Shown here in pieces: positions 1 through 64,000 of a stretch of DNA of 64,000 nt (positions within the stretch are counted from its first letter, which is position 1; the number at the start of each line of letters is the position of its first letter). The DNA comes from Paracholeplasma brassicae (GTDB taxonomy: Bacteria > Bacillota_I > Bacilli_A > Acholeplasmatales > UBA5453). Below the pieces are notes generated by a model, which saw only the letters and a list, made by a program, of their open reading frames with translations, was not told the origin of the DNA and made no database searches. The stretch lies in NCBI RefSeq assembly GCF_000967915.1, contig NC_022549.1, positions 62,001 to 126,000 on the forward strand, given 5' to 3'. A program made the translations under genes and the position numbers.

Positions 1-132
1 CCCATCTAAAATATTCAAATACGGGTATTTACTAACCCCGTGGTTTTTCAAACTTTATAACTTAAGGGAAAAAAAGATATTCGACCAATTGGTTAAAAAG
101 AACAATCAATAGAAAAAACAGACAAATAAGCA

Positions 133-138
133 TATAAT
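133..138 (+). promoter_or_regulatory. Candidate -10 box for the TPR regulator
   Basis: A perfect TATAAT lies about 35 bases before the start codon at 173. I see no good -35 box at the right distance (the matching hexamer is TAGAAA), so the promoter is only tentative. Confidence 0.35.
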
Positions 139-172
139 AGAAATACTAAGATTTTTATGTGGGGGCGTTTTA

Positions 173-1087
173 ATGAATAGTATCAATCAAAGTCAGCACT
201 TGGCGTTTTACATTGACCGTTTAAGGTCAATGAGAAACCTATCGGTCGAAGAATTTTTAGACGGCATTGTGTCATCCAGGCAGTTTCGCAGATACATTGG
301 TGGTGACTCACAAATGTCTTACGTGATTTTAGATAAACTCTCTAGACGTTTGGGCTTTAATGCTGAAAACGTCATTATGGAGTTAGAATCACATAAAATC
401 AAACAAAGCCAAACGATTTTGTCTTTTTATACGTATGTCTTACAAAAGAACAAAAAAGACGCCGATGAGATTAAGAAAAACATCAACCAAGATGAGTTAA
501 TCTTAGAAACGGATTTACTTTTATACCAACATGGCGAAATACTTTATCGTCATCATTTTAATGGCACAAGAGAAGAAGAACTCATCAATGAAACTAAACA
601 ATTATTAGACTATAACGCGCTCTTAAAGAAGCACGCGTTATCTCAAAGTGAACTACACATCTTACTAACCTTGATGAGTTTTGAATCGTTTAGTGAACCA
701 GAAGTGATCGCAAAAAAGTTGGCCCAATACTTAGACAATAACCTAACGGTTGTTACAGGGCACAACATCAAAATAGTCACACTAGTGTTAGAAGAATTAA
801 GTCGCTATTATAGCATTGTTGAAGATTATGAAAAGATGCTTTACTACGCCGATGAGGCGGTTAAATATTGTTTAAAGATTAAATCGTACTATCTACTAGA
901 TACAATCTACTACTTTAAAGCGGCTGCGCATCATGAGTTAAAGCAGTTTGAAGAAAGAGACCAAGCACTAAAACGTCTTTATGGGTTATTGATTTCTGAG
1001 CTTAATGAAGCCAAACTTACCCGATTTAAAGCACTCTTTATCAAACGGTTCAGTAGAGAAGTTTCGTTCTTATTTAAAGACATTTAA
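173..1087 (+). CDS. Rgg/PlcR-type transcriptional regulator with TPR-like C-terminus
   Basis: A 304-residue protein. The first ~65 residues look like a degenerate XRE helix-turn-helix (around residues 15-55). The rest is helical, with tyrosine/leucine-rich repeats typical of the TPR peptide-binding region of Rgg/PlcR/RNPP regulators. Such proteins usually bind a short peptide or an unknown ligand and control neighbouring genes. The start is supported by a GGGGG-type ribosome site about 7 bases upstream. No peptide gene was found beside it. A hairpin with a U-tract follows the stop, so it is monocistronic. The family assignment rests on architecture, not on a diagnostic motif, and the target is unknown. 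Confidence 0.6.
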   Translation: MNSINQSQHLAFYIDRLRSMRNLSVEEFLDGIVSSRQFRRYIGGDSQMSYVILDKLSRRLGFNAENVIMELESHKIKQSQTILSFYTYVLQKNKKDADEIKKNINQDELILETDLLLYQHGEILYRHHFNGTREEELINETKQLLDYNALLKKHALSQSELHILLTLMSFESFSEPEVIAKKLAQYLDNNLTVVTGHNIKIVTLVLEELSRYYSIVEDYEKMLYYADEAVKYCLKIKSYYLLDTIYYFKAAAHHELKQFEERDQALKRLYGLLISELNEAKLTRFKALFIKRFSREVSFLFKDI

Positions 1088-1114
1088 GAGGTCCCTTGGG
1101 GTGCCTCTTTTTTT
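1086..1114 (+). terminator. Intrinsic terminator after the TPR regulator
   Basis: Arms AAGAGG and CCTCTT enclose a short inner CCC/GGG stem and are followed by a run of seven T. Confidence 0.7.
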
Positions 1115-1190
1115 CAAATAGTGACAAATACGCCCTACTAAGAAGCTGTTATCTTTGTTAGAATGAACCTACATAGAAAGGTGGGAAACT

Positions 1191-1925
1191 ATGTTTGTCG
1201 CAAAAAACAAAGCCAATCAGTTAATTAGAGCCGAACAAGCAAGCACATTAGAGGTCTATTATTGTCAATCATGCAAAGAAAAAGTAAGGTTATCTAATGA
1301 ACCATTTAAGGTGTTTAAGCATAAAAGAGGCTCAAAGTGCAACAAAAACATTCAAAAGTTGTCTTTATGGCACTACTTGATGGATCAACGCCTTAAAGAG
1401 CTGTTGGTTGATAAAGTGATGTTTACGAATCGACACCCGTTTGAACATACTAAAAAAATCAAACAATCTGGCTTTATACTAAAAAAAGCTAAGACAAACA
1501 GTCAAGAAACACAGACGATATACGTCCTAGACTGTTTAAATCATACGTTTTACGAATCGAATAAACCAAACGTCATCCAAGTCAGTGAAATCTTAATAGA
1601 TCAAACATTAGAATCAAAAGAAAAAGAATATTACTGGGGACTAATGCCAAGCTATTTAAGAAAAAAGACGTTAAGTGAAGAGACAATTTTGTATTTACAC
1701 GTCAGTCTTAATTACTTTATCCAAGTCAAAGCCTTTGGTGCTTATAACTCACTGATTGGTGTTGGGGTTTCAATTAATGAGTTCTTAGAGACATTCAAAG
1801 AAAAAGAAGTCAGTCAAACTGATTTTTCTTTGTGTATCAAAAAAACAAGTAGTGAATTTAAAGAACGTCCGGACTATCAAGACACGTATAAAAAAAATCA
1901 AGAAATCTTGATGGGCTGTGACTAA
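1191..1925 (+). CDS. Hypothetical protein with N-terminal zinc-ribbon (CoiA-like?)
   Basis: A 244-residue soluble, lysine-rich protein. Residues 1-50 contain a CxxC pair (YYCQSCKEKV) and a later cysteine after a basic/His patch (FKHKRGSKC). This arrangement resembles the N-terminal zinc-binding part of competence protein CoiA. The CoiA nuclease core that normally follows (a conserved H/E-K motif) is not clear, so the name is only a suggestion. The start has a good AAAGGTGGG ribosome site, and a possible extended -10 (TG-T-TAGAAT) sits at 1156-1164. It is transcribed alone between two terminators. Function unknown. Confidence 0.45.
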   Translation: MFVAKNKANQLIRAEQASTLEVYYCQSCKEKVRLSNEPFKVFKHKRGSKCNKNIQKLSLWHYLMDQRLKELLVDKVMFTNRHPFEHTKKIKQSGFILKKAKTNSQETQTIYVLDCLNHTFYESNKPNVIQVSEILIDQTLESKEKEYYWGLMPSYLRKKTLSEETILYLHVSLNYFIQVKAFGAYNSLIGVGVSINEFLETFKEKEVSQTDFSLCIKKTSSEFKERPDYQDTYKKNQEILMGCD

Positions 1926-1976
1926 ATAAGAGAATATAACAATTGATTGAAAGAAGCTTGATTTATCGATTGGTTA

Positions 1977-2005
1977 TCGACAAAGAATAACAAAAGTTCT
2001 ATACT
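1977..2005 (+). promoter_or_regulatory. Promoter for the flavodoxin gene
   Basis: TCGACA (1977-1982) and TATACT (2000-2005) are separated by 17 bases and lie about 60 bases upstream of the TTG start. Confidence 0.55.
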
Positions 2006-2064
2006 AAGGGTAAGGAAGTGATCTTTTAGAACGACATTATAATCCTATATGAGGAGGGATAGAT

Positions 2065-2511
2065 TTGAAAGAAAAAGTGATTTGTTATTCAAAAACAGGT
2101 AACACCTTAAGTGTGGCTAGGCGTTTATCTGAGAGCTTAGGGATTTCTTGTGAGGAAGTAAAAGCGTATGTGGATGAGAAAAAACAGACGCTTGTCTCGA
2201 TGATTGAAATCCCATCATTAGATGGCGTATCTAGGGTTTACTTTGGAAGTCCAGTCCACGGGTTTCAGATGCCAGTAGCAACCAAAGGTTATCTAAATAC
2301 ATTTGAATCTTTTGATGGTATTGAGTTTGTCTTATTTGTCACTCACTTTTTTCCATTTTCATGGTTAGGGGGCAATCAAACCTTAAACCAAATTAGAAAG
2401 TTGATTACACAAAAAGGCGGAATAGTATTGGAACAAACCTCCATCAATTGGAAGTCAAGAAAAAAAGAAGAAACGATTTATAACTTGATTAAGAGACATA
2501 CGAGAAAATGA
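2065..2511 (+). CDS. Flavodoxin-family protein
   Basis: A 148-residue protein that starts at TTG behind a strong GAGGAGGG ribosome site. Its N-terminus has a beta strand followed by the FMN phosphate loop SKTGNT (residues 9-14). A later segment, YFGSPVHGFQMP (about residues 59-71), matches the second flavin-contacting loop of flavodoxins. It would act as a cytosolic one-electron carrier or small flavoprotein reductase. It stands alone with its own promoter and terminator, so no redox partner can be named. Confidence 0.75.
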   Translation: MKEKVICYSKTGNTLSVARRLSESLGISCEEVKAYVDEKKQTLVSMIEIPSLDGVSRVYFGSPVHGFQMPVATKGYLNTFESFDGIEFVLFVTHFFPFSWLGGNQTLNQIRKLITQKGGIVLEQTSINWKSRKKEETIYNLIKRHTRK

Positions 2512-2529
2512 CCATTTGGTCATTTTTTT
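2506..2529 (+). terminator. Intrinsic terminator overlapping the flavodoxin stop
   Basis: A perfect 9-bp stem, AAATGACCA/TGGTCATTT, with a 2-base spacer and a T run. The stop codon lies inside the 5' arm. Confidence 0.8.
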
Positions 2530-2602
2530 CATTCATTTCATTTTTTATTAGAAACAATTCAATCAATTTATGAATGCGATTTCATAGAGTTTATAAAAAA
2601 TA

Positions 2603-2611
2603 TGTTATAAT
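2603..2611 (+). promoter_or_regulatory. Extended -10 promoter of the HD-GYP/kinase/SBP operon
   Basis: TG-T-TATAAT is an extended -10 element about 40 bases before the first gene. No convincing -35 box is visible, as is common for extended -10 promoters. Confidence 0.6.
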
Positions 2612-2650
2612 GTAATTAACTAAGATAAATATAAGGTCTGGGTGATATTA

Positions 2651-3727
2651 ATGGTAACGAAAATCTTAATTGTTGATGATTCCACAACTGATTTACTAAT
2701 TATACAAAACATGTTATCGGATTATGATGTAAAAATCGCACGTAATGGCAATCAAGCACTTGCAATACTAGATGAGGACCCAAGCATCCACTTGGTGATT
2801 CTCGATTTGAATATGCCATTTATGGACGGGTTTGAAGTTTTAGAGCATTTTAAGAAAGACGAAAAATACAACCACATTCGTGTGATTATTCTGACCAATC
2901 TCGATGAAATTGAAAATGAAATTAAGGGACTTGAACTCGGTGCGGTTGACTACATCAGAAAACCAGTGAACCTGAGAGCCTTAAAAGTTCGTATTGAGAT
3001 TCACAAAAAGCTACTAGAACTTCAACACGACATTGAAGACGCAAATTACGTTCTAGATAAGCGCATAGAAAAAGCCACGCGTGAGCTTGTTGTTGCAAGA
3101 GATGTGACCATTCACGCGCTCGTGGGTTTGATTGAAGCACGTAACCTTGAGGCGTATAATCACATCATGAGAACCAAACAAATGATGGCGTGTTTGTGTC
3201 ATCATTTAAGTAAGAAAAAAAAGTATCATGATGTACTAACGGATGATTATATCACTGAGCTTGTCCGAACAAGCCCACTGCATGACATCGGTAAAGTAGC
3301 CATACCCGATCATATTTTATTAAAACCAGGCAAACTCGATAAAGATGAATTTGAACTGATGAAAAAACACGTTGAGTTTGGTGTAGCTGCGTTAAAAAAA
3401 GAGCTTTCGTTTGACGTCGAGGTCCCAAGTTTTATCAAGACTGCCTTAGAAATTGTTGGCTTTCACCACGAAAAATGGGACGGCTCAGGTTACCCTAACG
3501 GTTTTAAAGGTGAATTAATTCCACTGCCTGGAAGGCTCATGACAATCATTGATGTCTTTGATGCACTAATTAACGAACGTGTGTACAAAAAGGCCTACAG
3601 CATTGAGGATTCGATAAACATCATTAAAGAAGGCATTGGCAGTCATTTTGACCCTGAAATTGCTGAAGCATTCTTAGAAGTGATTGATGAAGTCACACAA
3701 ATCAACAAACAATACACGCAAACCTAA
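2651..3727 (+). CDS. Response regulator with HD-GYP phosphodiesterase output (RpfG type)
   Basis: A 358-residue two-domain protein. An N-terminal receiver domain (residues 1-120) has the acidic pair (VDD), the phospho-acceptor Asp near residue 52 (LDLNMP) and the conserved Lys (RKPV). A linker helix leads to an HD-GYP domain with HDIGK (His 211), HHEKWDGSGYP (from residue 272) and DVFDAL. These residues form the bimetal site of cyclic-di-GMP phosphodiesterases. The ATG at 2651 is preferred over the in-frame GTG at 2642 because GGTG sits 6 bases before it. The hybrid kinase downstream is its likely phosphodonor. No GGDEF protein occurs in this window. Confidence 0.88.
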   Translation: MVTKILIVDDSTTDLLIIQNMLSDYDVKIARNGNQALAILDEDPSIHLVILDLNMPFMDGFEVLEHFKKDEKYNHIRVIILTNLDEIENEIKGLELGAVDYIRKPVNLRALKVRIEIHKKLLELQHDIEDANYVLDKRIEKATRELVVARDVTIHALVGLIEARNLEAYNHIMRTKQMMACLCHHLSKKKKYHDVLTDDYITELVRTSPLHDIGKVAIPDHILLKPGKLDKDEFELMKKHVEFGVAALKKELSFDVEVPSFIKTALEIVGFHHEKWDGSGYPNGFKGELIPLPGRLMTIIDVFDALINERVYKKAYSIEDSINIIKEGIGSHFDPEIAEAFLEVIDEVTQINKQYTQT

Positions 3728-3741
3728 ATGAGGTGGCTCAC

Positions 3742-6627
3742 ATGAAAAAATATTTGATTTTCTTATTGAGCATGACCCTACTTTTAGCCTTTCAAACAAC
3801 AAGAGACCTTAACGCCTCTTCTTTAAACTTGAGCCAAAATGAGATGGACTACATTAACGATCATCCAATCCTAAAAACTGGGGTCGATCCTATGTTTGTC
3901 CCTTTTGAATTTATCGAAAACGGGGATTATTTAGGCATCGCAAGTGACTACATTAAGTTAATTGAAGCACGCACAGGACTAACGTTTGAGGTCGTAGAAA
4001 ACCTCACTTGGGCACAAGCCTACTTTAAAGCGCTTGAAGGTGAAATAGATGTCCTTCCGGCCTTATCAAAAACAAGCGACAGGGAAAATTTTTTCCTTTT
4101 TTCTAGCATGTATTATGAAATCAAACGAGTGATTGTTACACTAAACTCGGATCAAAAAATAAAAAGTCTTTCGGACTTAGAAGGTAAAACCGTGGCGGTG
4201 CAAATCAACAGCAGTCACCACAGTTATTTACTTGGTTTTCCAAACATCAACCTAAGCTTATACGATGAGATCGATGAGGCGCTTACTGCCGTTAGTGATG
4301 GCAGAGAAATCGCGTTTGTCGGAAACCTAGCCACCACCGATTACCTCATTAAATCAAGTGGCATTACGAACCTCAGATTTAGTGCAATACCATCAAATGA
4401 CCCGGTGGGTCTGCATTTTGCCATCCAAAAAGACAACCTAGTGTTATTAAGTATTTTAAACAAAGCGCTGAGTTCTATTAGTGCTGAGGAGAAAGTCGCG
4501 ATTCATTCGAAATGGGTAACCGTTGATACCCTAGAAACCAAAGACTTTGGTCCTTTGATTCAAACGCTTGTTATACTTGGTTCGTTTATTTTAGTTGCTG
4601 GGATAATCTCTTCTTATTGGATTGTTAGACTTAGAAGTGAAATCATAGAAAAAGAAAAAACAAGAAAAGACTTAGAGGCTGCCAAAAAAGAAGCCGAGGC
4701 AGCCAACCTGGTCAAATCGACGTTTATGGCGCGCATGTCTCATGAAATTAGAACGCCTTTAAATGCGATTACAGGGATGTCTTATTTGCTTAAGAAAACC
4801 GACGTTAATTTCACTCAAAAGATGTATCTAGAAAGAATCACTCAGGCCTCAACCAACATGCTTAATCTAATCAATGACATTTTAGATTATTCTAAGATTG
4901 AAAGCTCAAAAATTGAATTAGAGGAAATCACGTTTAGTTTGGATCAAGTGGTCTTTAACTTAATGAGTATCTTAGCGGTCAAAATAGAAGAAAAAGGACT
5001 TAATTTCAGATACATTAAAGACCCTAAACTACACACCTACTATAGAGGAGATCCTAAACGGATTGAACAGGTGTTATTAAACTTATTGAATAACGCGATC
5101 AAGTTCACCGATAAAGGTGACGTGATTTTTGAAATCCATCAAAAAGCCGTTGGCGAAGATAAAGAACACTTGATACTCTCAGTTAAGGATACTGGTATCG
5201 GTATGAATAAAGAAGTGATGAGTCAACTCTTTGTGCCATTCAAACAAGCCGATGCGTCGATTAATCGTCGTTTTGGTGGTTCTGGTCTTGGTTTATCGAT
5301 TGTTAAACACTTAGTCGAACTGATGGGTGGGTCTGTGAGTGTCTATTCAAAAGAGTTTGAAGGCTCTACGTTTGTCGTTGAACTTTCTCTTAGTTATGAC
5401 CAAGAAAAAGAAGCATCGGTTTTAAAGGAAAGTTCAAATACCTTCTTTAAAAATATCCATGCCTTAGTCTTAGATAAAAACACGTCTAACTTAAATATGA
5501 TGGAAACCTACCTACATTCATTTGGCATCAGAAGTGAACTAACGACTTCTAGCGTTAGCGCAGAGTCGTTAATCACACAGTACAACCAAAAGATGACTGA
5601 CCCGTTTGATTTACTCATTTGTGACTACGAAACCCCAAGTGAGAAGGGCTTAGAGTTCATCCAAAGATTAAAAGAAAATACCGCCATTAAGCAGTTTCCA
5701 AAAATCATCTTGATGATTCCGATGCAGCGTACCGATTTATTTGATCAATTAAATCATGAAGCCATTGACGCAGCCATTGGCAAACCAGTCATTTCAAGTA
5801 TTTTACACAACACACTTTTAGAGGTTTTCTTACCAAAATCCTTAGAAAAAACGAAGGAAAAAATCCAGGATGAAGCCATTGAAAAATTGAATAAAATCAT
5901 TTTGATCGTCGATGATAACGACACCAATCAGCTCATATCTAAGCTTTTATTAGAACAACAAGGCTTTGATACATTAAGGGCAGATGATGGGCTTGAAGCC
6001 GTTAAGTTGTACCAATCAAAATCAGCTGACATTGACCTCATCTTAATGGACATTCACATGCCTAATTTAAATGGCTATGACGCGACAAAACAAATCTTAC
6101 GTATGAATAAAGACGCACTCGTTATCGCCATGAGTGCAGAAATTGGTCCTGAGGTGATTAAAACCACCATCGAGGTTGGGATGGTAGGCTATGTCTCTAA
6201 ACCGTTTGATCCAGAGGTATTGACACATCAAATCAAACAAACATTAAACAAACACAACAAACCCGTGGTTCAAGAAAGACTGCCAATCAACGTCAATAAA
6301 GGCATTAAACAATTAGGCGAAAACGCCGATTTGTACACCTTAGTCATCAAAGAGTATTACAAGGAAACCAGTGAGGTCGGTATCGAACTTAGTCAGGCAG
6401 TGATTGAAAAAGACTACATTAAAACAAGAAGTATCCTTCACAAACTCAGAAGTTCAAGTGCGAGTATTGGTGCTGATCAACTCTATGAAATCATACTAAA
6501 GATGCACAAAAGCGCCTTAGAAGAAGACAGTAATCAATTAACACAATTACTTGACGAATTTAACCTCGTTTTTAAGGACACGAGGGATTACATCAAAAAA
6601 CACTACATCATAGAAAGCGCGGATTGA
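3742..6627 (+). CDS. Hybrid sensor histidine kinase: SBP_bac_3 sensor, HisKA, HATPase, two REC, HPt
   Basis: A 961-residue membrane phosphorelay kinase. It has a signal/anchor segment, an extracellular periplasmic-binding-protein type 2 (SBP_bac_3) domain at about residues 35-265, and one membrane helix at about 271-296. A coiled-coil linker follows, then HisKA (SHEIRTPLN, His 334), HATPase_c (N-box near 449, DTGIGM near 485, GGSGLGLSI near 515), a first receiver (candidate Asp near 628) and a second, canonical receiver (VDDN, Asp near 770, SKPF). The C-terminal helical bundle has HKLRSSSASIGA (His near 900), typical of HPt. The start at 3742 follows GAGGTGG, so the upstream in-frame GTG is rejected. 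The kinase sits between the HD-GYP regulator and a solute-binding lipoprotein, which suggests a nutrient signal controlling cyclic-di-nucleotide turnover. Confidence 0.9.
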   Translation: MKKYLIFLLSMTLLLAFQTTRDLNASSLNLSQNEMDYINDHPILKTGVDPMFVPFEFIENGDYLGIASDYIKLIEARTGLTFEVVENLTWAQAYFKALEGEIDVLPALSKTSDRENFFLFSSMYYEIKRVIVTLNSDQKIKSLSDLEGKTVAVQINSSHHSYLLGFPNINLSLYDEIDEALTAVSDGREIAFVGNLATTDYLIKSSGITNLRFSAIPSNDPVGLHFAIQKDNLVLLSILNKALSSISAEEKVAIHSKWVTVDTLETKDFGPLIQTLVILGSFILVAGIISSYWIVRLRSEIIEKEKTRKDLEAAKKEAEAANLVKSTFMARMSHEIRTPLNAITGMSYLLKKTDVNFTQKMYLERITQASTNMLNLINDILDYSKIESSKIELEEITFSLDQVVFNLMSILAVKIEEKGLNFRYIKDPKLHTYYRGDPKRIEQVLLNLLNNAIKFTDKGDVIFEIHQKAVGEDKEHLILSVKDTGIGMNKEVMSQLFVPFKQADASINRRFGGSGLGLSIVKHLVELMGGSVSVYSKEFEGSTFVVELSLSYDQEKEASVLKESSNTFFKNIHALVLDKNTSNLNMMETYLHSFGIRSELTTSSVSAESLITQYNQKMTDPFDLLICDYETPSEKGLEFIQRLKENTAIKQFPKIILMIPMQRTDLFDQLNHEAIDAAIGKPVISSILHNTLLEVFLPKSLEKTKEKIQDEAIEKLNKIILIVDDNDTNQLISKLLLEQQGFDTLRADDGLEAVKLYQSKSADIDLILMDIHMPNLNGYDATKQILRMNKDALVIAMSAEIGPEVIKTTIEVGMVGYVSKPFDPEVLTHQIKQTLNKHNKPVVQERLPINVNKGIKQLGENADLYTLVIKEYYKETSEVGIELSQAVIEKDYIKTRSILHKLRSSSASIGADQLYEIILKMHKSALEEDSNQLTQLLDEFNLVFKDTRDYIKKHYIIESAD

Positions 6628-6630
6628 GTC

Positions 6631-7911
6631 ATGAAAAAGATGATTATTTTGATTTGTCTACTCGCTTTGTTTTCTTGTCAAAAGAAAGCAGAAGCAAAAG
6701 TGTTAAATCTTAGGTTAACGGGCTTACAACAACCAGAAGAAAAGACGTTTTTTCGAACGTTCGTTAAACTGTTTGAGGCCGAACATGGGATTAAGGTCAA
6801 TGTGATTTACGAATCGCCCTTAGAGGCTTACGATCACATCAAAGCGGAAGTTGATGATAAAGATATTCAAACGGACGTGGTGATGCTAGATACGGCAAAC
6901 CTAGACAAATTCATGTCAAGTGATTACTTAGAGGACGTCAATTACTTAGATGATTTAACCGATCGAACGTTTGTTTCTTCTTTTGACTCCTACATCAAGA
7001 AAGGTCATAAAACCTATTTAGCACTCGTGTCTTATGACGTCTACTTAACGTTAATCAATAAACAAGCACTGCCATACATCCCACCATCGGTCGACGTCGT
7101 TAGAAATGAATACAATGAAATCATTGAAATTAAAGAACTTTCTTGGCAAGATCTGTTTTTTTGGGCAAAGAGAATCAAAACAGAGACAAACCAAGCCAAG
7201 TTTGGTTTTCCATATGGTGAGGTCTCCTCACAACTCATCTACCCACTCTCAGGGCTTAGTGCTTCAGTCGATGACTACGTTTTACCGAGTGTTTCCTCCA
7301 TTGGCTTTTTTAAAGCAATGTCGTATTTACAAGATCTATTTGAAGCGGATGCCCTTAGTTATGGCCCAGCGTTTCAATCAGTCACCCAACCGACGACTCT
7401 TTTAGAATCGGGCGATCTATGGTTATCTTATGGGCACATTGGCCCCATCGGGAATGTCTACATTGAACAGAGTGAGGACTATCTAATCACGAGTGCACCA
7501 AAGGATAAAGTCACAAACACACGTGCCACAACCGCGGGGGCTTGGGGGTATGCACTAATTAAAGGCCATCAAAATAAAGAAAGTGCGAAGAAATGGCTAA
7601 CCTTTATGACAGACAAAGAGATTAATTACCTTTATACCACCGGACTTGGTGGAATCATCTCACCCATTTTTGAGGTCACGAATGAATTAGGTAATACCCC
7701 CGCTGACCTTGTCATGAAGGCTGGATTAAAGATGGCTGATGAGTCGCTTGTTACCTTAGTGGTTGAAACAAATAACTACACGTCTTGGGATGCAGTAAAA
7801 CACATCTATGTCGATATTTATGAAGACTTACTTTCAGGTGTTTATATCAATCAGATGTATTTAGATGAAAAACAAGAAGCGCTAGATGCGCTTCTAATCA
7901 AAGAAGGATAA
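6631..7911 (+). CDS. Extracellular solute-binding lipoprotein (family 1)
   Basis: A 426-residue lipoprotein with a short signal peptide and lipobox LFSC near residue 16. The mature part resembles family 1 sugar-binding proteins: an FEAEHGIKVNV segment near the N-terminus, a DVVMLDTANL strand and a GAWGYALIKG segment near residue 302. It starts 3 bases after the kinase gene, so the two are cotranscribed. No permease or ATPase gene follows. It may therefore present ligand to the kinase's extracellular binding domain rather than feed a transporter, or serve a transporter encoded elsewhere. The ligand cannot be read from sequence. Confidence 0.78.
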   Translation: MKKMIILICLLALFSCQKKAEAKVLNLRLTGLQQPEEKTFFRTFVKLFEAEHGIKVNVIYESPLEAYDHIKAEVDDKDIQTDVVMLDTANLDKFMSSDYLEDVNYLDDLTDRTFVSSFDSYIKKGHKTYLALVSYDVYLTLINKQALPYIPPSVDVVRNEYNEIIEIKELSWQDLFFWAKRIKTETNQAKFGFPYGEVSSQLIYPLSGLSASVDDYVLPSVSSIGFFKAMSYLQDLFEADALSYGPAFQSVTQPTTLLESGDLWLSYGHIGPIGNVYIEQSEDYLITSAPKDKVTNTRATTAGAWGYALIKGHQNKESAKKWLTFMTDKEINYLYTTGLGGIISPIFEVTNELGNTPADLVMKAGLKMADESLVTLVVETNNYTSWDAVKHIYVDIYEDLLSGVYINQMYLDEKQEALDALLIKEG

Positions 7912-7934
7912 ACGATAAAAAGTTTATCTTTTTT
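7907..7934 (+). terminator. Intrinsic terminator of the signalling operon
   Basis: GATAAAC/GTTTATC, a 7-bp stem with an 8-base loop, is followed by six T. It overlaps the stop of the solute-binding protein gene. Confidence 0.7.
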
Positions 7935-7944
7935 CATCTTTTTA

Positions 7945-7973
7945 TAGACAAGACATATTTTTTCGTATACGAT
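7945..7973 (+). promoter_or_regulatory. Promoter of the DUF3267 gene
   Basis: TAGACA (7945-7950) and TACGAT (7968-7973) are 17 bases apart and about 30 bases upstream of the start. Confidence 0.45.
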
Positions 7974-8002
7974 TAAAGTAAACAAACGAAAAGGAGTTAA
8001 CA

Positions 8003-8545
8003 ATGAATAAACAACAAAACTATGTGTTAAGTCAAACCTATGATTTAAAAGGAAAAAAAGAAAATACCGTCATACAGGTGATCTTCATAGTGATATTTGC
8101 GTTCATGGCACTAATCTATCTTTTACTTGATAAAGAGCGTTCGAATATCAAAGGGTATTTGATTGCGGTGTTGGTGATTGTTGCGCTTGTTATTTATATG
8201 GCGCTACATGAACTTACGCATGGAATCACCATCCAACTGCTCTCAAAAACCAAATCAAGGTACCGCATTTCATTTCCATTTTTAACCACAGGTAGCAACG
8301 CACGTTTAAACAAACGTGATTTTATTCTTGTGTGTTTAATGCCTTCTTTGGTGTTTGGTGTCTTGTTAAGTGGTTTGTTGGTTTGGATTAGTAATGATTA
8401 TTTTATAATCCTCTACGTGGTTCTAAGCCTTAATTTTGCTGGATCAAGTGGTGATTATTATCAAGTCTATTTGGCTTTAAAAACCAAAGGACATGCGTTA
8501 TTTAAAGATAGCGGCGAAAAAACTGAAATCTACGTTAAAGGGTGA
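8003..8545 (+). CDS. DUF3267-type membrane zinc metalloprotease-like protein
   Basis: A 180-residue integral membrane protein with about four hydrophobic segments (near residues 23-44, 49-68, 108-128 and 130-148). The second helix runs into HELTH (near residue 73), an HExxH zinc motif. A later NFAGSSGDYY segment supplies a possible Asp third ligand. This layout matches DUF3267, a small putative zincin family of Firmicutes whose substrates are unknown. It has a strong AAGGAG ribosome site. It is monocistronic with its own promoter and a strong terminator. Confidence 0.72.
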   Translation: MNKQQNYVLSQTYDLKGKKENTVIQVIFIVIFAFMALIYLLLDKERSNIKGYLIAVLVIVALVIYMALHELTHGITIQLLSKTKSRYRISFPFLTTGSNARLNKRDFILVCLMPSLVFGVLLSGLLVWISNDYFIILYVVLSLNFAGSSGDYYQVYLALKTKGHALFKDSGEKTEIYVKG

Positions 8546-8551
8546 GTCGTT

Positions 8552-8585
8552 AAGGAACCTAGAAGCCTTCTAGGTTCCTTTTCTT
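8552..8585 (+). terminator. Strong intrinsic terminator
   Basis: A perfect 13-bp stem (8552-8564 with 8568-8580) with a GCC loop, followed by TTCTT. The AAGG...CCTT base makes it potentially bidirectional. Confidence 0.85.
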
Positions 8586-8666
8586 AAGATGGATGGATTT
8601 ATTTACCCATCTAGGGTAGAATAAAGATAACAAATCAAATCGTATAACAATTGATGGGGGTTATTT

Positions 8667-9137
8667 ATGAAATTAAACTATAAGTATTTAATCGTTTATT
8701 TTTCTATTCTTTTGGTGTTGATGTTACTGATTCTGCCTTATTATCAAGCGTATGTCAATGACGCGAAGGCGTTGTTAGAACGTTATCAAACCTCAAATGA
8801 CACAAACTTCTTGAATGAAGCCAACAGGCTAAAAACAAATGGGTATTTACTTCTAAACTTCTATTCAAGCTTGATCGTTAGCTTAGCCGCAACCATCTAT
8901 TTGGTTGTCCTAGATAAAGTCGTAAAAATTAAAGTGAGCTATCGCTATTTTAGCTATTATCTAATTCTATCAACACTCATTTTTCTTGTCGTATTATTGT
9001 CTTTGTTAGATCAATCAAACGCACCAAAGCTAAATGCCTTTATCGGGCAATACATTTCGCCGTTTTTGCAGCTAGTAAGTGTCTATGTCATTAGTATCGC
9101 AACTAGCACTAAAGTGACTGTAAAGCCAGTAAAATAA
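8667..9137 (+). CDS. Hypothetical membrane protein
   Basis: A 156-residue protein with four predicted membrane segments (about residues 6-26, 63-85, 93-113 and 126-146). A polar, Asn/Asp/Lys-rich extracytoplasmic stretch lies between the first two. It has a TGGGGGTT ribosome site upstream of the ATG. No catalytic motif is visible and I do not recognise the family. It stands alone between the DUF3267 gene and a truncated sugar kinase. Confidence 0.6.
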   Translation: MKLNYKYLIVYFSILLVLMLLILPYYQAYVNDAKALLERYQTSNDTNFLNEANRLKTNGYLLLNFYSSLIVSLAATIYLVVLDKVVKIKVSYRYFSYYLILSTLIFLVVLLSLLDQSNAPKLNAFIGQYISPFLQLVSVYVISIATSTKVTVKPVK

Positions 9138-9161
9138 GACGTTCGTTTGATGAAAATAGCT

Positions 9162-9256
9162 AAAGAACCGAGATAGGAAATCCTACGCAATTTTGCAGTT
9201 GTTTGTGTTGTATCATTTTGATTGTCTATCATCGCCCCTTAGATTAGGGGTTCTTT
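9162..9256 (+). ncRNA. Possible structured RNA/attenuator-like element
   Basis: The outer arms AAAGAACC (9162-9169) and GGTTCTTT (9249-9256) are perfectly complementary and enclose smaller hairpins (TAGG/CCTA near 9173-9184, GCAA/TTGC near 9187-9196). The 3' outer arm overlaps the alternative CCCCT/AGGGG hairpin with a U-tract, so the two folds exclude each other, as in attenuators. It lies just before a dead sugar-kinase gene. It matches no riboswitch class that I recognise. Confidence 0.25.
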
Positions 9257-9258
9257 TT
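9235..9258 (+). terminator. Short GC-rich terminator
   Basis: CCCCT/AGGGG with a 6-base loop, followed by TTCTTTTT. It may end transcription from the membrane protein gene upstream. Confidence 0.5.
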
Positions 9259-9266
9259 ATCTTTAA

Positions 9267-9821
9267 ACGAGATTCAATTTAAAGTTAAGAAAATCAAAAG
9301 GGAATCGTGAGTTTTCCTTTTATCGAAACCCAAGTGCGGATATGTTATTAAGCTATGATCAAATTAAGCCATTATCGCTTCAAAAAGACATTCTACACTT
9401 TTGTAGTGTGAGTTTGATTGATTACCCAATCAAACAAACGCACGAACGATTAATGGATGACTTTATACCAAAAGCGGACATCTTAAAAGTGTCTGATGAA
9501 GAATTAACGTTTATTACAGGCATTACGGATACGAGTGAGGCGATTCAGTCGCTGTTTGTTGGAAGAGTTAAAGCCGTACTCTACAGCCGCGGTAAACATG
9601 GTTCTAGCCTCTATTTAAAAGATGAAAAAAGAGACTATGACGGTTTTAAGGTCGAGGCCATTGATACAACGGGTGCGGGTGATGCGTTTATTGGTGCGGT
9701 ACTTTATCAGATCCAGCAGATGAAAAAACCAGTAGAAGAAATTACCCTAAACGAATGGGATGACTTAATGCGGTTTTCAAATGGGGTTGCAGCACTCACA
9801 ACCACCAAGGATAATAGATAA
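9267..9821 (+). pseudogene. Truncated PfkB-family carbohydrate kinase (fructokinase-like) remnant
   Basis: The reading frame is open from 9267 and shows fructokinase-like sequence (EFSFYRNPSAD) before the first ATG at 9342, so homology starts inside the gene. About 100 N-terminal residues, including the substrate-binding glycine-rich region, are missing. The second PfkB signature DTTGAGDAF (catalytic Asp) is still present near 9660. The C-terminus ends abruptly after AALTTTK, where intact homologues continue for roughly 20 more residues. No ribosome site precedes 9342. I read this as a gene relic and not a functional kinase. A gene for a whole sugar kinase may exist elsewhere in the genome. 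Confidence 0.75.
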
Positions 9822-9957
9822 AAACACTAATAAGGATACAAACATCAGTTTCTTCAAAAAGACATGCTCCTTGATCATTCTAGACCTTTATTAGGGTTCG
9901 TTATTCGGACAAGTTAAAAAGCAGTAATGAATTTTCCCACAAAAACTATAATTTCAC

Positions 9958-9986
9958 TTGCCTAAGAAAACGTTTTCATATATACT
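9958..9986 (+). promoter_or_regulatory. Promoter of the DUF4886/carbohydrate-binding lipoprotein operon
   Basis: TTGCCT (9958-9963) and TATACT (9981-9986) are separated by exactly 17 bases. The spacer holds the palindrome described next, so a bound repressor would block RNA polymerase. Confidence 0.75.
9966..9977 (+). promoter_or_regulatory. LacI/CcpA-type operator in the promoter spacer
   Basis: GAAAACGTTTTC is a perfect 12-bp palindrome with the central CG typical of LacI-family (including CcpA) sites. It lies between the -35 and -10 boxes. No LacI-family gene is in the window. Confidence 0.7.
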
Positions 9987-10050
9987 ATAAGTGAAAAGTT
10001 TAGAAATGAATCGAGGACATTTGGATGAAATGTCATTTAATGTTATTCAA

Positions 10051-10064
10051 TCGAAACGTTTCGA
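10051..10064 (+). promoter_or_regulatory. Second LacI-type operator in the 5' leader
   Basis: TCGAAACGTTTCGA is a perfect 14-bp palindrome sharing the AAACGTTT core with the site at 9966. Centre-to-centre spacing is about 86 bases, 23 bases before the start codon. Two sites at this spacing could allow DNA looping. Confidence 0.65.
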
Positions 10065-10086
10065 TAACGAGAATAAGGAGGAAAAA

Positions 10087-11265
10087 ATGAAAAAAGCATT
10101 GTTATTAATGTTGGTGTTGTCTTCTGGTTGGTTCTTGAGCGCTTGCGAAGAAACCATCGACGAAGGGCCTGACAACATAAACATCACGTTGGAAGGTCTT
10201 AAGGGCTTGGGAAGTTTAGAATCACCATACTTGATGAGTATAAATGTTGGCGAGACGGTCATGAAATATTTAGAAGTAGAGGGCGTCTATGAGACACTTG
10301 AACTATTACAAGGACAAATAGTCAGTGGAAAGTTTAAGAGCGATCTTAGCTTAGAAGCCTTAACAATCAAGCAAGATCAAGACGATTCAGTTCTTTTAAT
10401 TACGGCGAATCAGAAAGGAGAGTATATGGTAAGAATTAAAGGAAAAGACATGTCTTCTTCGGCCTATATTCAAGTTGAAGTAACAGATCCTGCCAGTTAC
10501 AAAGAAAGACTACGTATACTAGCAATTGGTAATAGTTTTAGTGAAGATGCGACAACCTACCTAGGAGAGATTGCGTCCAATTTAGGCGTTGAAGAGGTGA
10601 TAATCGGTAATCTCTACATTGGTGGGGCATCACTTGAGACACATTGGAATAGCATAAAAAATCGTACATCAAGCTATACCTATTACAAGTATAGTAATAA
10701 CCAATGGGAGAATAAAGGGGCAAAGAGTTTAGTCGTTGGTTTATTAGATGAACCTTGGGACATCATCTCAATGCAACAGGTTAGTGGGCTTTCTGGTATT
10801 GAAGAAAGTTTACAACCGTATTTGGATGACATTTTGGACTATGTCAATGAAACAAAATTGACTGAATCAACGTTTGTATGGCATCAAACGTGGGCGTACG
10901 CACAAAATAGTAACCACTCTGACTTCCCAAGGTATGAAAAAGATCAAACTTTAATGTATCAATCAATCATGGATGTCAGCCAAAACTACATTTTAAAACA
11001 TGACGCTTTTACAAGAATTATTCCTGCAGGCACAGCCATTCAAAACCTTAGAAATACAGAAATTGGAGACAATTTAACAAGAGATGGCTATCACTTGAAT
11101 GTTTATGGCAGGTATGTTGCAGGTCTAATGTGGTTTAAATCACTCACAGGACTTTCGATTGATGAATTAACTTACAGACCACAAAACGTCACAGAACAAC
11201 AAATGAATCTTGCGATAGAAGCGGTCAATCAAGCATATCAAACAAAATTTCAAATTAGTAATTAA
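10087..11265 (+). CDS. DUF4886 SGNH-like lipoprotein (putative carbohydrate esterase)
   Basis: A 392-residue lipoprotein with a signal peptide and lipobox LSAC (Cys near residue 20). A ~110-residue beta-rich N-terminal part leads to a DUF4886 domain, an SGNH-hydrolase relative. It shows IGNSFSEDA (nucleophile Ser block), GGASLETHW (block II glycine), QQVSG, and DGYHLNVYGRY (Asp/His block near the C-terminus). This suggests an extracellular esterase, perhaps removing acyl groups from a glycan. An in-frame GTG at 9991 lies too close to the promoter. The AAGGAGG six bases before 10087 fixes the start. It is cotranscribed with the large binding lipoprotein downstream. Substrate unknown. Confidence 0.75.
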   Translation: MKKALLLMLVLSSGWFLSACEETIDEGPDNINITLEGLKGLGSLESPYLMSINVGETVMKYLEVEGVYETLELLQGQIVSGKFKSDLSLEALTIKQDQDDSVLLITANQKGEYMVRIKGKDMSSSAYIQVEVTDPASYKERLRILAIGNSFSEDATTYLGEIASNLGVEEVIIGNLYIGGASLETHWNSIKNRTSSYTYYKYSNNQWENKGAKSLVVGLLDEPWDIISMQQVSGLSGIEESLQPYLDDILDYVNETKLTESTFVWHQTWAYAQNSNHSDFPRYEKDQTLMYQSIMDVSQNYILKHDAFTRIIPAGTAIQNLRNTEIGDNLTRDGYHLNVYGRYVAGLMWFKSLTGLSIDELTYRPQNVTEQQMNLAIEAVNQAYQTKFQISN

Positions 11266-11291
11266 ATCAAATAAAAAAGGGAGAAATTAAT

Positions 11292-14200
11292 GTGAAAAAA
11301 TTATGGTTAGTGATATTAGCTTTTACGTTTGTTTTTGCGCTATCAGCGTGTGAAGAACAAACCGAGAATAAAGACACAGTTAAACCCGTGATTACGGGTG
11401 CAAACTCCGTGACAATAAATGTCGGCACACCATTTGATCCAACAGATGGCGTCGAGGCAGAAGATGATGTGGATGGCGTATTGACCGATCAAATCACCAT
11501 CACGGGTGAAGTCGATATTAATAAACCAGGTGACTACATCTTAACGTATCGTGTCAAAGACAAATCGGATAATGAAGCAATTGCTCAACGAGTTGTCACG
11601 GTTAAAGGCCTTGCGGGCTTTTTAAATGGTGACTTTAGTGATGGACTAAACGGGTGGAGCAGTTGGTTTAATCAGTCTCAAGGTGTCAATGTGGAATATA
11701 GCACAGAAGACGGGGTTGCGATTATCGATATTAAAGAACAATCCGTGGTGATGGACAACAACTGGTGGGACGTTCAGTTGTCTCAAAAGACACTCAGCTT
11801 AACGGCATTTGAATCCTACACATTACGATTTACGGTAAGTGCTGAAGCAAATAGAAAAATGATGGTTCAAGTTCAAGGTGGTGGACTACCACAAAAACCA
11901 ATTGGTGAACACATGGTTGATGTCACAACAGAAGAACAAATCATCGAGATCGATTTTTACTCGACTGAAACATCTACTGCTGGCGTAGAACTTCAATTTG
12001 CGTTTGGGACTTTCCACAAAGTCCAAGGTGTGCCACTAGAAGAACAAACGATTTTAGGGAAAGTCTATCTTAAGAACATTGAAATTATTGCAGGGCCAGA
12101 ACTAGAAAATCAAGCGCCAACCCTCAATGTTGGACCAGATGTCTTATTGCCTGTAGGCGCAACCAACTTCTTAGTTAAAGGTGGCATCTCAGTCAAGGAC
12201 GACCGTGACCAATTAACAATCAATGATGTAATCTTTGAAGACATCTCAGAAGTGCCTTATGAAATTGGACAACCAGCACAAAAAGGCACCTATACGTTTA
12301 GATACACAGTATCTGACTCTGAAGGACTCGAGACGGTTGCGACTAGAAAATTATACGTGGCAGATCCATTTGATTTACCATCGTTTGATGTGATTGATGA
12401 ACAAACAAACTTACCGGTAGGGTATGAAACTTGGTTTGAAGAAACCAGAGGTGGACTAACCGCAACGACCGCAAATGGTGTGGTTGAAATTGAAATTACG
12501 AACATTGCACCAACCGGTGGTAATATTTGGGAAAATCAATTTAAGATCATGAACTTAGCCGCCTTTATGGGCAATTACCAACTAAGCTTTGAAGCAAAAG
12601 CAGATACTGCAAGAGCCATTGTTGTAGCGATGGAAGGTAACGGCGGCGTTAACTTAGAAAATATGCAAGTGGTTAAAAACTTAACGACTGAATGGCAAAC
12701 CTATACACTAGACTTTAGTGTCAATGTGAACGCAACAATCAAAAATAGAAATCTTCAATTCTGGTTCGGATCTTTAGTTAACATCGAAGGATTTACAACT
12801 GCAGATGATATTTTAACAACGCTCTATTTTAGAAACATTGACATTGTAAAAACCGATGAAATCAATTATGGAGACGAAGTAACTTTTGATTATGTTCAAG
12901 GATTCTGGGCAGACAATGCAACCTCGGTCTCACCAGAAACTGATGCGATTCATAATCGATACTTGGCAGTCAATCCTTTACCGATGGGACTATTACCAGT
13001 AGGTTCAGTCATCACAGTTGAATCTGGGTATCAATACCGCATCATCTTCTTAGAAAAACAAGGCGATGGGTTTAAAGTAGTTAAACGCTTAGATAATAGT
13101 ACGAGTCCTTATTTTGAGATAACAGAAGGCTTCTTTGACATGGGTCAATACGTATCATTTAATGTCTCTAGTGTGCCAACAGTTGACATTAGTATGAGAC
13201 TAGAAGAAGTAGCAAGTAAGCTAAAGATATATCACCCTGAGGGGACAATGGATAATCACATCGATTTAGAGTTTGTTGTATCTCAAGGTCATTGGGCACT
13301 TGATAATACACAAGTCACAAGTTCTAATAAACATCTTTCTACCAATCCGTTAACACCAGCATTCTATAATTTTGATATGGTCCTTGAAGTAGGTGAAGGT
13401 TATCAGTTTGCTTATGTAACCTTTGGGTTTGAATCAGGTGTTTATACGGTTTTATCTGTAAGCGAGTATCAAACAGAACCACTTTGGGTAAATGAGAGTT
13501 TCTCAGAAGGTAAAGAATTAATAGCATTTAATGTAACGAGTGTGGATGAAGAAAGCGACTTAACCGTTGAGGATTTTGATTCAATCGTTTCAATGCATCC
13601 GAATCAAATACCTCACGTCGATTACGAGCTAACATACTCAAGTGGCTACTATGCAGCAAGTGCAACTGCACTTACGCCTGGGACCGATGCATTTTCTAAA
13701 GGTTTTGCAGGAACAAATATTTTATCAAAGATGTATTTTGATGATGTTGAGGCGATTAATATCAAATCAGGCTATCAAGCCAGATTCGTCTTCTTCAGTT
13801 ACGACGGGTATGGTAACTACAAAGTCACTAGAAGAACCGATAATCTAACCGGTATGATTATTTTAGATGAGATTTTATGGGCAGAAGACCAGTACGTGGC
13901 ATTTAACATTTCAAGTCTACCTGCAAGAGATTTATCGCTTGAGTTAGAAAACCTACCAGATCAGTTTGAATACACACTAAAAGATCTTGTGTTTGTCTCA
14001 GGTTATTGGAACACAAATCAAACACAAGTCACAACAGGCGTCAATTATATCGCTTCAAGTGTATTACCAAGAACAGTGATGAATGCAGGCAATACGGTGA
14101 CTATTGAAGAAGGTTATGAAGGTCGTGTCATCTTCTTGAATAAAGAAGGCGAAGGTTATAAAGTAATGGCAAGAAGTGATTTATTCACAGGTACACTTGT

Positions 14201-14705
14201 TTTGACAGAAGCAGCCTTTAAAAACTATCAATACATCGCGTTTAATCTTTCAAAAAAACCGGCATCAAACATTGAACTAGAAATTGAAGTTGTTTCAACA
14301 AAAATCTCATTTGGTGAATTCACGGATGAATTAGTGCCTCACGTGGATCAAACACTCAGTTTTCAAACAGGTTACTATGAAGATAATAAAACAAAAATCA
14401 CCACAGGTGATACAACCTTCATTAAGGGATTTGGTGTATCTAACGTGTTATCGATTGAATCATTAGCTGATTACTCATCACTAACGATTGCTGAAGGTTA
14501 TCAAGTTCGAGTCGTCTTTTTAGGCTATGATCATAATACGTACACTGTCATGCTAAGAAGTCAAAATCTGACTGGAACGATTGTCTTAGATGAAGCATTT
14601 ATTGGCAACTATGAGTACATTGCCTTTAACATTTCTAGTATTCCATCACGTGATTTATCAGGTGAACTGGAATCACTACCAAGCTTAATCAGTTTTAATT
14701 CATAA
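11292..14705 (+). CDS. Large multidomain carbohydrate-binding lipoprotein with five C-terminal repeats
   Basis: A 1137-residue lipoprotein (lipobox LSAC) that starts at GTG behind GGGAG; the ATG two bases earlier meets a stop at once. Domains: Ig-like DUF5011-type (about 30-105), CBM4/9-like jelly roll (about 110-265), second Ig-like (about 275-355), second jelly roll (about 360-515), then five repeats of ~120 residues beginning near 527, 658, 778, 897 and 1019. Each repeat has an SGYW/QGHW-type opening, a GYQxRxxF strand, a YKV..R...LTGT turn and an AFNIS end. Several tryptophans fit sugar stacking. No catalytic domain is seen. It probably binds a polysaccharide at the cell surface for the SGNH esterase encoded upstream. 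A strong terminator follows. Confidence 0.75.
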   Translation: MKKLWLVILAFTFVFALSACEEQTENKDTVKPVITGANSVTINVGTPFDPTDGVEAEDDVDGVLTDQITITGEVDINKPGDYILTYRVKDKSDNEAIAQRVVTVKGLAGFLNGDFSDGLNGWSSWFNQSQGVNVEYSTEDGVAIIDIKEQSVVMDNNWWDVQLSQKTLSLTAFESYTLRFTVSAEANRKMMVQVQGGGLPQKPIGEHMVDVTTEEQIIEIDFYSTETSTAGVELQFAFGTFHKVQGVPLEEQTILGKVYLKNIEIIAGPELENQAPTLNVGPDVLLPVGATNFLVKGGISVKDDRDQLTINDVIFEDISEVPYEIGQPAQKGTYTFRYTVSDSEGLETVATRKLYVADPFDLPSFDVIDEQTNLPVGYETWFEETRGGLTATTANGVVEIEITNIAPTGGNIWENQFKIMNLAAFMGNYQLSFEAKADTARAIVVAMEGNGGVNLENMQVVKNLTTEWQTYTLDFSVNVNATIKNRNLQFWFGSLVNIEGFTTADDILTTLYFRNIDIVKTDEINYGDEVTFDYVQGFWADNATSVSPETDAIHNRYLAVNPLPMGLLPVGSVITVESGYQYRIIFLEKQGDGFKVVKRLDNSTSPYFEITEGFFDMGQYVSFNVSSVPTVDISMRLEEVASKLKIYHPEGTMDNHIDLEFVVSQGHWALDNTQVTSSNKHLSTNPLTPAFYNFDMVLEVGEGYQFAYVTFGFESGVYTVLSVSEYQTEPLWVNESFSEGKELIAFNVTSVDEESDLTVEDFDSIVSMHPNQIPHVDYELTYSSGYYAASATALTPGTDAFSKGFAGTNILSKMYFDDVEAINIKSGYQARFVFFSYDGYGNYKVTRRTDNLTGMIILDEILWAEDQYVAFNISSLPARDLSLELENLPDQFEYTLKDLVFVSGYWNTNQTQVTTGVNYIASSVLPRTVMNAGNTVTIEEGYEGRVIFLNKEGEGYKVMARSDLFTGTLVLTEAAFKNYQYIAFNLSKKPASNIELEIEVVSTKISFGEFTDELVPHVDQTLSFQTGYYEDNKTKITTGDTTFIKGFGVSNVLSIESLADYSSLTIAEGYQVRVVFLGYDHNTYTVMLRSQNLTGTIVLDEAFIGNYEYIAFNISSIPSRDLSGELESLPSLISFNS
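12873..14690 (+). repeat. Five tandem ~120-residue protein repeats
   Basis: Repeat units begin near bases 12873, 13267, 13627, 13984 and 14350. They are divergent at DNA level but clear at protein level (SGYW..N, GYQxRxxFL, LTGT, AFNIS). I do not recognise the family. Confidence 0.7.
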
Positions 14706-14723
14706 GGCACTCATTTTAATATT

Positions 14724-14759
14724 AGCTGACTGTCAATATAATGACAGTCAGCTTTTTTT
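14724..14759 (+). terminator. Strong intrinsic terminator
   Basis: A perfect 12-bp stem (14724-14735 with 14742-14753), a 6-base loop and a T run. Confidence 0.88.
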
Positions 14760-14915
14760 ATTAATAGGAAATTTTATTTTCAAATCTAAAAATCTAAATA
14801 GACAAAAATCCCACAGTCATGTGGGTAAGCAAGATATGAGTTTAAATACTTATTTAAAAACCTTTAATGTTTGTTTATGTAAAAGGCGGTTGTAAAATGG
14901 TTCTTAATCATTTAG
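14760..14915. other. Gap at the left edge of the phage remnant
   Basis: No gene was seen. It contains a small hairpin (CCCACA/TGTGGG near 14810-14826) without a U-tract. The junction between operon DNA and phage-derived DNA falls here. No convincing attachment-site repeat was found. Confidence 0.4.
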
Positions 14916-15455
14916 AAAAAAGATAGCAACAAGAAATTTGTGATTCAACATTTCTTTATGCCAAGTGAAGTTCTAGATAAAAGAATAACAGAAGATAATG
15001 TTCCCTATGACATATGGGTAAAAAAAGACTTTTTAACACTAACAGAAGGAAATCAGAACGATTTTAGTCTTGTTACAAAGTTGTTTATGAAGATGATTCA
15101 AACATATGGTATAAGACCTCTTTGGGTAGGGTATGATCCTTGGAACTCTCAATATTGGATCAAAGAGATGGAAGACCTAGGATTTAACATGGAAAAAGTT
15201 AGACAAGGTATTTATTCATTATCCGAACCCATGAAACAGATGGAAGCAGACCTTAAAAACAATCTATTAGTTTATGATAATAATCCAATCCTTAAATGGT
15301 GCTTATCTAATACACAAGCTAAGGTAGATTTAAATGGAAACATTCAACCCTCAAAGCTAAACTCCAAATACAAACTAATTGATGGAACAGTAGCATTAAT
15401 TATTGCATATGCAGTTTTAAATAGGTATAAAATAGATTTTGGAAATATGATATAA
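14916..15455 (+). pseudogene. Phage terminase large subunit, C-terminal remnant
   Basis: Open from 14916 after a stop at 14913, this frame encodes only the C-terminal nuclease part of a terminase large subunit. Family-typical segments are HFFMPSEVLDKRI, NVPYDIW, LTEGN, YDPWNSQYW and CLSNTQAKVDLNGNIQP. The whole N-terminal ATPase domain (about 350 residues) is missing. The first usable start (GTG 14940) has no ribosome site. In a phage this enzyme cuts and packages DNA with the portal, whose own broken gene lies downstream. It is a fossil of a lost tailed-phage prophage. Confidence 0.85.
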
Positions 15456-15487
15456 TAGAAATAATTTAAATTGTGAGGGGTTGTCGT

Positions 15488-16315
15488 ATGTTAACTTTAA
15501 CGAATATACTAGGAATCGATGAGAAAGATTTTATTAATTATAAGATTCATTTCGCTTTTGGAGCAAACAATGACCCATTAAACGAATATTTGTTGGGACG
15601 ATTTAAAGAATATCAGGAATATCAAACAAAGCCTAATTTTAATCGAAAGTACATTATTTCACTCGTTAATTACGATAGAGATATATGGATGTATGCAGGT
15701 ATTTTTGAAGTTCTATGTGATCCGACACTCGATGTAAGTTCAAATCTTTACATATATCAAACGAATCTACTTGATATTCAGAGTGACCTAATAGGTAGGT
15801 TATTTTTCACTTACAAGAAAGATTTTAGAGCATCTTATCCCAGATTAGAGTTAATGCCAGCTAGTGAAAATAAACCAGCTGATATGGTAGTATATAAAAT
15901 TGATGTAAATAAGTTATCAATAGAGGACTTTCCTGGATTTGATAAGATTAAAATTAGCTATGATATTTTAAACAGCATTATCAACCAAGATATACCTACT
16001 TGGAAAAATGCACTTTCAAAAGCAAAAGGGATTTATCTAATTGCAGATACATTGACAGGAAAGCTTTATGTGGGAAGTGCTTATGGAGAATCTGCATTAT
16101 GGCAGAGATGGTCTGAATACTCTAAAAATGGACATGGTGGTAATAAAGATTTAAGAGAACTATTGAAAATAAATGGAGATGACTATAAAAAGAATTTCCA
16201 ATATTCAGTTCTAGAAATCAACAATTTAAACACTAGTGACATTTATATTTTCGAGAGAGAAACCCACTGGAAAGAGATTCTTTTAACAAGAAAACATGGG
16301 TTAAATAGCAATTAA
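15488..16315 (+). CDS. GIY-YIG nuclease-family protein
   Basis: A 275-residue protein. The N-terminal ~175 residues are an uncharacterised region. The C-terminal ~95 residues carry a GIY-YIG fold: GIYLIADTLTGKLYVGSA near residue 181 (the GIY and YVG halves), an Arg in LWQRWSEY, and a Glu in FERETHW near the end as metal ligand. GAGGGG eight bases before the ATG at 15488 decides the start; an earlier in-frame GTG at 15473 lies inside that site. The gene is intact although terminase and portal around it are broken. It may be a homing-type or phage-exclusion nuclease carried as cargo, or a restriction-like enzyme. Confidence 0.75.
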   Translation: MLTLTNILGIDEKDFINYKIHFAFGANNDPLNEYLLGRFKEYQEYQTKPNFNRKYIISLVNYDRDIWMYAGIFEVLCDPTLDVSSNLYIYQTNLLDIQSDLIGRLFFTYKKDFRASYPRLELMPASENKPADMVVYKIDVNKLSIEDFPGFDKIKISYDILNSIINQDIPTWKNALSKAKGIYLIADTLTGKLYVGSAYGESALWQRWSEYSKNGHGGNKDLRELLKINGDDYKKNFQYSVLEINNLNTSDIYIFERETHWKEILLTRKHGLNSN

Positions 16316-16331
16316 ATGTGAGGTGATTTTT

Positions 16332-17147
16332 GTGTTAAAAGCAGAATTTGTAGAAATGACAAGTCAAGAAACAAAGAACTTATGGTTTATTTCGACCATG
16401 TACAAGTGGCGATCTATCAAACTAGTAGAATCATTTTTCGAGGAAGATATGCCAAAGGCTAATCAAGTAAGATCTCGAATACACAATAAATATTTAAAAA
16501 TAACGTGTTCAGATGATAAGGATATTAAAGTGCCTTATTTGAAAAGTGAGCAAATACAGTGTCTTTTATCCACAGATAACAATCATCTGAATTCAAGATA
16601 TTCTGTTTATTATAGTAAACCTAAAGAGTTGTATATTAAATTAGATGATAAATTATCTGATATGATCGATGGCGGATTAATAAGGCGTTATTATATTCAT
16701 GTAATAACTGAATCAAATGATAAAGTAGAAAAGTATGGAATTTCAACCATTTTGGAGTATAAGAATAATGGCGATATTGGAAATCCTAATTTTGCCATTG
16801 AACCTAGCGCAACTGTTCATAAAATCGGTGATACTAATATATTGTATAATACAATAGATTTAACTTTCTTTGCATTATTGATATATCAAGGGCTATTGTG
16901 GATATCGAACAAGAAGATTGATGTATCAACATTGGGTTATCTGGAGATTGCTATTGTAATATCATATTTTGCACAATTATATTTTAGAGCGAAATATATT
17001 GGACACACATTTGTGAATAAATCAGGGTATTATCTCAAATATTTATATTGTAAGTTTTTCACTAAAAAGCTTGTTCAGTTTAATAAGTCCCATTTTACAG
17101 AGAGAAAATTTATTACTGAAATAATAAATAATTCTAGAGGCAAGTAA
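16332..17147 (+). CDS. Hypothetical protein with C-terminal two-helix membrane region
   Basis: A 271-residue protein with no recognised family. Residues 1-175 are soluble and mixed alpha/beta. Two hydrophobic helices follow (about residues 180-198 and 207-226), then a basic C-terminal tail (YLKYLYCKFFTKK). GAGGTG five bases before the GTG at 16332 is the best ribosome site. It begins 16 bases after the GIY-YIG gene, so the pair is probably cotranscribed. Both are intact inside a dead prophage. A soluble sensor plus paired helices is an architecture seen in some anti-phage effectors, but nothing in the sequence proves such a role. Confidence 0.5.
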   Translation: MLKAEFVEMTSQETKNLWFISTMYKWRSIKLVESFFEEDMPKANQVRSRIHNKYLKITCSDDKDIKVPYLKSEQIQCLLSTDNNHLNSRYSVYYSKPKELYIKLDDKLSDMIDGGLIRRYYIHVITESNDKVEKYGISTILEYKNNGDIGNPNFAIEPSATVHKIGDTNILYNTIDLTFFALLIYQGLLWISNKKIDVSTLGYLEIAIVISYFAQLYFRAKYIGHTFVNKSGYYLKYLYCKFFTKKLVQFNKSHFTERKFITEIINNSRGK

Positions 17148-17492
17148 ATGCCAATATTTAAACGAAAAAACAAAACTGGTTCAGTAGATGCCTTACAAAT
17201 CATAAATAACACAAGCACATTCTATACACCTTTTGGAACGAATATTTTATAAAGCGATGTGGTTAAGATTTGTATTGATAGAGTTGCCAGTCAATGTGCA
17301 AAACTAAAATCAAGATATATCAAAATAGAAAACGATAAGACAGTATCCGAGAAAAGCGGAAGACTGTCTTTTCTTTTGAAACATAAGCCAAATGAAATTA
17401 TGACACCTTATGATTTTATCTATAAGATTGTTACTACATTACTACTTAATGCTAATGCCTTTATTTATCCTAGGTTTGATAAATATCCGTAA
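17148..17492 (+). pseudogene. Phage portal protein, N-terminal remnant
   Basis: The frame starts at ATG 17148 with the basic MPIFKRK opening of HK97-type portals. It has an in-frame TAA at 17250, resumes at once with SDVVKICIDRVASQCAKLK, a typical portal helix, and runs to 17488. There it is cut by the left inverted repeat of an IS66-type element. Only ~113 of the usual ~400 residues remain. The pseudogene therefore has both a nonsense mutation and an insertion break. Confidence 0.8.
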
Positions 17493-17565
17493 ACGTCAAA
17501 TATTAGACGGATTTGATTGTTCATCCTAAACTGCTAAGATTAAAAATAAAAAGGCGGTTGATCAA

Positions 17566-17876
17566 ATGAAATGTAATCAAAAAAAACAAATAAATGGCGC
17601 GTTCTTGTCAAGACCTACAACGAATCAGACATAACGATGAAAGCGTTTTGTCAAATACATAAGGTCAATGTCCATCAGTTACAGTATTGGTTAAAGAAAT
17701 TTAAACATGAATCAACACCGACAAGTTTCGTCAAAGTTATTAATCCCATCTATCAAACTCAAAAACCACTAACGTTTGACTTTCAGGATTTACGGATTAA
17801 TATGCCTGAATCCTATAACGAATCTACCTTGATTGATTTAATTAAGACCCTACGGAGACTGGGTGATGAACGTTGA
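17566..17876 (+). pseudogene. tnpA: IS66 TnpA-like (Orf1) protein, frameshifted
   Basis: The ATG at 17566, preceded by AAGGCGG, opens a frame that breaks within ~30 bases in an A-rich run. The homologous frame continues from about 17593 to 17876 (KWRVLVKTYNESDITMKAF, then a helix-turn-helix-like HQLQYWLKKFK). The related copy at 27303 shares this region. The function of Orf1 in IS66 elements is accessory. It overlaps the tnpB start by 4 bases. Confidence 0.7.
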
Positions 17877-18223
17877 TTAACCTGGATAAAGTTAAAAACA
17901 TCTATCTCAGTCATGAATACACCGATATGAGAAAACAGGTCGATGGTCTTTCAATCATGATTCAAACGGTGTTTAAGTTAGATCCGTTTGAACCCAGTCT
18001 GTTTGTCTTTTGTAATAAGGGTAGGAATAGATTCAAAATACTTCACTTCGATCATGGCTTTTGGTTATATTACCGCAGGTTGGAAAAAGGTAAATTCAAA
18101 TGGCCGGATAAAGAAGGGTTATTCAACATCCGTTTTGAAGAGTTAAAATGGTTCATTAATGGCCATGAACTGAGACTTGAAACACGTAAGTTTGAACCTA
18201 TAAAAAAGCTTTATTTATACTAA
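17873..18223 (+). CDS. tnpB: IS66 TnpB (Orf2)
   Basis: A 116-residue protein of the IS66 Orf2 family with YTDMRKQVDGLS near the start, FVFCNKGRNRFKIL in the middle and WLYYRRLEKGKFKWP after it. The TTG start overlaps the tnpA stop (TTGA), which implies translational coupling. The gene looks intact, but its element is dead. The role of TnpB in transposition is not well defined. Confidence 0.8.
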   Translation: MINLDKVKNIYLSHEYTDMRKQVDGLSIMIQTVFKLDPFEPSLFVFCNKGRNRFKILHFDHGFWLYYRRLEKGKFKWPDKEGLFNIRFEELKWFINGHELRLETRKFEPIKKLYLY

Positions 18224-18320
18224 AATATCAGATAATGAAACGATAGAAAACGTTGATTTTTCATCGTTTTTTTTGATATGACTATAAGTAGATAAAAGCG
18301 CTTTATAAGGGGGTTATCTT

Positions 18321-18971
18321 ATGAATGAAAACATCAAAAAACTAATTGAAGAGAATCCAGACTTAGCATTATTGTTAAGTGAGAAAGACCATCAAATATA
18401 TAGTCTAATGAAACAAGTCGACACCCTTTAATTTACTCTATCGAAATTTAATAAAGAACTCTTTGGTAAAAAGAGTGAACAAATGAAGAAGGATGAGGAC
18501 GTTAACTTGTTCAACTTTAATGAACCAGAAGAACATCAAAACCTAAACGCCGTTGAACCAACCATTGATAAAGTCAGCACACCTAAAAAAAAGACTTAAA
18601 GAACAAGTAAAGACGGTTAAACAAAGAGAAATCGTCTATGACTTAAATGAGGAGGATAAGACCTGCAGCGATTGTCATTCTACTTTAGTTGAAGGCGGTA
18701 TTTGACTAGAGAAACCATTGAAGCGATTAAGGTCATGGAAAAGACGATCACACATAAGTGTCCGGTGTGTAACACATTCCACAAACAAGAAAGTCCTCAC
18801 TTACCAATTGAAGGTAGTATCGCTAGAGCGAGTCTACTTTCACAGGTAATTACCGATAAAAAAGCCAACGCACTCCCTTTATATCGCCAAAGCGAAGACT
18901 ATAAGCGAATCGGTTTATCGTTATCTAGACAAACCTTATCGAACTGGATGATAAAACCAGTCAGCTTTTAG
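18321..18971 (+). pseudogene. tnpC: IS66 transposase TnpC, broken and truncated
   Basis: The ATG at 18321 follows AAGGGGG. The N-terminus is IS66 transposase-like, with an in-frame TAA at 18429 and later frameshifts, but recognisable pieces persist: FNKELFGKKSEQ, CPVCNTFHKQESP (zinc-binding), LPLYRQSEDYKRIG and LSRQTLSNWMI. The DDE catalytic domain is absent. Confidence 0.8.
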
Positions 18972-19174
18972 AAATAATTTACGCTAATTAAGTGATATAT
19001 TATAGGCAATTCATTACTAAATGCATGGTTGATGACGGTTGTAATAATTGCTGTTGCGATTAAGCTTGAGATAGCTGACAGATGTACCGTCATCGCATTT
19101 AAAATCCCAAAGATAATAAACTGTTCAAAATCATACAGACCTAAACTCTTATAGATTGCTATATTAACATCTTA
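18970..19174 (-). pseudogene. FtsX/MacB-like permease C-terminal fragment
   Basis: Read on the minus strand, about 65 residues include NIAIYKSLGLYDF followed by two hydrophobic helices. This pattern resembles the start of the last two helices of FtsX-domain ABC permeases, where an I.KSLG motif precedes the membrane segments. No start codon or ribosome site is seen. It lies between the truncated IS66 and the terminator of the hydrolase gene, so it is probably a relic deleted by the IS. Confidence 0.45.
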
Positions 19175-19177
19175 TAC

Positions 19178-19207
19178 AAAAAAACGGGAACTTATTTAAG
19201 TTCCCGT
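19178..19207 (-). terminator. Intrinsic terminator of the alpha/beta hydrolase gene
   Basis: On the minus strand ACGGGAACTT/AAGTTCCCGT forms a perfect 10-bp stem with a 4-base loop, followed by a T run. Confidence 0.88.
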
Positions 19208-19223
19208 CTAAAAGCTACTAGAT

Positions 19224-21275
19224 TTATTTGAATGTGATTAAGTAAACAGCTGTGTTTGCTACAGCAACGAATGTGAAGAACATTGTTGTGAAGAATACAC
19301 CTGTCCAAATATTGCCTGTCTTTTCAGCTAATCTTCTTAAGATGATACCTGCAACCACTAGGGTTGGAACTAAACCAACTAATAGGATTGCGTTAAGTGA
19401 GAAGTTGTTGAATGCTGCAACACCTGTGTTGTATAGAACAAAATAGTCATACACTAAGAATAAAATGACTGGTCCAACCAATAGTACTGCTGCTAAGATA
19501 TCAGCAAGTATTGGCTTCATCTTCTTAGCATTAACGAATACGCTAATGCCTACTGCTAAGTAGTAAACGAAGAAAATTGGTATGTATCTTAATGCTGCAA
19601 TAAATTGACGGTTGTTGAAGACTTTAATTGCATATGTATAGAATCTAAAGTCTGTCTTGAAAATCCATTCAATGATCGCAATGAATAAGAAGAATCCAAA
19701 GGTTAAGACTATTGAAGTTACTAAGCCCATACCAACTTCTGTCCAAGATGCTTTAAGCCCGTAAGGGTTATCAGAAACTTTGAACATTGGTGTAGTAGCA
19801 AATGTAATCAGTAATGTTAATAAACCAGCAGCCATTGCCCAATAGGCAATTGAGTTAATAGAAGGTGCACTCCAGTAATTAACGTTATTAATGATGCCTG
19901 GATTGACTAATACCCATCTAAATGCTAATGCGATTAAGACAACTACAGAAGAACCAAGTGTAATCTTTTGTGCAAGTTTAACAAGTCTTTCTTCTTCTTT
20001 AACAAGGGTAATTAACCATACAGCGATTACGAAGAATATTGCCCCACCAGCAACATAATGCATCGTTTTCGCAAGTAAGTCCATACCTGCAGCTTGTCTA
20101 TCCATGAAGATGTTTAAATAGAAAGCACTTAACAATAATGATCCTACAATTAAAACCACTTTAAGTTTGTTTAAATGAGGTTCGTTGGATGATTTTAGGC
20201 TAGTTGATTCACTTTGTTGTTTAATAATTTTATTGAATACTGGTAATTGTGTTAGTAAAGTGAATGCTGGGAAAATCATTAAGAACAATGCGATTAAAGC
20301 GATAAGCGTAAATGCTTCTTTAAGCCACCATACTTGTCCACCTTGTTCTTCAATACCATATGAAGAAAGTGTGCCTAAATCTGCATGTCTATTAAGTTGG
20401 AATTCAAATGCATCTGTGAAGAAATCAATTGTATTTCTACCAGTTTCTAAGCTCCATGTATTTTGAGGATGTGTTTCATCTGGTGTATAGATGATTCTTT
20501 GACCAGAATCTCTGTCATACCATGTTGAAGCTTCTGCATTGCCTTCGTCATCTCTACCTAGGAACTTAAGCCCCACAGTGTCTTTAACGAAATCTTTGTA
20601 TTTCACAGTGCCGTCAGCACCACTATTATCAAAGAAGAATTGATCCCAATGGGCAGCGATAATACCAGCAGATCTTGGGCCAAACATAGTTTCTGGATTG
20701 GCAACACCGATATATCTAAAGTCAGCACCAACTGGTAATGCTGCAGCTATCTTTCTGTAGCCATTTGTTAGGAAATCCATTTCATCAAAAATGACTGCAT
20801 AGGATGATGAGAACCCTCCCATAGAGTGACCGCTTACGCCAATCATACCATCGCCATTAGCAGCTTTTAAGACAAAATCTAAATCATAAACATATTGTAC
20901 AGCGTCATATACTGATCTAACAAAGAAGTTAAACGCAGCCGGCGTATCCCATCTTGAATCGCCATGGTCGTACATATCAAATGCCAATACGACAAAGCCC
21001 CTTCTTGAAAGCTCAATGGCTCCAATTTCTTGCATTTCAGCATTGTTTAAATACCCATGGGTAAGTACTACTGCTGGTGCAGGTTTAGAATCACTAACGC
21101 CCCTAGGTTTATATAGGTAGCCTGAAAGAGTGCCTCTTTCTGTTTCAAAACTCACCTTATCAACCTTAACTTGAAAAAACGAGTTTTGAACCGTCGATGC
21201 AAAAAAACTTGATGCTAACACAACAATAACGAGTGTTAGTAACCATACAACTGGCTTTTGAATTTTCTTCAACAT
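19224..21275 (-). CDS. Membrane-anchored alpha/beta hydrolase with C-terminal multi-helix domain
   Basis: A 683-residue protein. An N-terminal signal-anchor (residues 10-30) is followed by an extracytoplasmic alpha/beta hydrolase domain (about 40-300) with LTHGYLN (oxyanion hole), FDMYDHGDS, and the nucleophile elbow GHSMGG near residue 149. About ten hydrophobic segments fill the C-terminal half (about 320-680). It is probably a surface esterase or peptidase fused to a membrane domain of unknown role. AGGAGA precedes the ATG. It has a perfect-consensus promoter and a long 5' leader with a hairpin that may attenuate transcription. Substrate unknown. Confidence 0.75.
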   Translation of the reverse strand: MLKKIQKPVVWLLTLVIVVLASSFFASTVQNSFFQVKVDKVSFETERGTLSGYLYKPRGVSDSKPAPAVVLTHGYLNNAEMQEIGAIELSRRGFVVLAFDMYDHGDSRWDTPAAFNFFVRSVYDAVQYVYDLDFVLKAANGDGMIGVSGHSMGGFSSSYAVIFDEMDFLTNGYRKIAAALPVGADFRYIGVANPETMFGPRSAGIIAAHWDQFFFDNSGADGTVKYKDFVKDTVGLKFLGRDDEGNAEASTWYDRDSGQRIIYTPDETHPQNTWSLETGRNTIDFFTDAFEFQLNRHADLGTLSSYGIEEQGGQVWWLKEAFTLIALIALFLMIFPAFTLLTQLPVFNKIIKQQSESTSLKSSNEPHLNKLKVVLIVGSLLLSAFYLNIFMDRQAAGMDLLAKTMHYVAGGAIFFVIAVWLITLVKEEERLVKLAQKITLGSSVVVLIALAFRWVLVNPGIINNVNYWSAPSINSIAYWAMAAGLLTLLITFATTPMFKVSDNPYGLKASWTEVGMGLVTSIVLTFGFFLFIAIIEWIFKTDFRFYTYAIKVFNNRQFIAALRYIPIFFVYYLAVGISVFVNAKKMKPILADILAAVLLVGPVILFLVYDYFVLYNTGVAAFNNFSLNAILLVGLVPTLVVAGIILRRLAEKTGNIWTGVFFTTMFFTFVAVANTAVYLITFK

Positions 21276-21317
21276 AATCTCTCCTTTTTCTATGTAATTT
21301 TATAGAATCCATAAAAA

Positions 21318-21368
21318 AGAGTGAAGCTAAAACTATTCTTAAAAGAATCGTTTTTCCAGCTTCACTCT
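21318..21368 (-). promoter_or_regulatory. Leader hairpin with U-tract (possible attenuator) upstream of the hydrolase gene
   Basis: Arms AGAGTGAAGCT (21318-21328) and AGCTTCACTCT (21358-21368) are perfectly complementary, with inner AAAAC/GTTTT and ATTCTT/AAGAAT stems. Read on the minus strand the hairpin is followed by TTTTTT. It lies between the promoter and the start codon, so transcription must pass it. It could be a regulated terminator or a 5' stabilising stem. Confidence 0.6.
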
Positions 21369-21376
21369 ACGGGCTC

Positions 21377-21386
21377 TAAGCGCTTA
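21377..21386 (-). promoter_or_regulatory. LacI/CcpA-like operator downstream of the hydrolase promoter
   Basis: TAAGCGCTTA is a perfect 10-bp palindrome about 20 bases after the -10 box. In wider context (TGTAAGCGCTTAGA) it is close to a catabolite-responsive element. Confidence 0.5.
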
Positions 21387-21404
21387 CATTACGTTATCGA
21401 TTTC

Positions 21405-21433
21405 ATTATATCACCCAAAGAAATATATGTCAA
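21405..21433 (-). promoter_or_regulatory. Consensus sigma-70/SigA promoter of the hydrolase gene
   Basis: On the minus strand TTGACA (21433-21428) and TATAAT (21410-21405) are both perfect, with a 17-base spacer. Confidence 0.85.
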
Positions 21434-21555
21434 TACGTTGGAAATAGGCTATTTTGAGTACTATATTCTACGAAAACAAGGACGAAAGCTCTTTACTTTA
21501 TTTTTAATTAGTATAATTAACGATTGGTCTATTGATATAAATATGAATTACCCTC

Positions 21556-21584
21556 TTGACTAAACTACTTTTAAAATCTATAAT
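21556..21584 (+). promoter_or_regulatory. Promoter of the glp operon
   Basis: TTGACT (21556-21561) and TATAAT (21579-21584) are separated by 17 bases. The leader to the glpP start is about 95 bases and contains a terminator-like hairpin. Confidence 0.8.
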
Positions 21585-21626
21585 GAAGATAGAATTTAAG
21601 AGATAGAGTCTAGAGCAAAATCCACT

Positions 21627-21651
21627 AATGCATATCGTATGAGCATTTTTT
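21627..21651 (+). promoter_or_regulatory. Terminator-like hairpin in the glpP leader (possible GlpP target)
   Basis: AATGC/GCATT with an 11-base loop, followed by six T, lies in the leader before glpP. GlpP is known in Bacillus to antiterminate glp leaders, so autoregulation here is plausible. Confidence 0.5.
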
Positions 21652-21685
21652 GAGTTTGCTATTATTTTTATAAGAGGGGGTACTT

Positions 21686-22231
21686 GTGTTAAACAATCAA
21701 AGAATCATCCCGGCAATCGGAAATTTTCAAGATTTAAAAGTGTTCTTATCCAGTAATATGGTTTATGGTATACTGATGAACTTTCAACTGGCTCAATTAC
21801 CTGAACTTGTATTAGAAATGAAAAAATTCAACAAAAAAGTATTAATTCATTCCGAACTAATCAAAGGATTAAGTTCTGATGAATTTGGAGCAATCTATTT
21901 AATTCAAACTCTAAAAATAGATGGCATCATCTCAAGCAAACCGAGAGTTATCGAATTATGTAAGAAAAGGCAGGTGATTGGAATCCTAAGGTTTTTCTTT
22001 AAGGACTCAATATCACTTGAACAAGGTCTAGAAGTAGTTTCAAAACTCAATCCAGACTACCTAGAGGTTCTTCCAGCATTGTGTGTAGATATATTACCCG
22101 AAATTAAAGAACATGTTAAATGTGACATTTTGATGGGTGGTTTAATAAGGTCTAAAGATCAAATCGCTACGTGCCTTTTAAGTGGGGCAATTGCTGTTAC
22201 TACAAGCAATAAAGCGTTTTGGTTAAAATAA
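21686..22231 (+). CDS. glpP: Glycerol-3-phosphate responsive antiterminator GlpP
   Basis: A 181-residue protein matching GlpP in length and pattern: the RIIPAI opening, HSELIKGLSSDEFGA (about residues 52-66), DGIISSKPRVIE and LMGGLIRSKDQI near the C-terminus, on a TIM-barrel-like fold. In Bacillus GlpP binds glycerol-3-phosphate and leader mRNA to prevent termination upstream of glp genes. The start GTG follows AGAGGGGG. It heads the glp operon and is separated from the first oxidoreductase gene by a strong hairpin that may be its target. Confidence 0.88.
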   Translation: MLNNQRIIPAIGNFQDLKVFLSSNMVYGILMNFQLAQLPELVLEMKKFNKKVLIHSELIKGLSSDEFGAIYLIQTLKIDGIISSKPRVIELCKKRQVIGILRFFFKDSISLEQGLEVVSKLNPDYLEVLPALCVDILPEIKEHVKCDILMGGLIRSKDQIATCLLSGAIAVTTSNKAFWLK

Positions 22232-22253
22232 AAGTTAATCTAAGAAAAGAGAC

Positions 22254-22294
22254 AAAAGAGAAAAAAAGCGTTTTAGAAACCTTTTTTCTCTTTT
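22254..22294 (+). promoter_or_regulatory. Long hairpin between glpP and the first glp oxidoreductase gene
   Basis: A 13-bp stem (AAAAGAGAAAAAA with TTTTTTCTCTTTT) encloses an inner GTTT/AAAC pair. The 3' arm is U-rich, as in a terminator, and lies 22 bases before the next start. It may be a conditional terminator relieved by GlpP. Confidence 0.6.
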
Positions 22295-22315
22295 CATTTA
22301 TAAGGAGGCATTTAC

Positions 22316-23749
22316 ATGTATGATTATGTAGTTATTGGTTCAGGTATCATTGGTTCTTTGATCACAAGAGAACTATCAAGATACCCACTTAAAGTATTGG
22401 TGATTGATAAAGAAAATGATATTGCCAGTCATCAAACCGTCGCGAATAGTGCGATCGTTCACTCTGGCCATGACCCAAAAGAAGGGTCATTAAAAGCGAA
22501 GTTTTGTGTAGAGGGAAACCTCTTGTATGAACAACTCGAAAAAGAATTAAATATTTCTCTATTAAGAACCGGTGCGTTAGTGGTGGCTCATGATGATGAA
22601 GAGAATAAGAAGCTTCATGAACTCTATGAACGTGCATTAAGAAATGGGGTTCCTAAGGTATCAATCATTTCGGGCGATGAAGCGAGAAAAAGAGATCCAA
22701 GGTTATCACAATCGATTGTGATGGCTCTAGACTTACCAACAACCAAAGTCACTTTTCCTTGGGAAGTTGCGATTGCTAGTATTGGTAATGCGATAAAAAA
22801 TGGCGCTGAGTTTAAAAGAAATGCACACGTTATTAACATCATTAAACATGAGAATCACTTTGAATTAATACTGGAAAATAGGGATTCGATAGTGTCAAAA
22901 AATGTCATCAATTGTGCAGGTGTTAATAGTGACATAATCGCTTCATATATTGAAAGTCCAGAATTTAAGATTATCCCTAAAAAAGGTGAATACTATGTGT
23001 TAGACCGTAAGGCAAAAGGTCTGTTTAATAGTGTCATTTACCCACTACCAACTAAGAAGGGTAAGGGTGTTTTAATCGTCCCTCAAACACATGGTAATAT
23101 TCTTTTAGGTCCTACCTCCACTATTACAAGTGAACGTGAAAACTATGGTACTTCAAGAGATGGTTTAACCTATATCAAAGAACACTTAAAAGACTTATCG
23201 AATGATATTCCTTATGATTTAATCATCAGAACATTCGCAGGCATTAGGGCTTCTTCTACCTATGAAGACTTCTATATCAAAGAATCGAAAACACATAAGG
23301 GTTTTTATCATGTCGCTGGCATTGATTCACCAGGTCTTACTGCTGCACCAGCCATTGCGAACTATGTAGTTCATGAACTCCTTAAGATCAAACAACCCAT
23401 GAAAAAAGCGTTTGATCCATACCGCGAGAAACCGATTGTCTTTCATGAACTAGGAATGGATGATAAACTTCAATTACTTCAAACAAAACCAAAATATGGA
23501 AACTTGATTTGTAAATGTGAAAAAATCAGTGAACAGGAAATCATTGATGCCATTCATGGTCCTACAGGCAATGACACCATTAAAGGCATCAAGAAACGTG
23601 CTAGAGCGGGTGCGGGTTTATGCCAAGGTGGGTATTGTGAAGGCTTAGTATTAAAGATCATCGCAAGAGAACTTAATAAGCCTTTGACAGAAGTTAATTA
23701 CTATTCTATAGATACCCCAATTCTACTTAAGGAGACGAAGTCAAAATGA
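22316..23749 (+). CDS. FAD-dependent glycerol-3-phosphate dehydrogenase subunit with BFD-type [2Fe-2S] domain (GlpA-like)
   Basis: A 477-residue protein. The N-terminal FAD dinucleotide fold (VIGSGIIGS, near residue 7) and DAO-type core run to about 370. A C-terminal BFD-like iron-sulphur domain has CKC near 401 and CQGGYC near 440. This architecture belongs to anaerobic GlpA-like dehydrogenases that oxidise glycerol-3-phosphate to DHAP with a partner flavoprotein. AAGGAGG precedes the ATG. It overlaps the next gene by ATGA. Relatives include L-2-hydroxyglutarate oxidases, but the operon with glpK and glpP favours glycerol-3-phosphate. Confidence 0.82.
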   Translation: MYDYVVIGSGIIGSLITRELSRYPLKVLVIDKENDIASHQTVANSAIVHSGHDPKEGSLKAKFCVEGNLLYEQLEKELNISLLRTGALVVAHDDEENKKLHELYERALRNGVPKVSIISGDEARKRDPRLSQSIVMALDLPTTKVTFPWEVAIASIGNAIKNGAEFKRNAHVINIIKHENHFELILENRDSIVSKNVINCAGVNSDIIASYIESPEFKIIPKKGEYYVLDRKAKGLFNSVIYPLPTKKGKGVLIVPQTHGNILLGPTSTITSERENYGTSRDGLTYIKEHLKDLSNDIPYDLIIRTFAGIRASSTYEDFYIKESKTHKGFYHVAGIDSPGLTAAPAIANYVVHELLKIKQPMKKAFDPYREKPIVFHELGMDDKLQLLQTKPKYGNLICKCEKISEQEIIDAIHGPTGNDTIKGIKKRARAGAGLCQGGYCEGLVLKIIARELNKPLTEVNYYSIDTPILLKETKSK

Positions 23750-25001
23750 AAACATACGATCTGACCATTATTGGTGGTGGCGCAGCTGGATTAGCAGCCC
23801 TAAAAAGTGCCCTTGATGATAGACTAAACATATTACTAGTTGAACGTGAACGTATTTTAGGTGGCATCTTAAATCAATGTATTCATAATGGGTTTGGCTT
23901 ACATATGTTTCATGAAGAACTAACTGGTCCAGAATACGCTTCAAGATTTATTGAATCTCTGTCTAATGAATCCTTTGATATCCTTTATGGAACAACCGTC
24001 ATTGACATCAAGAAGAATGACTTATTTAAACTAACGCTTACAAGCGAAGCCCACGGGTATCAAGAAATAAAGTCCAAAGCAGTGATCATTGCTTCTGGAT
24101 GTTATGAAAGAACACGTGGGGCCATTGAGCTTCCTGGCGAAAGACCTAAGGGCATTATGCCTGCAGGTAGTGCCCAAAGATATCTTAATATGGATGGGTA
24201 TTTGGTTGGTAAAAACATCTTTATATTAGGCAGTGGAGACATCGGATTAATCATGGCCAGACGTATGACTTTAGAAGGTGCTAATGTACTGGGTGTTGCA
24301 GAAATAATGCCATATTCTAATGGTTTAACCAGAAATATTGTCCAGTGTTTAGATGACTATAACATTCCGTTATATTTATCTCATACCGTTACAAACATCA
24401 AAGGTAAAGACAAATTAGAACAAATCACAATTCAACAAGTAGATGATGAGTTTAACCCTGTTCCTAATACAGAAAAAACCTTTGATGTAGATACCTTACT
24501 TCTATCGGTAGGACTCATTCCTGATGTGGGGTTATTTGATTCCTTACAGATGACTAAAAGCAAGATTACTAAGAGTGCCGTTGTCGATCAAACCTTAATG
24601 ACTTCTGTCGAGGGGTTGTTTATCTGTGGGAATGCACTTCATGTTCATGATCTGGTAGACTGGGTAAGTAAAGAAGGCGAAAAGGCCGGTAAATATGCTA
24701 AACAATATTTACTTAATGGTAAGAATCCAAAACATGTAAAGAGGATTATCCCTGGAGCAAATATCCGTTATACAGTCCCTCAAGAAATCGACTTTAACAA
24801 CATCAGTGAAGATGCCATTACGCTTTCCTTTAGGGTTACAAGAAAACTGACTTCAGGCACATTTAAAGTAATGCAAAATGGTGAAGTCATTCAAATTAAG
24901 AAAGCAAAATACATCGCCCCAGCAGAAATGGAAAACATAACCATCAAATTTGAAGAACTTAAGAAGTTTGAAGATATCACTCTAGAACTGGAGGAAACAT
25001 T

Positions 25002-25005
<4 letters not shown>
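23746..25005 (+). CDS. Pyridine-nucleotide/FAD oxidoreductase partner of the glp dehydrogenase (GlpB-like role)
   Basis: A 419-residue flavoprotein with an N-terminal FAD motif (GGGAAGLAAL) and a second Rossmann motif (LGSGDIGLIMARR, near residue 162). A conserved CIHNGFGLH segment near residue 45 and ASGCYERTRG, typical of this subgroup, are also present. It probably passes electrons between the GlpA-like subunit, the DUF1667 protein and NAD(P) or another carrier. It overlaps both neighbours by 4 bases, so stoichiometric coupled translation is likely. Confidence 0.82.
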
Positions 25006-26857
<1,852 letters not shown>

Positions 26858-26875
26858 CCAAATTCTTCTATCAAA

Positions 26876-26908
26876 AAGTGTCGCTCGAATTGAACGGCAC
26901 TTCTTTTA
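26876..26908 (+). terminator. Putative terminator after glpK
   Basis: AAGTGTCG/CGGCACTT (8 bp with one G-U) with an 11-base loop, followed by CTTTTATTTCTT. It may derive from an IS end. Confidence 0.5.
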
Positions 26909-27045
26909 TTTCTTATCTCGACGATTTGTTGTTTAAATTCGTTTGAATAACGATTGCCTGTTGAAGACATGAGATCAACTCCTTCCTTATATTCTAACAT
27001 AAGTAGGATTCTTACTCTTTTTGTCTACTGTTCTATATTAACAGC
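26905..27045 (-). mobile_element. IS3-family element fragment (5' region and orfA start)
   Basis: On the minus strand an ATG at 26970, behind GGAAGGAG, opens MSSTGNRYSNEFKQQIVE, the helix-turn-helix start of IS3/IS150-type OrfA. The homology ends after ~25 residues, near the glpK terminator. Only the leader and the first codons remain, so the element is dead. Confidence 0.6.
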
Positions 27046-27302
27046 ATATTATTCTTAAAGTAACTAGTGGCTAATGGTAGCTTATTACAATGATGGTTTG
27101 CTGTTTTAAAATAAGAAATAGGTGTTCTCTGTTCTTTAATGGAAAAAGGCGATCTTTGGAATTGTACAGTGCTTAATCATTGAGTCTTTATAGGCTTTGG
27201 CTATCTTACCATCTCTACAAAGTGTAGCTACTTGAGATGGTTTTTTTCACATTAGTCTAATATTTTTCGGTAGTTAGGTAATTTTGATTTGTTAAATTAA
27301 AT
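27046..27302. other. Intergenic region without genes
   Basis: No open frame with recognisable content was seen between the IS3 fragment and the IS66 derivative. It ends with a terminator hairpin at 27209-27247, which suggests that a gene once preceded it. Confidence 0.5.
27209..27247 (+). terminator. Orphan intrinsic terminator
   Basis: CCATCTC/GAGATGG with an inner AAGT/ACTT pair and seven T follow. No intact gene ends just upstream on the plus strand. Confidence 0.65.
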
Positions 27303-27629
27303 GTAAGCGTCAAATATTAGACGGATTTCATTGTTCATCCTAAACTGCTAAGATTAAAATAAAAAGGCGGTTAATCAAATGAAATGTAATCCATAAGAAA
27401 CAAATGGCGCGTTCTTGTCAAGACCTACAACGAATCAGACTTAACCATGAAAGACTTTTGTCTTAAATATGATGTTAAAATCCACCACCTACAGTATTGG
27501 TTAAAGAAATTTAAGTATGAATCAACACTCACAAGTTTCGTCAAAGTTATTATCCCATCTACCAAACTCAAAAACCACTAAGATCTGAGCAATCAGGTCT
27601 TTTTTTGACGTCTAAAGTTTGACGCTTAC
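27303..27629. mobile_element. 327-bp non-autonomous IS66 derivative (MITE-like)
   Basis: It is bounded by inverted repeats GTAAGCGTCAAATATTAGAC (27303) and the complement of GTAAGCGTCAAACTTTAGAC (ending 27629). The GTAAGCG tips are typical of IS66 ends. The interior holds the tnpA leader and about 60 codons of frameshifted tnpA very similar to the element at 17489, then jumps to a short hairpin and the right end. Flanks AATTAAAT and AATTGATT match at 6 of 8 bases, consistent with a decayed 8-bp target duplication. Confidence 0.8.
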
Positions 27630-27825
27630 AATTGATTCCTCAAAATGAGCTTTATAACAACTCAATGATGATGGTTCTGTGTAGCATTTATTAAACACCT
27701 TAAAATAACAATACATTTTTTTTATATGATCATGGATCTTTACAGAGACTTCATAAATTGAAGTAATTTAGTTTTCATCTTGTATTATATGATTACGATA
27801 ATGATTATTTTAAGGAGGTGTAAAA
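27630..27825. other. Upstream region of the recombinase pair
   Basis: AT-rich with no gene. No promoter with two good boxes was identified. AAGGAGGTG sits just before the recombinase start. Confidence 0.4.
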
Positions 27826-28761
27826 ATGTCTTTTCATCCACTTTTCCAACTAATTGAAGACTACCTTACTGATAAGGATATGACCAAAGAATCCTTTGAC
27901 TTGTATCAAACCATACTTAAACAATACACTAATTATTTAAAAAATAATCAAATTGAATTTGCTAAAACAAGTGATGTAACTAAATACATAAAATCGATTA
28001 AAGATAAAGGCTATTCAGTTAGTTGGATTAATCTCCAACTAACAGCGATTAAAGGGTTATATAGATATTTAAGTGACAATCAACGAAGATATGATTTACC
28101 CTTAGAATATGCCTTTGATATAACGTTATCTATTAAAAATGAACAATCATCAAGAGAAAACAACAGACCACTACTAACGATTGAACAAGCCAAGCAATTG
28201 ATCATAAAAACGAAAGAAAATAGACGATACATTTGGCACTATCGTGACCACGCGATGATCTATTTGATGCTAACAACGGGGATTAGAGGTGTTGAGGTTA
28301 GACGCTTAAAGAAAAAGGATTTTAGTGTACTTAATGAACAGTTAATCTTATATGTTCAAGGTAAGGGTAGAGATAATGCAGATGAGTACGTCAAGATACC
28401 TAGCGGTGTTGAAGAAGCGATCAATGATTATCTATCAAAAAGAGAAGATAAGAGTCCTTATATCTTTGTTTCTCATAGGAAACATACCGATAAATACATG
28501 TTATCAAGAACCTTTTTTGATTCAATGTTTAAAAGGGTTTTAAGAGACTCTGGGTTAAGTGATTTGAACCTAACACCACATGCCTTAAGACATACAGCTG
28601 CGACAGCTAATTTACTTAGAGGTGAATCACTCGAACAAACCAGGCAGTTCATGAGACACAGTCAAGTAACTTCTACGATGATTTATGCCCATCATCTAAA
28701 AGAGAAGAATCTTGATAGCCAGAATGAACTAGAAAGCTTTATATTAAGTAGTGATGAATAA
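27826..28761 (+). CDS. Tyrosine recombinase (phage integrase family)
   Basis: A 311-residue protein with an N-terminal SAM-like core-binding domain (residues 1-95) and a C-terminal catalytic domain. Catalytic residues are visible: Arg I in TTGIRGVE (near residue 150), the HxLR box in TPHALRHTAAT (near 250), His/Trp-equivalent in MRHSQV, and nucleophile Tyr in MIYAHH near 286. It resembles XerC/D-like and integron-free recombinases of Firmicutes. AAGGAGGTG precedes the ATG. It is followed 23 bases later by a paralogue. It might catalyse DNA inversion or element integration next to the polysaccharide locus. Confidence 0.85.
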   Translation: MSFHPLFQLIEDYLTDKDMTKESFDLYQTILKQYTNYLKNNQIEFAKTSDVTKYIKSIKDKGYSVSWINLQLTAIKGLYRYLSDNQRRYDLPLEYAFDITLSIKNEQSSRENNRPLLTIEQAKQLIIKTKENRRYIWHYRDHAMIYLMLTTGIRGVEVRRLKKKDFSVLNEQLILYVQGKGRDNADEYVKIPSGVEEAINDYLSKREDKSPYIFVSHRKHTDKYMLSRTFFDSMFKRVLRDSGLSDLNLTPHALRHTAATANLLRGESLEQTRQFMRHSQVTSTMIYAHHLKEKNLDSQNELESFILSSDE

Positions 28762-28784
28762 TTATAAATGTGAGGTAATGAATT

Positions 28785-29774
28785 ATGACTAAACATCATT
28801 TAGAAGATTTAACTGAAATCCATTTATCAGAAAAAAATATTTCAGCTTCAACCATCAAGTCATATAAGATTGTATTTAAGAAATATATTGATTATCTAAA
28901 GAAAGAAGACATCACCTATCCTAGGACAAGTGATGTCATTAGATACAAAAATCAGATGAAAGAACAAGGTTATTCGACTTACTATGTTTATATTCATATG
29001 AGTGCTTTAAAGGGCTTATATCTTTATTTAAAGATGAATCAAGAAAGGTTTAACTTAGATCCTAAATATAAATATGACATAATGACTGATATTAAGAATG
29101 AAAGAATAAAACCCAACGTTAAAAAAAGAGTCTTAACACCACTTGAAGCGAAACAACTCCTCTTATATACAAAAGACCAAAGAAAGTTTATTTGGGACTA
29201 TAGAAATCACGCAATCATCTATTTGATGTTAACCTCAGGTTTAAGTATTCATGAGATTACTTATTTAAAACTAGAAGACTATCAAGTGTTAAATGACGAA
29301 GCATTACTATACATCAAAAGAAAAGGCCATAGCGAAAATAAACAGGCCTCAAAAATCTCACGTGGGGCTAATGAAGCCATCACGGATTATATATCTAGAA
29401 GACAAGATCATAATCCTTATCTATTTATCGCTCATAAAAACAAGATGGAAGAAAAACCGCTAGGCAGGATGTTTTTTATGACGATGTTTAATAAGCTTTT
29501 AAAAGACGTTAAGTTAGATCACTTAGGTATCACACCTCATTCACTAAGGCATACCGCAGCTACCCTTAACTTACTTAGAGGCGCTTCAATTGAAGAGACA
29601 AAAGCACTACTTAGACATGTGAATATCAAATCAACTGAGAAGTATCAAGCATACATCAATAGATTAAAAGATAACTCTGAACTTGAAATTGATTCATATA
29701 TCTTAAGAGAAGAGATGGAAAGTAACTATTTGATGTTTTATTACTTATTAACTGATTCATATCATATCAAATGA
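28785..29774 (+). CDS. Tyrosine recombinase paralogue lacking catalytic Arg I
   Basis: A 329-residue paralogue of the recombinase just upstream, with the same order of domains. The HxLR box (TPHSLRHTAAT), LLRHVN and a Tyr (KYQAYI) are present. At the position of Arg I (GIRGVE in the partner) it reads GLSIHE, so the key arginine is serine. Loss of this arginine normally abolishes or cripples strand cleavage. The gene is otherwise intact and cotranscribed, so it may be a structural partner in a heteromeric synapse, comparable in concept to paired recombinases. A strong terminator follows. Confidence 0.8.
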   Translation: MTKHHLEDLTEIHLSEKNISASTIKSYKIVFKKYIDYLKKEDITYPRTSDVIRYKNQMKEQGYSTYYVYIHMSALKGLYLYLKMNQERFNLDPKYKYDIMTDIKNERIKPNVKKRVLTPLEAKQLLLYTKDQRKFIWDYRNHAIIYLMLTSGLSIHEITYLKLEDYQVLNDEALLYIKRKGHSENKQASKISRGANEAITDYISRRQDHNPYLFIAHKNKMEEKPLGRMFFMTMFNKLLKDVKLDHLGITPHSLRHTAATLNLLRGASIEETKALLRHVNIKSTEKYQAYINRLKDNSELEIDSYILREEMESNYLMFYYLLTDSYHIK

Positions 29775-29819
29775 TGATTTTTATATGATCTAAAATGACT
29801 AATTAAAGAATTAATAATA

Positions 29820-29858
29820 AACCCGAAAGCATGTGACTTAACTGCTTTCGGGTTTTCT
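29820..29858. terminator. Bidirectional terminator between recombinase pair and NeuD relic
   Basis: AACCCGAAAGCA (29820-29831) pairs with TGCTTTCGGGTT (29843-29854), with an 11-base loop, and is followed by TTCT on the plus strand. Confidence 0.8.
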
Positions 29859-29863
29859 ATCGT

Positions 29864-30473
29864 TTATTTTATATATTTTTTCGCAGGTATACCAATATAG
29901 ATACGAGCCTCATCAATTGATCTTGTAATGACGCACCCCCATCCCTATGGTGACATTTGAGGTGATATGAATGTTATTTCTAATGGTACTATTCATGCCA
30001 ATTAAACATAAATCACCAATCGTTGTTGAACCACCGACTGTGACACCTGAGGTAACATAGGTGAAGTTACCGATTTGATCATCATGTCAGATGATTGCAC
30101 CTGTATTAATGATTGAGTGAGAACCGATGGTTGCGTTTGTGTTAACAACGGCACGGTGCATAATAACTGTACCCTCTTTAATAGAAGCGCTAGGAGAAAC
30201 ATAAGCACTCTTTGAGATTAGGGTTCTGTAAACTAAATCTGGATGTTTTATAGCGATTTCTTTTATAAACTCATTACTACCTAAGGCGATGAAGAATAAG
30301 GCATTGGGATATTTAAATTTGATGTGATCGATATCTGATAATGTTCCAAGCGTATTTTTCTGATTATTTGAACTTTCAATAAAACCTGTTGCGGTATAAC
30401 CATTTTCTACTGCGATCTCAGATACGACTTTTGAATGTGTACCGTTACCAATAATGATTAATTCTTTTACCAC
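29864..30473 (-). pseudogene. NeuD/PglD-type sugar O-acyltransferase, broken
   Basis: The first 128 codons encode an N-terminal Rossmann-like domain (ELIIIGNGTHSKVV) and the start of a left-handed beta helix. Translation then stops at a TGA (30087-30089) where homologues have an acidic codon before HDDQIGNF. The hexapeptide repeats resume in the same frame (VTVGGSTTIGDLCLIG). They shift once more near 29935 and finish with IYIGIPAKKYIK at 29864. One nonsense and one frameshift mutation therefore separate it from function. An intact relative lies at 33186 in the neighbouring locus. It is divergent from the regulator gene at 30820. Confidence 0.8.
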
Positions 30474-30819
30474 TAAAATCAGTTCCCTTAATTAAATTAT
30501 ATTACTGGTTCTTTTGATCATATTTTTTAGAATATAAACTTCACAAACCAATCTTGATTGGTACTTTATATCGAGGAAGTAAATCATGATTCTTTGCAAA
30601 ATATCGTGGTGTTTGAAATAATTTTGAAATGAATATCATTGGCACTTACTGGGTATAAATGAAAAAAACGCTTAAATAACTCAAAAAAACTAAAATTTAT
30701 GAAAGGATTCAGACAAAAGTGTTCGTTTTATAAACAAATCGTTAAAATAGCCTTGTAATAATCAAATCTTTAAGATAAAATGTAATCGTTAATTAAACGA
30801 ACAATGATGGCGGTGGCAT
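30474..30819. other. Divergent regulatory region of the polysaccharide locus
   Basis: No gene was seen. It contains the palindrome ACCAATCTTGATTGGT (30547-30562) and the inverted pair TGTTCGTTTTA (30720-30730) and TTAAACGAACA (30793-30803), which are candidate operators for the adjacent winged-helix regulator. No two-box promoter could be fixed. Confidence 0.5.
30720..30803 (+). promoter_or_regulatory. Inverted-repeat pair flanking the regulator promoter region
   Basis: TGTTCGTTTTA and TTAAACGAACA match as inverted repeats at 10 of 11 bases, 62 bases apart, directly before the regulator start. Confidence 0.4.
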
Positions 30820-31440
30820 ATGAACAAAAACCAATTCTTTAAACCGACAGTATTATATAAAGAATATATGATACTAGACATGATTGAAAAAGATAGCCGT
30901 GTGACTCAAAGAGAAATTAGTAAAGAGATAGGGATTGCACTTTCCATGGTCAATGATCACTTAGATCAGTTTGAGAAAGAAAAGCTAGTCAAACGGATAA
31001 AACACTCAACGAAACATGTTGAGTATTTGATTACAAAAATAGGCATTGAAAGGCGTAAAGTCCTCAATATTGGATACTTGAACGCCACTAAAGAATTATA
31101 CTTCCAAGCGAAAGATACCTTTGAGAAGTTCTTAGCCCAAGTCAAAGATAAAGGATTCACCAATATTTTGTTATACGGAGCAGGAGAGGTCGCAGAGATG
31201 ATCTTACACGCGATTATGACATCTAAAACAAATGAAGTGAATGTCTTGGCTGTGATTGATGACGACCTTAGTAAGGTTGGACAAAAGATTGGCAATTATG
31301 TCATCATTCCAAGAGAGAGCATTCATGATTTTGAACATGATGGCATATTAATCACAACCTATACAAAGAAAGATTTAATCAAAGATAAATTGTTACAAAT
31401 TGATTATCCAATTGAAAACATTATAGAGTTTTTTGAATAG
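30820..31440 (+). CDS. Winged-helix regulator with nucleotide-sugar-type Rossmann domain
   Basis: A 206-residue protein. Residues 15-80 form a MarR/Lrp-like winged helix (RVTQREISKEIGIALSMVNDH). Residues 90-206 carry a YGAGEVAEMI motif and a VIDDDLSKVGQKIGNYVI segment, like the N-terminal domain of PglD or the C-terminal part of CapD-type proteins. Such fusions head surface-glycan loci in many Firmicutes and probably sense a nucleotide sugar. GGCGGTGG precedes the ATG. It starts the polysaccharide operon, ending 12 bases before the aminotransferase gene. Confidence 0.75.
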   Translation: MNKNQFFKPTVLYKEYMILDMIEKDSRVTQREISKEIGIALSMVNDHLDQFEKEKLVKRIKHSTKHVEYLITKIGIERRKVLNIGYLNATKELYFQAKDTFEKFLAQVKDKGFTNILLYGAGEVAEMILHAIMTSKTNEVNVLAVIDDDLSKVGQKIGNYVIIPRESIHDFEHDGILITTYTKKDLIKDKLLQIDYPIENIIEFFE

Positions 31441-31451
31441 AGGAAAAGAAA

Positions 31452-32570
31452 ATGGAAAAGAAAATATTACTTTCTTCACCACACATGAGTGCTGAGGGTT
31501 ATGAACAAGAATATGTAAAAGAAGCCTTTGATACCAATTGGGTTGCGCCACTAGGACCTAACGTCAATGGTTTTGAAAATGAGATAGCAGTTAAAGTGGG
31601 TATTGGACATGCAGCTGCCTTAGTATCTGGAACTGCAGCTATCCACATGGCTTTAAAGGCTGCTGGGGTAAAAGAAGGCGACATCGTATTATGTCAATCT
31701 CTAACCTTCTCTGCTACCGCGAATCCTATTATCTATGAAAAAGCGATTCCAGTATTTGTAGACAGTGATTATGAAACATGGAATATGAGTCCTAAGTTTT
31801 TAGAAGAAGCACTTATTAAATATCCAAATACGAAAGTAGTATTAGTTGTCCATTTATATGGTCTATCTGCTGATATGGACAAAATTGTAGCCTTATGTAA
31901 AAAGCATAATGTAACTCTAATTGAGGATGCTGCTGAATCTTTGGGTACTACATTTAAAGGTCGATATACAGGAACCTTAGGGGACTATGGCATATTCAGT
32001 TTTAATGGGAACAAGATTATCACGACTTCGGGTGGTGGGATGCTGGTTTCTAATAATGCTGAACGTATTCAAAAAGTTAGATTTTGGTCTACTCAAGCAA
32101 GAAATCAAGCAAGACATTACCAACATTCCGAATTAGGCTATAACTACAGAATGAGTAATGTGGTTGCAGGCATTGGTCGCGGACAATTGAAAGTACTTGA
32201 TCAAAGAGTAGAGAAGAAAAGACAGATTTATCAATACTATAAAGAATCATTAAAAGACATAAAAGAAATCGAATTCATGCCAATGAATGATTGGAACTAT
32301 TCAAACTGCTGGCTTACTAGTATTACCCTAAAAGGAAAAGTAACACCTGTAGATCTAATCATTGCTTTGGAAAAAGAGAATATTGAATCGAGACCTTTAT
32401 GGAAACCGATGCATTTACAACCATTCTTTGAAAAATACGATTTCATAGGAGATAGAACTTCTGACGATTTATTCAATAGAGGTTTATGCCTACCAAGTGA
32501 TTCAAAAATGACTATTGAAGAACAAAATCGAGTGATTAAAGCAATTAAAGAGGTTTTCAAGAATGCATAA
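31452..32570 (+). CDS. DegT/DnrJ/EryC1-family sugar aminotransferase (PglE-like)
   Basis: A 372-residue PLP enzyme. It shows GTAAIHMAL (PLP phosphate contact), EDAAESLG (Asp to pyridine N), and SFNGNKIITTSGGG with the catalytic Lys near residue 185. The local pattern fits UDP-4-keto-6-deoxy-GlcNAc 4-aminotransferases of bacillosamine synthesis. Sugar transferase and PglD-like acetyltransferase genes follow with short overlaps, forming the usual pglE-pglC-pglD order. The 4,6-dehydratase (PglF) is not in this window. Confidence 0.85.
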   Translation: MEKKILLSSPHMSAEGYEQEYVKEAFDTNWVAPLGPNVNGFENEIAVKVGIGHAAALVSGTAAIHMALKAAGVKEGDIVLCQSLTFSATANPIIYEKAIPVFVDSDYETWNMSPKFLEEALIKYPNTKVVLVVHLYGLSADMDKIVALCKKHNVTLIEDAAESLGTTFKGRYTGTLGDYGIFSFNGNKIITTSGGGMLVSNNAERIQKVRFWSTQARNQARHYQHSELGYNYRMSNVVAGIGRGQLKVLDQRVEKKRQIYQYYKESLKDIKEIEFMPMNDWNYSNCWLTSITLKGKVTPVDLIIALEKENIESRPLWKPMHLQPFFEKYDFIGDRTSDDLFNRGLCLPSDSKMTIEEQNRVIKAIKEVFKNA

Positions 32571-33189
32571 AAAAGGATTTTACGAAAGATTTATCAAAAG
32601 ACCAATGGATTTTATATTAAGCTTTATGGCGTTAATTGTGTTGTCACCAGTTTTAATTGTTGTTGCGATACTCGTGAGAATAAAACTAGGTTCACCAGTT
32701 TTGTTTAAACAAGCACGACCAGGTCAAAACGAAAAGATTTTTCATTTGTACAAGTTTAGAACTATGACCAATCAAAAAGATGCACAAGGTAGTCTTTTTC
32801 CAGACGACATTAGACTTACAAAATTTGGGAAGTTTTTACGTTCTACAAGCTTGGATGAGTTACCTAGTCTTCTTAACATTCTTAAAGGGGATTTAAGTAT
32901 AGTTGGTCCAAGACCTCTTCTTGTTCAATACCTTCCGTTATATAATGACGAGCAAAGAAGAAGACACGAAGTAAGGCCTGGTTTAACTGGTCTTGCACAA
33001 GTAAATGGTAGAAATGCCACTTCATGGGAGAGACGATTTGATTATGATGTTAATTATGTTGATAATATAACGTTATTAACAGATATGAGAGTGATGTTAT
33101 TAACGATTAAAAAAGTGATTATTAGAGAAGGAATAACATCTAGTGATTCTGTGACTATGAGAAATTTTGAAGGTAATAAGAAAATATGA
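32563..33189 (+). CDS. Initiating phosphoglycosyl transferase (PglC/WcaJ-type sugar transferase)
   Basis: A 208-residue protein with one N-terminal reentrant hydrophobic helix (about residues 14-38) and the small polyprenol phosphoglycosyltransferase signature: KQARPGQNEKIFHLYKFRTM-like segment near 45-65, DELPSLLNILKGD near 98 and VGPRPLL near 113. It would transfer a phospho-sugar (probably the modified GlcNAc made here) from UDP to undecaprenyl phosphate at the membrane, starting repeat-unit assembly. It overlaps both neighbours by 8 and 4 bases. Confidence 0.88.
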   Translation: MHKKGFYERFIKRPMDFILSFMALIVLSPVLIVVAILVRIKLGSPVLFKQARPGQNEKIFHLYKFRTMTNQKDAQGSLFPDDIRLTKFGKFLRSTSLDELPSLLNILKGDLSIVGPRPLLVQYLPLYNDEQRRRHEVRPGLTGLAQVNGRNATSWERRFDYDVNYVDNITLLTDMRVMLLTIKKVIIREGITSSDSVTMRNFEGNKKI

Positions 33190-33800
33190 GTGAACTTTTA
33201 ATAATTGGGTGCGGAGGTCATGGAAAGGTAATACTAGACATGGCGAAAAAAAAATCTAAATGGACAACCATACAATTTTTAGATGATTATCACATTGGGG
33301 AATTGATTAACGGTATTAAGGTAATTGGATCTATAGACATGATTAATTCAATTGATAATTATGACTATATTATTGCTGTTGGTGATAACAAAACTAGAGA
33401 ATCTATATTCAATATCGCTAAAAATAGTAACAACACTCTAGTTACCATTATCGATTCTAGTGCAATAATAAGTGATACCGTTGTAATTGGCAAAGGTACT
33501 GTGGTGATGCCGAATTCAGTAATTAGTACTAATTCAATAGTAAATGAGTGTTGTATTATTAATACTGGATCAATAATCGAGCATGACACAAATATAGGAG
33601 GGTTTTCTCACGTTTCACCAGGATCAGTGATTTGCGGGAATACAAAAATAGGTAAGAGTGTCTGGCTTGGAGCGAATTCAACCGTAATAAACGGGGTTTG
33701 TGTTTCTTCTGATATCATAGTAGGCGCGGGTAGCACAGTTATAAGTAATTTGAGAGTTAAAGGAACATATGTTGGATCACCCGTTAAGAAAGTAAAATGA
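33186..33800 (+). CDS. PglD/NeuD-type sugar N-acetyltransferase
   Basis: A 204-residue protein with an N-terminal nucleotide-sugar-binding Rossmann domain (LLIIGCGGHGKVILD) and a left-handed beta-helix of hexapeptide repeats (VVIGKGTVVMPNSVIS, IEHDTNIGGFSHVSPG with catalytic His, VWLGANSTVING). It probably acetylates the 4-amino sugar made by the aminotransferase. It is the intact counterpart of the broken gene at 29864. It overlaps the previous gene by ATGA. Confidence 0.85.
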   Translation: MSELLIIGCGGHGKVILDMAKKKSKWTTIQFLDDYHIGELINGIKVIGSIDMINSIDNYDYIIAVGDNKTRESIFNIAKNSNNTLVTIIDSSAIISDTVVIGKGTVVMPNSVISTNSIVNECCIINTGSIIEHDTNIGGFSHVSPGSVICGNTKIGKSVWLGANSTVINGVCVSSDIIVGAGSTVISNLRVKGTYVGSPVKKVK

Positions 33801-33823
33801 ACCTAAATGTGAGGGGGAAAAAA

Positions 33824-34894
33824 ATGAAAGTTTTATATGTATCAACGTTATCAAGTACAATAAACGCCTTTTTAGTGGAACACATAAAACAGTTGAACAA
33901 AAACGGACATCAAATCGATATTGCCGCAAACTTTAACAAGGAAATTGCACCAGAGTTAAAAAGTATCATCGGAAACACTTTTAACGTTTCATTTAACAGG
34001 AGCCCATTTAGTTTTGATAATTATAAAGCATACAAAGAAATAAGAAAAATAAGCAATAAACATAATTATGATATTATCCATCTACATACACCAGTTGCTT
34101 CGTTTATTACCAGACTTGCTGCTAGAAATTGCAAATCAAAAATTTTCTATACGGCTCATGGTTTTCATTTTCACCGGAAAAGTAGTATATTATCTTGGCT
34201 TATTTACTATCCGCTTGAACGATACTTGTCTAAATATACTCATACCCTTATTGTAATAAATTGGGAAGATTATGAATTAGCCAAAAAAAAGTTTTTTCAG
34301 AAGCGATTAGTTCATATTAATGGTGTTGGATTTGATAGAGACAAATATATTGTTAATACAAAAAAATTCAATTCAAATAAAGTCAATTTCGTTTCTGTAG
34401 GTGAAGTTAATAAGAATAAAAATCATGTACGTGTAATTAAAGCGTTGTTAAAAATAAAATTTGACTATTCCTACACTATAGTCGGTACAGGTAAACTTGA
34501 ATGTAAACTCAAACGCTTAATAAACAAATATAAGCTAAACGATAAGATAAAATTATTGGGCTATAGAGAAGACATTAACACAATTTTACTCGAAGCCGAT
34601 ATATTCATTTTTCCTTCATTAAGAGAAGGATTAGGTATTGCTGCAATTGAGGCAATGGCATCTGGATTACCAATTTTGACTTCGAATGTGCACGGTATTA
34701 ATGATTACTCAGCAGAAGAAATTTCTGGATTCAAGTTTAATCCAAAGAATGTGAGTGATATAGCTCATAAAATAGAGAAAATTATTAATAATAAGGATAA
34801 TTGGATCTCATATAGTAATAATAACATTAGGGAATCGGAAAAGTATGATATAAAGTTAATTTTGAATGAAATAATAAAAATTTATGATGTATAG
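33824..34894 (+). CDS. Glycosyltransferase family 4 (second sugar of the repeat unit)
   Basis: A 356-residue GT-B enzyme. N-terminal HLHTPVASF and YTAHGFHFH (donor-side GT4 signature) and a C-terminal EADIFIFPSLREGLGIAAIEAMASG EX7E box are clear. GAGGGGG with six-base spacing places the start at 33824 and not at the in-frame ATG 33797. The gene follows the initiating transferase genes, so it likely adds the second sugar. Substrate unknown. Confidence 0.85.
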   Translation: MKVLYVSTLSSTINAFLVEHIKQLNKNGHQIDIAANFNKEIAPELKSIIGNTFNVSFNRSPFSFDNYKAYKEIRKISNKHNYDIIHLHTPVASFITRLAARNCKSKIFYTAHGFHFHRKSSILSWLIYYPLERYLSKYTHTLIVINWEDYELAKKKFFQKRLVHINGVGFDRDKYIVNTKKFNSNKVNFVSVGEVNKNKNHVRVIKALLKIKFDYSYTIVGTGKLECKLKRLINKYKLNDKIKLLGYREDINTILLEADIFIFPSLREGLGIAAIEAMASGLPILTSNVHGINDYSAEEISGFKFNPKNVSDIAHKIEKIINNKDNWISYSNNNIRESEKYDIKLILNEIIKIYDV

Positions 34895-34924
34895 TAAATT
34901 TGAATATTGAATAGAGGTAAATAT

Positions 34925-36000
34925 ATGATTGGAATAATACATTTGATCAATACAGAATTTTCACCCTATATAAAGAAATATACGAGTATTTTAGATGAGT
35001 TACAATTAGAGTATGAGATTGTATTTTGGAATAGATTAAACTATGAATATACACGAAAAGAGTTTGTTGTGTATAATGATTACACACCACTTGAAACAAG
35101 TAAATATAAGAAAGCTTTAAAATTTATGAGATATAGGAAATTCGTTAATAGGATACTTAGTCAAAAAAAATACAGTAAAGTGATATTTCTAACAACATTA
35201 ACCGGTTTTTTAGTTAATACTAAAAATTTAAAAAAATACAGGGGTAAATTTATTTTTGATATCCGTGACTATACATATGAGAACAACATATTTTTTAGAT
35301 TCTTTGAAAAAAAAATAATTAATTATTCTAGGATTACAACCATATCATCACCATATTTTAAAAATTTCTACCAAAGTTCAATTACATACTGTCCCATAAC
35401 ATAAACAATAATCAAGTTTCTCAAGCCAAATACCACCGTTTTGAAAAGAAGGAAACCATTCCTTTAAAACTTTCATTTATTGGAGCAATTAGACATTTTG
35501 AAAACGATAAAAACGTAGTTGACTGTTTAGCGTGTGACCCTAGATATATTGTTGAGTTTCACGGTCACGGGGCTAGCTATCAAGATTTAAAATCATACAC
35601 TCAAGGATTAGAAAATGTCAATATGACAGGAAAGTATGATAATGAACAAAAAGAGAAACTGATAATTAGTTCTGATATTATTAACAGTTATTATCCTGGT
35701 AAAGATCCTGTGAATCACTATGCACTATCAAATAAATTTTATGATGCGATTATTTATAAGAAACCCCTTTGGGCTAACCCGGACGTTTATCTAGGCCAAA
35801 TAGCATTAGAAAATGGAATAGGGTTGAATGTGCGGCTATCGGATAATTTAGCAGAAGAACTATATACAGCCTATATGGGAATTGATAAAATGAAGTTTGA
35901 AGCTAATTGTGATTCCTTATTAAAATTTATTCTTGAAGATGAGAGATATTTCTATTTAAAGATTAAAGATTTCTTTAATTCAGAAGAGTTAACAATATGA
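34925..36000 (+). pseudogene. Glycosyltransferase gene with a single frameshift
   Basis: The first 160 codons (to 35404) read IIHLINTEFSPYIKKY and FDIRDYTYENNIFF, a GT4-like N-terminal half. A one-base shift near 35395 then moves the frame to HNINNNQVSQAKYHRFEKK, SFIGAIRHFENDKNV and a C-terminal half ending at 36000. That end overlaps the polymerase start by ATGA, as expected of an intact operon member. The start at 34925 has AGAGG eight bases upstream. Either a recent mutation, a phase-variable state or an assembly error is possible. There is no long homopolymer at the site. Confidence 0.75.
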
Positions 36001-37382
36001 AGAATATACTGATTGTCTCTAATATACTATTATCACTAATCATAGTAGTTTTATCGGTGATCAATAAAATTCCCGTAATCAGTCTTTTAGCTATTTTTTA
36101 TACTTTCGTAATTACAATCATTCTTCTTACTAAGAGTGAATACTTAAAATTATTCAAGTATTTAGGATTTAAAATCCTATTCGTGATTCTTGAAATTAGA
36201 TACATAATTATGCCATTATTCATCGCGATTGTCGGTAAAACCGATAGTATTGGTCGACAACCAGATTCATCAAGCATCTTAGTGGCTGTAATTTTTATGA
36301 TAATTGAAATGTTAACAATAATAATCAGTGCTACATATTTTTATAAGGATAAACTTGGAAAAGAAAGTATTAAGCCGTATAATTCAAATAACAGTAACTA
36401 TTCTATATTTTATATTGGCTTAATAATAATCTCCATTGTCCTGTTGGCTTTATACCCAAGATTATTGGGTAATTTTGACATTCTAAGTATACGAGATATT
36501 GAAATTGTTAGTTACTTTAGAGGTTTTGATATTAGAATCATTCGGTTTACCCAAATACTGATTACAATTTATTCTGTTTCATTTATACACAGATTAAGTA
36601 AAAATAGCAAATTCGGTTATTATGTGGGATTGTTATTTTCATTAACATTAGTAGTACTTAGTATGTCAATTCTGCAATCAGAAAATAGAGCATCTTTTAT
36701 AATTAGTGCTATATCATACATGTCCATGATTTCCTGGATATATAGAAAAAATGATGGTTTTATTAAGTATGTATTTTTAGCGGCTATTGTTTTGATTATA
36801 TCGATTATAACATTGCAGCGAGAAAAACTATATGGAAGTAACCTAGAAAATTCAATTACATCACTTTCAAAACTAATTCAAGTATATTTTTCTGGTCCTA
36901 ACTCGGTTGCAAACAGTATTGATCTATTCAAAAATGACGCATATTTGTTAAATGCTAAAACTTTTTTAACTGACGTCTTTTTATGGTCAGGTTATTTGGG
37001 TAACGTTCTATTTAAAAATGAGATACTTCAAAACTACGGCACCTCCTATCGATTTAATTATTTCATATATGAAGGTATGATGTATGGTGAAGGTGATCAA
37101 ATTATACCGCTTATTGGTCAGAGTATTGCCTATTTCAAAATAGCTGGTATAATTTTAATGCCAACTATTTTAACTAAATTATTGTCCGTATTTGATACTT
37201 TCGCAATTAAATCCTGTACAGTTGACGAAAAATACATTTTTTCATTTATAACAGTTGTATTTGGACTATTTCCCATCTACAATATTTCGATACTAGGATT
37301 GTATTTCTTTGATAGATTTTTAATCATGTTTATATTTTACTATATAAACAAATACGTAAATAAAATAATAAGAGGGTTATAA
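35997..37382 (+). CDS. wzy: Oligosaccharide repeat-unit polymerase (Wzy-like)
   Basis: A 461-residue integral membrane protein with about 11-12 hydrophobic segments and a long extracytoplasmic loop (roughly residues 260-360). Sequence identity in this family is low. The call rests on topology, on its place between glycosyltransferases and on the nearby Wzx-type flippase gene. It would link lipid-bound repeat units at the outer face of the membrane. Confidence 0.7.
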   Translation: MKNILIVSNILLSLIIVVLSVINKIPVISLLAIFYTFVITIILLTKSEYLKLFKYLGFKILFVILEIRYIIMPLFIAIVGKTDSIGRQPDSSSILVAVIFMIIEMLTIIISATYFYKDKLGKESIKPYNSNNSNYSIFYIGLIIISIVLLALYPRLLGNFDILSIRDIEIVSYFRGFDIRIIRFTQILITIYSVSFIHRLSKNSKFGYYVGLLFSLTLVVLSMSILQSENRASFIISAISYMSMISWIYRKNDGFIKYVFLAAIVLIISIITLQREKLYGSNLENSITSLSKLIQVYFSGPNSVANSIDLFKNDAYLLNAKTFLTDVFLWSGYLGNVLFKNEILQNYGTSYRFNYFIYEGMMYGEGDQIIPLIGQSIAYFKIAGIILMPTILTKLLSVFDTFAIKSCTVDEKYIFSFITVVFGLFPIYNISILGLYFFDRFLIMFIFYYINKYVNKIIRGL

Positions 37383-37383
37383 A

Positions 37384-38571
37384 GTGAAGAAAGCATACAT
37401 TAGTATTAATAATTTTTTAATTGGAGGGGTAGAAACTTCACTCGTTTCATTCATTAATATCCTAATGAAAGATTATGATGTTACTTTAGAAATTTTAGGT
37501 AAGTATGATGAAAACATGATTCGACGCTTAGATAAGAGTATTAAATTAAGGTTCCCCAACAAGAGTATTAGAAAATATGTTGATTTGGAAGGTACACATC
37601 GCAAGAATACTAAAGGACTAAGCGATATTATTTTAAAAATCGTTTTTTATATCACTAATAAAATAAAACTATCTAAGTTGCTGTATTTGGCAATATCATT
37701 TAGGCAGAAAGATGAAATTTATTATGACCTTGCGATATCCTACACAGGACGACCAGGCATTTGGGATTACCTTTTATTATCGACAATAAAATCAAGACTG
37801 TATTTATCGTGGATCCATAACGATCCGAATAAATTAGGTATCAAGTCACACCACTACAAAGTATACTATTCTAAATATGATATTATTTTGTGTGTCTCAA
37901 TGGATTCTCTTAATAAAATTAAGAAAATTTTATTAAAAATGACATCTCTAAATTTCAAATTCTCTATAATACAGTTGATTATGAAAGATTATCTGCGATG
38001 TCTAAATAAAAAAATTATAGAACATGATTCTAATGTTTTTACAATACTCACGGTAGCCCGTATCCAAAATTCATCTAAAAGAATAGATAGAATTGTCGAT
38101 GTAGCTTCTATGCTTATAGATAACAATATTACATCATTTAAATGGTATGTTCTGGGTGATGGTCCAGATTATGAGGAAATACTTAATCAGGTAAGGAATA
38201 GGAATTTAAAGAATTACTTGATATTTAAGGGGAGCTGTGACAATCCTTACCCGTATTTCAAAAATGCAGACTTATTTGTATTGACATCAGATTATGAAGG
38301 TTTGCCTGTAGTCCTTATGGAAGCAAGACATTTTAAATTACCGATATTGACAACTAATATTGACTCAGCTTCGGAAATGGTTAATCATATGATCGATGGA
38401 GTGATTTCTGAAAAAAATGTTGTGAATTTGTATGAATGGATTAAGAAAATAATCACAGAACCTGATTTTTATGGAATAATTAGACAAAATTCATTAACTC
38501 ATAAAGGTTACAACAATAACGATTTGTCTGAGTTCCATAAAATAATAAGAGGACTATCAAATGAGGAATAG
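37384..38571 (+). CDS. Glycosyltransferase family 4
   Basis: A 395-residue GT-B enzyme with a GTG start behind AGAGGG. It has GGVETSLVSF near the start, a FTILTVARIQNSSKRIDR segment (near 220) and ADLFVLTSDYEGLPVVLMEA (near 297), which is the nucleotide-sugar EX7E region. It overlaps the flippase gene by 11 bases. Acceptor and donor are unknown. Confidence 0.85.
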   Translation: MKKAYISINNFLIGGVETSLVSFINILMKDYDVTLEILGKYDENMIRRLDKSIKLRFPNKSIRKYVDLEGTHRKNTKGLSDIILKIVFYITNKIKLSKLLYLAISFRQKDEIYYDLAISYTGRPGIWDYLLLSTIKSRLYLSWIHNDPNKLGIKSHHYKVYYSKYDIILCVSMDSLNKIKKILLKMTSLNFKFSIIQLIMKDYLRCLNKKIIEHDSNVFTILTVARIQNSSKRIDRIVDVASMLIDNNITSFKWYVLGDGPDYEEILNQVRNRNLKNYLIFKGSCDNPYPYFKNADLFVLTSDYEGLPVVLMEARHFKLPILTTNIDSASEMVNHMIDGVISEKNVVNLYEWIKKIITEPDFYGIIRQNSLTHKGYNNNDLSEFHKIIRGLSNEE

Positions 38572-40062
38572 GTCAGTTCTTTTATCTATGATGTCATCAG
38601 TAATTTATCAGATTGCAGTTTTGGTATCGAACTTTATTGTTGTTAGACTTATTATCGTTTATTATGGTTCAAAAACAAACGGGTTAAATAATACTTTCAT
38701 AAACATAATTAATTATTTAAGTATTATAGAAGCGGGAATTGCCTTATCAGCGACATATAAACTATATCATCCACTAGTACATAATGATTGGCCTTCTATA
38801 AATTTGATCCTTTCAACAGCTAAAAGGTTATATAAATCAACAGCGATAATTTTTATGTTTATTGTTATTATTGTAGCAATAATATATCCACTATTCATTG
38901 ATTATACAGGGATTGGATTTAGTCCAACGTATCTAATATTGATACTTGGGTTTAGTAGTATTTTAGAATATACATTAAATGGACATTTTCGTGTTTTGCT
39001 TATGTCTGACCAAAAGAGTTATGTTGTAAATAATATACAAACGTTTACTTTAATAATTTCAACAATAATTAAAATCCAACTCATTTTATCAGGCTTTATG
39101 TTCATTTATGTACAACTACTAAGTGCCATAGCAGTTTTGCTTAGGTATACAATCACAAAAGTATACATAAGAAGTAAATATAAATTATCTAACTACAATC
39201 TTAAACCACAAATGAATATTTTGAACGATAGATTTTCAATAATTGGTCATCAAATTTCGGGCCTAATTGTCTTTAATTCAGCACCTATACTGTTAACTTC
39301 TTTTTTAGGGTTAAACATTACAAGTGTCTATTCTGTATATGCTCTTGTATTCAATGCAATTGTTACAACATTATTCATGTTTTCTAAATCTTCAGTATCA
39401 AGCTTCGGGAATTTAATGATATCTGAAAATGACGAAAGAACTTCAAATGTTTTTGATATTTTTCAAAGTGTTTTTTTCACATTCGGTTTCTGGTTTTATT
39501 CTGTAACGGCATTCTTAATAATACCTTTCATTAAGTTATACACTAATGGGATAGATGACACTAATTATATTATTGAATATCTTGATGTATTTTTCATAGT
39601 AATTGGGATTCTGAATATGATTCGAATCCCATCAAATATACTTATTGAAGCAAAGGGACATTATGCTCAAACAAAAAATCGAGCATATTTAGAAGCTACT
39701 ATCAACTTAGTAGTATCGCTAATACTGATTAAACCATTAGGAATCTATTCTGTTATGGTTGGGTCGCTAGCATCTTTCACTTATCGAAGTATAGATATTA
39801 TATTGTATTCTAAAAAACATTTTTTTCAAAAAGACCACATACTAGTTTACTTTATCCTACTCAATCTGCGATATTTGTTGTTCTCTTGCTACTTAGTTTT
39901 ATTTTAAAACTAGAAATAATGACTTGGAATGATTGGATTTGGAAAGGATTTATCACAAGTTTTGCAGTAGGGTTAATTTACCTAACAATATTATTATTAA
40001 TGAAACCCAAAGCAATTATATACATAAAGAATAATTTTAAATTGAAAAAGGTGATAAAATGA
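38561..40062 (+). pseudogene. wzx: Wzx-type flippase gene with a C-terminal frameshift
   Basis: A polysaccharide-export flippase (MATE/MOP superfamily) with about 12 hydrophobic segments. The first 448 codons run to 39907. The expected last helix is in another frame (LEIMTWNDWIWKGFITSF, then a KPKAIIYIK tail) and ends at 40062. That stop overlaps the next gene's ATG (40059) as ATGA. One base has therefore been lost or gained near 39868. The shortened product might still be partly functional. It would move undecaprenyl-linked repeat units across the membrane for the Wzy-like polymerase. Confidence 0.75.
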
Positions 40063-41282
40063 TTAAACCTAGAACAATTCTTTTTATAACGTTAGACCCT
40101 ATCGAGAGTGGTTCCTCCGCGATGACAGTTAATAGAAATCTTATTAATTCACTAGTAAAAAAAGGATATATTATCGATGCTTTAACCATTAATACTGTTA
40201 ATGATGTTCAGCTAAATAATAGTATATTGACTAATAAGTTTCGTCATGTTTTCAGATTGCAACCAATAAATTTGAACCCATCAATCGGAAAAACTGGATT
40301 CAAAAGTTTTGTAAAAAAAGAATTAATAAAAATAGTTAAAAAAGTATATCAAAGTATATCTGTTTTTAATTACACAGTTTTTGCTGCGAAACGTATTAAG
40401 TTAGAAAGTGTAAATAACAACTCATATGATTATGTAATCAGTGTATCAGATCCGAAGACTTCACATATTGCTGCAAAAAAGCTCATTAGTAGTGGACTGT
40501 CTGTGAAGAAATGGATTCAAATATGGGGTGATCCGTTGTCTATTGATATTTCTAATAAGGTAATTACACCGAGATTAGTCTTAAAAAGAATTGAGTATAA
40601 TTTGATAAAGAATGCAGATCAAATTGTGTACGTTTCACCAAGTACATCAAAATATATGAAAAAGAATTTTGCCAAAATCGCTGAGAAAATTAGTTTTATT
40701 CCATTACCTCTAGACTTAGACGTTAACAATGACAAATTAGAATATTACAAAAAGGACACAATTCAATTTTCATACTTAGGTTCTTACCATTCCAGTATAA
40801 GAAATATTAAGCCTTTGTATGATTCATTTGATAATTTAATGAATGCAAAGCTTGTAATTGCTGGTCACTCGAATTTAACACTGTCATCAACGGCTAATAT
40901 TGATGTTATGCCAAATCAGTCACTATCAAAATTGAGAGAAATTGAAGATAAAACAGATGTTTATGTCGCTATTTTAAACAATTCTGGCACGCAGATACCC
41001 GGTAAATTATATTATTATGCAGGCACTAACAAACCTATAATGGTTCTATATCCTAAGAATACAGACCCATTTATTATTAATTACCTGGATCACTTTAAAC
41101 GATTTTGGCTAGTAAGATTTGATGAAATAGACAATTTTTATGTCCAATTTAGAGATGTAAAATCTTTGTATGTGGATAATTCAATAGTGATTAAAGTATT
41201 AAGTCCTGATGTAATAACTTCATATATCATGGAAGGAAAATCTTATAATTATAACGAAGAAGAGGGGATTAAATATGAGTAA
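40059..41282 (+). CDS. Glycosyltransferase (GT4-like)
   Basis: A 407-residue protein with a GT-B-like profile: RTILFITLDPIESGSSAM at the N-terminus, a YDYVISVSDPKTSHIAAK segment, WIQIWGDPLS, and C-terminal YVAILNNSGTQIPGKLYYYA. The classical EX7E box is weak, so the family assignment is less certain than for its neighbours. AAGGTG precedes the ATG. It overlaps the epimerase gene by 8 bases. Confidence 0.7.
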   Translation: MIKPRTILFITLDPIESGSSAMTVNRNLINSLVKKGYIIDALTINTVNDVQLNNSILTNKFRHVFRLQPINLNPSIGKTGFKSFVKKELIKIVKKVYQSISVFNYTVFAAKRIKLESVNNNSYDYVISVSDPKTSHIAAKKLISSGLSVKKWIQIWGDPLSIDISNKVITPRLVLKRIEYNLIKNADQIVYVSPSTSKYMKKNFAKIAEKISFIPLPLDLDVNNDKLEYYKKDTIQFSYLGSYHSSIRNIKPLYDSFDNLMNAKLVIAGHSNLTLSSTANIDVMPNQSLSKLREIEDKTDVYVAILNNSGTQIPGKLYYYAGTNKPIMVLYPKNTDPFIINYLDHFKRFWLVRFDEIDNFYVQFRDVKSLYVDNSIVIKVLSPDVITSYIMEGKSYNYNEEEGIKYE

Positions 41283-42372
41283 AGTTATGCTTGTTTTTGG
41301 TACAAGACCAGAAGCAATCAAAATGTGCCCATTAGTAAATGAGTTAAGAACAAGAGAGTCACTCAAAACAGTCGTTTGTGTTACTGGACAACATAGACAA
41401 ATGCTTGATCAAGTACTACACACTTTTGGTGTTGTACCTGATTATGATTTATCTATTATGAAAGACAAACAAACACTATTTGATGTAACAACAAATATAC
41501 TTAATCGAATAAAAGAAGTTTTAGAACAAGAAAGACCTGATGTAGTACTTGTACATGGAGATACAAGCACCACATTTGTGACTGCTTTAGCTTGTTTTTA
41601 TCTACAAATTCCGGTTGGTCATGTTGAAGCAGGATTAAGAACTCATAACATATACTCTCCTTATCCGGAGGAGTTTAATAGACAAGCAGTATCGATTATT
41701 TCTAAGTATAATTTTGCACCTACTGAAACAGCAAATCAAAACTTATTAAATGAAGGCAGAGAACAAGACTCTATTTATGTTACAGGTAATACTGCTATCG
41801 ATGCATTAAAAACAACTGTAAGAGAAAACTATCATCATGAAATGCTAGATTGGGCAAAAGGATCAAGATTAATCATGATTACAGCTCACCGTAGAGAAAA
41901 TCTTGGCGAACCAATGAAACATATGTTCAATGCAATTAAACGTATCATTAATGAACATAACGATATTAAAGCTATCTATCCAATTCATATGAATCCAGTA
42001 GTAAGAGAAACTGCTAATAGTATTCTTGCAGATAATGATAGGATCAGAATCATCGATCCTTTAGAAGTCGTTGATTTTCATAACTTCTTAAATGCCTCAT
42101 ATTTAATTCTAACAGACAGTGGTGGTATTCAAGAAGAAGCACCATCATTAGGTAAACCAGTTCTTGTAATGAGAGATACCACAGAAAGACCAGAAGGTAT
42201 TTCAGCTGGCACACTCAAACTTGTAGGTACAGATGAAGAGACTATCTATAAAGCATTTAATCTATTATTAACAGATAAAGAAGAATATGAAAAGATGTCA
42301 AAAGCAAGTAACCCATATGGTGATGGCTTTGCATGTAAGAGAATTGCTGATATTTTAGAGGAAAAGTTATAA
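41275..42372 (+). CDS. wecB: Non-hydrolysing UDP-N-acetylglucosamine 2-epimerase
   Basis: A 365-residue enzyme with the family's FGTRPEAIKMCPL start, VHGDTSTTF, HVEAGLRT (near residue 117), ITAHRRENLG (near 197) and SGGIQEEAPSLGKPVLV (near 281). It interconverts UDP-GlcNAc and UDP-ManNAc, supplying ManNAc for the surface polysaccharide. It is the last gene of the locus and is followed by a strong hairpin. Confidence 0.93.
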   Translation: MSKVMLVFGTRPEAIKMCPLVNELRTRESLKTVVCVTGQHRQMLDQVLHTFGVVPDYDLSIMKDKQTLFDVTTNILNRIKEVLEQERPDVVLVHGDTSTTFVTALACFYLQIPVGHVEAGLRTHNIYSPYPEEFNRQAVSIISKYNFAPTETANQNLLNEGREQDSIYVTGNTAIDALKTTVRENYHHEMLDWAKGSRLIMITAHRRENLGEPMKHMFNAIKRIINEHNDIKAIYPIHMNPVVRETANSILADNDRIRIIDPLEVVDFHNFLNASYLILTDSGGIQEEAPSLGKPVLVMRDTTERPEGISAGTLKLVGTDEETIYKAFNLLLTDKEEYEKMSKASNPYGDGFACKRIADILEEKL

Positions 42373-42379
42373 TATTGAA

Positions 42380-42424
42380 AAACCAGCAAGTGCAGAGTTT
42401 ATCTAGGCACTTGCTGGTTTTATT
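42380..42424. terminator. Bidirectional terminator between wecB and the deoR-type gene
   Basis: A 14-bp stem (42380-42393 with 42407-42420) with a 13-base loop. It serves both converging genes; T runs lie on both strands. Confidence 0.85.
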
Positions 42425-43184
42425 ATGCAATCACTAACTGACAATCATTTTGTTCTAATAGTGTTATATACTCTTTTGTAGGCATTTGATCAGTGATTAA
42501 GATATCGATTTGATCAAAGTCACAGGTTTGGCTCATAAAGATCTTATTGAACTTTGTGTGGTCTGCTAATAAGATATGTATCTTAGAACGTTTTAACATT
42601 TCCCTTTTAATGGTACTTTGTTCATGGTTTGCTTCTGTAATACCATACTCTGAGATACCCCCACAAGAGAATATAGAGATGTTACAGTGATAGTTCTTTA
42701 TGTAGTCTATCGTATCAATCCCTAAGACTGAACTGGTGTTTGCGTTATAAACACCAGGGGTAATGTGTAAAGAGAATTTTAAGAGACTATTTGATAAGAC
42801 CAGGGCATTGTTAATGCCGTTGGTAATAAAGGTTAAATCTTTAAGGTTGGATAGTAGTGGTAACATATAACCAACTGTACTAGATGAATCAATAAAAATG
42901 GCATCGTTATTCTTAATAAAGTCTAAGCACCTTTGTGCGATGACTTTTTTTTCTTTGACGTTCTTTTGTGAGCGAATCAAAATGGATGACTCCATGTTTG
43001 ACGATTCAATCATGGAGGCGCCCCCGTGGGTGCGCTCAATTAAGCCTTTTTGATCTAGTTCGGTTAAATCACGTCTAAGGGTTGCTTCACTGATAAAGAG
43101 TAGATGAAGAAGCTCTTTGTTGGTGACTGTTTTTTTAGTGTTAATGATCTCAAGAATGCGTTTTTGTCTTTCTTTAATGTCCAT
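42423..43184 (-). CDS. DeoR-family repressor of the rhamnose operon
   Basis: A 253-residue regulator. The N-terminal winged helix is typical of DeoR (KERQKRILEIINTKKTV, LHLLFISEATLRRDLTELD, IERTHGGASM). The C-terminal sugar-phosphate-binding domain has FIDSSSTVGYML, TNGINNAL, and ADHTKFNK. It is divergent from rhaB and shares an operator-rich region of 140 bases with it, so a rhamnose-derived phosphate, such as rhamnulose-1-phosphate, is the likely inducer. The ligand is inferred from context. Confidence 0.85.
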   Translation of the reverse strand: MDIKERQKRILEIINTKKTVTNKELLHLLFISEATLRRDLTELDQKGLIERTHGGASMIESSNMESSILIRSQKNVKEKKVIAQRCLDFIKNNDAIFIDSSSTVGYMLPLLSNLKDLTFITNGINNALVLSNSLLKFSLHITPGVYNANTSSVLGIDTIDYIKNYHCNISIFSCGGISEYGITEANHEQSTIKREMLKRSKIHILLADHTKFNKIFMSQTCDFDQIDILITDQMPTKEYITLLEQNDCQLVIA

Positions 43185-43224
43185 GGGTCTCTCCTTATGA
43201 AAACGCTCAAAATAAAGCGCTATT

Positions 43225-43293
43225 GTGATTGTATTATAGAACTTTTGTGATTGAAAATCAACTATTCAATCAAAAGTTGACTTATTCAATCAC
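43225..43293. promoter_or_regulatory. DeoR-type operator cluster between repressor and rhaB
   Basis: Four related half-sites: GTGATTG (43225), GTGATTGAA (43247), TTCAATCAA (43265) and TTCAATCAC (43285). They form two nested inverted pairs that cover both divergent promoters. Confidence 0.7.
43233..43261 (-). promoter_or_regulatory. Promoter of the DeoR-family repressor gene
   Basis: On the minus strand TTGATT (43261-43256) and TATAAT (43238-43233) are 17 bases apart and overlap the GTGATTG repeats. Confidence 0.7.
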
Positions 43294-43306
43294 TAAATGA
43301 TATCAT
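43277..43306 (+). promoter_or_regulatory. Promoter of the rhamnose operon
   Basis: TTGACT (43277-43282) and TATCAT (43301-43306) are separated by 18 bases, and a TTCAATCAC operator lies inside the spacer. It is the only clear promoter seen before the 20-kb gene series. Confidence 0.65.
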
Positions 43307-43326
43307 CAAGCTGCGAGGTAGATGGC

Positions 43327-44784
43327 ATGATTTCTAAATACTTATCAATCGATATTGGTGCCTCAAGTGGTAGGGCTGTGGTTGTCATTAAAGACAAACA
43401 AACCCTAAGACTCGATGAGGCTTACCGATTTAAAACTAAATCGTATGAAAAAGAAGGACTTCATTACTGGGATTTTAATGATGTATTTAAAGAAGTCGTC
43501 ACAGGGATTGAAAAAGCGTTCTTTTTACATGAAGATATTAAGTCGATTGGAATCGATACGTTTGGTGTCGATTATGGACGACTAGATCAGAACGGTACTC
43601 TGACAAGTGATCCTCTATGTTATCGTAACAAGCGTTTTATCGAATCATCTACGTTGTTTCATGAATCGTATTCGAAAGAAACACTATACAGTTTAACTGG
43701 TATACAGTACTTACCATTTAATACAATTTATCAGTTATACGATCATGCAAGGCATAATCAATTAAATAATTCAGAGACTATATTATTACTTCCTAATCTG
43801 ATTGGGTACTTCTTAACCGGAAACAAGCAAACCGAAGTCACAAATGCTTCAACCACTGCACTATATGATTCTAGAACAAATAGATTTGTTGAAACACTCT
43901 TTGAGGTAGACAAGCAAAAGGATTCATTTGCTTCACTTGTCAACCCAGGCGTGATTCTTGGTGAAACCCTAGAGACCTTTAACTTTCCAAAGACACCGGT
44001 CATTAACGTGTGTTCACACGACACTGCTAGTGCCTTTGTATCAACTAAGATACTTAAGAATCAAGCCTTGATCAGTTCTGGGACTTGGAGTTTGGTTGGC
44101 ACACTCTTATCTAAACCCAAACGAAGTAAAGAAGCACTTAGGTGTAACTTTACAAACGAACTAGGGTATTTAGGACAAACCAGGTTCCTAAAAAACATCA
44201 TGGGTATGTGGTTAATTAACGAATCAAGAAGTGAGTTAATGAAAAGTAATGAAGATCTCTCTTTTTTTGATTTAGAAAAGAAAGCGATTTCATCAGAACC
44301 TTTTCTAGCTTTTATTGATCCTGATGATGAAATATTCTTAACCAAAGGCAGTATGATAGAGCGTATGAGAACATACCTAGAAAAGACGAATCAAAACATT
44401 CCTATTAAGACTGAAGGGATGCTTCGAGTGATTTATGAAAGTCTAGCATTTAAATACCGATACACCATTGAACAACTAGAAAAAGTGCTTCAAAGACCAA
44501 TGGATGAGATACTCATCATTGGTGGAGGCAGTCAATCAAAATTATTAAATCAAATGACGGCGAATTTTTGTAAGAAACGAGTCATCACCGGTGCGGTTGA
44601 AGCAACCGTCCTTGGTAATTCAATCGTTCAGATGCATTATTTTAAAGAGATAAAGACAATCAAGAGTGGACAAACCTTAATTGAAAAATCATTTAAGGGG
44701 ACGGTTTATGAACCAACCGAATGTGAGGCTTGTGAAGAAGCCTACGAACGCTTTCTAAAACTAATTGAAGGGGATAAGTCATGA
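43327..44784 (+). CDS. rhaB: Rhamnulokinase
   Basis: A 485-residue FGGY-family kinase: LSIDIGASSGRAVV at the start, GIDTFGVDYGRLD (near 78), CSHDTASAFV (near 228) and IIGGGSQSKLLNQMTA near the C-terminus. It phosphorylates L-rhamnulose at O1. The ATG at 43327 has GAGGT seven bases upstream; an in-frame ATG at 43297 lies at the -10 box and is rejected. It is the first gene of the rhamnose operon and overlaps rhaA by ATGA. Confidence 0.93.
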   Translation: MISKYLSIDIGASSGRAVVVIKDKQTLRLDEAYRFKTKSYEKEGLHYWDFNDVFKEVVTGIEKAFFLHEDIKSIGIDTFGVDYGRLDQNGTLTSDPLCYRNKRFIESSTLFHESYSKETLYSLTGIQYLPFNTIYQLYDHARHNQLNNSETILLLPNLIGYFLTGNKQTEVTNASTTALYDSRTNRFVETLFEVDKQKDSFASLVNPGVILGETLETFNFPKTPVINVCSHDTASAFVSTKILKNQALISSGTWSLVGTLLSKPKRSKEALRCNFTNELGYLGQTRFLKNIMGMWLINESRSELMKSNEDLSFFDLEKKAISSEPFLAFIDPDDEIFLTKGSMIERMRTYLEKTNQNIPIKTEGMLRVIYESLAFKYRYTIEQLEKVLQRPMDEILIIGGGSQSKLLNQMTANFCKKRVITGAVEATVLGNSIVQMHYFKEIKTIKSGQTLIEKSFKGTVYEPTECEACEEAYERFLKLIEGDKS

Positions 44785-46007
44785 CAAATTATGAATTAGC
44801 AAGAAAAGCCTATCAAGAAATAGGTGTGGATACCGAAGAAGCGATTAATGCCTTAGGGAAAGTTAGACTATCCTTACAGTGCTGGCAAACCGATGATGTG
44901 AAAGGTTTTTTATTTAAAGACAATGCGTTAACTGGTGGGATTCAAGTCACGGGTAATTATATAGGACGGGCAAGAAACCCACAAGAAGTCAAAGATGACT
45001 TAAGTTTGGCCTTATCATTAATCCCAGGAAACCACAAAGTCAATCTTCATGCAATCTATGCCGATACAAATGAAGTCATTGACCTAGATCGAATTGAGCC
45101 AAGACATTTCAAGCCTTGGGTGGATTGGGCAAAAAAAGAACATATTGGACTAGACTTTAACCCGACGTGTTTTTCTCATAAGAAATCAAGTGATGGGTTT
45201 ACACTAAGTCATCCAGATCAAAACATTAGAGACTTTTGGATAAAACACTGCATACAAAGTAGAAAAATCGGGGCATACTTCCAAAAGGAATTAAAACAAC
45301 CCTCAGTCGTGAATTTATGGATTCCAGATGGGTTTAAAGACAATCCCTATGATTTAATCACACCGAGGGTGAGATTAAAAGAATCCCTTGATGAGATTTA
45401 TCAAGAAAAATTAGATGTAACAGATGTCATGGAGTCAAAACTATTTGGGATAGGTGCTGAAGCCTACACGGTAGGCTCTCATGAGTTTTATTTAAGTTAT
45501 GCACTCCTAAACAAGTTAGGTGTTTGTTTTGACACAGGACACTTTCATTTAACAGAGTCTGTGGCAGATAAGATTGCATCACTTAGTGTGTTTAATCAAA
45601 CACTCTTACTACATGTCTCAAGACCAGTTAGATGGGATTCAGACCATGTTGTAATATTTGATGATGAAACCAGTAAGATTGCACAAGTGCTAGTAAGAGG
45701 TAACTTACTAGATAAAGTGCATATTGGTTTTGACTTCTTTGATGCGTCAATCTCAAGAGTGAGTGCCTTAGTCATTGGGGCGAGATCATTTCAATTAGCA
45801 TTAATGAAAGCTTTACTAGAACCAAAAGAAGCACTAACAAGCATTGAGTTTAATAAAGATTACTCAAAACGTCTTTATTACCAAGAGATGTTAAAAGGAC
45901 TACCTTATGGTGTTGTCTATGATGAATTCTTAAAGCGTCATCACTGTGAGTCTCAACACACTTGGTTTGATAAAGTAAGGGCTTATGAAGAAAGATTGGA
46001 TAGGTAA
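44781..46007 (+). CDS. rhaA: L-rhamnose isomerase
   Basis: A 408-residue TIM-barrel isomerase that converts L-rhamnose to L-rhamnulose. It shows LSLQCWQTDDVKGF near residue 30, VNLHAIYAD, LDFNPTCFSH (near 131), WIPDGFKD and VCFDTGHFHLTE (near 250), with metal-binding Glu/Asp/His residues in family positions. The length fits RhaA. It overlaps rhaB by 4 bases and is followed directly by rhaD. Confidence 0.95.
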   Translation: MTNYELARKAYQEIGVDTEEAINALGKVRLSLQCWQTDDVKGFLFKDNALTGGIQVTGNYIGRARNPQEVKDDLSLALSLIPGNHKVNLHAIYADTNEVIDLDRIEPRHFKPWVDWAKKEHIGLDFNPTCFSHKKSSDGFTLSHPDQNIRDFWIKHCIQSRKIGAYFQKELKQPSVVNLWIPDGFKDNPYDLITPRVRLKESLDEIYQEKLDVTDVMESKLFGIGAEAYTVGSHEFYLSYALLNKLGVCFDTGHFHLTESVADKIASLSVFNQTLLLHVSRPVRWDSDHVVIFDDETSKIAQVLVRGNLLDKVHIGFDFFDASISRVSALVIGARSFQLALMKALLEPKEALTSIEFNKDYSKRLYYQEMLKGLPYGVVYDEFLKRHHCESQHTWFDKVRAYEERLDR

Positions 46008-46011
46008 ATAT

Positions 46012-46824
46012 ATGAATGAATTCTTAAAAGCGGATTTTATAAATGAAATTGGACGAACTGCTGATCAAATGTATCAAAATGGATGGCATGAACGTAACAG
46101 TGGTAATATTTCTTATTTACTGACGGGTAGTGAACTAGATTTAGTTAGAGACTTAAAAGGCATTAGAGTAATCGAACTTCAATGTGAAGTCAAAGACTTA
46201 GAAGGTAAATGCTTTGTTGTGACAGGCTCAGGTAAATACATTAAAAATATTTCAAGAGACCCGCTCTTAAACCTTGGGGTTATTCGGGTATTAAAGGGCG
46301 GCAAACAAGTCGAAATTTTAGGTGGTTTTAAGGATGGTGGTAGACCCACATCCGAATTAAGTACTCACCTACTCACACATCAAGAACGTTTAAGACAAGA
46401 TCAAGCACATAAAGTCGTCATTCACACCCATGCGACAAACATCATGGCAATGACGTTTGTTCATGAATTAAATGATCGTAGTTTCACAAGAAGCTTATGG
46501 CAGATGTGTACAGAATCGATTGTGGTATTTCCTGATGGGGTGGGTATCTTGCCTTGGATGTTATGTGGTAACGAACGTATTGGTTATAAAACAGCTGAAA
46601 AGATGAAGAACCATCGTTTAGTCGTTTGGGCAATGCATGGGGTGTTTGCCTCAGGTAGTTCACTTGATGACTGTTTTGGTTTAATTGAAACGGTTGAAAA
46701 ATCGGCTCAAATCTATTTGATGACCTTAGGTAAACAAATGGTTAATACGATTGAAGACTACCAGTTAAAAGAACTAGCAGAGACATTTGAAGTCAATTAT
46801 AAAAAGGAGTATCTAGATGTATGA
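46012..46824 (+). CDS. rhaD: Rhamnulose-1-phosphate aldolase
   Basis: A 270-residue class II aldolase. The N-terminal GWHERNSGNIS phosphate-binding motif (near residue 25), TGSGKYIKNI, HTHATNIMA (zinc ligands) and MHGVFASG (third His) are all present. It splits L-rhamnulose-1-phosphate into DHAP and L-lactaldehyde, so DHAP joins glycolysis as in the glp pathway nearby. The ATG at 46012 follows GGATAGG and gives the normal N-terminus; an in-frame ATG at 45985 inside rhaA is less likely. Its stop overlaps the next gene by ATGA. Confidence 0.93.
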   Translation: MNEFLKADFINEIGRTADQMYQNGWHERNSGNISYLLTGSELDLVRDLKGIRVIELQCEVKDLEGKCFVVTGSGKYIKNISRDPLLNLGVIRVLKGGKQVEILGGFKDGGRPTSELSTHLLTHQERLRQDQAHKVVIHTHATNIMAMTFVHELNDRSFTRSLWQMCTESIVVFPDGVGILPWMLCGNERIGYKTAEKMKNHRLVVWAMHGVFASGSSLDDCFGLIETVEKSAQIYLMTLGKQMVNTIEDYQLKELAETFEVNYKKEYLDV

Positions 46825-48194
46825 GACAAAGTAAGAAACTCTTATTATTCATCACACTAATTCTACTAGTCTTTGGCTTGGCTTCTTGTCAAAAAGACGC
46901 AAAACCGCCAGTCTATGAGGAAGACCTGACGATGCATATTGGTGCTTGGGTTTCCCCAAGCACGGTAAAAGACGAAAATGGTAATTATAAATACATTACC
47001 CTTGAACAATACCAACGGATTAAAGATTCAGGGATTAATGTGATTTACGCTTTGTATGAACACATTGATCTAAATGCGACACTGCTTGCGCTTGATTTAT
47101 CTGAACAAGTCGGTATTGAATACTACGTGAGAGATTCAAGGATTGCGGGTTTATTTCAAGACATCTTTGATTCAAATGGCAATGTGATTCAAAGTGAGTA
47201 TGAGGACGACCTAGAAATCTTCTTAAATGCGATTGAAACTTATAAGGATCATCCGGCATTTAAAGGGCATTTGATTGTGGATGAGCCAAGTGCTGATTTA
47301 TATCAGTGGTTAGGTTTTTATCATGAGGTCTACCAACAATACTTACCAGATAAAGATTTCTATGTGAACTTATTTCCAACATACGCTAGCCTTGCGGCAC
47401 GAGGTGACAGGGATTATGAGGATTATATTGGAGAATACATTGATGTGGTAAAACCAAAATTTGTTTCTTATGATCATTACCCTTTAATGTTGTTTTATGA
47501 AGAATCTGTTTTAACCGATGATTATCTATTAAACCTAGAGATAGTTGCGACAAAGTCAAAAGAAGCGGGACTACCATTTTGGTTATTCTTACAAAGTGTC
47601 GGGTATTTTAATATCACAGGGACACAACGTAGAGACATCACAGAAGCAGACTTAAGGTTTCAAAGTGCGGTAGCGATGGCTTATGGCACTAAAGGTATCC
47701 AGCACTTCACGTACTGGACACCAGATAGTGGTGGCATTGAATCCTTCTCGGATGCCTTTATTGATAAAGATGGCGAAAAAACACCAACGTATGATGCAGG
47801 TACTAAAGTGAATCATGAAATTTTGAGTTTTGATCACGTGTATTTGAGTTTTGATTGGCAATCGGTGATGACGTATTCAACCACACCCGATTTTCCAAAC
47901 ACCAACTTTCGAATGATCAACAAAGAAGAATCACATAAGCGTATCAAGAGCTTTAAAGGCACCGAAGACGTTTTAATGGGGACCTTTAAAGGACAAAACA
48001 AAGAAGATGGGTTTATGGTGGTTAATTTCACAGACCCAGCGTTTGGTAAATCAAACGATGTAACAATCACATTTAATGACGCAACGCATGCGCTTGTCTA
48101 CATTGATGGGGTTGAACAAACCGTGAAGTTAAATAAAGGCAAACTCACACTAAACTTAGCAAGTGGATCTAGTGCGTTTGTGATTCCATACTAA
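46821..48194 (+). CDS. Putative TIM-barrel glycoside hydrolase lipoprotein, paralogue 1
   Basis: A 457-residue lipoprotein with lipobox LASC near residue 23. A barrel-like domain (residues 35-340) has HIGAWVSP, GINVIYALYE, YYVRDSRI, LIVDEPSADL (candidate acid/base Glu in DEP near 155), YVNLFPTYAS, FVSYDHYPL, LPFWLFLQS and AYGTKGIQHFTYW. A short beta domain follows (350-457). The pattern resembles clan GH-A-type hydrolases, but I cannot assign a family. Two paralogues lie in the same operon (53911 and 55286). It should act at the outer membrane face on a rhamnose-containing glycan. Confidence 0.7.
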   Translation: MRQSKKLLLFITLILLVFGLASCQKDAKPPVYEEDLTMHIGAWVSPSTVKDENGNYKYITLEQYQRIKDSGINVIYALYEHIDLNATLLALDLSEQVGIEYYVRDSRIAGLFQDIFDSNGNVIQSEYEDDLEIFLNAIETYKDHPAFKGHLIVDEPSADLYQWLGFYHEVYQQYLPDKDFYVNLFPTYASLAARGDRDYEDYIGEYIDVVKPKFVSYDHYPLMLFYEESVLTDDYLLNLEIVATKSKEAGLPFWLFLQSVGYFNITGTQRRDITEADLRFQSAVAMAYGTKGIQHFTYWTPDSGGIESFSDAFIDKDGEKTPTYDAGTKVNHEILSFDHVYLSFDWQSVMTYSTTPDFPNTNFRMINKEESHKRIKSFKGTEDVLMGTFKGQNKEDGFMVVNFTDPAFGKSNDVTITFNDATHALVYIDGVEQTVKLNKGKLTLNLASGSSAFVIPY

Positions 48195-48210
48195 GAATGA
48201 GGGAGAATAT

Positions 48211-49545
48211 ATGAAAAAAGTTGTATTAGTACTACTGAGTATTACCTTAACCTTGAGTCTTGCTGCTTGCGGCAAGAAGAAAGAAGATTCTGGTAAAGAG
48301 CGATTAGTCATCGCGTTTGCTGAGGCGGGTTATGGTAGAGGATGGCTAGAAAATTTAAAGACCGCGTTTGAAGCGGAAAATGAAAACGTTGAGATTGTCC
48401 TTGATGGCAATCCAAACATGACCGCGAATGCGGGACCAAAGATTGAAAGCGGTAGAGATCTAGCTGACATTTATTTCTTATTAGAAACAAACTGGCAGCG
48501 CTGGGCAACCAGGGGTTATTTAGAACCACTAGATGATCTTTATGAGATGGAGACTGAGCCAGGGGTAACCTTAGAGGATAAACTCATTGACGAAGTCGTT
48601 GAGTTTGGACGTATTGGCGACAATATTTACGCCCTACCTTGGAATGATGGCGTCACTGGCCTTGTGTATAACTCAAAGATGTTTAGAGACAAGGGCTGGG
48701 AAGTACCAGAAACAGTCAATGATCTAATTGATTTAACTGAGCAAATCAAAACCGAAGGTGCTGGTGTTAAGCCATTCACATGGCCTGGGCAATATTCAGC
48801 TTATTGGAACTTTGTGGTCTACGGTTGGTGGGCACAATACGAAGGCTTAGAAGCCATGAATGAGTTTTATCAGTTTGAATCCCCTGAGGTATTCAAACAA
48901 GAAGGCAAGTTAAAAGCATTAGAAGCTTATGAAACTTTAATTGGTGATCAAAGTAACAGTACAGCAGGTGTGAATGGTTTAATTCACACACAAGCTCAAA
49001 TGCAGTTTATCAATGGGTTTGCGGCAATGATTCCTAATGGTTTATGGATTGAATCTGAAATGAAAGCGGCACTACCTGCTGGATTTGAAATGAAGATGAT
49101 GCCAATTCCTACGATTGAAGGGGCAAAAGAACCAAAAATCAATAACTCAATGCTTGGTGATTTTATTGTGGTACCTAAACAAGCAAGAAATAAAGAACTT
49201 GCTAAAGAATTTTTGAGATTTATGGCAGAAGACAAACAATTACTACAGTATACAAAAGACACAGGCACACCAAGACCATTTGAATATGATCCAACTACAA
49301 TTGAAGGATTAAGTCCATTTATCTTAAGTGCATTAGAAATATGGAAAAACAGTAAGAGTTTTTATATCATCTCAAAGAGTCCGCTTTATTATGGTGTGTA
49401 TGTCAATACATTCCCTAAGAGTGGGGCACCTTATGGGGATATTTATTTAGGAGAAGAATCGGCACAGTCGGTTTGGAATGGGGACTACCAATACGTTTTC
49501 GAACGTTGGGATGAATTCAAACGAAACGCAGGCATGACTGATTAA
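48211..49545 (+). CDS. Family 1 sugar-binding lipoprotein of the rhamnose-glycan ABC importer
   Basis: A 444-residue lipoprotein (lipobox LAAC) typical of CUT1-type binding proteins: FEAENENVEIVLDG near residue 50, LADIYFLLETNWQRW, YALPWNDGVTGLVYNSK (near 132), FAMIPNGLWIE-like and LGDFIVVPKQA segments. It captures oligosaccharides and delivers them to the two permeases whose genes lie downstream. A GAGGGAG ribosome site precedes the ATG. Ligand identity (rhamnose-containing oligosaccharide) is inferred from the operon only. Confidence 0.88.
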   Translation: MKKVVLVLLSITLTLSLAACGKKKEDSGKERLVIAFAEAGYGRGWLENLKTAFEAENENVEIVLDGNPNMTANAGPKIESGRDLADIYFLLETNWQRWATRGYLEPLDDLYEMETEPGVTLEDKLIDEVVEFGRIGDNIYALPWNDGVTGLVYNSKMFRDKGWEVPETVNDLIDLTEQIKTEGAGVKPFTWPGQYSAYWNFVVYGWWAQYEGLEAMNEFYQFESPEVFKQEGKLKALEAYETLIGDQSNSTAGVNGLIHTQAQMQFINGFAAMIPNGLWIESEMKAALPAGFEMKMMPIPTIEGAKEPKINNSMLGDFIVVPKQARNKELAKEFLRFMAEDKQLLQYTKDTGTPRPFEYDPTTIEGLSPFILSALEIWKNSKSFYIISKSPLYYGVYVNTFPKSGAPYGDIYLGEESAQSVWNGDYQYVFERWDEFKRNAGMTD

Positions 49546-49562
49546 AATTAGGAGTTTAGCGG

Positions 49563-50555
49563 ATGACAAAAAATCGTATCAGACAACAACTAAATCGGTT
49601 TAAACATTTTTTGGTAGAGACGTTTGAGAATGTCTTTAGACTAGACAAATCGTACAAGGCAAAAAGAAGAAGACAAAAACGATTCTTCATCTTCATGATG
49701 CTTTTCTTACCAGTGACGCATTTCCTTGTTTTCTTTGTTTACGTGAACATTGATACGATTATTTTATCCTTTCAACGATTTGATTATTACACAGGGGACT
49801 ATAAGTTTGTTTGGTTTGAAAACTATCAACAAGTCATAAGAGATTTAAGAGAGTTACCTCAAATGAAACAAACGGTGATCAATTCGTTTATGTTCTTACC
49901 GATTACCAATTTTATTACCCTACCATTATCAATTATTAGTGCGTATTTCATCTTTCGAGGTGTGCCTGGTAGAGGGCTATTTAAAGTACTCTTTTTCCTA
50001 CCATCCATCATATCGATTGTGGTACTCACAATGGCATTTCAATTCATGTTTGATCCTTTGTTTGGACCAATAAACCAATTACTCGCTGAATTAGGCATTC
50101 AGCCAGTGGGTGGTTGGTTTGGGACAAAGGGGACAGCCATGAACATGGTTTATCTTTACTGTATTTGGGCAGGTATCGGATTTAACATGGTCTTAATCAA
50201 TGGTGCCATTTCAAGACTTCCAAGTGAAGTCATTGAATCAGGCAGACTTGATGGGGTATCTATGTATACTGAATTAACTAAAATCATCATTCCAATGATT
50301 TGGCCTACCATCACAACCCTGTTTGTGATAGGCACAACGGCGGTGTTTACGATCTTCTTGCAAATTCTACTATTAACCAATGGTGGACCAAGTGGTTCAA
50401 CAAAAACAATCGCGTATCTCATTGTAGAGATGGTACAATCGGGGGATTATACCACACCTGCAGCGTTTGGAATGATATTCACATTGGTGGCGATTCCTTT
50501 AATCATGTTCATTAAGTGGGGCATGGAAAAAATAGGAGAAAACGTTGAGTATTAG
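49563..50555 (+). CDS. ABC sugar permease, MalF/UgpA type
   Basis: A 330-residue membrane protein with a basic cytosolic N-terminal extension and six hydrophobic segments. The EAA-type ATPase contact loop is visible as EVIESGRLDGVSMYTELTKI (about residues 223-242). It forms the import channel with the permease encoded at 53075. The carbohydrate-binding protein gene at 50603 interrupts the usual permease-permease order. No ATPase gene is in the operon; CUT1 systems often use one shared MsmX-type ATPase encoded elsewhere. Confidence 0.9.
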   Translation: MTKNRIRQQLNRFKHFLVETFENVFRLDKSYKAKRRRQKRFFIFMMLFLPVTHFLVFFVYVNIDTIILSFQRFDYYTGDYKFVWFENYQQVIRDLRELPQMKQTVINSFMFLPITNFITLPLSIISAYFIFRGVPGRGLFKVLFFLPSIISIVVLTMAFQFMFDPLFGPINQLLAELGIQPVGGWFGTKGTAMNMVYLYCIWAGIGFNMVLINGAISRLPSEVIESGRLDGVSMYTELTKIIIPMIWPTITTLFVIGTTAVFTIFLQILLLTNGGPSGSTKTIAYLIVEMVQSGDYTTPAAFGMIFTLVAIPLIMFIKWGMEKIGENVEY

Positions 50556-50563
50556 GTATTAAT

Positions 50564-50584
50564 GGTATCTAAGGATACCTTAAA
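50564..50584 (+). other. Small intercistronic hairpin
   Basis: GGTATC/GATACC with a 4-base loop, followed by a weak TTAAATA. It lies between the first permease and the surface protein gene and could tune downstream expression or be an mRNA processing site. Confidence 0.35.
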
Positions 50585-50602
50585 TAAAAAGAGGAGAAAA
50601 AA

Positions 50603-53047
50603 ATGCGAAAGATTAGTTTCATCAAAAAGAGTTTGTTAGCAGTACTATTCTTATTTAGCGTGAGTTCTGTGTTTGTATTCACAAGCCACGCAGCAGTGAT
50701 GAGCGAAACCTTTTTAAATGATTCATTCGATGGCGGAATGAATGATGAAAAATGGCAAGTCGTCAATGACACAACAGAAGCCATCGGCTATTTAGGCGAT
50801 GCAGGTACACTACGTTACGTTGATACAACCGGTGCAGAAGAAGTCATGATGACCACAAACCCACTCACCTCAGGTGAAGGTGTGACAGGGTATAGTGTTG
50901 AGTTTGATTTCTTATACCAGTCTGCCGATTGGGGCGACTGGTTTGGGTTTGCATTTAACAAAACAGAAATTGTAAAAGGGTTAGATTGGGGTAAAGGCGG
51001 TTACTTAATGGGCCGTATCTCAAGCCTTCAAATTAATAACCCAAGCGACACCGTCGATGGACCAAGTTCGGCTTCACCAAATGCATTAACGACGTTTGAG
51101 GAAATGACACCTTCGGTTGCAAGCATTGCAAACGTCAATGTCAGATTCAAATTCGTTTATACAACAGCGACAAAGAAATTAGAGCTTTATTACGATAAAG
51201 TTTCTGAGACAATGGATATGTCAACCTTAAGAAACACCTTTACGTTCGGTAGCTTATCCTTAGAAGAAGATTATCATTTTGCGATTGTCTCATCAAGTAA
51301 GGGGTTATATGAACTCGATAACCTAAAGATTGAAAAATTAACCGCTACTGAATCAATTCTTTATGTTGAGTCAGATTTTGAATCTGCTGAACTACCAGAA
51401 GAAATAACGTTGGCCGTTTCAGATAAATTCTCATATGGTCCAGCAAAAGCACTTGATTTAAATAATCCAGCGCTAGGCGCAATGATTCTATCAAAAAACC
51501 CAGTGGTGGTTAATCCAAACGTGGATAAAAAATTACATATGGCTTACCAACAAAATCTAACTCAACTTGATCTAGATAAAAAGACCGGTGTTGTTTATGG
51601 TGTTGAAGCCTTAACAGACACGTTAGTCACTGAAGGTGTGGTTCATATTTATTTTGTTAATCGTGACGTAGCAGGCACACCAACGACATTCATTGGTGCA
51701 ACCATGGGCGATGGCGAAGCATTAGTTCAAGTTCTTGCGGAAAGATCGCTTGACTTAAACTTAGCAAGTACTGGTTATATTGATGTTGAGTTATCATTTG
51801 GTGCATTTAATAATGTTCATGTGAACTTAGCTGATTTAAAGCATTACGACTTTAAAGCAGGCGCTACCATTGGTCACTTCGGTTTTACTGGTGAGGTAGG
51901 CACAAGACTACTTGTCGATAACTTTACATCAAAAGCATATACCTATTATGATCAAAGTCAAGCACCTGATTTAGCTGAAAACTTTGAAACAAGTTACCTA
52001 GATTCAAACCTTTGGGAAATCTATAACTCGAAAGACCTTCGTCCAGGCACTGAGATGCCATTATTCCCAACCACTAAAGGCATCTACATTGAAAATGGTA
52101 AGTTAAACTTTGATGTGGCTGGTGAATCAGCTCGTTTAATCACGAAACACGATTACGCGAATGTTGAGGTTCGTTTCTCATTAGAAGATTTTAATCAACC
52201 AATCACGCCAAGAAATGAAGATGGCGAAATTGGTGGGGTTGAAGTACCTACAACTTATTATGTAGCATTAAGCTTTGGTTATGAATCTACCTTACAAAAC
52301 TTCTGGAATGTACCTACTATTATTTTCCAAGCCAGAGATGGTGGGGCAGTGATTTATACACTTAACATGAATGATGCAACCGTGTATTCGGTTGATACGG
52401 CATTACTGCTAAGTGCGGATGAAAACAAAGATGAAACATTTGAGTTTAAAGTGATCGCTTTAAATGGAAAAGTTTCCATTTGGATGAAACGTGCCTCAGA
52501 CCCAGTCACATTATTTGATGGTGCACCACTGTTAACCTACGAAGACGTCAACACCAAAGGTCGTGTGGCACTTGCTTCAAGTGCGTCTGGTTCATTTAAA
52601 CTTGATGACGTGAGTATCGTTAAAATGGGTGGCGAGTTCTCAAAACCTGAAATCACTGATTCAGTAGATCCTATGACACTTGTCAAACCAGTCATTACCA
52701 TAAATAACACAAAACCTGTACAGTTTGAACAAAACAGCACAGACGTCGTTGATTTAAAAACGTATTTTACAGTAACAGATAATAAAGACAGCATTACAAT
52801 TACCGATCAAATGATCAACAATGGTGGGTTTGACTTAACAAAAGTGGGTCAATACACCATAAGCTTAACCGTGACAGATAGTGATGGTAATCAATCGGTT
52901 GAACATGTCATCTTAAGTGTTTATCCAGAAGTGCCTGAAGCACAAAAGTCAAATACAGCTTTAGTGGCCTCACTTACCAGTGTGGTTGCACTTGGTGTTG
53001 GTTTTGGTGTGGCATTTGTCGTGTTTAAGAAAGTTAAAAAAATCTAA
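50603..53047 (+). CDS. Surface-anchored carbohydrate-binding protein with Ig-like domain
   Basis: An 814-residue protein with an N-terminal signal peptide (cleavage likely after SHA near residue 31). Three LamG/concanavalin-like jelly-roll domains (about 32-250, 255-455 and 460-680) contain motifs such as DSFDGGMNDEKWQV, YELDNLKIE and SFKLDDVSIV. An Ig-like DUF5011-type domain follows (about 700-780), then a C-terminal membrane helix with a VFKKVKKI tail. No LPXTG motif is present, so it is anchored by the helix. It probably gathers polysaccharide near the importer. Its gene lies between the two permease genes. Confidence 0.75.
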   Translation: MRKISFIKKSLLAVLFLFSVSSVFVFTSHAAVMSETFLNDSFDGGMNDEKWQVVNDTTEAIGYLGDAGTLRYVDTTGAEEVMMTTNPLTSGEGVTGYSVEFDFLYQSADWGDWFGFAFNKTEIVKGLDWGKGGYLMGRISSLQINNPSDTVDGPSSASPNALTTFEEMTPSVASIANVNVRFKFVYTTATKKLELYYDKVSETMDMSTLRNTFTFGSLSLEEDYHFAIVSSSKGLYELDNLKIEKLTATESILYVESDFESAELPEEITLAVSDKFSYGPAKALDLNNPALGAMILSKNPVVVNPNVDKKLHMAYQQNLTQLDLDKKTGVVYGVEALTDTLVTEGVVHIYFVNRDVAGTPTTFIGATMGDGEALVQVLAERSLDLNLASTGYIDVELSFGAFNNVHVNLADLKHYDFKAGATIGHFGFTGEVGTRLLVDNFTSKAYTYYDQSQAPDLAENFETSYLDSNLWEIYNSKDLRPGTEMPLFPTTKGIYIENGKLNFDVAGESARLITKHDYANVEVRFSLEDFNQPITPRNEDGEIGGVEVPTTYYVALSFGYESTLQNFWNVPTIIFQARDGGAVIYTLNMNDATVYSVDTALLLSADENKDETFEFKVIALNGKVSIWMKRASDPVTLFDGAPLLTYEDVNTKGRVALASSASGSFKLDDVSIVKMGGEFSKPEITDSVDPMTLVKPVITINNTKPVQFEQNSTDVVDLKTYFTVTDNKDSITITDQMINNGGFDLTKVGQYTISLTVTDSDGNQSVEHVILSVYPEVPEAQKSNTALVASLTSVVALGVGFGVAFVVFKKVKKI

Positions 53048-53074
53048 TTAAAGATAAATAAGTGGGGTTAAAAA

Positions 53075-53914
53075 ATGAAACAGTCGTTTACAGAAAAAGT
53101 TATATTAGGTATTGTGTTTGTCATCTTTACAGCTTATGCAATATCCTTAGTGTTCCCATTTGCGTGGGCACTAATCAATTCGTTTAAAACGAGTGTGGAG
53201 TTTTTTAACATCGATAACGTCTGGAAAATACCATCAAAATGGATGGTTTCCAACTACGTGAATGTGTTATCCGAATATGAAATCGGAAAGATGTTTTTAA
53301 GAAGTATCTACGTAACGGTGGCGGGTACCGGCCTTGCGGTCATGATGTCTGCCACCACCGCTTACGTGGTTAGTAAATATGAGTTTAAGTTAAGAAACCT
53401 AATTTATATTACTGCAGTGACTGTGATGGTCATTCCAACAGTAGGCTCATTATCTGCAACCTTTAAGTTGGTCAATAACCTAGGGCTTTACAACAACCTG
53501 TGGTTATTTCCAATCATTTATGCGGGTGGTTTTGGGTTTGGCTTCTTATTACTCTATGCGTATTTTAAAGGTATTTCTTGGACTTACGCAGAAGCGGCTT
53601 TTGTTGATGGGGCTACTGATTTTGATGTGTTCTTCAAAATCATGATTCCTCAAGCAAAACCAGCACTTGTCGCGTTAGGGATTATCCAAGGGATCAATGT
53701 GTGGAATGATTTCTTTGCCCCATTTATGTTTATCCCAGAAAAAAAGACATTGGCGGTTGGGTTGCAAGATTTAGTTAACATCATGCAATACCGTGCCGAA
53801 TGGCCAAAGATGTTTGCGGCAATGATTATTTCAGCGTTACCGATTATTATTGTATTTGTCATATTCCAAAAGACAATTATGGAAAATACTGTGGCTGGAG
53901 GGTTAAAAGGATGA
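53075..53914 (+). CDS. ABC sugar permease, MalG/UgpE type
   Basis: A 279-residue protein with six hydrophobic segments. The EAA loop reads YAEAAFVDGATDFDVFFKI (about residues 171-189). It ends with MENTVAGGLKG, a common C-terminus for MalG-type subunits. It pairs with the permease encoded at 49563. Its stop overlaps the next start by ATGA. Confidence 0.92.
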   Translation: MKQSFTEKVILGIVFVIFTAYAISLVFPFAWALINSFKTSVEFFNIDNVWKIPSKWMVSNYVNVLSEYEIGKMFLRSIYVTVAGTGLAVMMSATTAYVVSKYEFKLRNLIYITAVTVMVIPTVGSLSATFKLVNNLGLYNNLWLFPIIYAGGFGFGFLLLYAYFKGISWTYAEAAFVDGATDFDVFFKIMIPQAKPALVALGIIQGINVWNDFFAPFMFIPEKKTLAVGLQDLVNIMQYRAEWPKMFAAMIISALPIIIVFVIFQKTIMENTVAGGLKG

Positions 53915-55302
53915 GTCAAAGAAAACATTTAATCTTACTATTAATGGCACTTTTGGTGCTAACGGTTTCTGCTTGTGGCAAAAAAGAAAAAAAAGAAGAA
54001 GAGAAACCCTATGAGTTTAACTTAAGTGAAACGCCTGTTTATAAATATCAGTTTTGGAATCAAGACCAAGACAGTTTACCGATTGGGGTTTGGTCAGATC
54101 CACCAGCAGCTAATTTCGCTGGTATCTATAACAACCCAGATTTAATCAATGAACAACAATACGCATGGATTAAAGAATCCGGTGTCAATGTGGTTTATGG
54201 TCTATATAATAACATCGTCCTAAATAAAGAAGATGTGATGAGGTCACTTGATTTATCAGAACAATACGATATTACCTATTTGGTTAGAGATTCTCAAGTG
54301 ACAGGCTCCTATGATGACGACGACATTGAGCTATTAAGAAATACATTAAACCTTTATAAAGAGCACCCTGCTTTTGGCGGATCGATGGTGGTAGATGAAC
54401 CGGGTACGGCAAGTTTTGCTAATCTTGGAAATCTTCATAAGAACTATCAAACCATCGTCTCTGATCGTGCGTTTTATATTAATATGCTACCAAACTACGC
54501 AAGTAAAAACCAATTGGTTAATGGTGCGGTTGGTGGTACATTAAATGATTCATCGATTACTTACGAACGTTACATGAACGCCTACATCGATCAAGTCAAA
54601 CCAGAGTTCTATTCGTATGATTTTTACCCATTTGTGGGTATGGAGTATGCAAAAATGCGTAGTGGGTATTTCGCACAAATGGCACAAATCAGAGAAATTA
54701 CATTAAATGCTGGGATTCCATTTTGGACATTCATCCAAGCATCGAGCTGGGCACCAAGTTCGCTACGTGTGCCAAATCAAACAGAAATCTACTGGCAGGT
54801 CGCAACCTCTATCGCTATGGGTGCCAAGGGGATTCAATACTTTATGTATTACACCTCGATGGAACAAGGTGCGGAATCGTTTAGCGGTGGAATGGTCGAT
54901 CAAAACGGCAATAAAAACCCAATGTATGATTACGTGAAAAACGCAAACATACATTTAAAGACGATTGAATCAATCATCATGAACGCCTCAAACGAAGGTG
55001 TGATGGTTCATGGGGATTCACCTGATGAAATACCAACTAGTGTGATTAAAACAACCTATAGTGGCCTTAATCACTTAAGTGGTGATGACATGCTTGTTGG
55101 TTTATTCAACTATAAACAAAAGCCAGCCTATTACGTAGTTAACAATTCATTAACGAACCTAAGTGGTAGTCACACAATCACCTTTGATCAAGCATTTACA
55201 ATCAATGTCTATGAAGGCAGTCAAATGAGAACCATTACAACAAATGAGCTAACGCTTACAATTGGAGCAGGAGAGGGTGTATTAATTGAAATCGTATCTT
55301 AA
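53911..55302 (+). CDS. Putative TIM-barrel glycoside hydrolase lipoprotein, paralogue 2
   Basis: A 463-residue lipoprotein (lipobox VSAC near residue 22), the closest relative in build to the protein at 46821. Shared features are PIGVWSDPP, GVNVVYGLYN, YLVRDSQV, MVVDEPGTAS (candidate catalytic Glu), YINMLPNYAS, FYSYDFYPF, IPFWTFIQAS, IYWQVATSIAMGAKGIQYF and a C-terminal beta domain. Start 53911 (ATGA overlap with the permease, lipoprotein signal right behind it) is chosen over an in-frame ATG at 53800 inside the permease gene. The outer-face location suggests primary attack on the glycan. Confidence 0.7.
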   Translation: MSQRKHLILLLMALLVLTVSACGKKEKKEEEKPYEFNLSETPVYKYQFWNQDQDSLPIGVWSDPPAANFAGIYNNPDLINEQQYAWIKESGVNVVYGLYNNIVLNKEDVMRSLDLSEQYDITYLVRDSQVTGSYDDDDIELLRNTLNLYKEHPAFGGSMVVDEPGTASFANLGNLHKNYQTIVSDRAFYINMLPNYASKNQLVNGAVGGTLNDSSITYERYMNAYIDQVKPEFYSYDFYPFVGMEYAKMRSGYFAQMAQIREITLNAGIPFWTFIQASSWAPSSLRVPNQTEIYWQVATSIAMGAKGIQYFMYYTSMEQGAESFSGGMVDQNGNKNPMYDYVKNANIHLKTIESIIMNASNEGVMVHGDSPDEIPTSVIKTTYSGLNHLSGDDMLVGLFNYKQKPAYYVVNNSLTNLSGSHTITFDQAFTINVYEGSQMRTITTNELTLTIGAGEGVLIEIVS

Positions 55303-56434
55303 GGCATTTCCATTTCTAAATGAAGGACAAATGCTGATTGGTGCGTGGATAGCCCCACCGCACCAACTAGAAAATTTAAAAAGTAATTTTAATACACTAG
55401 AACAATACCGTCTAATCAAAGAAGCAGGCATTAATACCATATATGGGCTTTATGAAACACCAGAAAAAGAGCCGGTTGAGGTGCTTAAAGCAATTAGTTA
55501 TGCTAAAGAGGTTGGGATTTCTTATTTGGTTAGAGACCCAAGAATTGAACATACAACCTCAAGTGAACAACTCAATCTTCAAACAAAGTCTTATTTAAAA
55601 GAAGCCGCTGGCATTCTAGTCTATGACGAACCGGGCATTGAACAATATAAGCGTCTTAATACGCTTTATAATGACTTTAAGACGTTATACCCAGATAAGT
55701 TATTCTATGTGAACTTAATGCCCTTACACGCGAATCAAAACCAGTTGTACTGGGGCGCATGGCGTGGGGCTGAAGAAGCCTTAGAAGAGGTTGATGCACT
55801 TAGGTATTACAAAGACTACATCAAAGCATTAAAACTACCTTATCTGTCTTATGACTTCTACCCATTTGAAGGTGAATTTCCAAGCATAAGAAGTGACTAC
55901 TTTGAACAGTTAAAACTCATTTATGAGCTAACCAAAGAAGCCTCACTCATACCGATTTGTTTTATTCAAACGTGTTCGTTTAACACACACGTTAGAATTC
56001 CAAACAAAACAGAAGTGTTATGGCAAGTGAATACCTCACTCGCCTATGGCACCAAAGGCATTCAGTATTTTACGTATTTCTTACCTGAAAATAATCACCT
56101 TGAACAATTTAAAGGGGCAATAATTAACCATGAGGGAAAAAGAACACCGCTTTATGAGGCAGTAAAAGATATTAATCAGTGGGTAAACCAAATCGGCAGG
56201 TACTTAATTGACGCCGAGGTGATTGAAATCAATCATACAGAAGACGTGATAAAAACGACCCTTAATCATAAAGGTGAAACCTACTTATTTTATTGTAACG
56301 CCTCACTTGTAAAGAGAATGACGTATCAATCAAACATAAATGAATCAATCATTAGTCAAAATCAAGCAACCCCTGGTGCACTTATCACGCTAGAACCAGG
56401 AGAAGCAATCTTAATCAAAAGGAGCGAAACATGA
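55286..56434 (+). CDS. Putative TIM-barrel glycoside hydrolase, cytosolic paralogue 3
   Basis: A 382-residue protein without signal peptide, which begins at TTG behind AGGAGAGGGTG inside the end of the previous gene (17-base overlap). The barrel motifs match its two lipoprotein paralogues: LIGAWIAPP, GINTIYGLYE, YLVRDPRI, ILVYDEPG, YVNLMPLHAN, YLSYDFYPF, VLWQVNTSLAYGTKGIQYF. The absent signal suggests that it works on imported oligosaccharides. The pairing of outside and inside versions of one enzyme family supports a shared linkage specificity. Confidence 0.7.
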   Translation: MKSYLKAFPFLNEGQMLIGAWIAPPHQLENLKSNFNTLEQYRLIKEAGINTIYGLYETPEKEPVEVLKAISYAKEVGISYLVRDPRIEHTTSSEQLNLQTKSYLKEAAGILVYDEPGIEQYKRLNTLYNDFKTLYPDKLFYVNLMPLHANQNQLYWGAWRGAEEALEEVDALRYYKDYIKALKLPYLSYDFYPFEGEFPSIRSDYFEQLKLIYELTKEASLIPICFIQTCSFNTHVRIPNKTEVLWQVNTSLAYGTKGIQYFTYFLPENNHLEQFKGAIINHEGKRTPLYEAVKDINQWVNQIGRYLIDAEVIEINHTEDVIKTTLNHKGETYLFYCNASLVKRMTYQSNINESIISQNQATPGALITLEPGEAILIKRSET

Positions 56435-57693
56435 AAAAAATCTTAGTGGCTTTAATTGCATTACTTAGTTTATCGTTAATGTCTAATCGCCTTCAAGCAG
56501 AAGAAGTAAGTTGGGAAAAAACATTTGTTGAAGATTTTGAAGGCTACGACAACGGAAAAGTAGAAACACAAGAAAACTTTACAGATAAATGGACCAATGA
56601 CGGTTGGTCAGGGATAAACCCTAACCCAACCGACATTAACGATGTAGCAACCATTAGAAGTGAGAACTCAAATAAGTTCATGAACATGACTTACGCGAGT
56701 AGTTTCTTTTATATGGCCCCAACCAATTTTCGTGCAAACGAATTCGAGGTCGAATTTGATTTTCGTAGTAACGATTTAACCGATGCTTGGGTTGGCGTCA
56801 ATATGCGTAAAGAATACCGTGACATTCGTTATAACGGTGGCACAGGGATGATGTTTTATTTTAAAACTATCTACGTTAAAAACTTAGAAGGCGACATCAT
56901 TGGTGAATCACTACTGATTCAATCCTTAAGAGGTGGGTCACTTAGCACGACCGATCTTGATTCACTACTCGTTGGTGATCGTTTGATCGAATACATTTAC
57001 CCAGAAGGTGAAGCAATCGATCCTACCAAACAAATCAAATCCAATTGGTATAACGTCAAGATTAAAGTGACTAACACAGATAATGCCAATGAATCTTTAT
57101 ATGAAATCTTTATTAACGATGTAGCGATGGCAACACTGACTTACGCAAGAGCCTCCATTAATGTGTATGGCTATTTTGGACTACACTCATGTACTGGTGA
57201 TATTGATGTTGATAACTTCAAGATTCAATCACTTGATGAAGTCGCACCGCCACCAATTGTCAGAGTCAATCAAATGATTGAACCCACAGGTAAAGTAGGC
57301 GATGTCTTTGAAGTCCCAGGTAGTGATGAAAAAGACCTTGAGCTGATTGATGATGCCGATGGTAAGGTCACAATTCAAGTGACATTACCGAACCAAGAAA
57401 TTATCACTTTAGAGGAAGGGGTTTATCAGTTTACACCAACACTTGCGGGCATTCATACCCTAAGCTATGTGGCAGAAAACCAATCAGGTACGAAAGCTCA
57501 AGTGGATTTCTTAATTAACGTGGCTGAAAAAGATGACCCAGTCGATCCTGATCCTGTTGATCCAGACCCGGTTGATCCGAATCCAGATAAACCAGAAGAA
57601 GAAAGTAATATAGGCTTGATCATTGGCTTATCAGTCGGTGGGCTAGCCATCATCGGTGCTGGTGTGTACTTCTTTGTATTAAAAAAGAAATAA
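56431..57693 (+). CDS. Surface-anchored carbohydrate-binding protein with Asp-Pro linker
   Basis: A 420-residue protein with a signal peptide (cleavage near LQA, residue 23), a LamG/concanavalin-like domain (about 25-270, ending CTGDIDVDNFKIQSL) and an Ig-like domain (about 275-365). A linker of repeated VDPDP units (about 370-390) follows, then a C-terminal membrane helix with a KKK tail. There is no LPXTG. It resembles the 814-residue surface protein in plan and probably binds the same polysaccharide. It overlaps the previous gene by ATGA. A hairpin follows. Confidence 0.72.
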   Translation: MKKILVALIALLSLSLMSNRLQAEEVSWEKTFVEDFEGYDNGKVETQENFTDKWTNDGWSGINPNPTDINDVATIRSENSNKFMNMTYASSFFYMAPTNFRANEFEVEFDFRSNDLTDAWVGVNMRKEYRDIRYNGGTGMMFYFKTIYVKNLEGDIIGESLLIQSLRGGSLSTTDLDSLLVGDRLIEYIYPEGEAIDPTKQIKSNWYNVKIKVTNTDNANESLYEIFINDVAMATLTYARASINVYGYFGLHSCTGDIDVDNFKIQSLDEVAPPPIVRVNQMIEPTGKVGDVFEVPGSDEKDLELIDDADGKVTIQVTLPNQEIITLEEGVYQFTPTLAGIHTLSYVAENQSGTKAQVDFLINVAEKDDPVDPDPVDPDPVDPNPDKPEEESNIGLIIGLSVGGLAIIGAGVYFFVLKKK

Positions 57694-57701
57694 AAATCGA
57701 T

Positions 57702-57737
57702 AACAAGCAATAGTCCTTTGGTTATTGCTTGTTTTAT
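57702..57737 (+). terminator. Intercistronic hairpin/terminator after the second surface protein gene
   Basis: An 11-bp stem (57702-57712 with 57723-57733) with a 10-base loop and a short TTTTAT tail. Its T run is weak, so it may be partial read-through control between the extracellular and cytosolic halves of the operon. Confidence 0.6.
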
Positions 57738-57760
57738 AATGAAGATAAGAAGGTGATTTC

Positions 57761-59902
57761 ATGTTTCAAAACGCAAAATGGATTTGGCATCATAACATAA
57801 TACAAAAAAATGACTATGGTGTGTTTGTTAAATCATTTGAAGTCGATCGTTTTAATAAAGCCATTCTAAACATTAGTGGACATAACCACATCAAACTCTA
57901 CATCAATGATAAATTAATCTCAGGATACGTCACACCTGCCCCTAGTGGGCTTAACCCAAAAAGCTATTTGAGCTATGATGTTTCAAAAGACTTATTAGAG
58001 GGAAACAACACCATTAAAGTGGTGGTGCTTTATTTAGGAGGTAGTGGACAAAACTATCAAAACGGGATCCCTGGGTTTATTTTGAATCTAGAAATCGAAG
58101 AAGAGGCTGGTGTTAGACACATTTTAAGTGATGAGACGTTTTCATCCATTAAGAATCACCCTTATGTGACAGGCCAACCATTCCAACAAAACAGACGAAT
58201 CACACCAGTAGAACGGTTTGATTCATCTAAACTTGACGAGGGGCCCATTCATGAACCGGTTTTAGTGTTGGAAGGTTATCACAACTACCGTAAACAAACC
58301 ATCAAAGAAGGCATCGTTCATAAGACATATGAACCACGCCTTTTAAGTCAATCAAATACGGTTTATGTGTTTGATGCAGATAGAATCGTTAGTGGCTTTG
58401 TAGGACTTGATATACTTAGTCAAACAAATCAAGTCCTTAGGGTAAGGTATAGTGAAGACCTTGATGGTGACCGTGTTAAACACAATGTCGCAAACGAGCC
58501 CAGTGAAACTTACTATGATGAACTCATCTTAAAAAAAGGGATGAGAGTGTCTCACGCGTTTGACTTTACGTATAAAGCGTTTCGCTATGTGGAGGTTGAA
58601 GGAAACTTAGACGAACTTGAATCGTTTTCTTTAAAGGTGGAAGTCGCATCAACGGATTTAGGTATAGTTGGTGATTTAAAGAGCAAGTCTTATCCAATGA
58701 TTACTGATCTGTTTACGCTATTTAAGCACACACAAACCAATAACACCCTTGGATTATTGGTGGATTGTCCACACCGTGAACAAGCACAATACTTAGGCGA
58801 TAGTGCGCTTCAAGCAGAATCAATTGTTTATAATGTATTAGAAAGAAAACCGTTATTAGAAAAAGTATTAGATGACTTTATGGACGCGCAGTATGCGGAC
58901 GGTACATTTCCATTTGTCAGTCCTGGTAGTACTAATGATGAGGAGTTTTCACTTAAAATTCCCGAATACGATTTGTATTTTATTGAACTCTTAGAAAAAA
59001 GGTATCAAATCGATTTAGACCAGAAAATTCTACATCGTTATTACGAGGCATCAAAGAAAGTGATTGATCACTACATTTCTAAAATCGATGAACAAGGGCT
59101 TGTTAGAAAAAATGAACACTGGCATATTTCAGATTGGCCATACCCGAGTGTGGATCAAGAGGGAGATTACTTATGTTTTGAAAACATGCACTTTCATAAA
59201 AACTTAAGCTCATTTATCAAGTTATATCAAGATAGAATCGATCAAGATTATTACCGAAAATTAAAAGACAAGCTATATCTAAGAATAAGAGAAGTGTTTT
59301 TAGAGCGTGAGTTATTTAAAGATCACGAAAAGGCGGCTTCTTACCACCAAGGCATTCAAGCATTCGCGCTCAATCATGGCTTTGTTTTAGATAGTGAGTT
59401 AGATGCGGTCATTACCTACATTAAACAAAGCGGGTTTTCCTCTAGCATCATTTTAGGTAGAGACGTGGTTCATGCTTTATTGAAGTCAGGGTATACTAAA
59501 GAAGCGCTTGATTATATGTTTAATTACGAAAAAGGCTGGGGAACGATTTTAAGACATGGGTCTAAGACAATGTGGGAAGGGTTCGATGATATTGAGTCAC
59601 ACAGTCATGCCTGGGGCATGTATGTGGTAAGACTCATTCAAACCTACCTTGTAGGTATAAACGTCATTAATCCGGATACTTATATCATTAAGCCAATCAT
59701 GATCGATGAGGTTAAAGATATAGCGGCAACAATTGTCACTGAACGTGGGTTATTATCTTTTTCTTACGAGGTTAAAGAAAGTGACGTCATTTATACGTAT
59801 GACATACCTTTGGGGATACAGGTGAGTTTAATACACAATCAATTAACGTTTAACTTGAAGTCAGCAGGTATCTTAAAATGCAAAAAAGAGTCTGTCGTAT
59901 GA
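57761..59902 (+). CDS. GH78-like alpha-L-rhamnosidase
   Basis: A 713-residue cytosolic protein. Two N-terminal beta-sandwich domains (about 1-290) lead into an (alpha/alpha)6 barrel (about 310-640). It has DCPHREQAQYLGDSALQAE near 338, the GH78 acid region where the usual motif is DCP.R.E..GW.GD, and a late WEGFDDIESHSHAW motif (near 610) seen in GH78 and relatives. The final beta domain is short. It would cut terminal rhamnose from imported oligosaccharides, feeding rhaA-rhaB-rhaD. GAAGGTG precedes the ATG. Specificity within the clan is not certain. Confidence 0.8.
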   Translation: MFQNAKWIWHHNIIQKNDYGVFVKSFEVDRFNKAILNISGHNHIKLYINDKLISGYVTPAPSGLNPKSYLSYDVSKDLLEGNNTIKVVVLYLGGSGQNYQNGIPGFILNLEIEEEAGVRHILSDETFSSIKNHPYVTGQPFQQNRRITPVERFDSSKLDEGPIHEPVLVLEGYHNYRKQTIKEGIVHKTYEPRLLSQSNTVYVFDADRIVSGFVGLDILSQTNQVLRVRYSEDLDGDRVKHNVANEPSETYYDELILKKGMRVSHAFDFTYKAFRYVEVEGNLDELESFSLKVEVASTDLGIVGDLKSKSYPMITDLFTLFKHTQTNNTLGLLVDCPHREQAQYLGDSALQAESIVYNVLERKPLLEKVLDDFMDAQYADGTFPFVSPGSTNDEEFSLKIPEYDLYFIELLEKRYQIDLDQKILHRYYEASKKVIDHYISKIDEQGLVRKNEHWHISDWPYPSVDQEGDYLCFENMHFHKNLSSFIKLYQDRIDQDYYRKLKDKLYLRIREVFLERELFKDHEKAASYHQGIQAFALNHGFVLDSELDAVITYIKQSGFSSSIILGRDVVHALLKSGYTKEALDYMFNYEKGWGTILRHGSKTMWEGFDDIESHSHAWGMYVVRLIQTYLVGINVINPDTYIIKPIMIDEVKDIAATIVTERGLLSFSYEVKESDVIYTYDIPLGIQVSLIHNQLTFNLKSAGILKCKKESVV

Positions 59903-61710
59903 GTAAGGTAAAAGACTTCGCTAAAAGTGAACTTGATCGCTATTTTCATCTCATTACGGGCATGAATCACCAAATCACTTTAGCGTTAGAGGGTAGTGTC
60001 AATATTAATCCACTGGATGATTATTATCAAATCAATGTCATTGGTGGCGTTGGTGTCATTAAGGGTAGAAATGAGCGTAGCCTTTTACTTGGTGTCTACC
60101 GCCTACTTGAAGGTCTAGGGGTGTTTTTTCATGCCCCAAAAGATGAGCGGATTACAAGACGTCAGTTAGAAGATTGTGATTTTTCTTTTGAAAGTCACTT
60201 TTTAGTTAAACAGCGAATCGTTTGTATCGAAGGGGCCGTTTCAATTGAGAATGTCCAAGACCTAATTGACTTTTTACCCAAAAAACAAATGAATGGGTAT
60301 TTCATTCAGTTTCAAAAGCCTTACGAGTTTTTTACCAGGTGGTATGAACACAAGAATCACCCATGGTTAAAAGAAGAACCATTGAGCGAAGAAATACTAG
60401 AGTCTTTTATGCCGTTAATGACCAAAGAAATAGAAAAGCGGGGATTAATATATCACGCCGTTGGTCACGGATGGACAACGCGTGTGCTTGGTTTGGATGC
60501 CAGTGGCTGGCAAAAAGCAGACCCAAAATCCTTGTTGTCATTGGATACGTCTTTGATTGCCCAAGTAAACGGTAAAAGAGAGTTCTTTAAAGGTATTCCA
60601 CTTAATACACAGTTATGTTATTCAAATAAAAAAGTTCAAGACCTTTTTGTCGAGGTCGTTGTTGACTATATCGATAAGCATCAAGAAATCGATGTGCTTC
60701 ATTTATGGTTAGCCGATGATTTTAATAACTTCTGTGAGTGTGAGGCGTGTCAAAAAGAACTACCAAGTTTTTATTACGTCGAAACTCTAAATCGAATTGA
60801 TGAAGAATTAACCAAAAGAAACATTAAGACAAAATTAATGTTCTTACTTTATTATGAACTACTTTTTCCATCTAGAAATGTAAGTACACTTTCAACTGAC
60901 CGTTTTATGATGATGTTTGCGCCAATCACAAGAACCTACACCAGTTCGCTTAAAGATGTTGCAAGTAAGTATCAGGCAATGCCTATAAAGACAAAGGCAT
61001 TCAAACGAAATGAAAATCAGTTTGAACCAGAACTATTAAAGAACTTAGTCTATTTAAAAGCCTGGCAAGAAGCCTTTAAAGGAAGTACGGTCTTATTTGA
61101 TTATCACCTGATGTGGGATGGGTTTAAAGACCTACCACAACGTGGCTTAAGTCAAGTCTTATATGAAGATATGAAGGTATTAAATCAATTTGGGATTGAT
61201 GGGTTTATTTCATGCCAACTCCAACGTAATTTTTTCCCAGATGGTCTTGCGTTTCATATGATGGCTAAAGGGCTATCTAATGAATCAGGAAATATGGATG
61301 CTATTGAGGCTAAGTTTTACGAACAACGCTATTTAAGTGAGGCGTATAACATCAAAACGTTTTTTACCGAAATTTCATCAGTATTAATCCATCAATATCT
61401 AAGAAAAGAAGTACCAAAACTCAATCATGACGTGGTTAGAGAAATTGATCGAATCATTTCATTCATTAATCAAATGAAATTAAGTGGCTCCGTGGCATTT
61501 GAGGAAGTAACCAAAGACTTTATCGATTACTACCTAGGTTACTTAAAACTGATCAAAGAAAAAGCATTAGGTAGTAGCGTTAGTCAGTTAAAAGATGGAT
61601 CAAATAAACTAATAAACGAATTCATTAAGTTAGAAGCGGATTACCAATCAAGCTTTGATGGGTTTTATTTTGTTCATCTAGTACGTGAATTTGTGGAGAA
61701 TGAGTGGTGA
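59899..61710 (+). CDS. DUF4838 putative glycoside hydrolase
   Basis: A 603-residue cytosolic protein. The N-terminal region (1-110) looks like the alpha/beta domain found before many hexosaminidase- and glucuronidase-type barrels (VIKGRNERSLLLGVYRLLEGL). The barrel region (about 115-430) contains WLADDFNNFCECEACQ near 276, a hallmark of DUF4838 with the CxCxxC cluster. A helical C-terminus follows. The enzymatic activity is not known. Start 59899 overlaps the previous stop (ATGA). Its place between a rhamnosidase and an esterase suggests cleavage of a second sugar in the same glycan. Confidence 0.7.
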   Translation: MSKVKDFAKSELDRYFHLITGMNHQITLALEGSVNINPLDDYYQINVIGGVGVIKGRNERSLLLGVYRLLEGLGVFFHAPKDERITRRQLEDCDFSFESHFLVKQRIVCIEGAVSIENVQDLIDFLPKKQMNGYFIQFQKPYEFFTRWYEHKNHPWLKEEPLSEEILESFMPLMTKEIEKRGLIYHAVGHGWTTRVLGLDASGWQKADPKSLLSLDTSLIAQVNGKREFFKGIPLNTQLCYSNKKVQDLFVEVVVDYIDKHQEIDVLHLWLADDFNNFCECEACQKELPSFYYVETLNRIDEELTKRNIKTKLMFLLYYELLFPSRNVSTLSTDRFMMMFAPITRTYTSSLKDVASKYQAMPIKTKAFKRNENQFEPELLKNLVYLKAWQEAFKGSTVLFDYHLMWDGFKDLPQRGLSQVLYEDMKVLNQFGIDGFISCQLQRNFFPDGLAFHMMAKGLSNESGNMDAIEAKFYEQRYLSEAYNIKTFFTEISSVLIHQYLRKEVPKLNHDVVREIDRIISFINQMKLSGSVAFEEVTKDFIDYYLGYLKLIKEKALGSSVSQLKDGSNKLINEFIKLEADYQSSFDGFYFVHLVREFVENEW

Positions 61711-61714
61711 GGTT

Positions 61715-63676
61715 ATGTTAGTTAAAGGCTTATATACCCATGGGGTGGTATTTTCTAAAAACCACCCACTGACGTTTTTAGGTACTTATGAAGAAAATAG
61801 CCAAGTACGTATTGAAATTGATCAAGATGGTCATCGGTTGTATGACGACATACACCAGGTATCCAATCAAGGTAAACTTTACGCAAAAACGATCAAACTA
61901 AAGGCTTCATATAAAGAAGTAGCCGTTAAAGTGACAACCAAAAACACCACCGAATCGTTTGTTGGCTACGTGGGTGAGGTCTATCTAGGGGCGGGGCAAT
62001 CAAATATGGCGTATGCGCTTAAATACGATAATCACTTTGATGAAATCCTTGCACAAGAAAACCTACTAAAGGGGATTAAGTGTTTTAGCGTTGCCGATAG
62101 CCTTATTGAAAATGACGTGATTAAAAGACCGTTAGAGCCACTCAGTGATTTTATTAAACACGCGACATGGATTGATTCATCGAATCCATCGTTTAGTGAC
62201 TATTCAGGGTTACTGATTATGCTAGGGTTACTGCACCAAAAAATAAAGGACTACCCAATCGGTTTGATTGACGTCTCAGTGCCTGGTTGTTCGATTGAAG
62301 GCTTTTTACCAATTGAAACAATCGAAAATAATCCAACCATTAAATCGTATTTAGAAGAAAACGGGTTTCTAAAATACCCTTTATCAACAATTAATGACTA
62401 TACAGTAGCTTCGGGTATCTACAATGAAAAGATTGCACCAATCATTGGTTTTCCAATTGATCAGTTCTTGTGGTATCAAGGTGAGCATCACGTGGGTACT
62501 AATAGAGAGTATGATTACTATAAAGAAGCGTTAAAAAGACTAATTGAGTCCTATCGTGTGCTCTATCAACAAAAAGTACCTGTGATTCTAATCTATATCA
62601 ATCAAACATATTACCCACAAGATGACAATTATTCGGTTTCAAGAATCAATTTAGCAATACAAGACAACCAAAATATAGAAGATGAGATTTATGCCATTCC
62701 AACGTATGATGTGATTCCAACCTGGAAAAACAGCCATACGAAGGGCATTGAAAATCCGATTCACCCAACCAATAAGTTCTATATCGCAAACCGAATCCAT
62801 CAAGTGATTCATAAACAATCAAGTCCTGTTTTGGTGACTGAGGTAAGGGTACTAACACACGCGATTGAAATCACGTTTGATCAAAGATTAAAACAAGATA
62901 AAGGATTGGTTGAAGGTTTTACAATTGCAGGTGATGATCATATTTATCAGCCAGCAGAAGCACAACTAATTAACCAAAACACCATTATTTTATCTAGTCG
63001 GTTTGTTGATCATCCGGTTTATTTCACCTATGCATTTCAGCTTGATAATCACTCGTTTACTTTAAAGTCAACCAAAGGAATGCCTTTACCGATTCTTCAT
63101 AGTGATGAAGATTTATCTAGAGGGCGTTATTATGCCTATTACGGCTATGAACATTTTAGTCATCTTGATTACTTTGAAACGGCATTTGATCCACTCTATG
63201 GTACACCTAGAATTAAACCGCTCTTATTTTTAGGTGAGCTACATCATAATCGTGACCTTAAGATCATCAAAGGAAAACACCACATTCAAATTCATTATCA
63301 AGCTAGTGCGCAAAGAGATTATAAAGAACGGTTTGGAGTCTCTCTTGACTTATCAAAGACTGGCTTTCAACTGATGTTTTCTTCTTTCAAGAAAATAGAG
63401 TTAAAATCGACATTTGAGTCAAAAGACGAAGTAGCCTTTTTAGGACTCTTATTTAAAGATGTTAGAAATCAAGTATGGCTTGTAAAACCAACAAGTCATA
63501 ACAAAGTTGATAACGAAGAAGTCTATGAACTTGATTTATGTGAGATTTCTTATGCAGATTTAAATAAAGAGACAATTGAACTTAGTAAATACAATCAAAT
63601 CAAACAAATGGAGTTGGTGTTTGAAGCGAGTGATAATGCAGTGATTGAACTTGTTTCAATGATTCATCATTTATAG
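61715..63676 (+). CDS. Sialate O-acetylesterase-like SGNH hydrolase
   Basis: A cytosolic protein of about 653 residues. After ~95 residues of beta structure comes an SGNH esterase domain of the SASA type: YLGAGQSNMAYAL (nucleophile Ser), IDVSVPGCSIEGF, FLWYQGEHHVG (near 252) and IHPTNKFYIANR (catalytic His near 350). A C-terminal beta-rich part (about 380-650) may bind sugar. It likely removes acetyl groups from imported rhamnose-containing oligosaccharides. Upstream in-frame starts at 61700 and 61685 are possible, since no candidate has ideal ribosome-site spacing. It is the last gene of the operon. Confidence 0.75.
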   Translation: MLVKGLYTHGVVFSKNHPLTFLGTYEENSQVRIEIDQDGHRLYDDIHQVSNQGKLYAKTIKLKASYKEVAVKVTTKNTTESFVGYVGEVYLGAGQSNMAYALKYDNHFDEILAQENLLKGIKCFSVADSLIENDVIKRPLEPLSDFIKHATWIDSSNPSFSDYSGLLIMLGLLHQKIKDYPIGLIDVSVPGCSIEGFLPIETIENNPTIKSYLEENGFLKYPLSTINDYTVASGIYNEKIAPIIGFPIDQFLWYQGEHHVGTNREYDYYKEALKRLIESYRVLYQQKVPVILIYINQTYYPQDDNYSVSRINLAIQDNQNIEDEIYAIPTYDVIPTWKNSHTKGIENPIHPTNKFYIANRIHQVIHKQSSPVLVTEVRVLTHAIEITFDQRLKQDKGLVEGFTIAGDDHIYQPAEAQLINQNTIILSSRFVDHPVYFTYAFQLDNHSFTLKSTKGMPLPILHSDEDLSRGRYYAYYGYEHFSHLDYFETAFDPLYGTPRIKPLLFLGELHHNRDLKIIKGKHHIQIHYQASAQRDYKERFGVSLDLSKTGFQLMFSSFKKIELKSTFESKDEVAFLGLLFKDVRNQVWLVKPTSHNKVDNEEVYELDLCEISYADLNKETIELSKYNQIKQMELVFEASDNAVIELVSMIHHL

Positions 63677-63862
63677 AGATTTAAGAATTAGTTATAGTTA
63701 ACATAAAACCTTAAAATGGATTTACTGTAACACATAATATTGAACTATATCATTTATTTCTAATATGTTGGACATTAGTTCAAGTAATAATAAAAAAACT
63801 CATTGAATTGAGTTTTTTTATAAATGAACGATTAATTGAATCATGAAGTTTAAAATTGGTAA
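63677..63862. other. Region between converging genes
   Basis: No gene is present. It contains the terminator at 63793-63819 and AT-rich spacer. Confidence 0.5.
63793..63819. terminator. Terminator of the rhamnose operon
   Basis: AAAAAACTCA pairs with TTGAGTTTTTT across a short loop, with T runs on both strands, so it may also stop the converging gene at the right edge. Confidence 0.75.
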
Positions 63863-64000
63863 TTATTCACTTATTTCACCATTTTGAATATTTAATTTCC
63901 ATGTATATTTATCTATAATCATTTCATATGCATACACCAATACGTCATACTTGTTTATTGCTTGTCCAATCACGAATGATTGTGATTGACGACTTGCAGA
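63863..64000 (-). CDS. C-terminal 45 codons of a gene running off the right edge
   Basis: The minus strand is open from the window edge to a TAA at 63863-63865. The visible tail includes SFVIGQAINKYDVLVYAYEM and is mixed helical. It is too short to recognise. The converging terminator supports a real gene end, but the frame could be fortuitous. Confidence 0.4.
   Translation of the reverse strand, partial: SASRQSQSFVIGQAINKYDVLVYAYEMIIDKYTWKLNIQNGEISE

Follow-up and report, generated by a model that had tools for sequence, protein, structure and literature searches.

A 64,000-nucleotide stretch of Paracholeplasma brassicae DNA (contig NC_022549.1, positions 62,001 to 126,000; hereafter the window) contains a locus of ~21 kb in which genes for rhamnose catabolism and an ABC importer are interspersed with three related genes, whose products are here called FamA, FamB and FamC. 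This arrangement raises the question of what reaction the three proteins catalyze and on which glycan they act. The locus begins with a DeoR regulator and rhaB/rhaA/rhaD, continues with FamA, a solute-binding protein (SBP), a permease, an anchored surface protein, a second permease, FamB and FamC, and ends with another anchored protein, a GH78 protein, a DUF4838 protein and a SASA esterase (Table 1). The locus has genes with which the cell makes its own polysaccharides both upstream and further downstream of it.

Table 1. Genes of the locus and residues of the predicted active sites, with positions in the window
Feature	Position	Strand	Basis or remark
DeoR-family regulator	42423..43184	-	Pfam
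rhaB, rhaA, rhaD, rhamnose catabolism	43297..46824	+	named by sequence and order; a rhaA homolog ends the syntenic locus
FamA, predicted exported lipoprotein, GH42-like TIM barrel, 457 aa	46821..48194	+	ORF, Pfam, BLASTP, alignment, tree
ABC importer solute-binding protein	48211..49545	+	best solved relative binds Gal-β-1,3-HexNAc
ABC importer permease 1	49563..50555	+	gene order conserved with FamA/SBP
Surface protein, C-terminal Ig-like stretch and membrane anchor, conserved in locus	50603..53047	+	
ABC importer permease 2	53075..53914	+	conserved neighborhood
FamB, predicted exported lipoprotein, GH42-like TIM barrel and C-terminal β-sandwich, 463 aa	53911..55302	+	ORF, Pfam, structure model
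FamC, predicted cytoplasmic paralog, TTG start, 382 aa	55286..56434	+	ORF, BLASTP, N-terminal comparison with L010
Membrane-anchored protein, conserved in locus	56431..57693	+	
GH78-type α-L-rhamnosidase without signal peptide	57761..59902	+	
DUF4838 protein without signal peptide; low-confidence model like GH20/GH84 hexosaminidases	59878..61710	+	
SASA-type carbohydrate acetylesterase	61685..63676	+	Pfam
FamA D154-E155-P156, end of strand 4, putative dyad, Glu as acid/base	47280..47288	+	
FamA L257-Q258, end of strand 7, site of GH42 nucleophile Glu	47589..47594	+	
FamB D162-E163-P164, end of strand 4	54394..54402	+	
FamB S235-Y236-D237-F238-Y239-P240, end of strand 6	54613..54630	+	Asp and Tyr largely common to GH42
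FamB I275-Q276, end of strand 7, where the nucleophile site has no carboxylate	54733..54738	+	
FamC D114-E115-P116	55625..55633	+	
FamC I227-Q228, strand 7, no carboxylate	55964..55969	+	

Three paralogs of one family

A preliminary description of this DNA had proposed that the proteins encoded at 46821, 53911 and 55286 are paralogs which share an ordered set of motifs. Open reading frames are present at these coordinates, and pairwise BLASTP aligns FamA with FamB (32% identity over 450 positions, E 1e-66), FamB with FamC (35% over 346, E 3e-60) and FamA with FamC (33% over 309, E 7e-43), confirming by sequence that the three are paralogs, homologous across the entire barrel, with a similarity far above chance. 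All of the motifs occur in the proposed order in the alignment; in FamA they are G41/W43, D154-E155-P156, Y181.N183..P186, S216-Y217-D218.Y220-P221 and G289.K291-G292-I293-Q294.F296.

The same description predicted two lipoproteins and one protein without a signal, and inspection of the N-termini agrees with this: FamA and FamB have lipobox signal sequences (LFGLASC and LTVSAC, respectively), and no signal sequence was seen at the N-terminus of FamC. A longer open reading frame from 53800 is also listed for FamB, but only the lipoprotein start at 53911 is credible. The TTG start that had been assigned to FamC, at 55286, is the only one that retains the stretch FPFLNEG before QMLIGAW. It is supported by a Haloplasma relative (L010) which has an equivalent stretch, FPHLDED before TMPIGAW, at the same place and likewise overlaps its upstream gene; the ATG at 55331 is less well supported as a start.

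A barrel distantly related to GH42

The assignment of these proteins to a TIM-barrel hydrolase family is borne out by an AF2 model of FamB (pLDDT 94.3), in which a TIM barrel leads straight into a C-terminal β-sandwich and the ends of strands 4, 6, 7 and 8 are formed by DE, SYD, FIQ and GIQYF, and by Foldseek and VIA-align, both of which match this model to GH-A type barrels. VIA-align ranks GH42 first (5e9a, Z 27.9, rmsd 3.3, 350 aligned), followed by GH164 (Z about 24) and a β-1,2-glucosyltransferase. Because other GH-A type barrels (PslG) head the Foldseek ranking, we base the order of the barrels on VIA-align together with the profile comparison; GH20 and GH123 structures were absent among the best rows of both structure comparisons.

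An hhalign comparison of the family profile with that of GH42 gave 98.3% (E 1.6e-14), with DE aligned to NE and FIQ to MEQ. A search of the PDB with the family profile also placed GH42 first (E 5.7e-6), with no PDB sequence closer, and a PDB search with the FamA sequence alone gave no match. The Pfam GH42 profile (PF02449, gathering score 21) matched FamA at 30 bits and FamB at 33.1 bits (E values of 5e-8 and 4e-7 for the two proteins), both above the cut-off and both spanning only the second half of the barrel, and FamC scored below it at 15.3 bits. As judged from these profiles and the predicted structure, GH42 is a clear distant relative of the Fam proteins. The preliminary description, which could not match them to a known glycoside hydrolase family from motifs alone, is supported insofar as no characterized family was found to contain them, but a complete lack of a match is not supported.

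Membership in GH42 itself was considered and rejected: the trimerization domain is missing both from the FamB model and from Pfam matches at E<=1 in the three proteins (382-463 aa), the strand-4 Asn-Glu is replaced by Asp-Glu, and the nucleophile Glu of strand 7 is replaced by other residues. Of the features that define clan GH-A, the (β/α)8 barrel is present in the FamB model and the catalytic Glu is present on strand 4 but absent from strand 7.

A changed catalytic apparatus

In GH42 and GH164, the catalytic pair consists of a Glu on β4, the acid/base, and a Glu on β7, the nucleophile (PMC7105311). In the family studied here, Asp-Glu occupies the end of strand 4 in all 94 aligned sequences that cover the site, whereas Asn-Glu was found there in 12 of the 12 GH42 sequences examined. 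The proposal that the Glu of the DEP motif is a plausible catalytic carboxylate gains from this comparison, in which it is invariant and aligns with the GH42 acid/base. The Asn that precedes the acid/base in GH164 forms a hydrogen bond with O2 of the sugar in the active site (PMC7105311), so an Asp at that position should face the C2 substituent; we infer from the alignment how the Asp and Glu side chains are placed with respect to the sugar. Two features had escaped the preliminary description, namely that the β7 nucleophile is gone and that the residue before the acid/base is an invariant Asp.

In nearly all of the 97 aligned sequences the strand-7 nucleophile column holds Ile, Val, Ala, Leu or Met, and in only one (L015) does it hold Glu; the relatives of L015 in the same group carry Asn, Cys or Val there, and another sequence, L063, has a Glu in the column after this site. 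It is scarcely probable that these proteins are ordinary divergent GH42 β-galactosidases in which the nucleophile is merely misaligned. The GH42 scores of FamA and FamB above the Pfam gathering score fit such a view, but strand 7 aligns without gaps to GH42 between a conserved Pro-Phe and Gln (hhalign), and even when DUF4434 is used as the template, which moves the register by one and places Gln or Leu at the site, a carboxylate is found in at most 1 of 97 sequences in either of the two possible registers; the absent trimerization domain and the change from NE to DE throughout also argue against it.

The preliminary description had nominated the Asp of the SYD motif as a second catalytic carboxylate. 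This residue (D237 of FamB) is present in 95 of 96 aligned sequences, but the majority of GH42 sequences examined also have the Asp and Tyr of SYD.YP (SWDNYP), and its catalytic role is doubtful because the catalytic pair of GH42 comprises the β4 and β7 Glu residues. It is thus decidedly improbable that the family consists of classical retaining enzymes in which the nucleophile has been relocated to this Asp or to a loop carboxylate: the near invariance of D237 is what such a proposal would predict, yet the Asp is not the nucleophile in GH42, and no invariant acid other than D162, E163 and D237 was seen in the motif blocks examined.

Distribution of the family

A scan of GTDB genomes revealed 74 family loci, and 97 sequences were aligned. 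The members come from Bacillota, Mycoplasmatota, Actinomycetota, Bacteroidota, Calditrichota and Abditibacteriota (names as given in the records, some of which are MAG bins), and the changed residues of strands 4 and 7 are common to relatives in these six phyla. The Fam proteins belong to a broadly distributed glycosidase family with a changed catalytic apparatus, which by the Pfam, PDB and profile comparisons made here is apparently unassigned, and a literature search found no GH42-like family without a nucleophile among the papers covered.

In the tree, FamA falls in one supported group and FamB plus FamC in another. Each group includes Clostridial and Haloplasma relatives, which indicates that the paralogs are old, and the cytoplasmic branch is also found at loci L010, L011 and L004. 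The family is rare in its own order (3 of 150 genomes) and was found in none of the six further species of the genus that were searched, which suggests that it was gained by transfer.

This distribution also bears on whether the barrels have any catalytic function. A non-hydrolytic role, as a surface glycan-binding protein or a pseudoenzyme, would be consistent with loss of a key catalytic residue and with the presence of two copies as surface lipoproteins beside an SBP. It is nevertheless very improbable, since the Asp-Glu pair is invariant over six phyla, a cytoplasmic branch has been kept, and a binding protein needs no invariant acid/base.

Importer and neighboring genes

Clues to the substrate come from the importer. 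The closest solved relative of the window SBP is Blon_0883 (E 3.5e-33), which binds Gal-β-1,3-GlcNAc/GalNAc (lacto-N-biose and galacto-N-biose) (PMC12345172). Among the HexNAc contacts of Blon_0883, W290 and E294 are kept in the window SBP and E327 is replaced by Asp; its galactose contact D210 is replaced by Ser. A Trp at the HexNAc contact is also common in SBPs for other sugars. The best profile for the family-linked SBPs was TIGR03850 or TIGR03851 (NgcE, for GlcNAc/chitobiose) in 11 of the 11 loci examined, and when three Paenibacillus genomes with >110 SBPs each were ranked with the NgcE profile, the family-linked protein came first, first and second. Because none of these SBPs reaches the curated cut-offs set for the HexNAc families, their matches are an indication rather than an assignment that the importers beside the family resemble binders of N-acetylhexosamine oligosaccharides.

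The remaining neighbors offer a mixed picture. Rhamnose is the only monosaccharide with a pathway in the locus. In a Haloplasma contractile MAG, synteny extends from FamA through GH78, with a rhaA homolog further along, and partial copies of the locus occur in Clostridia and Bacilli, but at most loci neither rhaBAD nor GH78 was found beside the relatives. Neighbors tallied by Pfam in Bacillota and other phyla are mainly housekeeping or unannotated genes that carry little substrate information, and the neighborhoods outside Bacillota are uninformative on substrate. Foldseek matches of the DUF4838 protein are mainly to GH20/GH84, which provides weak support given that the model has a pLDDT of only 68, and VIA-align ties the model with many GH5-type barrels; a PDB sequence search with this protein gave nothing useful, and a literature search on DUF4838 function found nothing among the papers covered.

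Candidate chemistry and pathway

The missing enzyme nucleophile suggests a different chemical route. Our tentative proposal, held at somewhat less than an even chance, is that the Fam proteins are uncharacterized GH42-related glycosidases, within or beside clan GH-A, in which the DEP Glu would act as general acid/base, as in GH42, and a C2 group of the substrate, most likely N-acetyl, would replace the nucleophile. By analogy with known systems, the C2 substituent of the released sugar would participate as a neighboring group, with the DEP Asp holding or polarizing it from the position of the O2-contacting Asn of clan GH-A, and an N-acetyl group would give an oxazolinium intermediate and net retention, as in GH20, GH84 and GH123. 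An Asp at the O2 contact suits a 2-acetamido group and such an oxazolinium route, and GH123 enzymes, which are substrate-assisted, have been shown to use consecutive Asp-Glu as their dyad (PMC11087588); the acetamido version is preferred because the SBP is of the HexNAc-oligosaccharide type. The recurrence of the cytoplasmic branch, the synteny with the Haloplasma MAG and the weak GH20/GH84 matches of the DUF4838 model were also counted in favor of the proposal. Counted against it were rhamnose as the sole monosaccharide pathway in the locus, the sub-threshold HexNAc scores of the SBPs and the wide occurrence of their contact Trp, the Glu residues of L015 and L063, the lack of GH123 sequence similarity, and the uninformative neighborhoods outside Bacillota. 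It is possible, with appreciable reservation, that a switch occurred within one GH-A/GH42 fold, in which loss of the nucleophile and replacement of the O2-binding Asn by a catalytic Asp turned covalent double displacement into use of the substrate's C2 group.

Two other chemistries would also dispense with the nucleophile. In an inverting glycosidase, which we regard as unlikely, the DEP Glu would be the acid, and water would be activated by either the DEP Asp or the SYD Asp of strand 6 as the base. Enzymes of this type work without a nucleophile, the carboxylates D162, E163 and D237 are near-invariant, and an Asp/Glu dyad is also present in GH71, an inverting barrel (PMC12394665), but the SYD Asp occurs in most of the GH42 enzymes examined, which are retaining, so it is not necessarily a new catalytic base. 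Against this reading, too, clan GH-A enzymes are not known to invert.

A 2-OH could also participate: the DEP Asp would deprotonate O2, the Glu would protonate the leaving group, and a 1,2-anhydro sugar would form. The mechanism proposed for GH99 is of this kind, and the substrate would be a 1,2-trans-diaxial sugar such as α-L-rhamnose or α-mannose. The missing nucleophile and an Asp over O2 fit this route equally, the window locus is a rhamnose locus, and GH99 provides a precedent (PMC12394665), but we consider it quite unlikely, since the GH99/GH71 dyad lies after strand 8 with i, i+3 spacing and not on strand 4 (PMC12394665), no GH99 profile similarity is seen against a template of only two rows, the SBP evidence favors HexNAc, and rhamnose genes are not found beside most relatives.

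On the preferred reading of an N-acetyl-assisted glycosidase, FamA and FamB would act at the cell surface, where they may cut an acetylated glycan containing rhamnose and an N-acetylhexosamine. Fragments brought in by the ABC importer would be broken down further in the cytoplasm by FamC together with the GH78 rhamnosidase, the acetylesterase and the DUF4838 enzyme, and RhaA, RhaB and RhaD would burn the rhamnose. If these proposals are correct, they would define a new carbohydrate-active enzyme family across six phyla, so far covered only by a fringe GH42 match, allow a direct test of a glycosidase exchanging a covalent nucleophile for substrate assistance, and identify the glycan targeted by these importer loci.

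Comparison with known glycosidase families

GH42 enzymes share with the Fam proteins a TIM barrel plus C-terminal β-sandwich, a strand 4 with the acid/base Glu, a strand 6 with the motif xxDxYP, a strand 7 with a Gln and the strand-8 region A.GA..I.YF; they differ in having a trimerization domain, Asn-Glu, a nucleophile Glu and a length of ~680 aa, compared with about 380-460 aa in the Fam proteins. The GH164 β-mannosidase Bs164 is also a GH-A barrel, and differs in its Asn-159/Glu-160 plus Glu-297 and its trimerization domain (PMC7105311). DUF4434 (PF14488) matches the family profile weakly (94.9%, E 4e-8); in the resulting alignment, the strand-7 Gln of the family is paired with a Glu that DUF4434 has kept.

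The barrels of GH99 and GH71 likewise lack a classical nucleophile and have a dyad of two acids, situated where the loop that follows strand 8 begins (PMC12394665). Acids of that type near GIQYFTYWTP were not conserved in the family alignment, in which the DE pair is on strand 4. Of 71 family members, 2 reach E<0.01 with GH99 (PF16317), and the hhalign value against GH99, 2.8%, comes from only two template rows, one of them apparently mistranslated.

Hexosaminidases of GH20 and GH84 have an acidic pair and no enzyme nucleophile, making them a possible working analog, and no Pfam match to either was found in the Fam proteins. GH123 was rejected as a true relative, with an hhalign value of 0.2% and no Pfam DUF4091 or GH123_cat match in the Fam proteins. 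As enzymes, the GH123/DUF4091 N-acetylgalactosaminidases resemble the Fam proteins in their consecutive Asp-Glu, and they act by substrate assistance, with no enzyme nucleophile (PMC11087588).

The GH42-like family in other genomes

Only one member of the GH42-like TIM-barrel family was seen with Glu in the GH42 nucleophile column at the end of barrel strand 7, a protein encoded at L015:7974-9257 in which FEQ aligns to I275 of the window paralogue FamB; its relatives in the same group carry Asn, Cys or Val there.

The family occurs in five tandem copies on a short Abditibacteriota contig (L056:438-8468), and in two copies in L157 (genome G011, from the same taxonomic family as the window genome). 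Judged by eye, the L157 copies lie beside an ABC importer, a dihydrodipicolinate-synthase-like aldolase and an apparent sialidase-type (BNR) protein, and this neighbourhood appears to represent a substrate context different from that of the window.

Surroundings and other proteins of the rhamnose/glycan locus

Window features
Feature	Position	Description
Rhamnose/glycan locus	42423-63676	Contains no gene for an ABC ATPase; flanked on both sides by genes with which the cell makes its own polysaccharides
WecB-like gene	41275	Cell's own polysaccharide synthesis; beside the locus
Anchored surface protein	50603-53047	No clear Pfam match
Anchored surface protein	56431-57693	No clear Pfam match
DUF4838 protein	59878-61710	No signal peptide

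On the downstream side of the rhamnose/glycan locus, the genes for polysaccharide synthesis are glycosyltransferase genes in L143. Both anchored surface proteins are retained in syntenic loci and are possible glycan binders. The DUF4838 gene, whose domain is named by a single paper in the literature searched, is conserved alongside a member of the GH42-like family, a GH78 gene or a SASA esterase gene in L011, L024, L061 and L153 (the last apparently from a Haloplasma contractile MAG), and a low-confidence model of its product resembles GH20/GH84 hexosaminidases.
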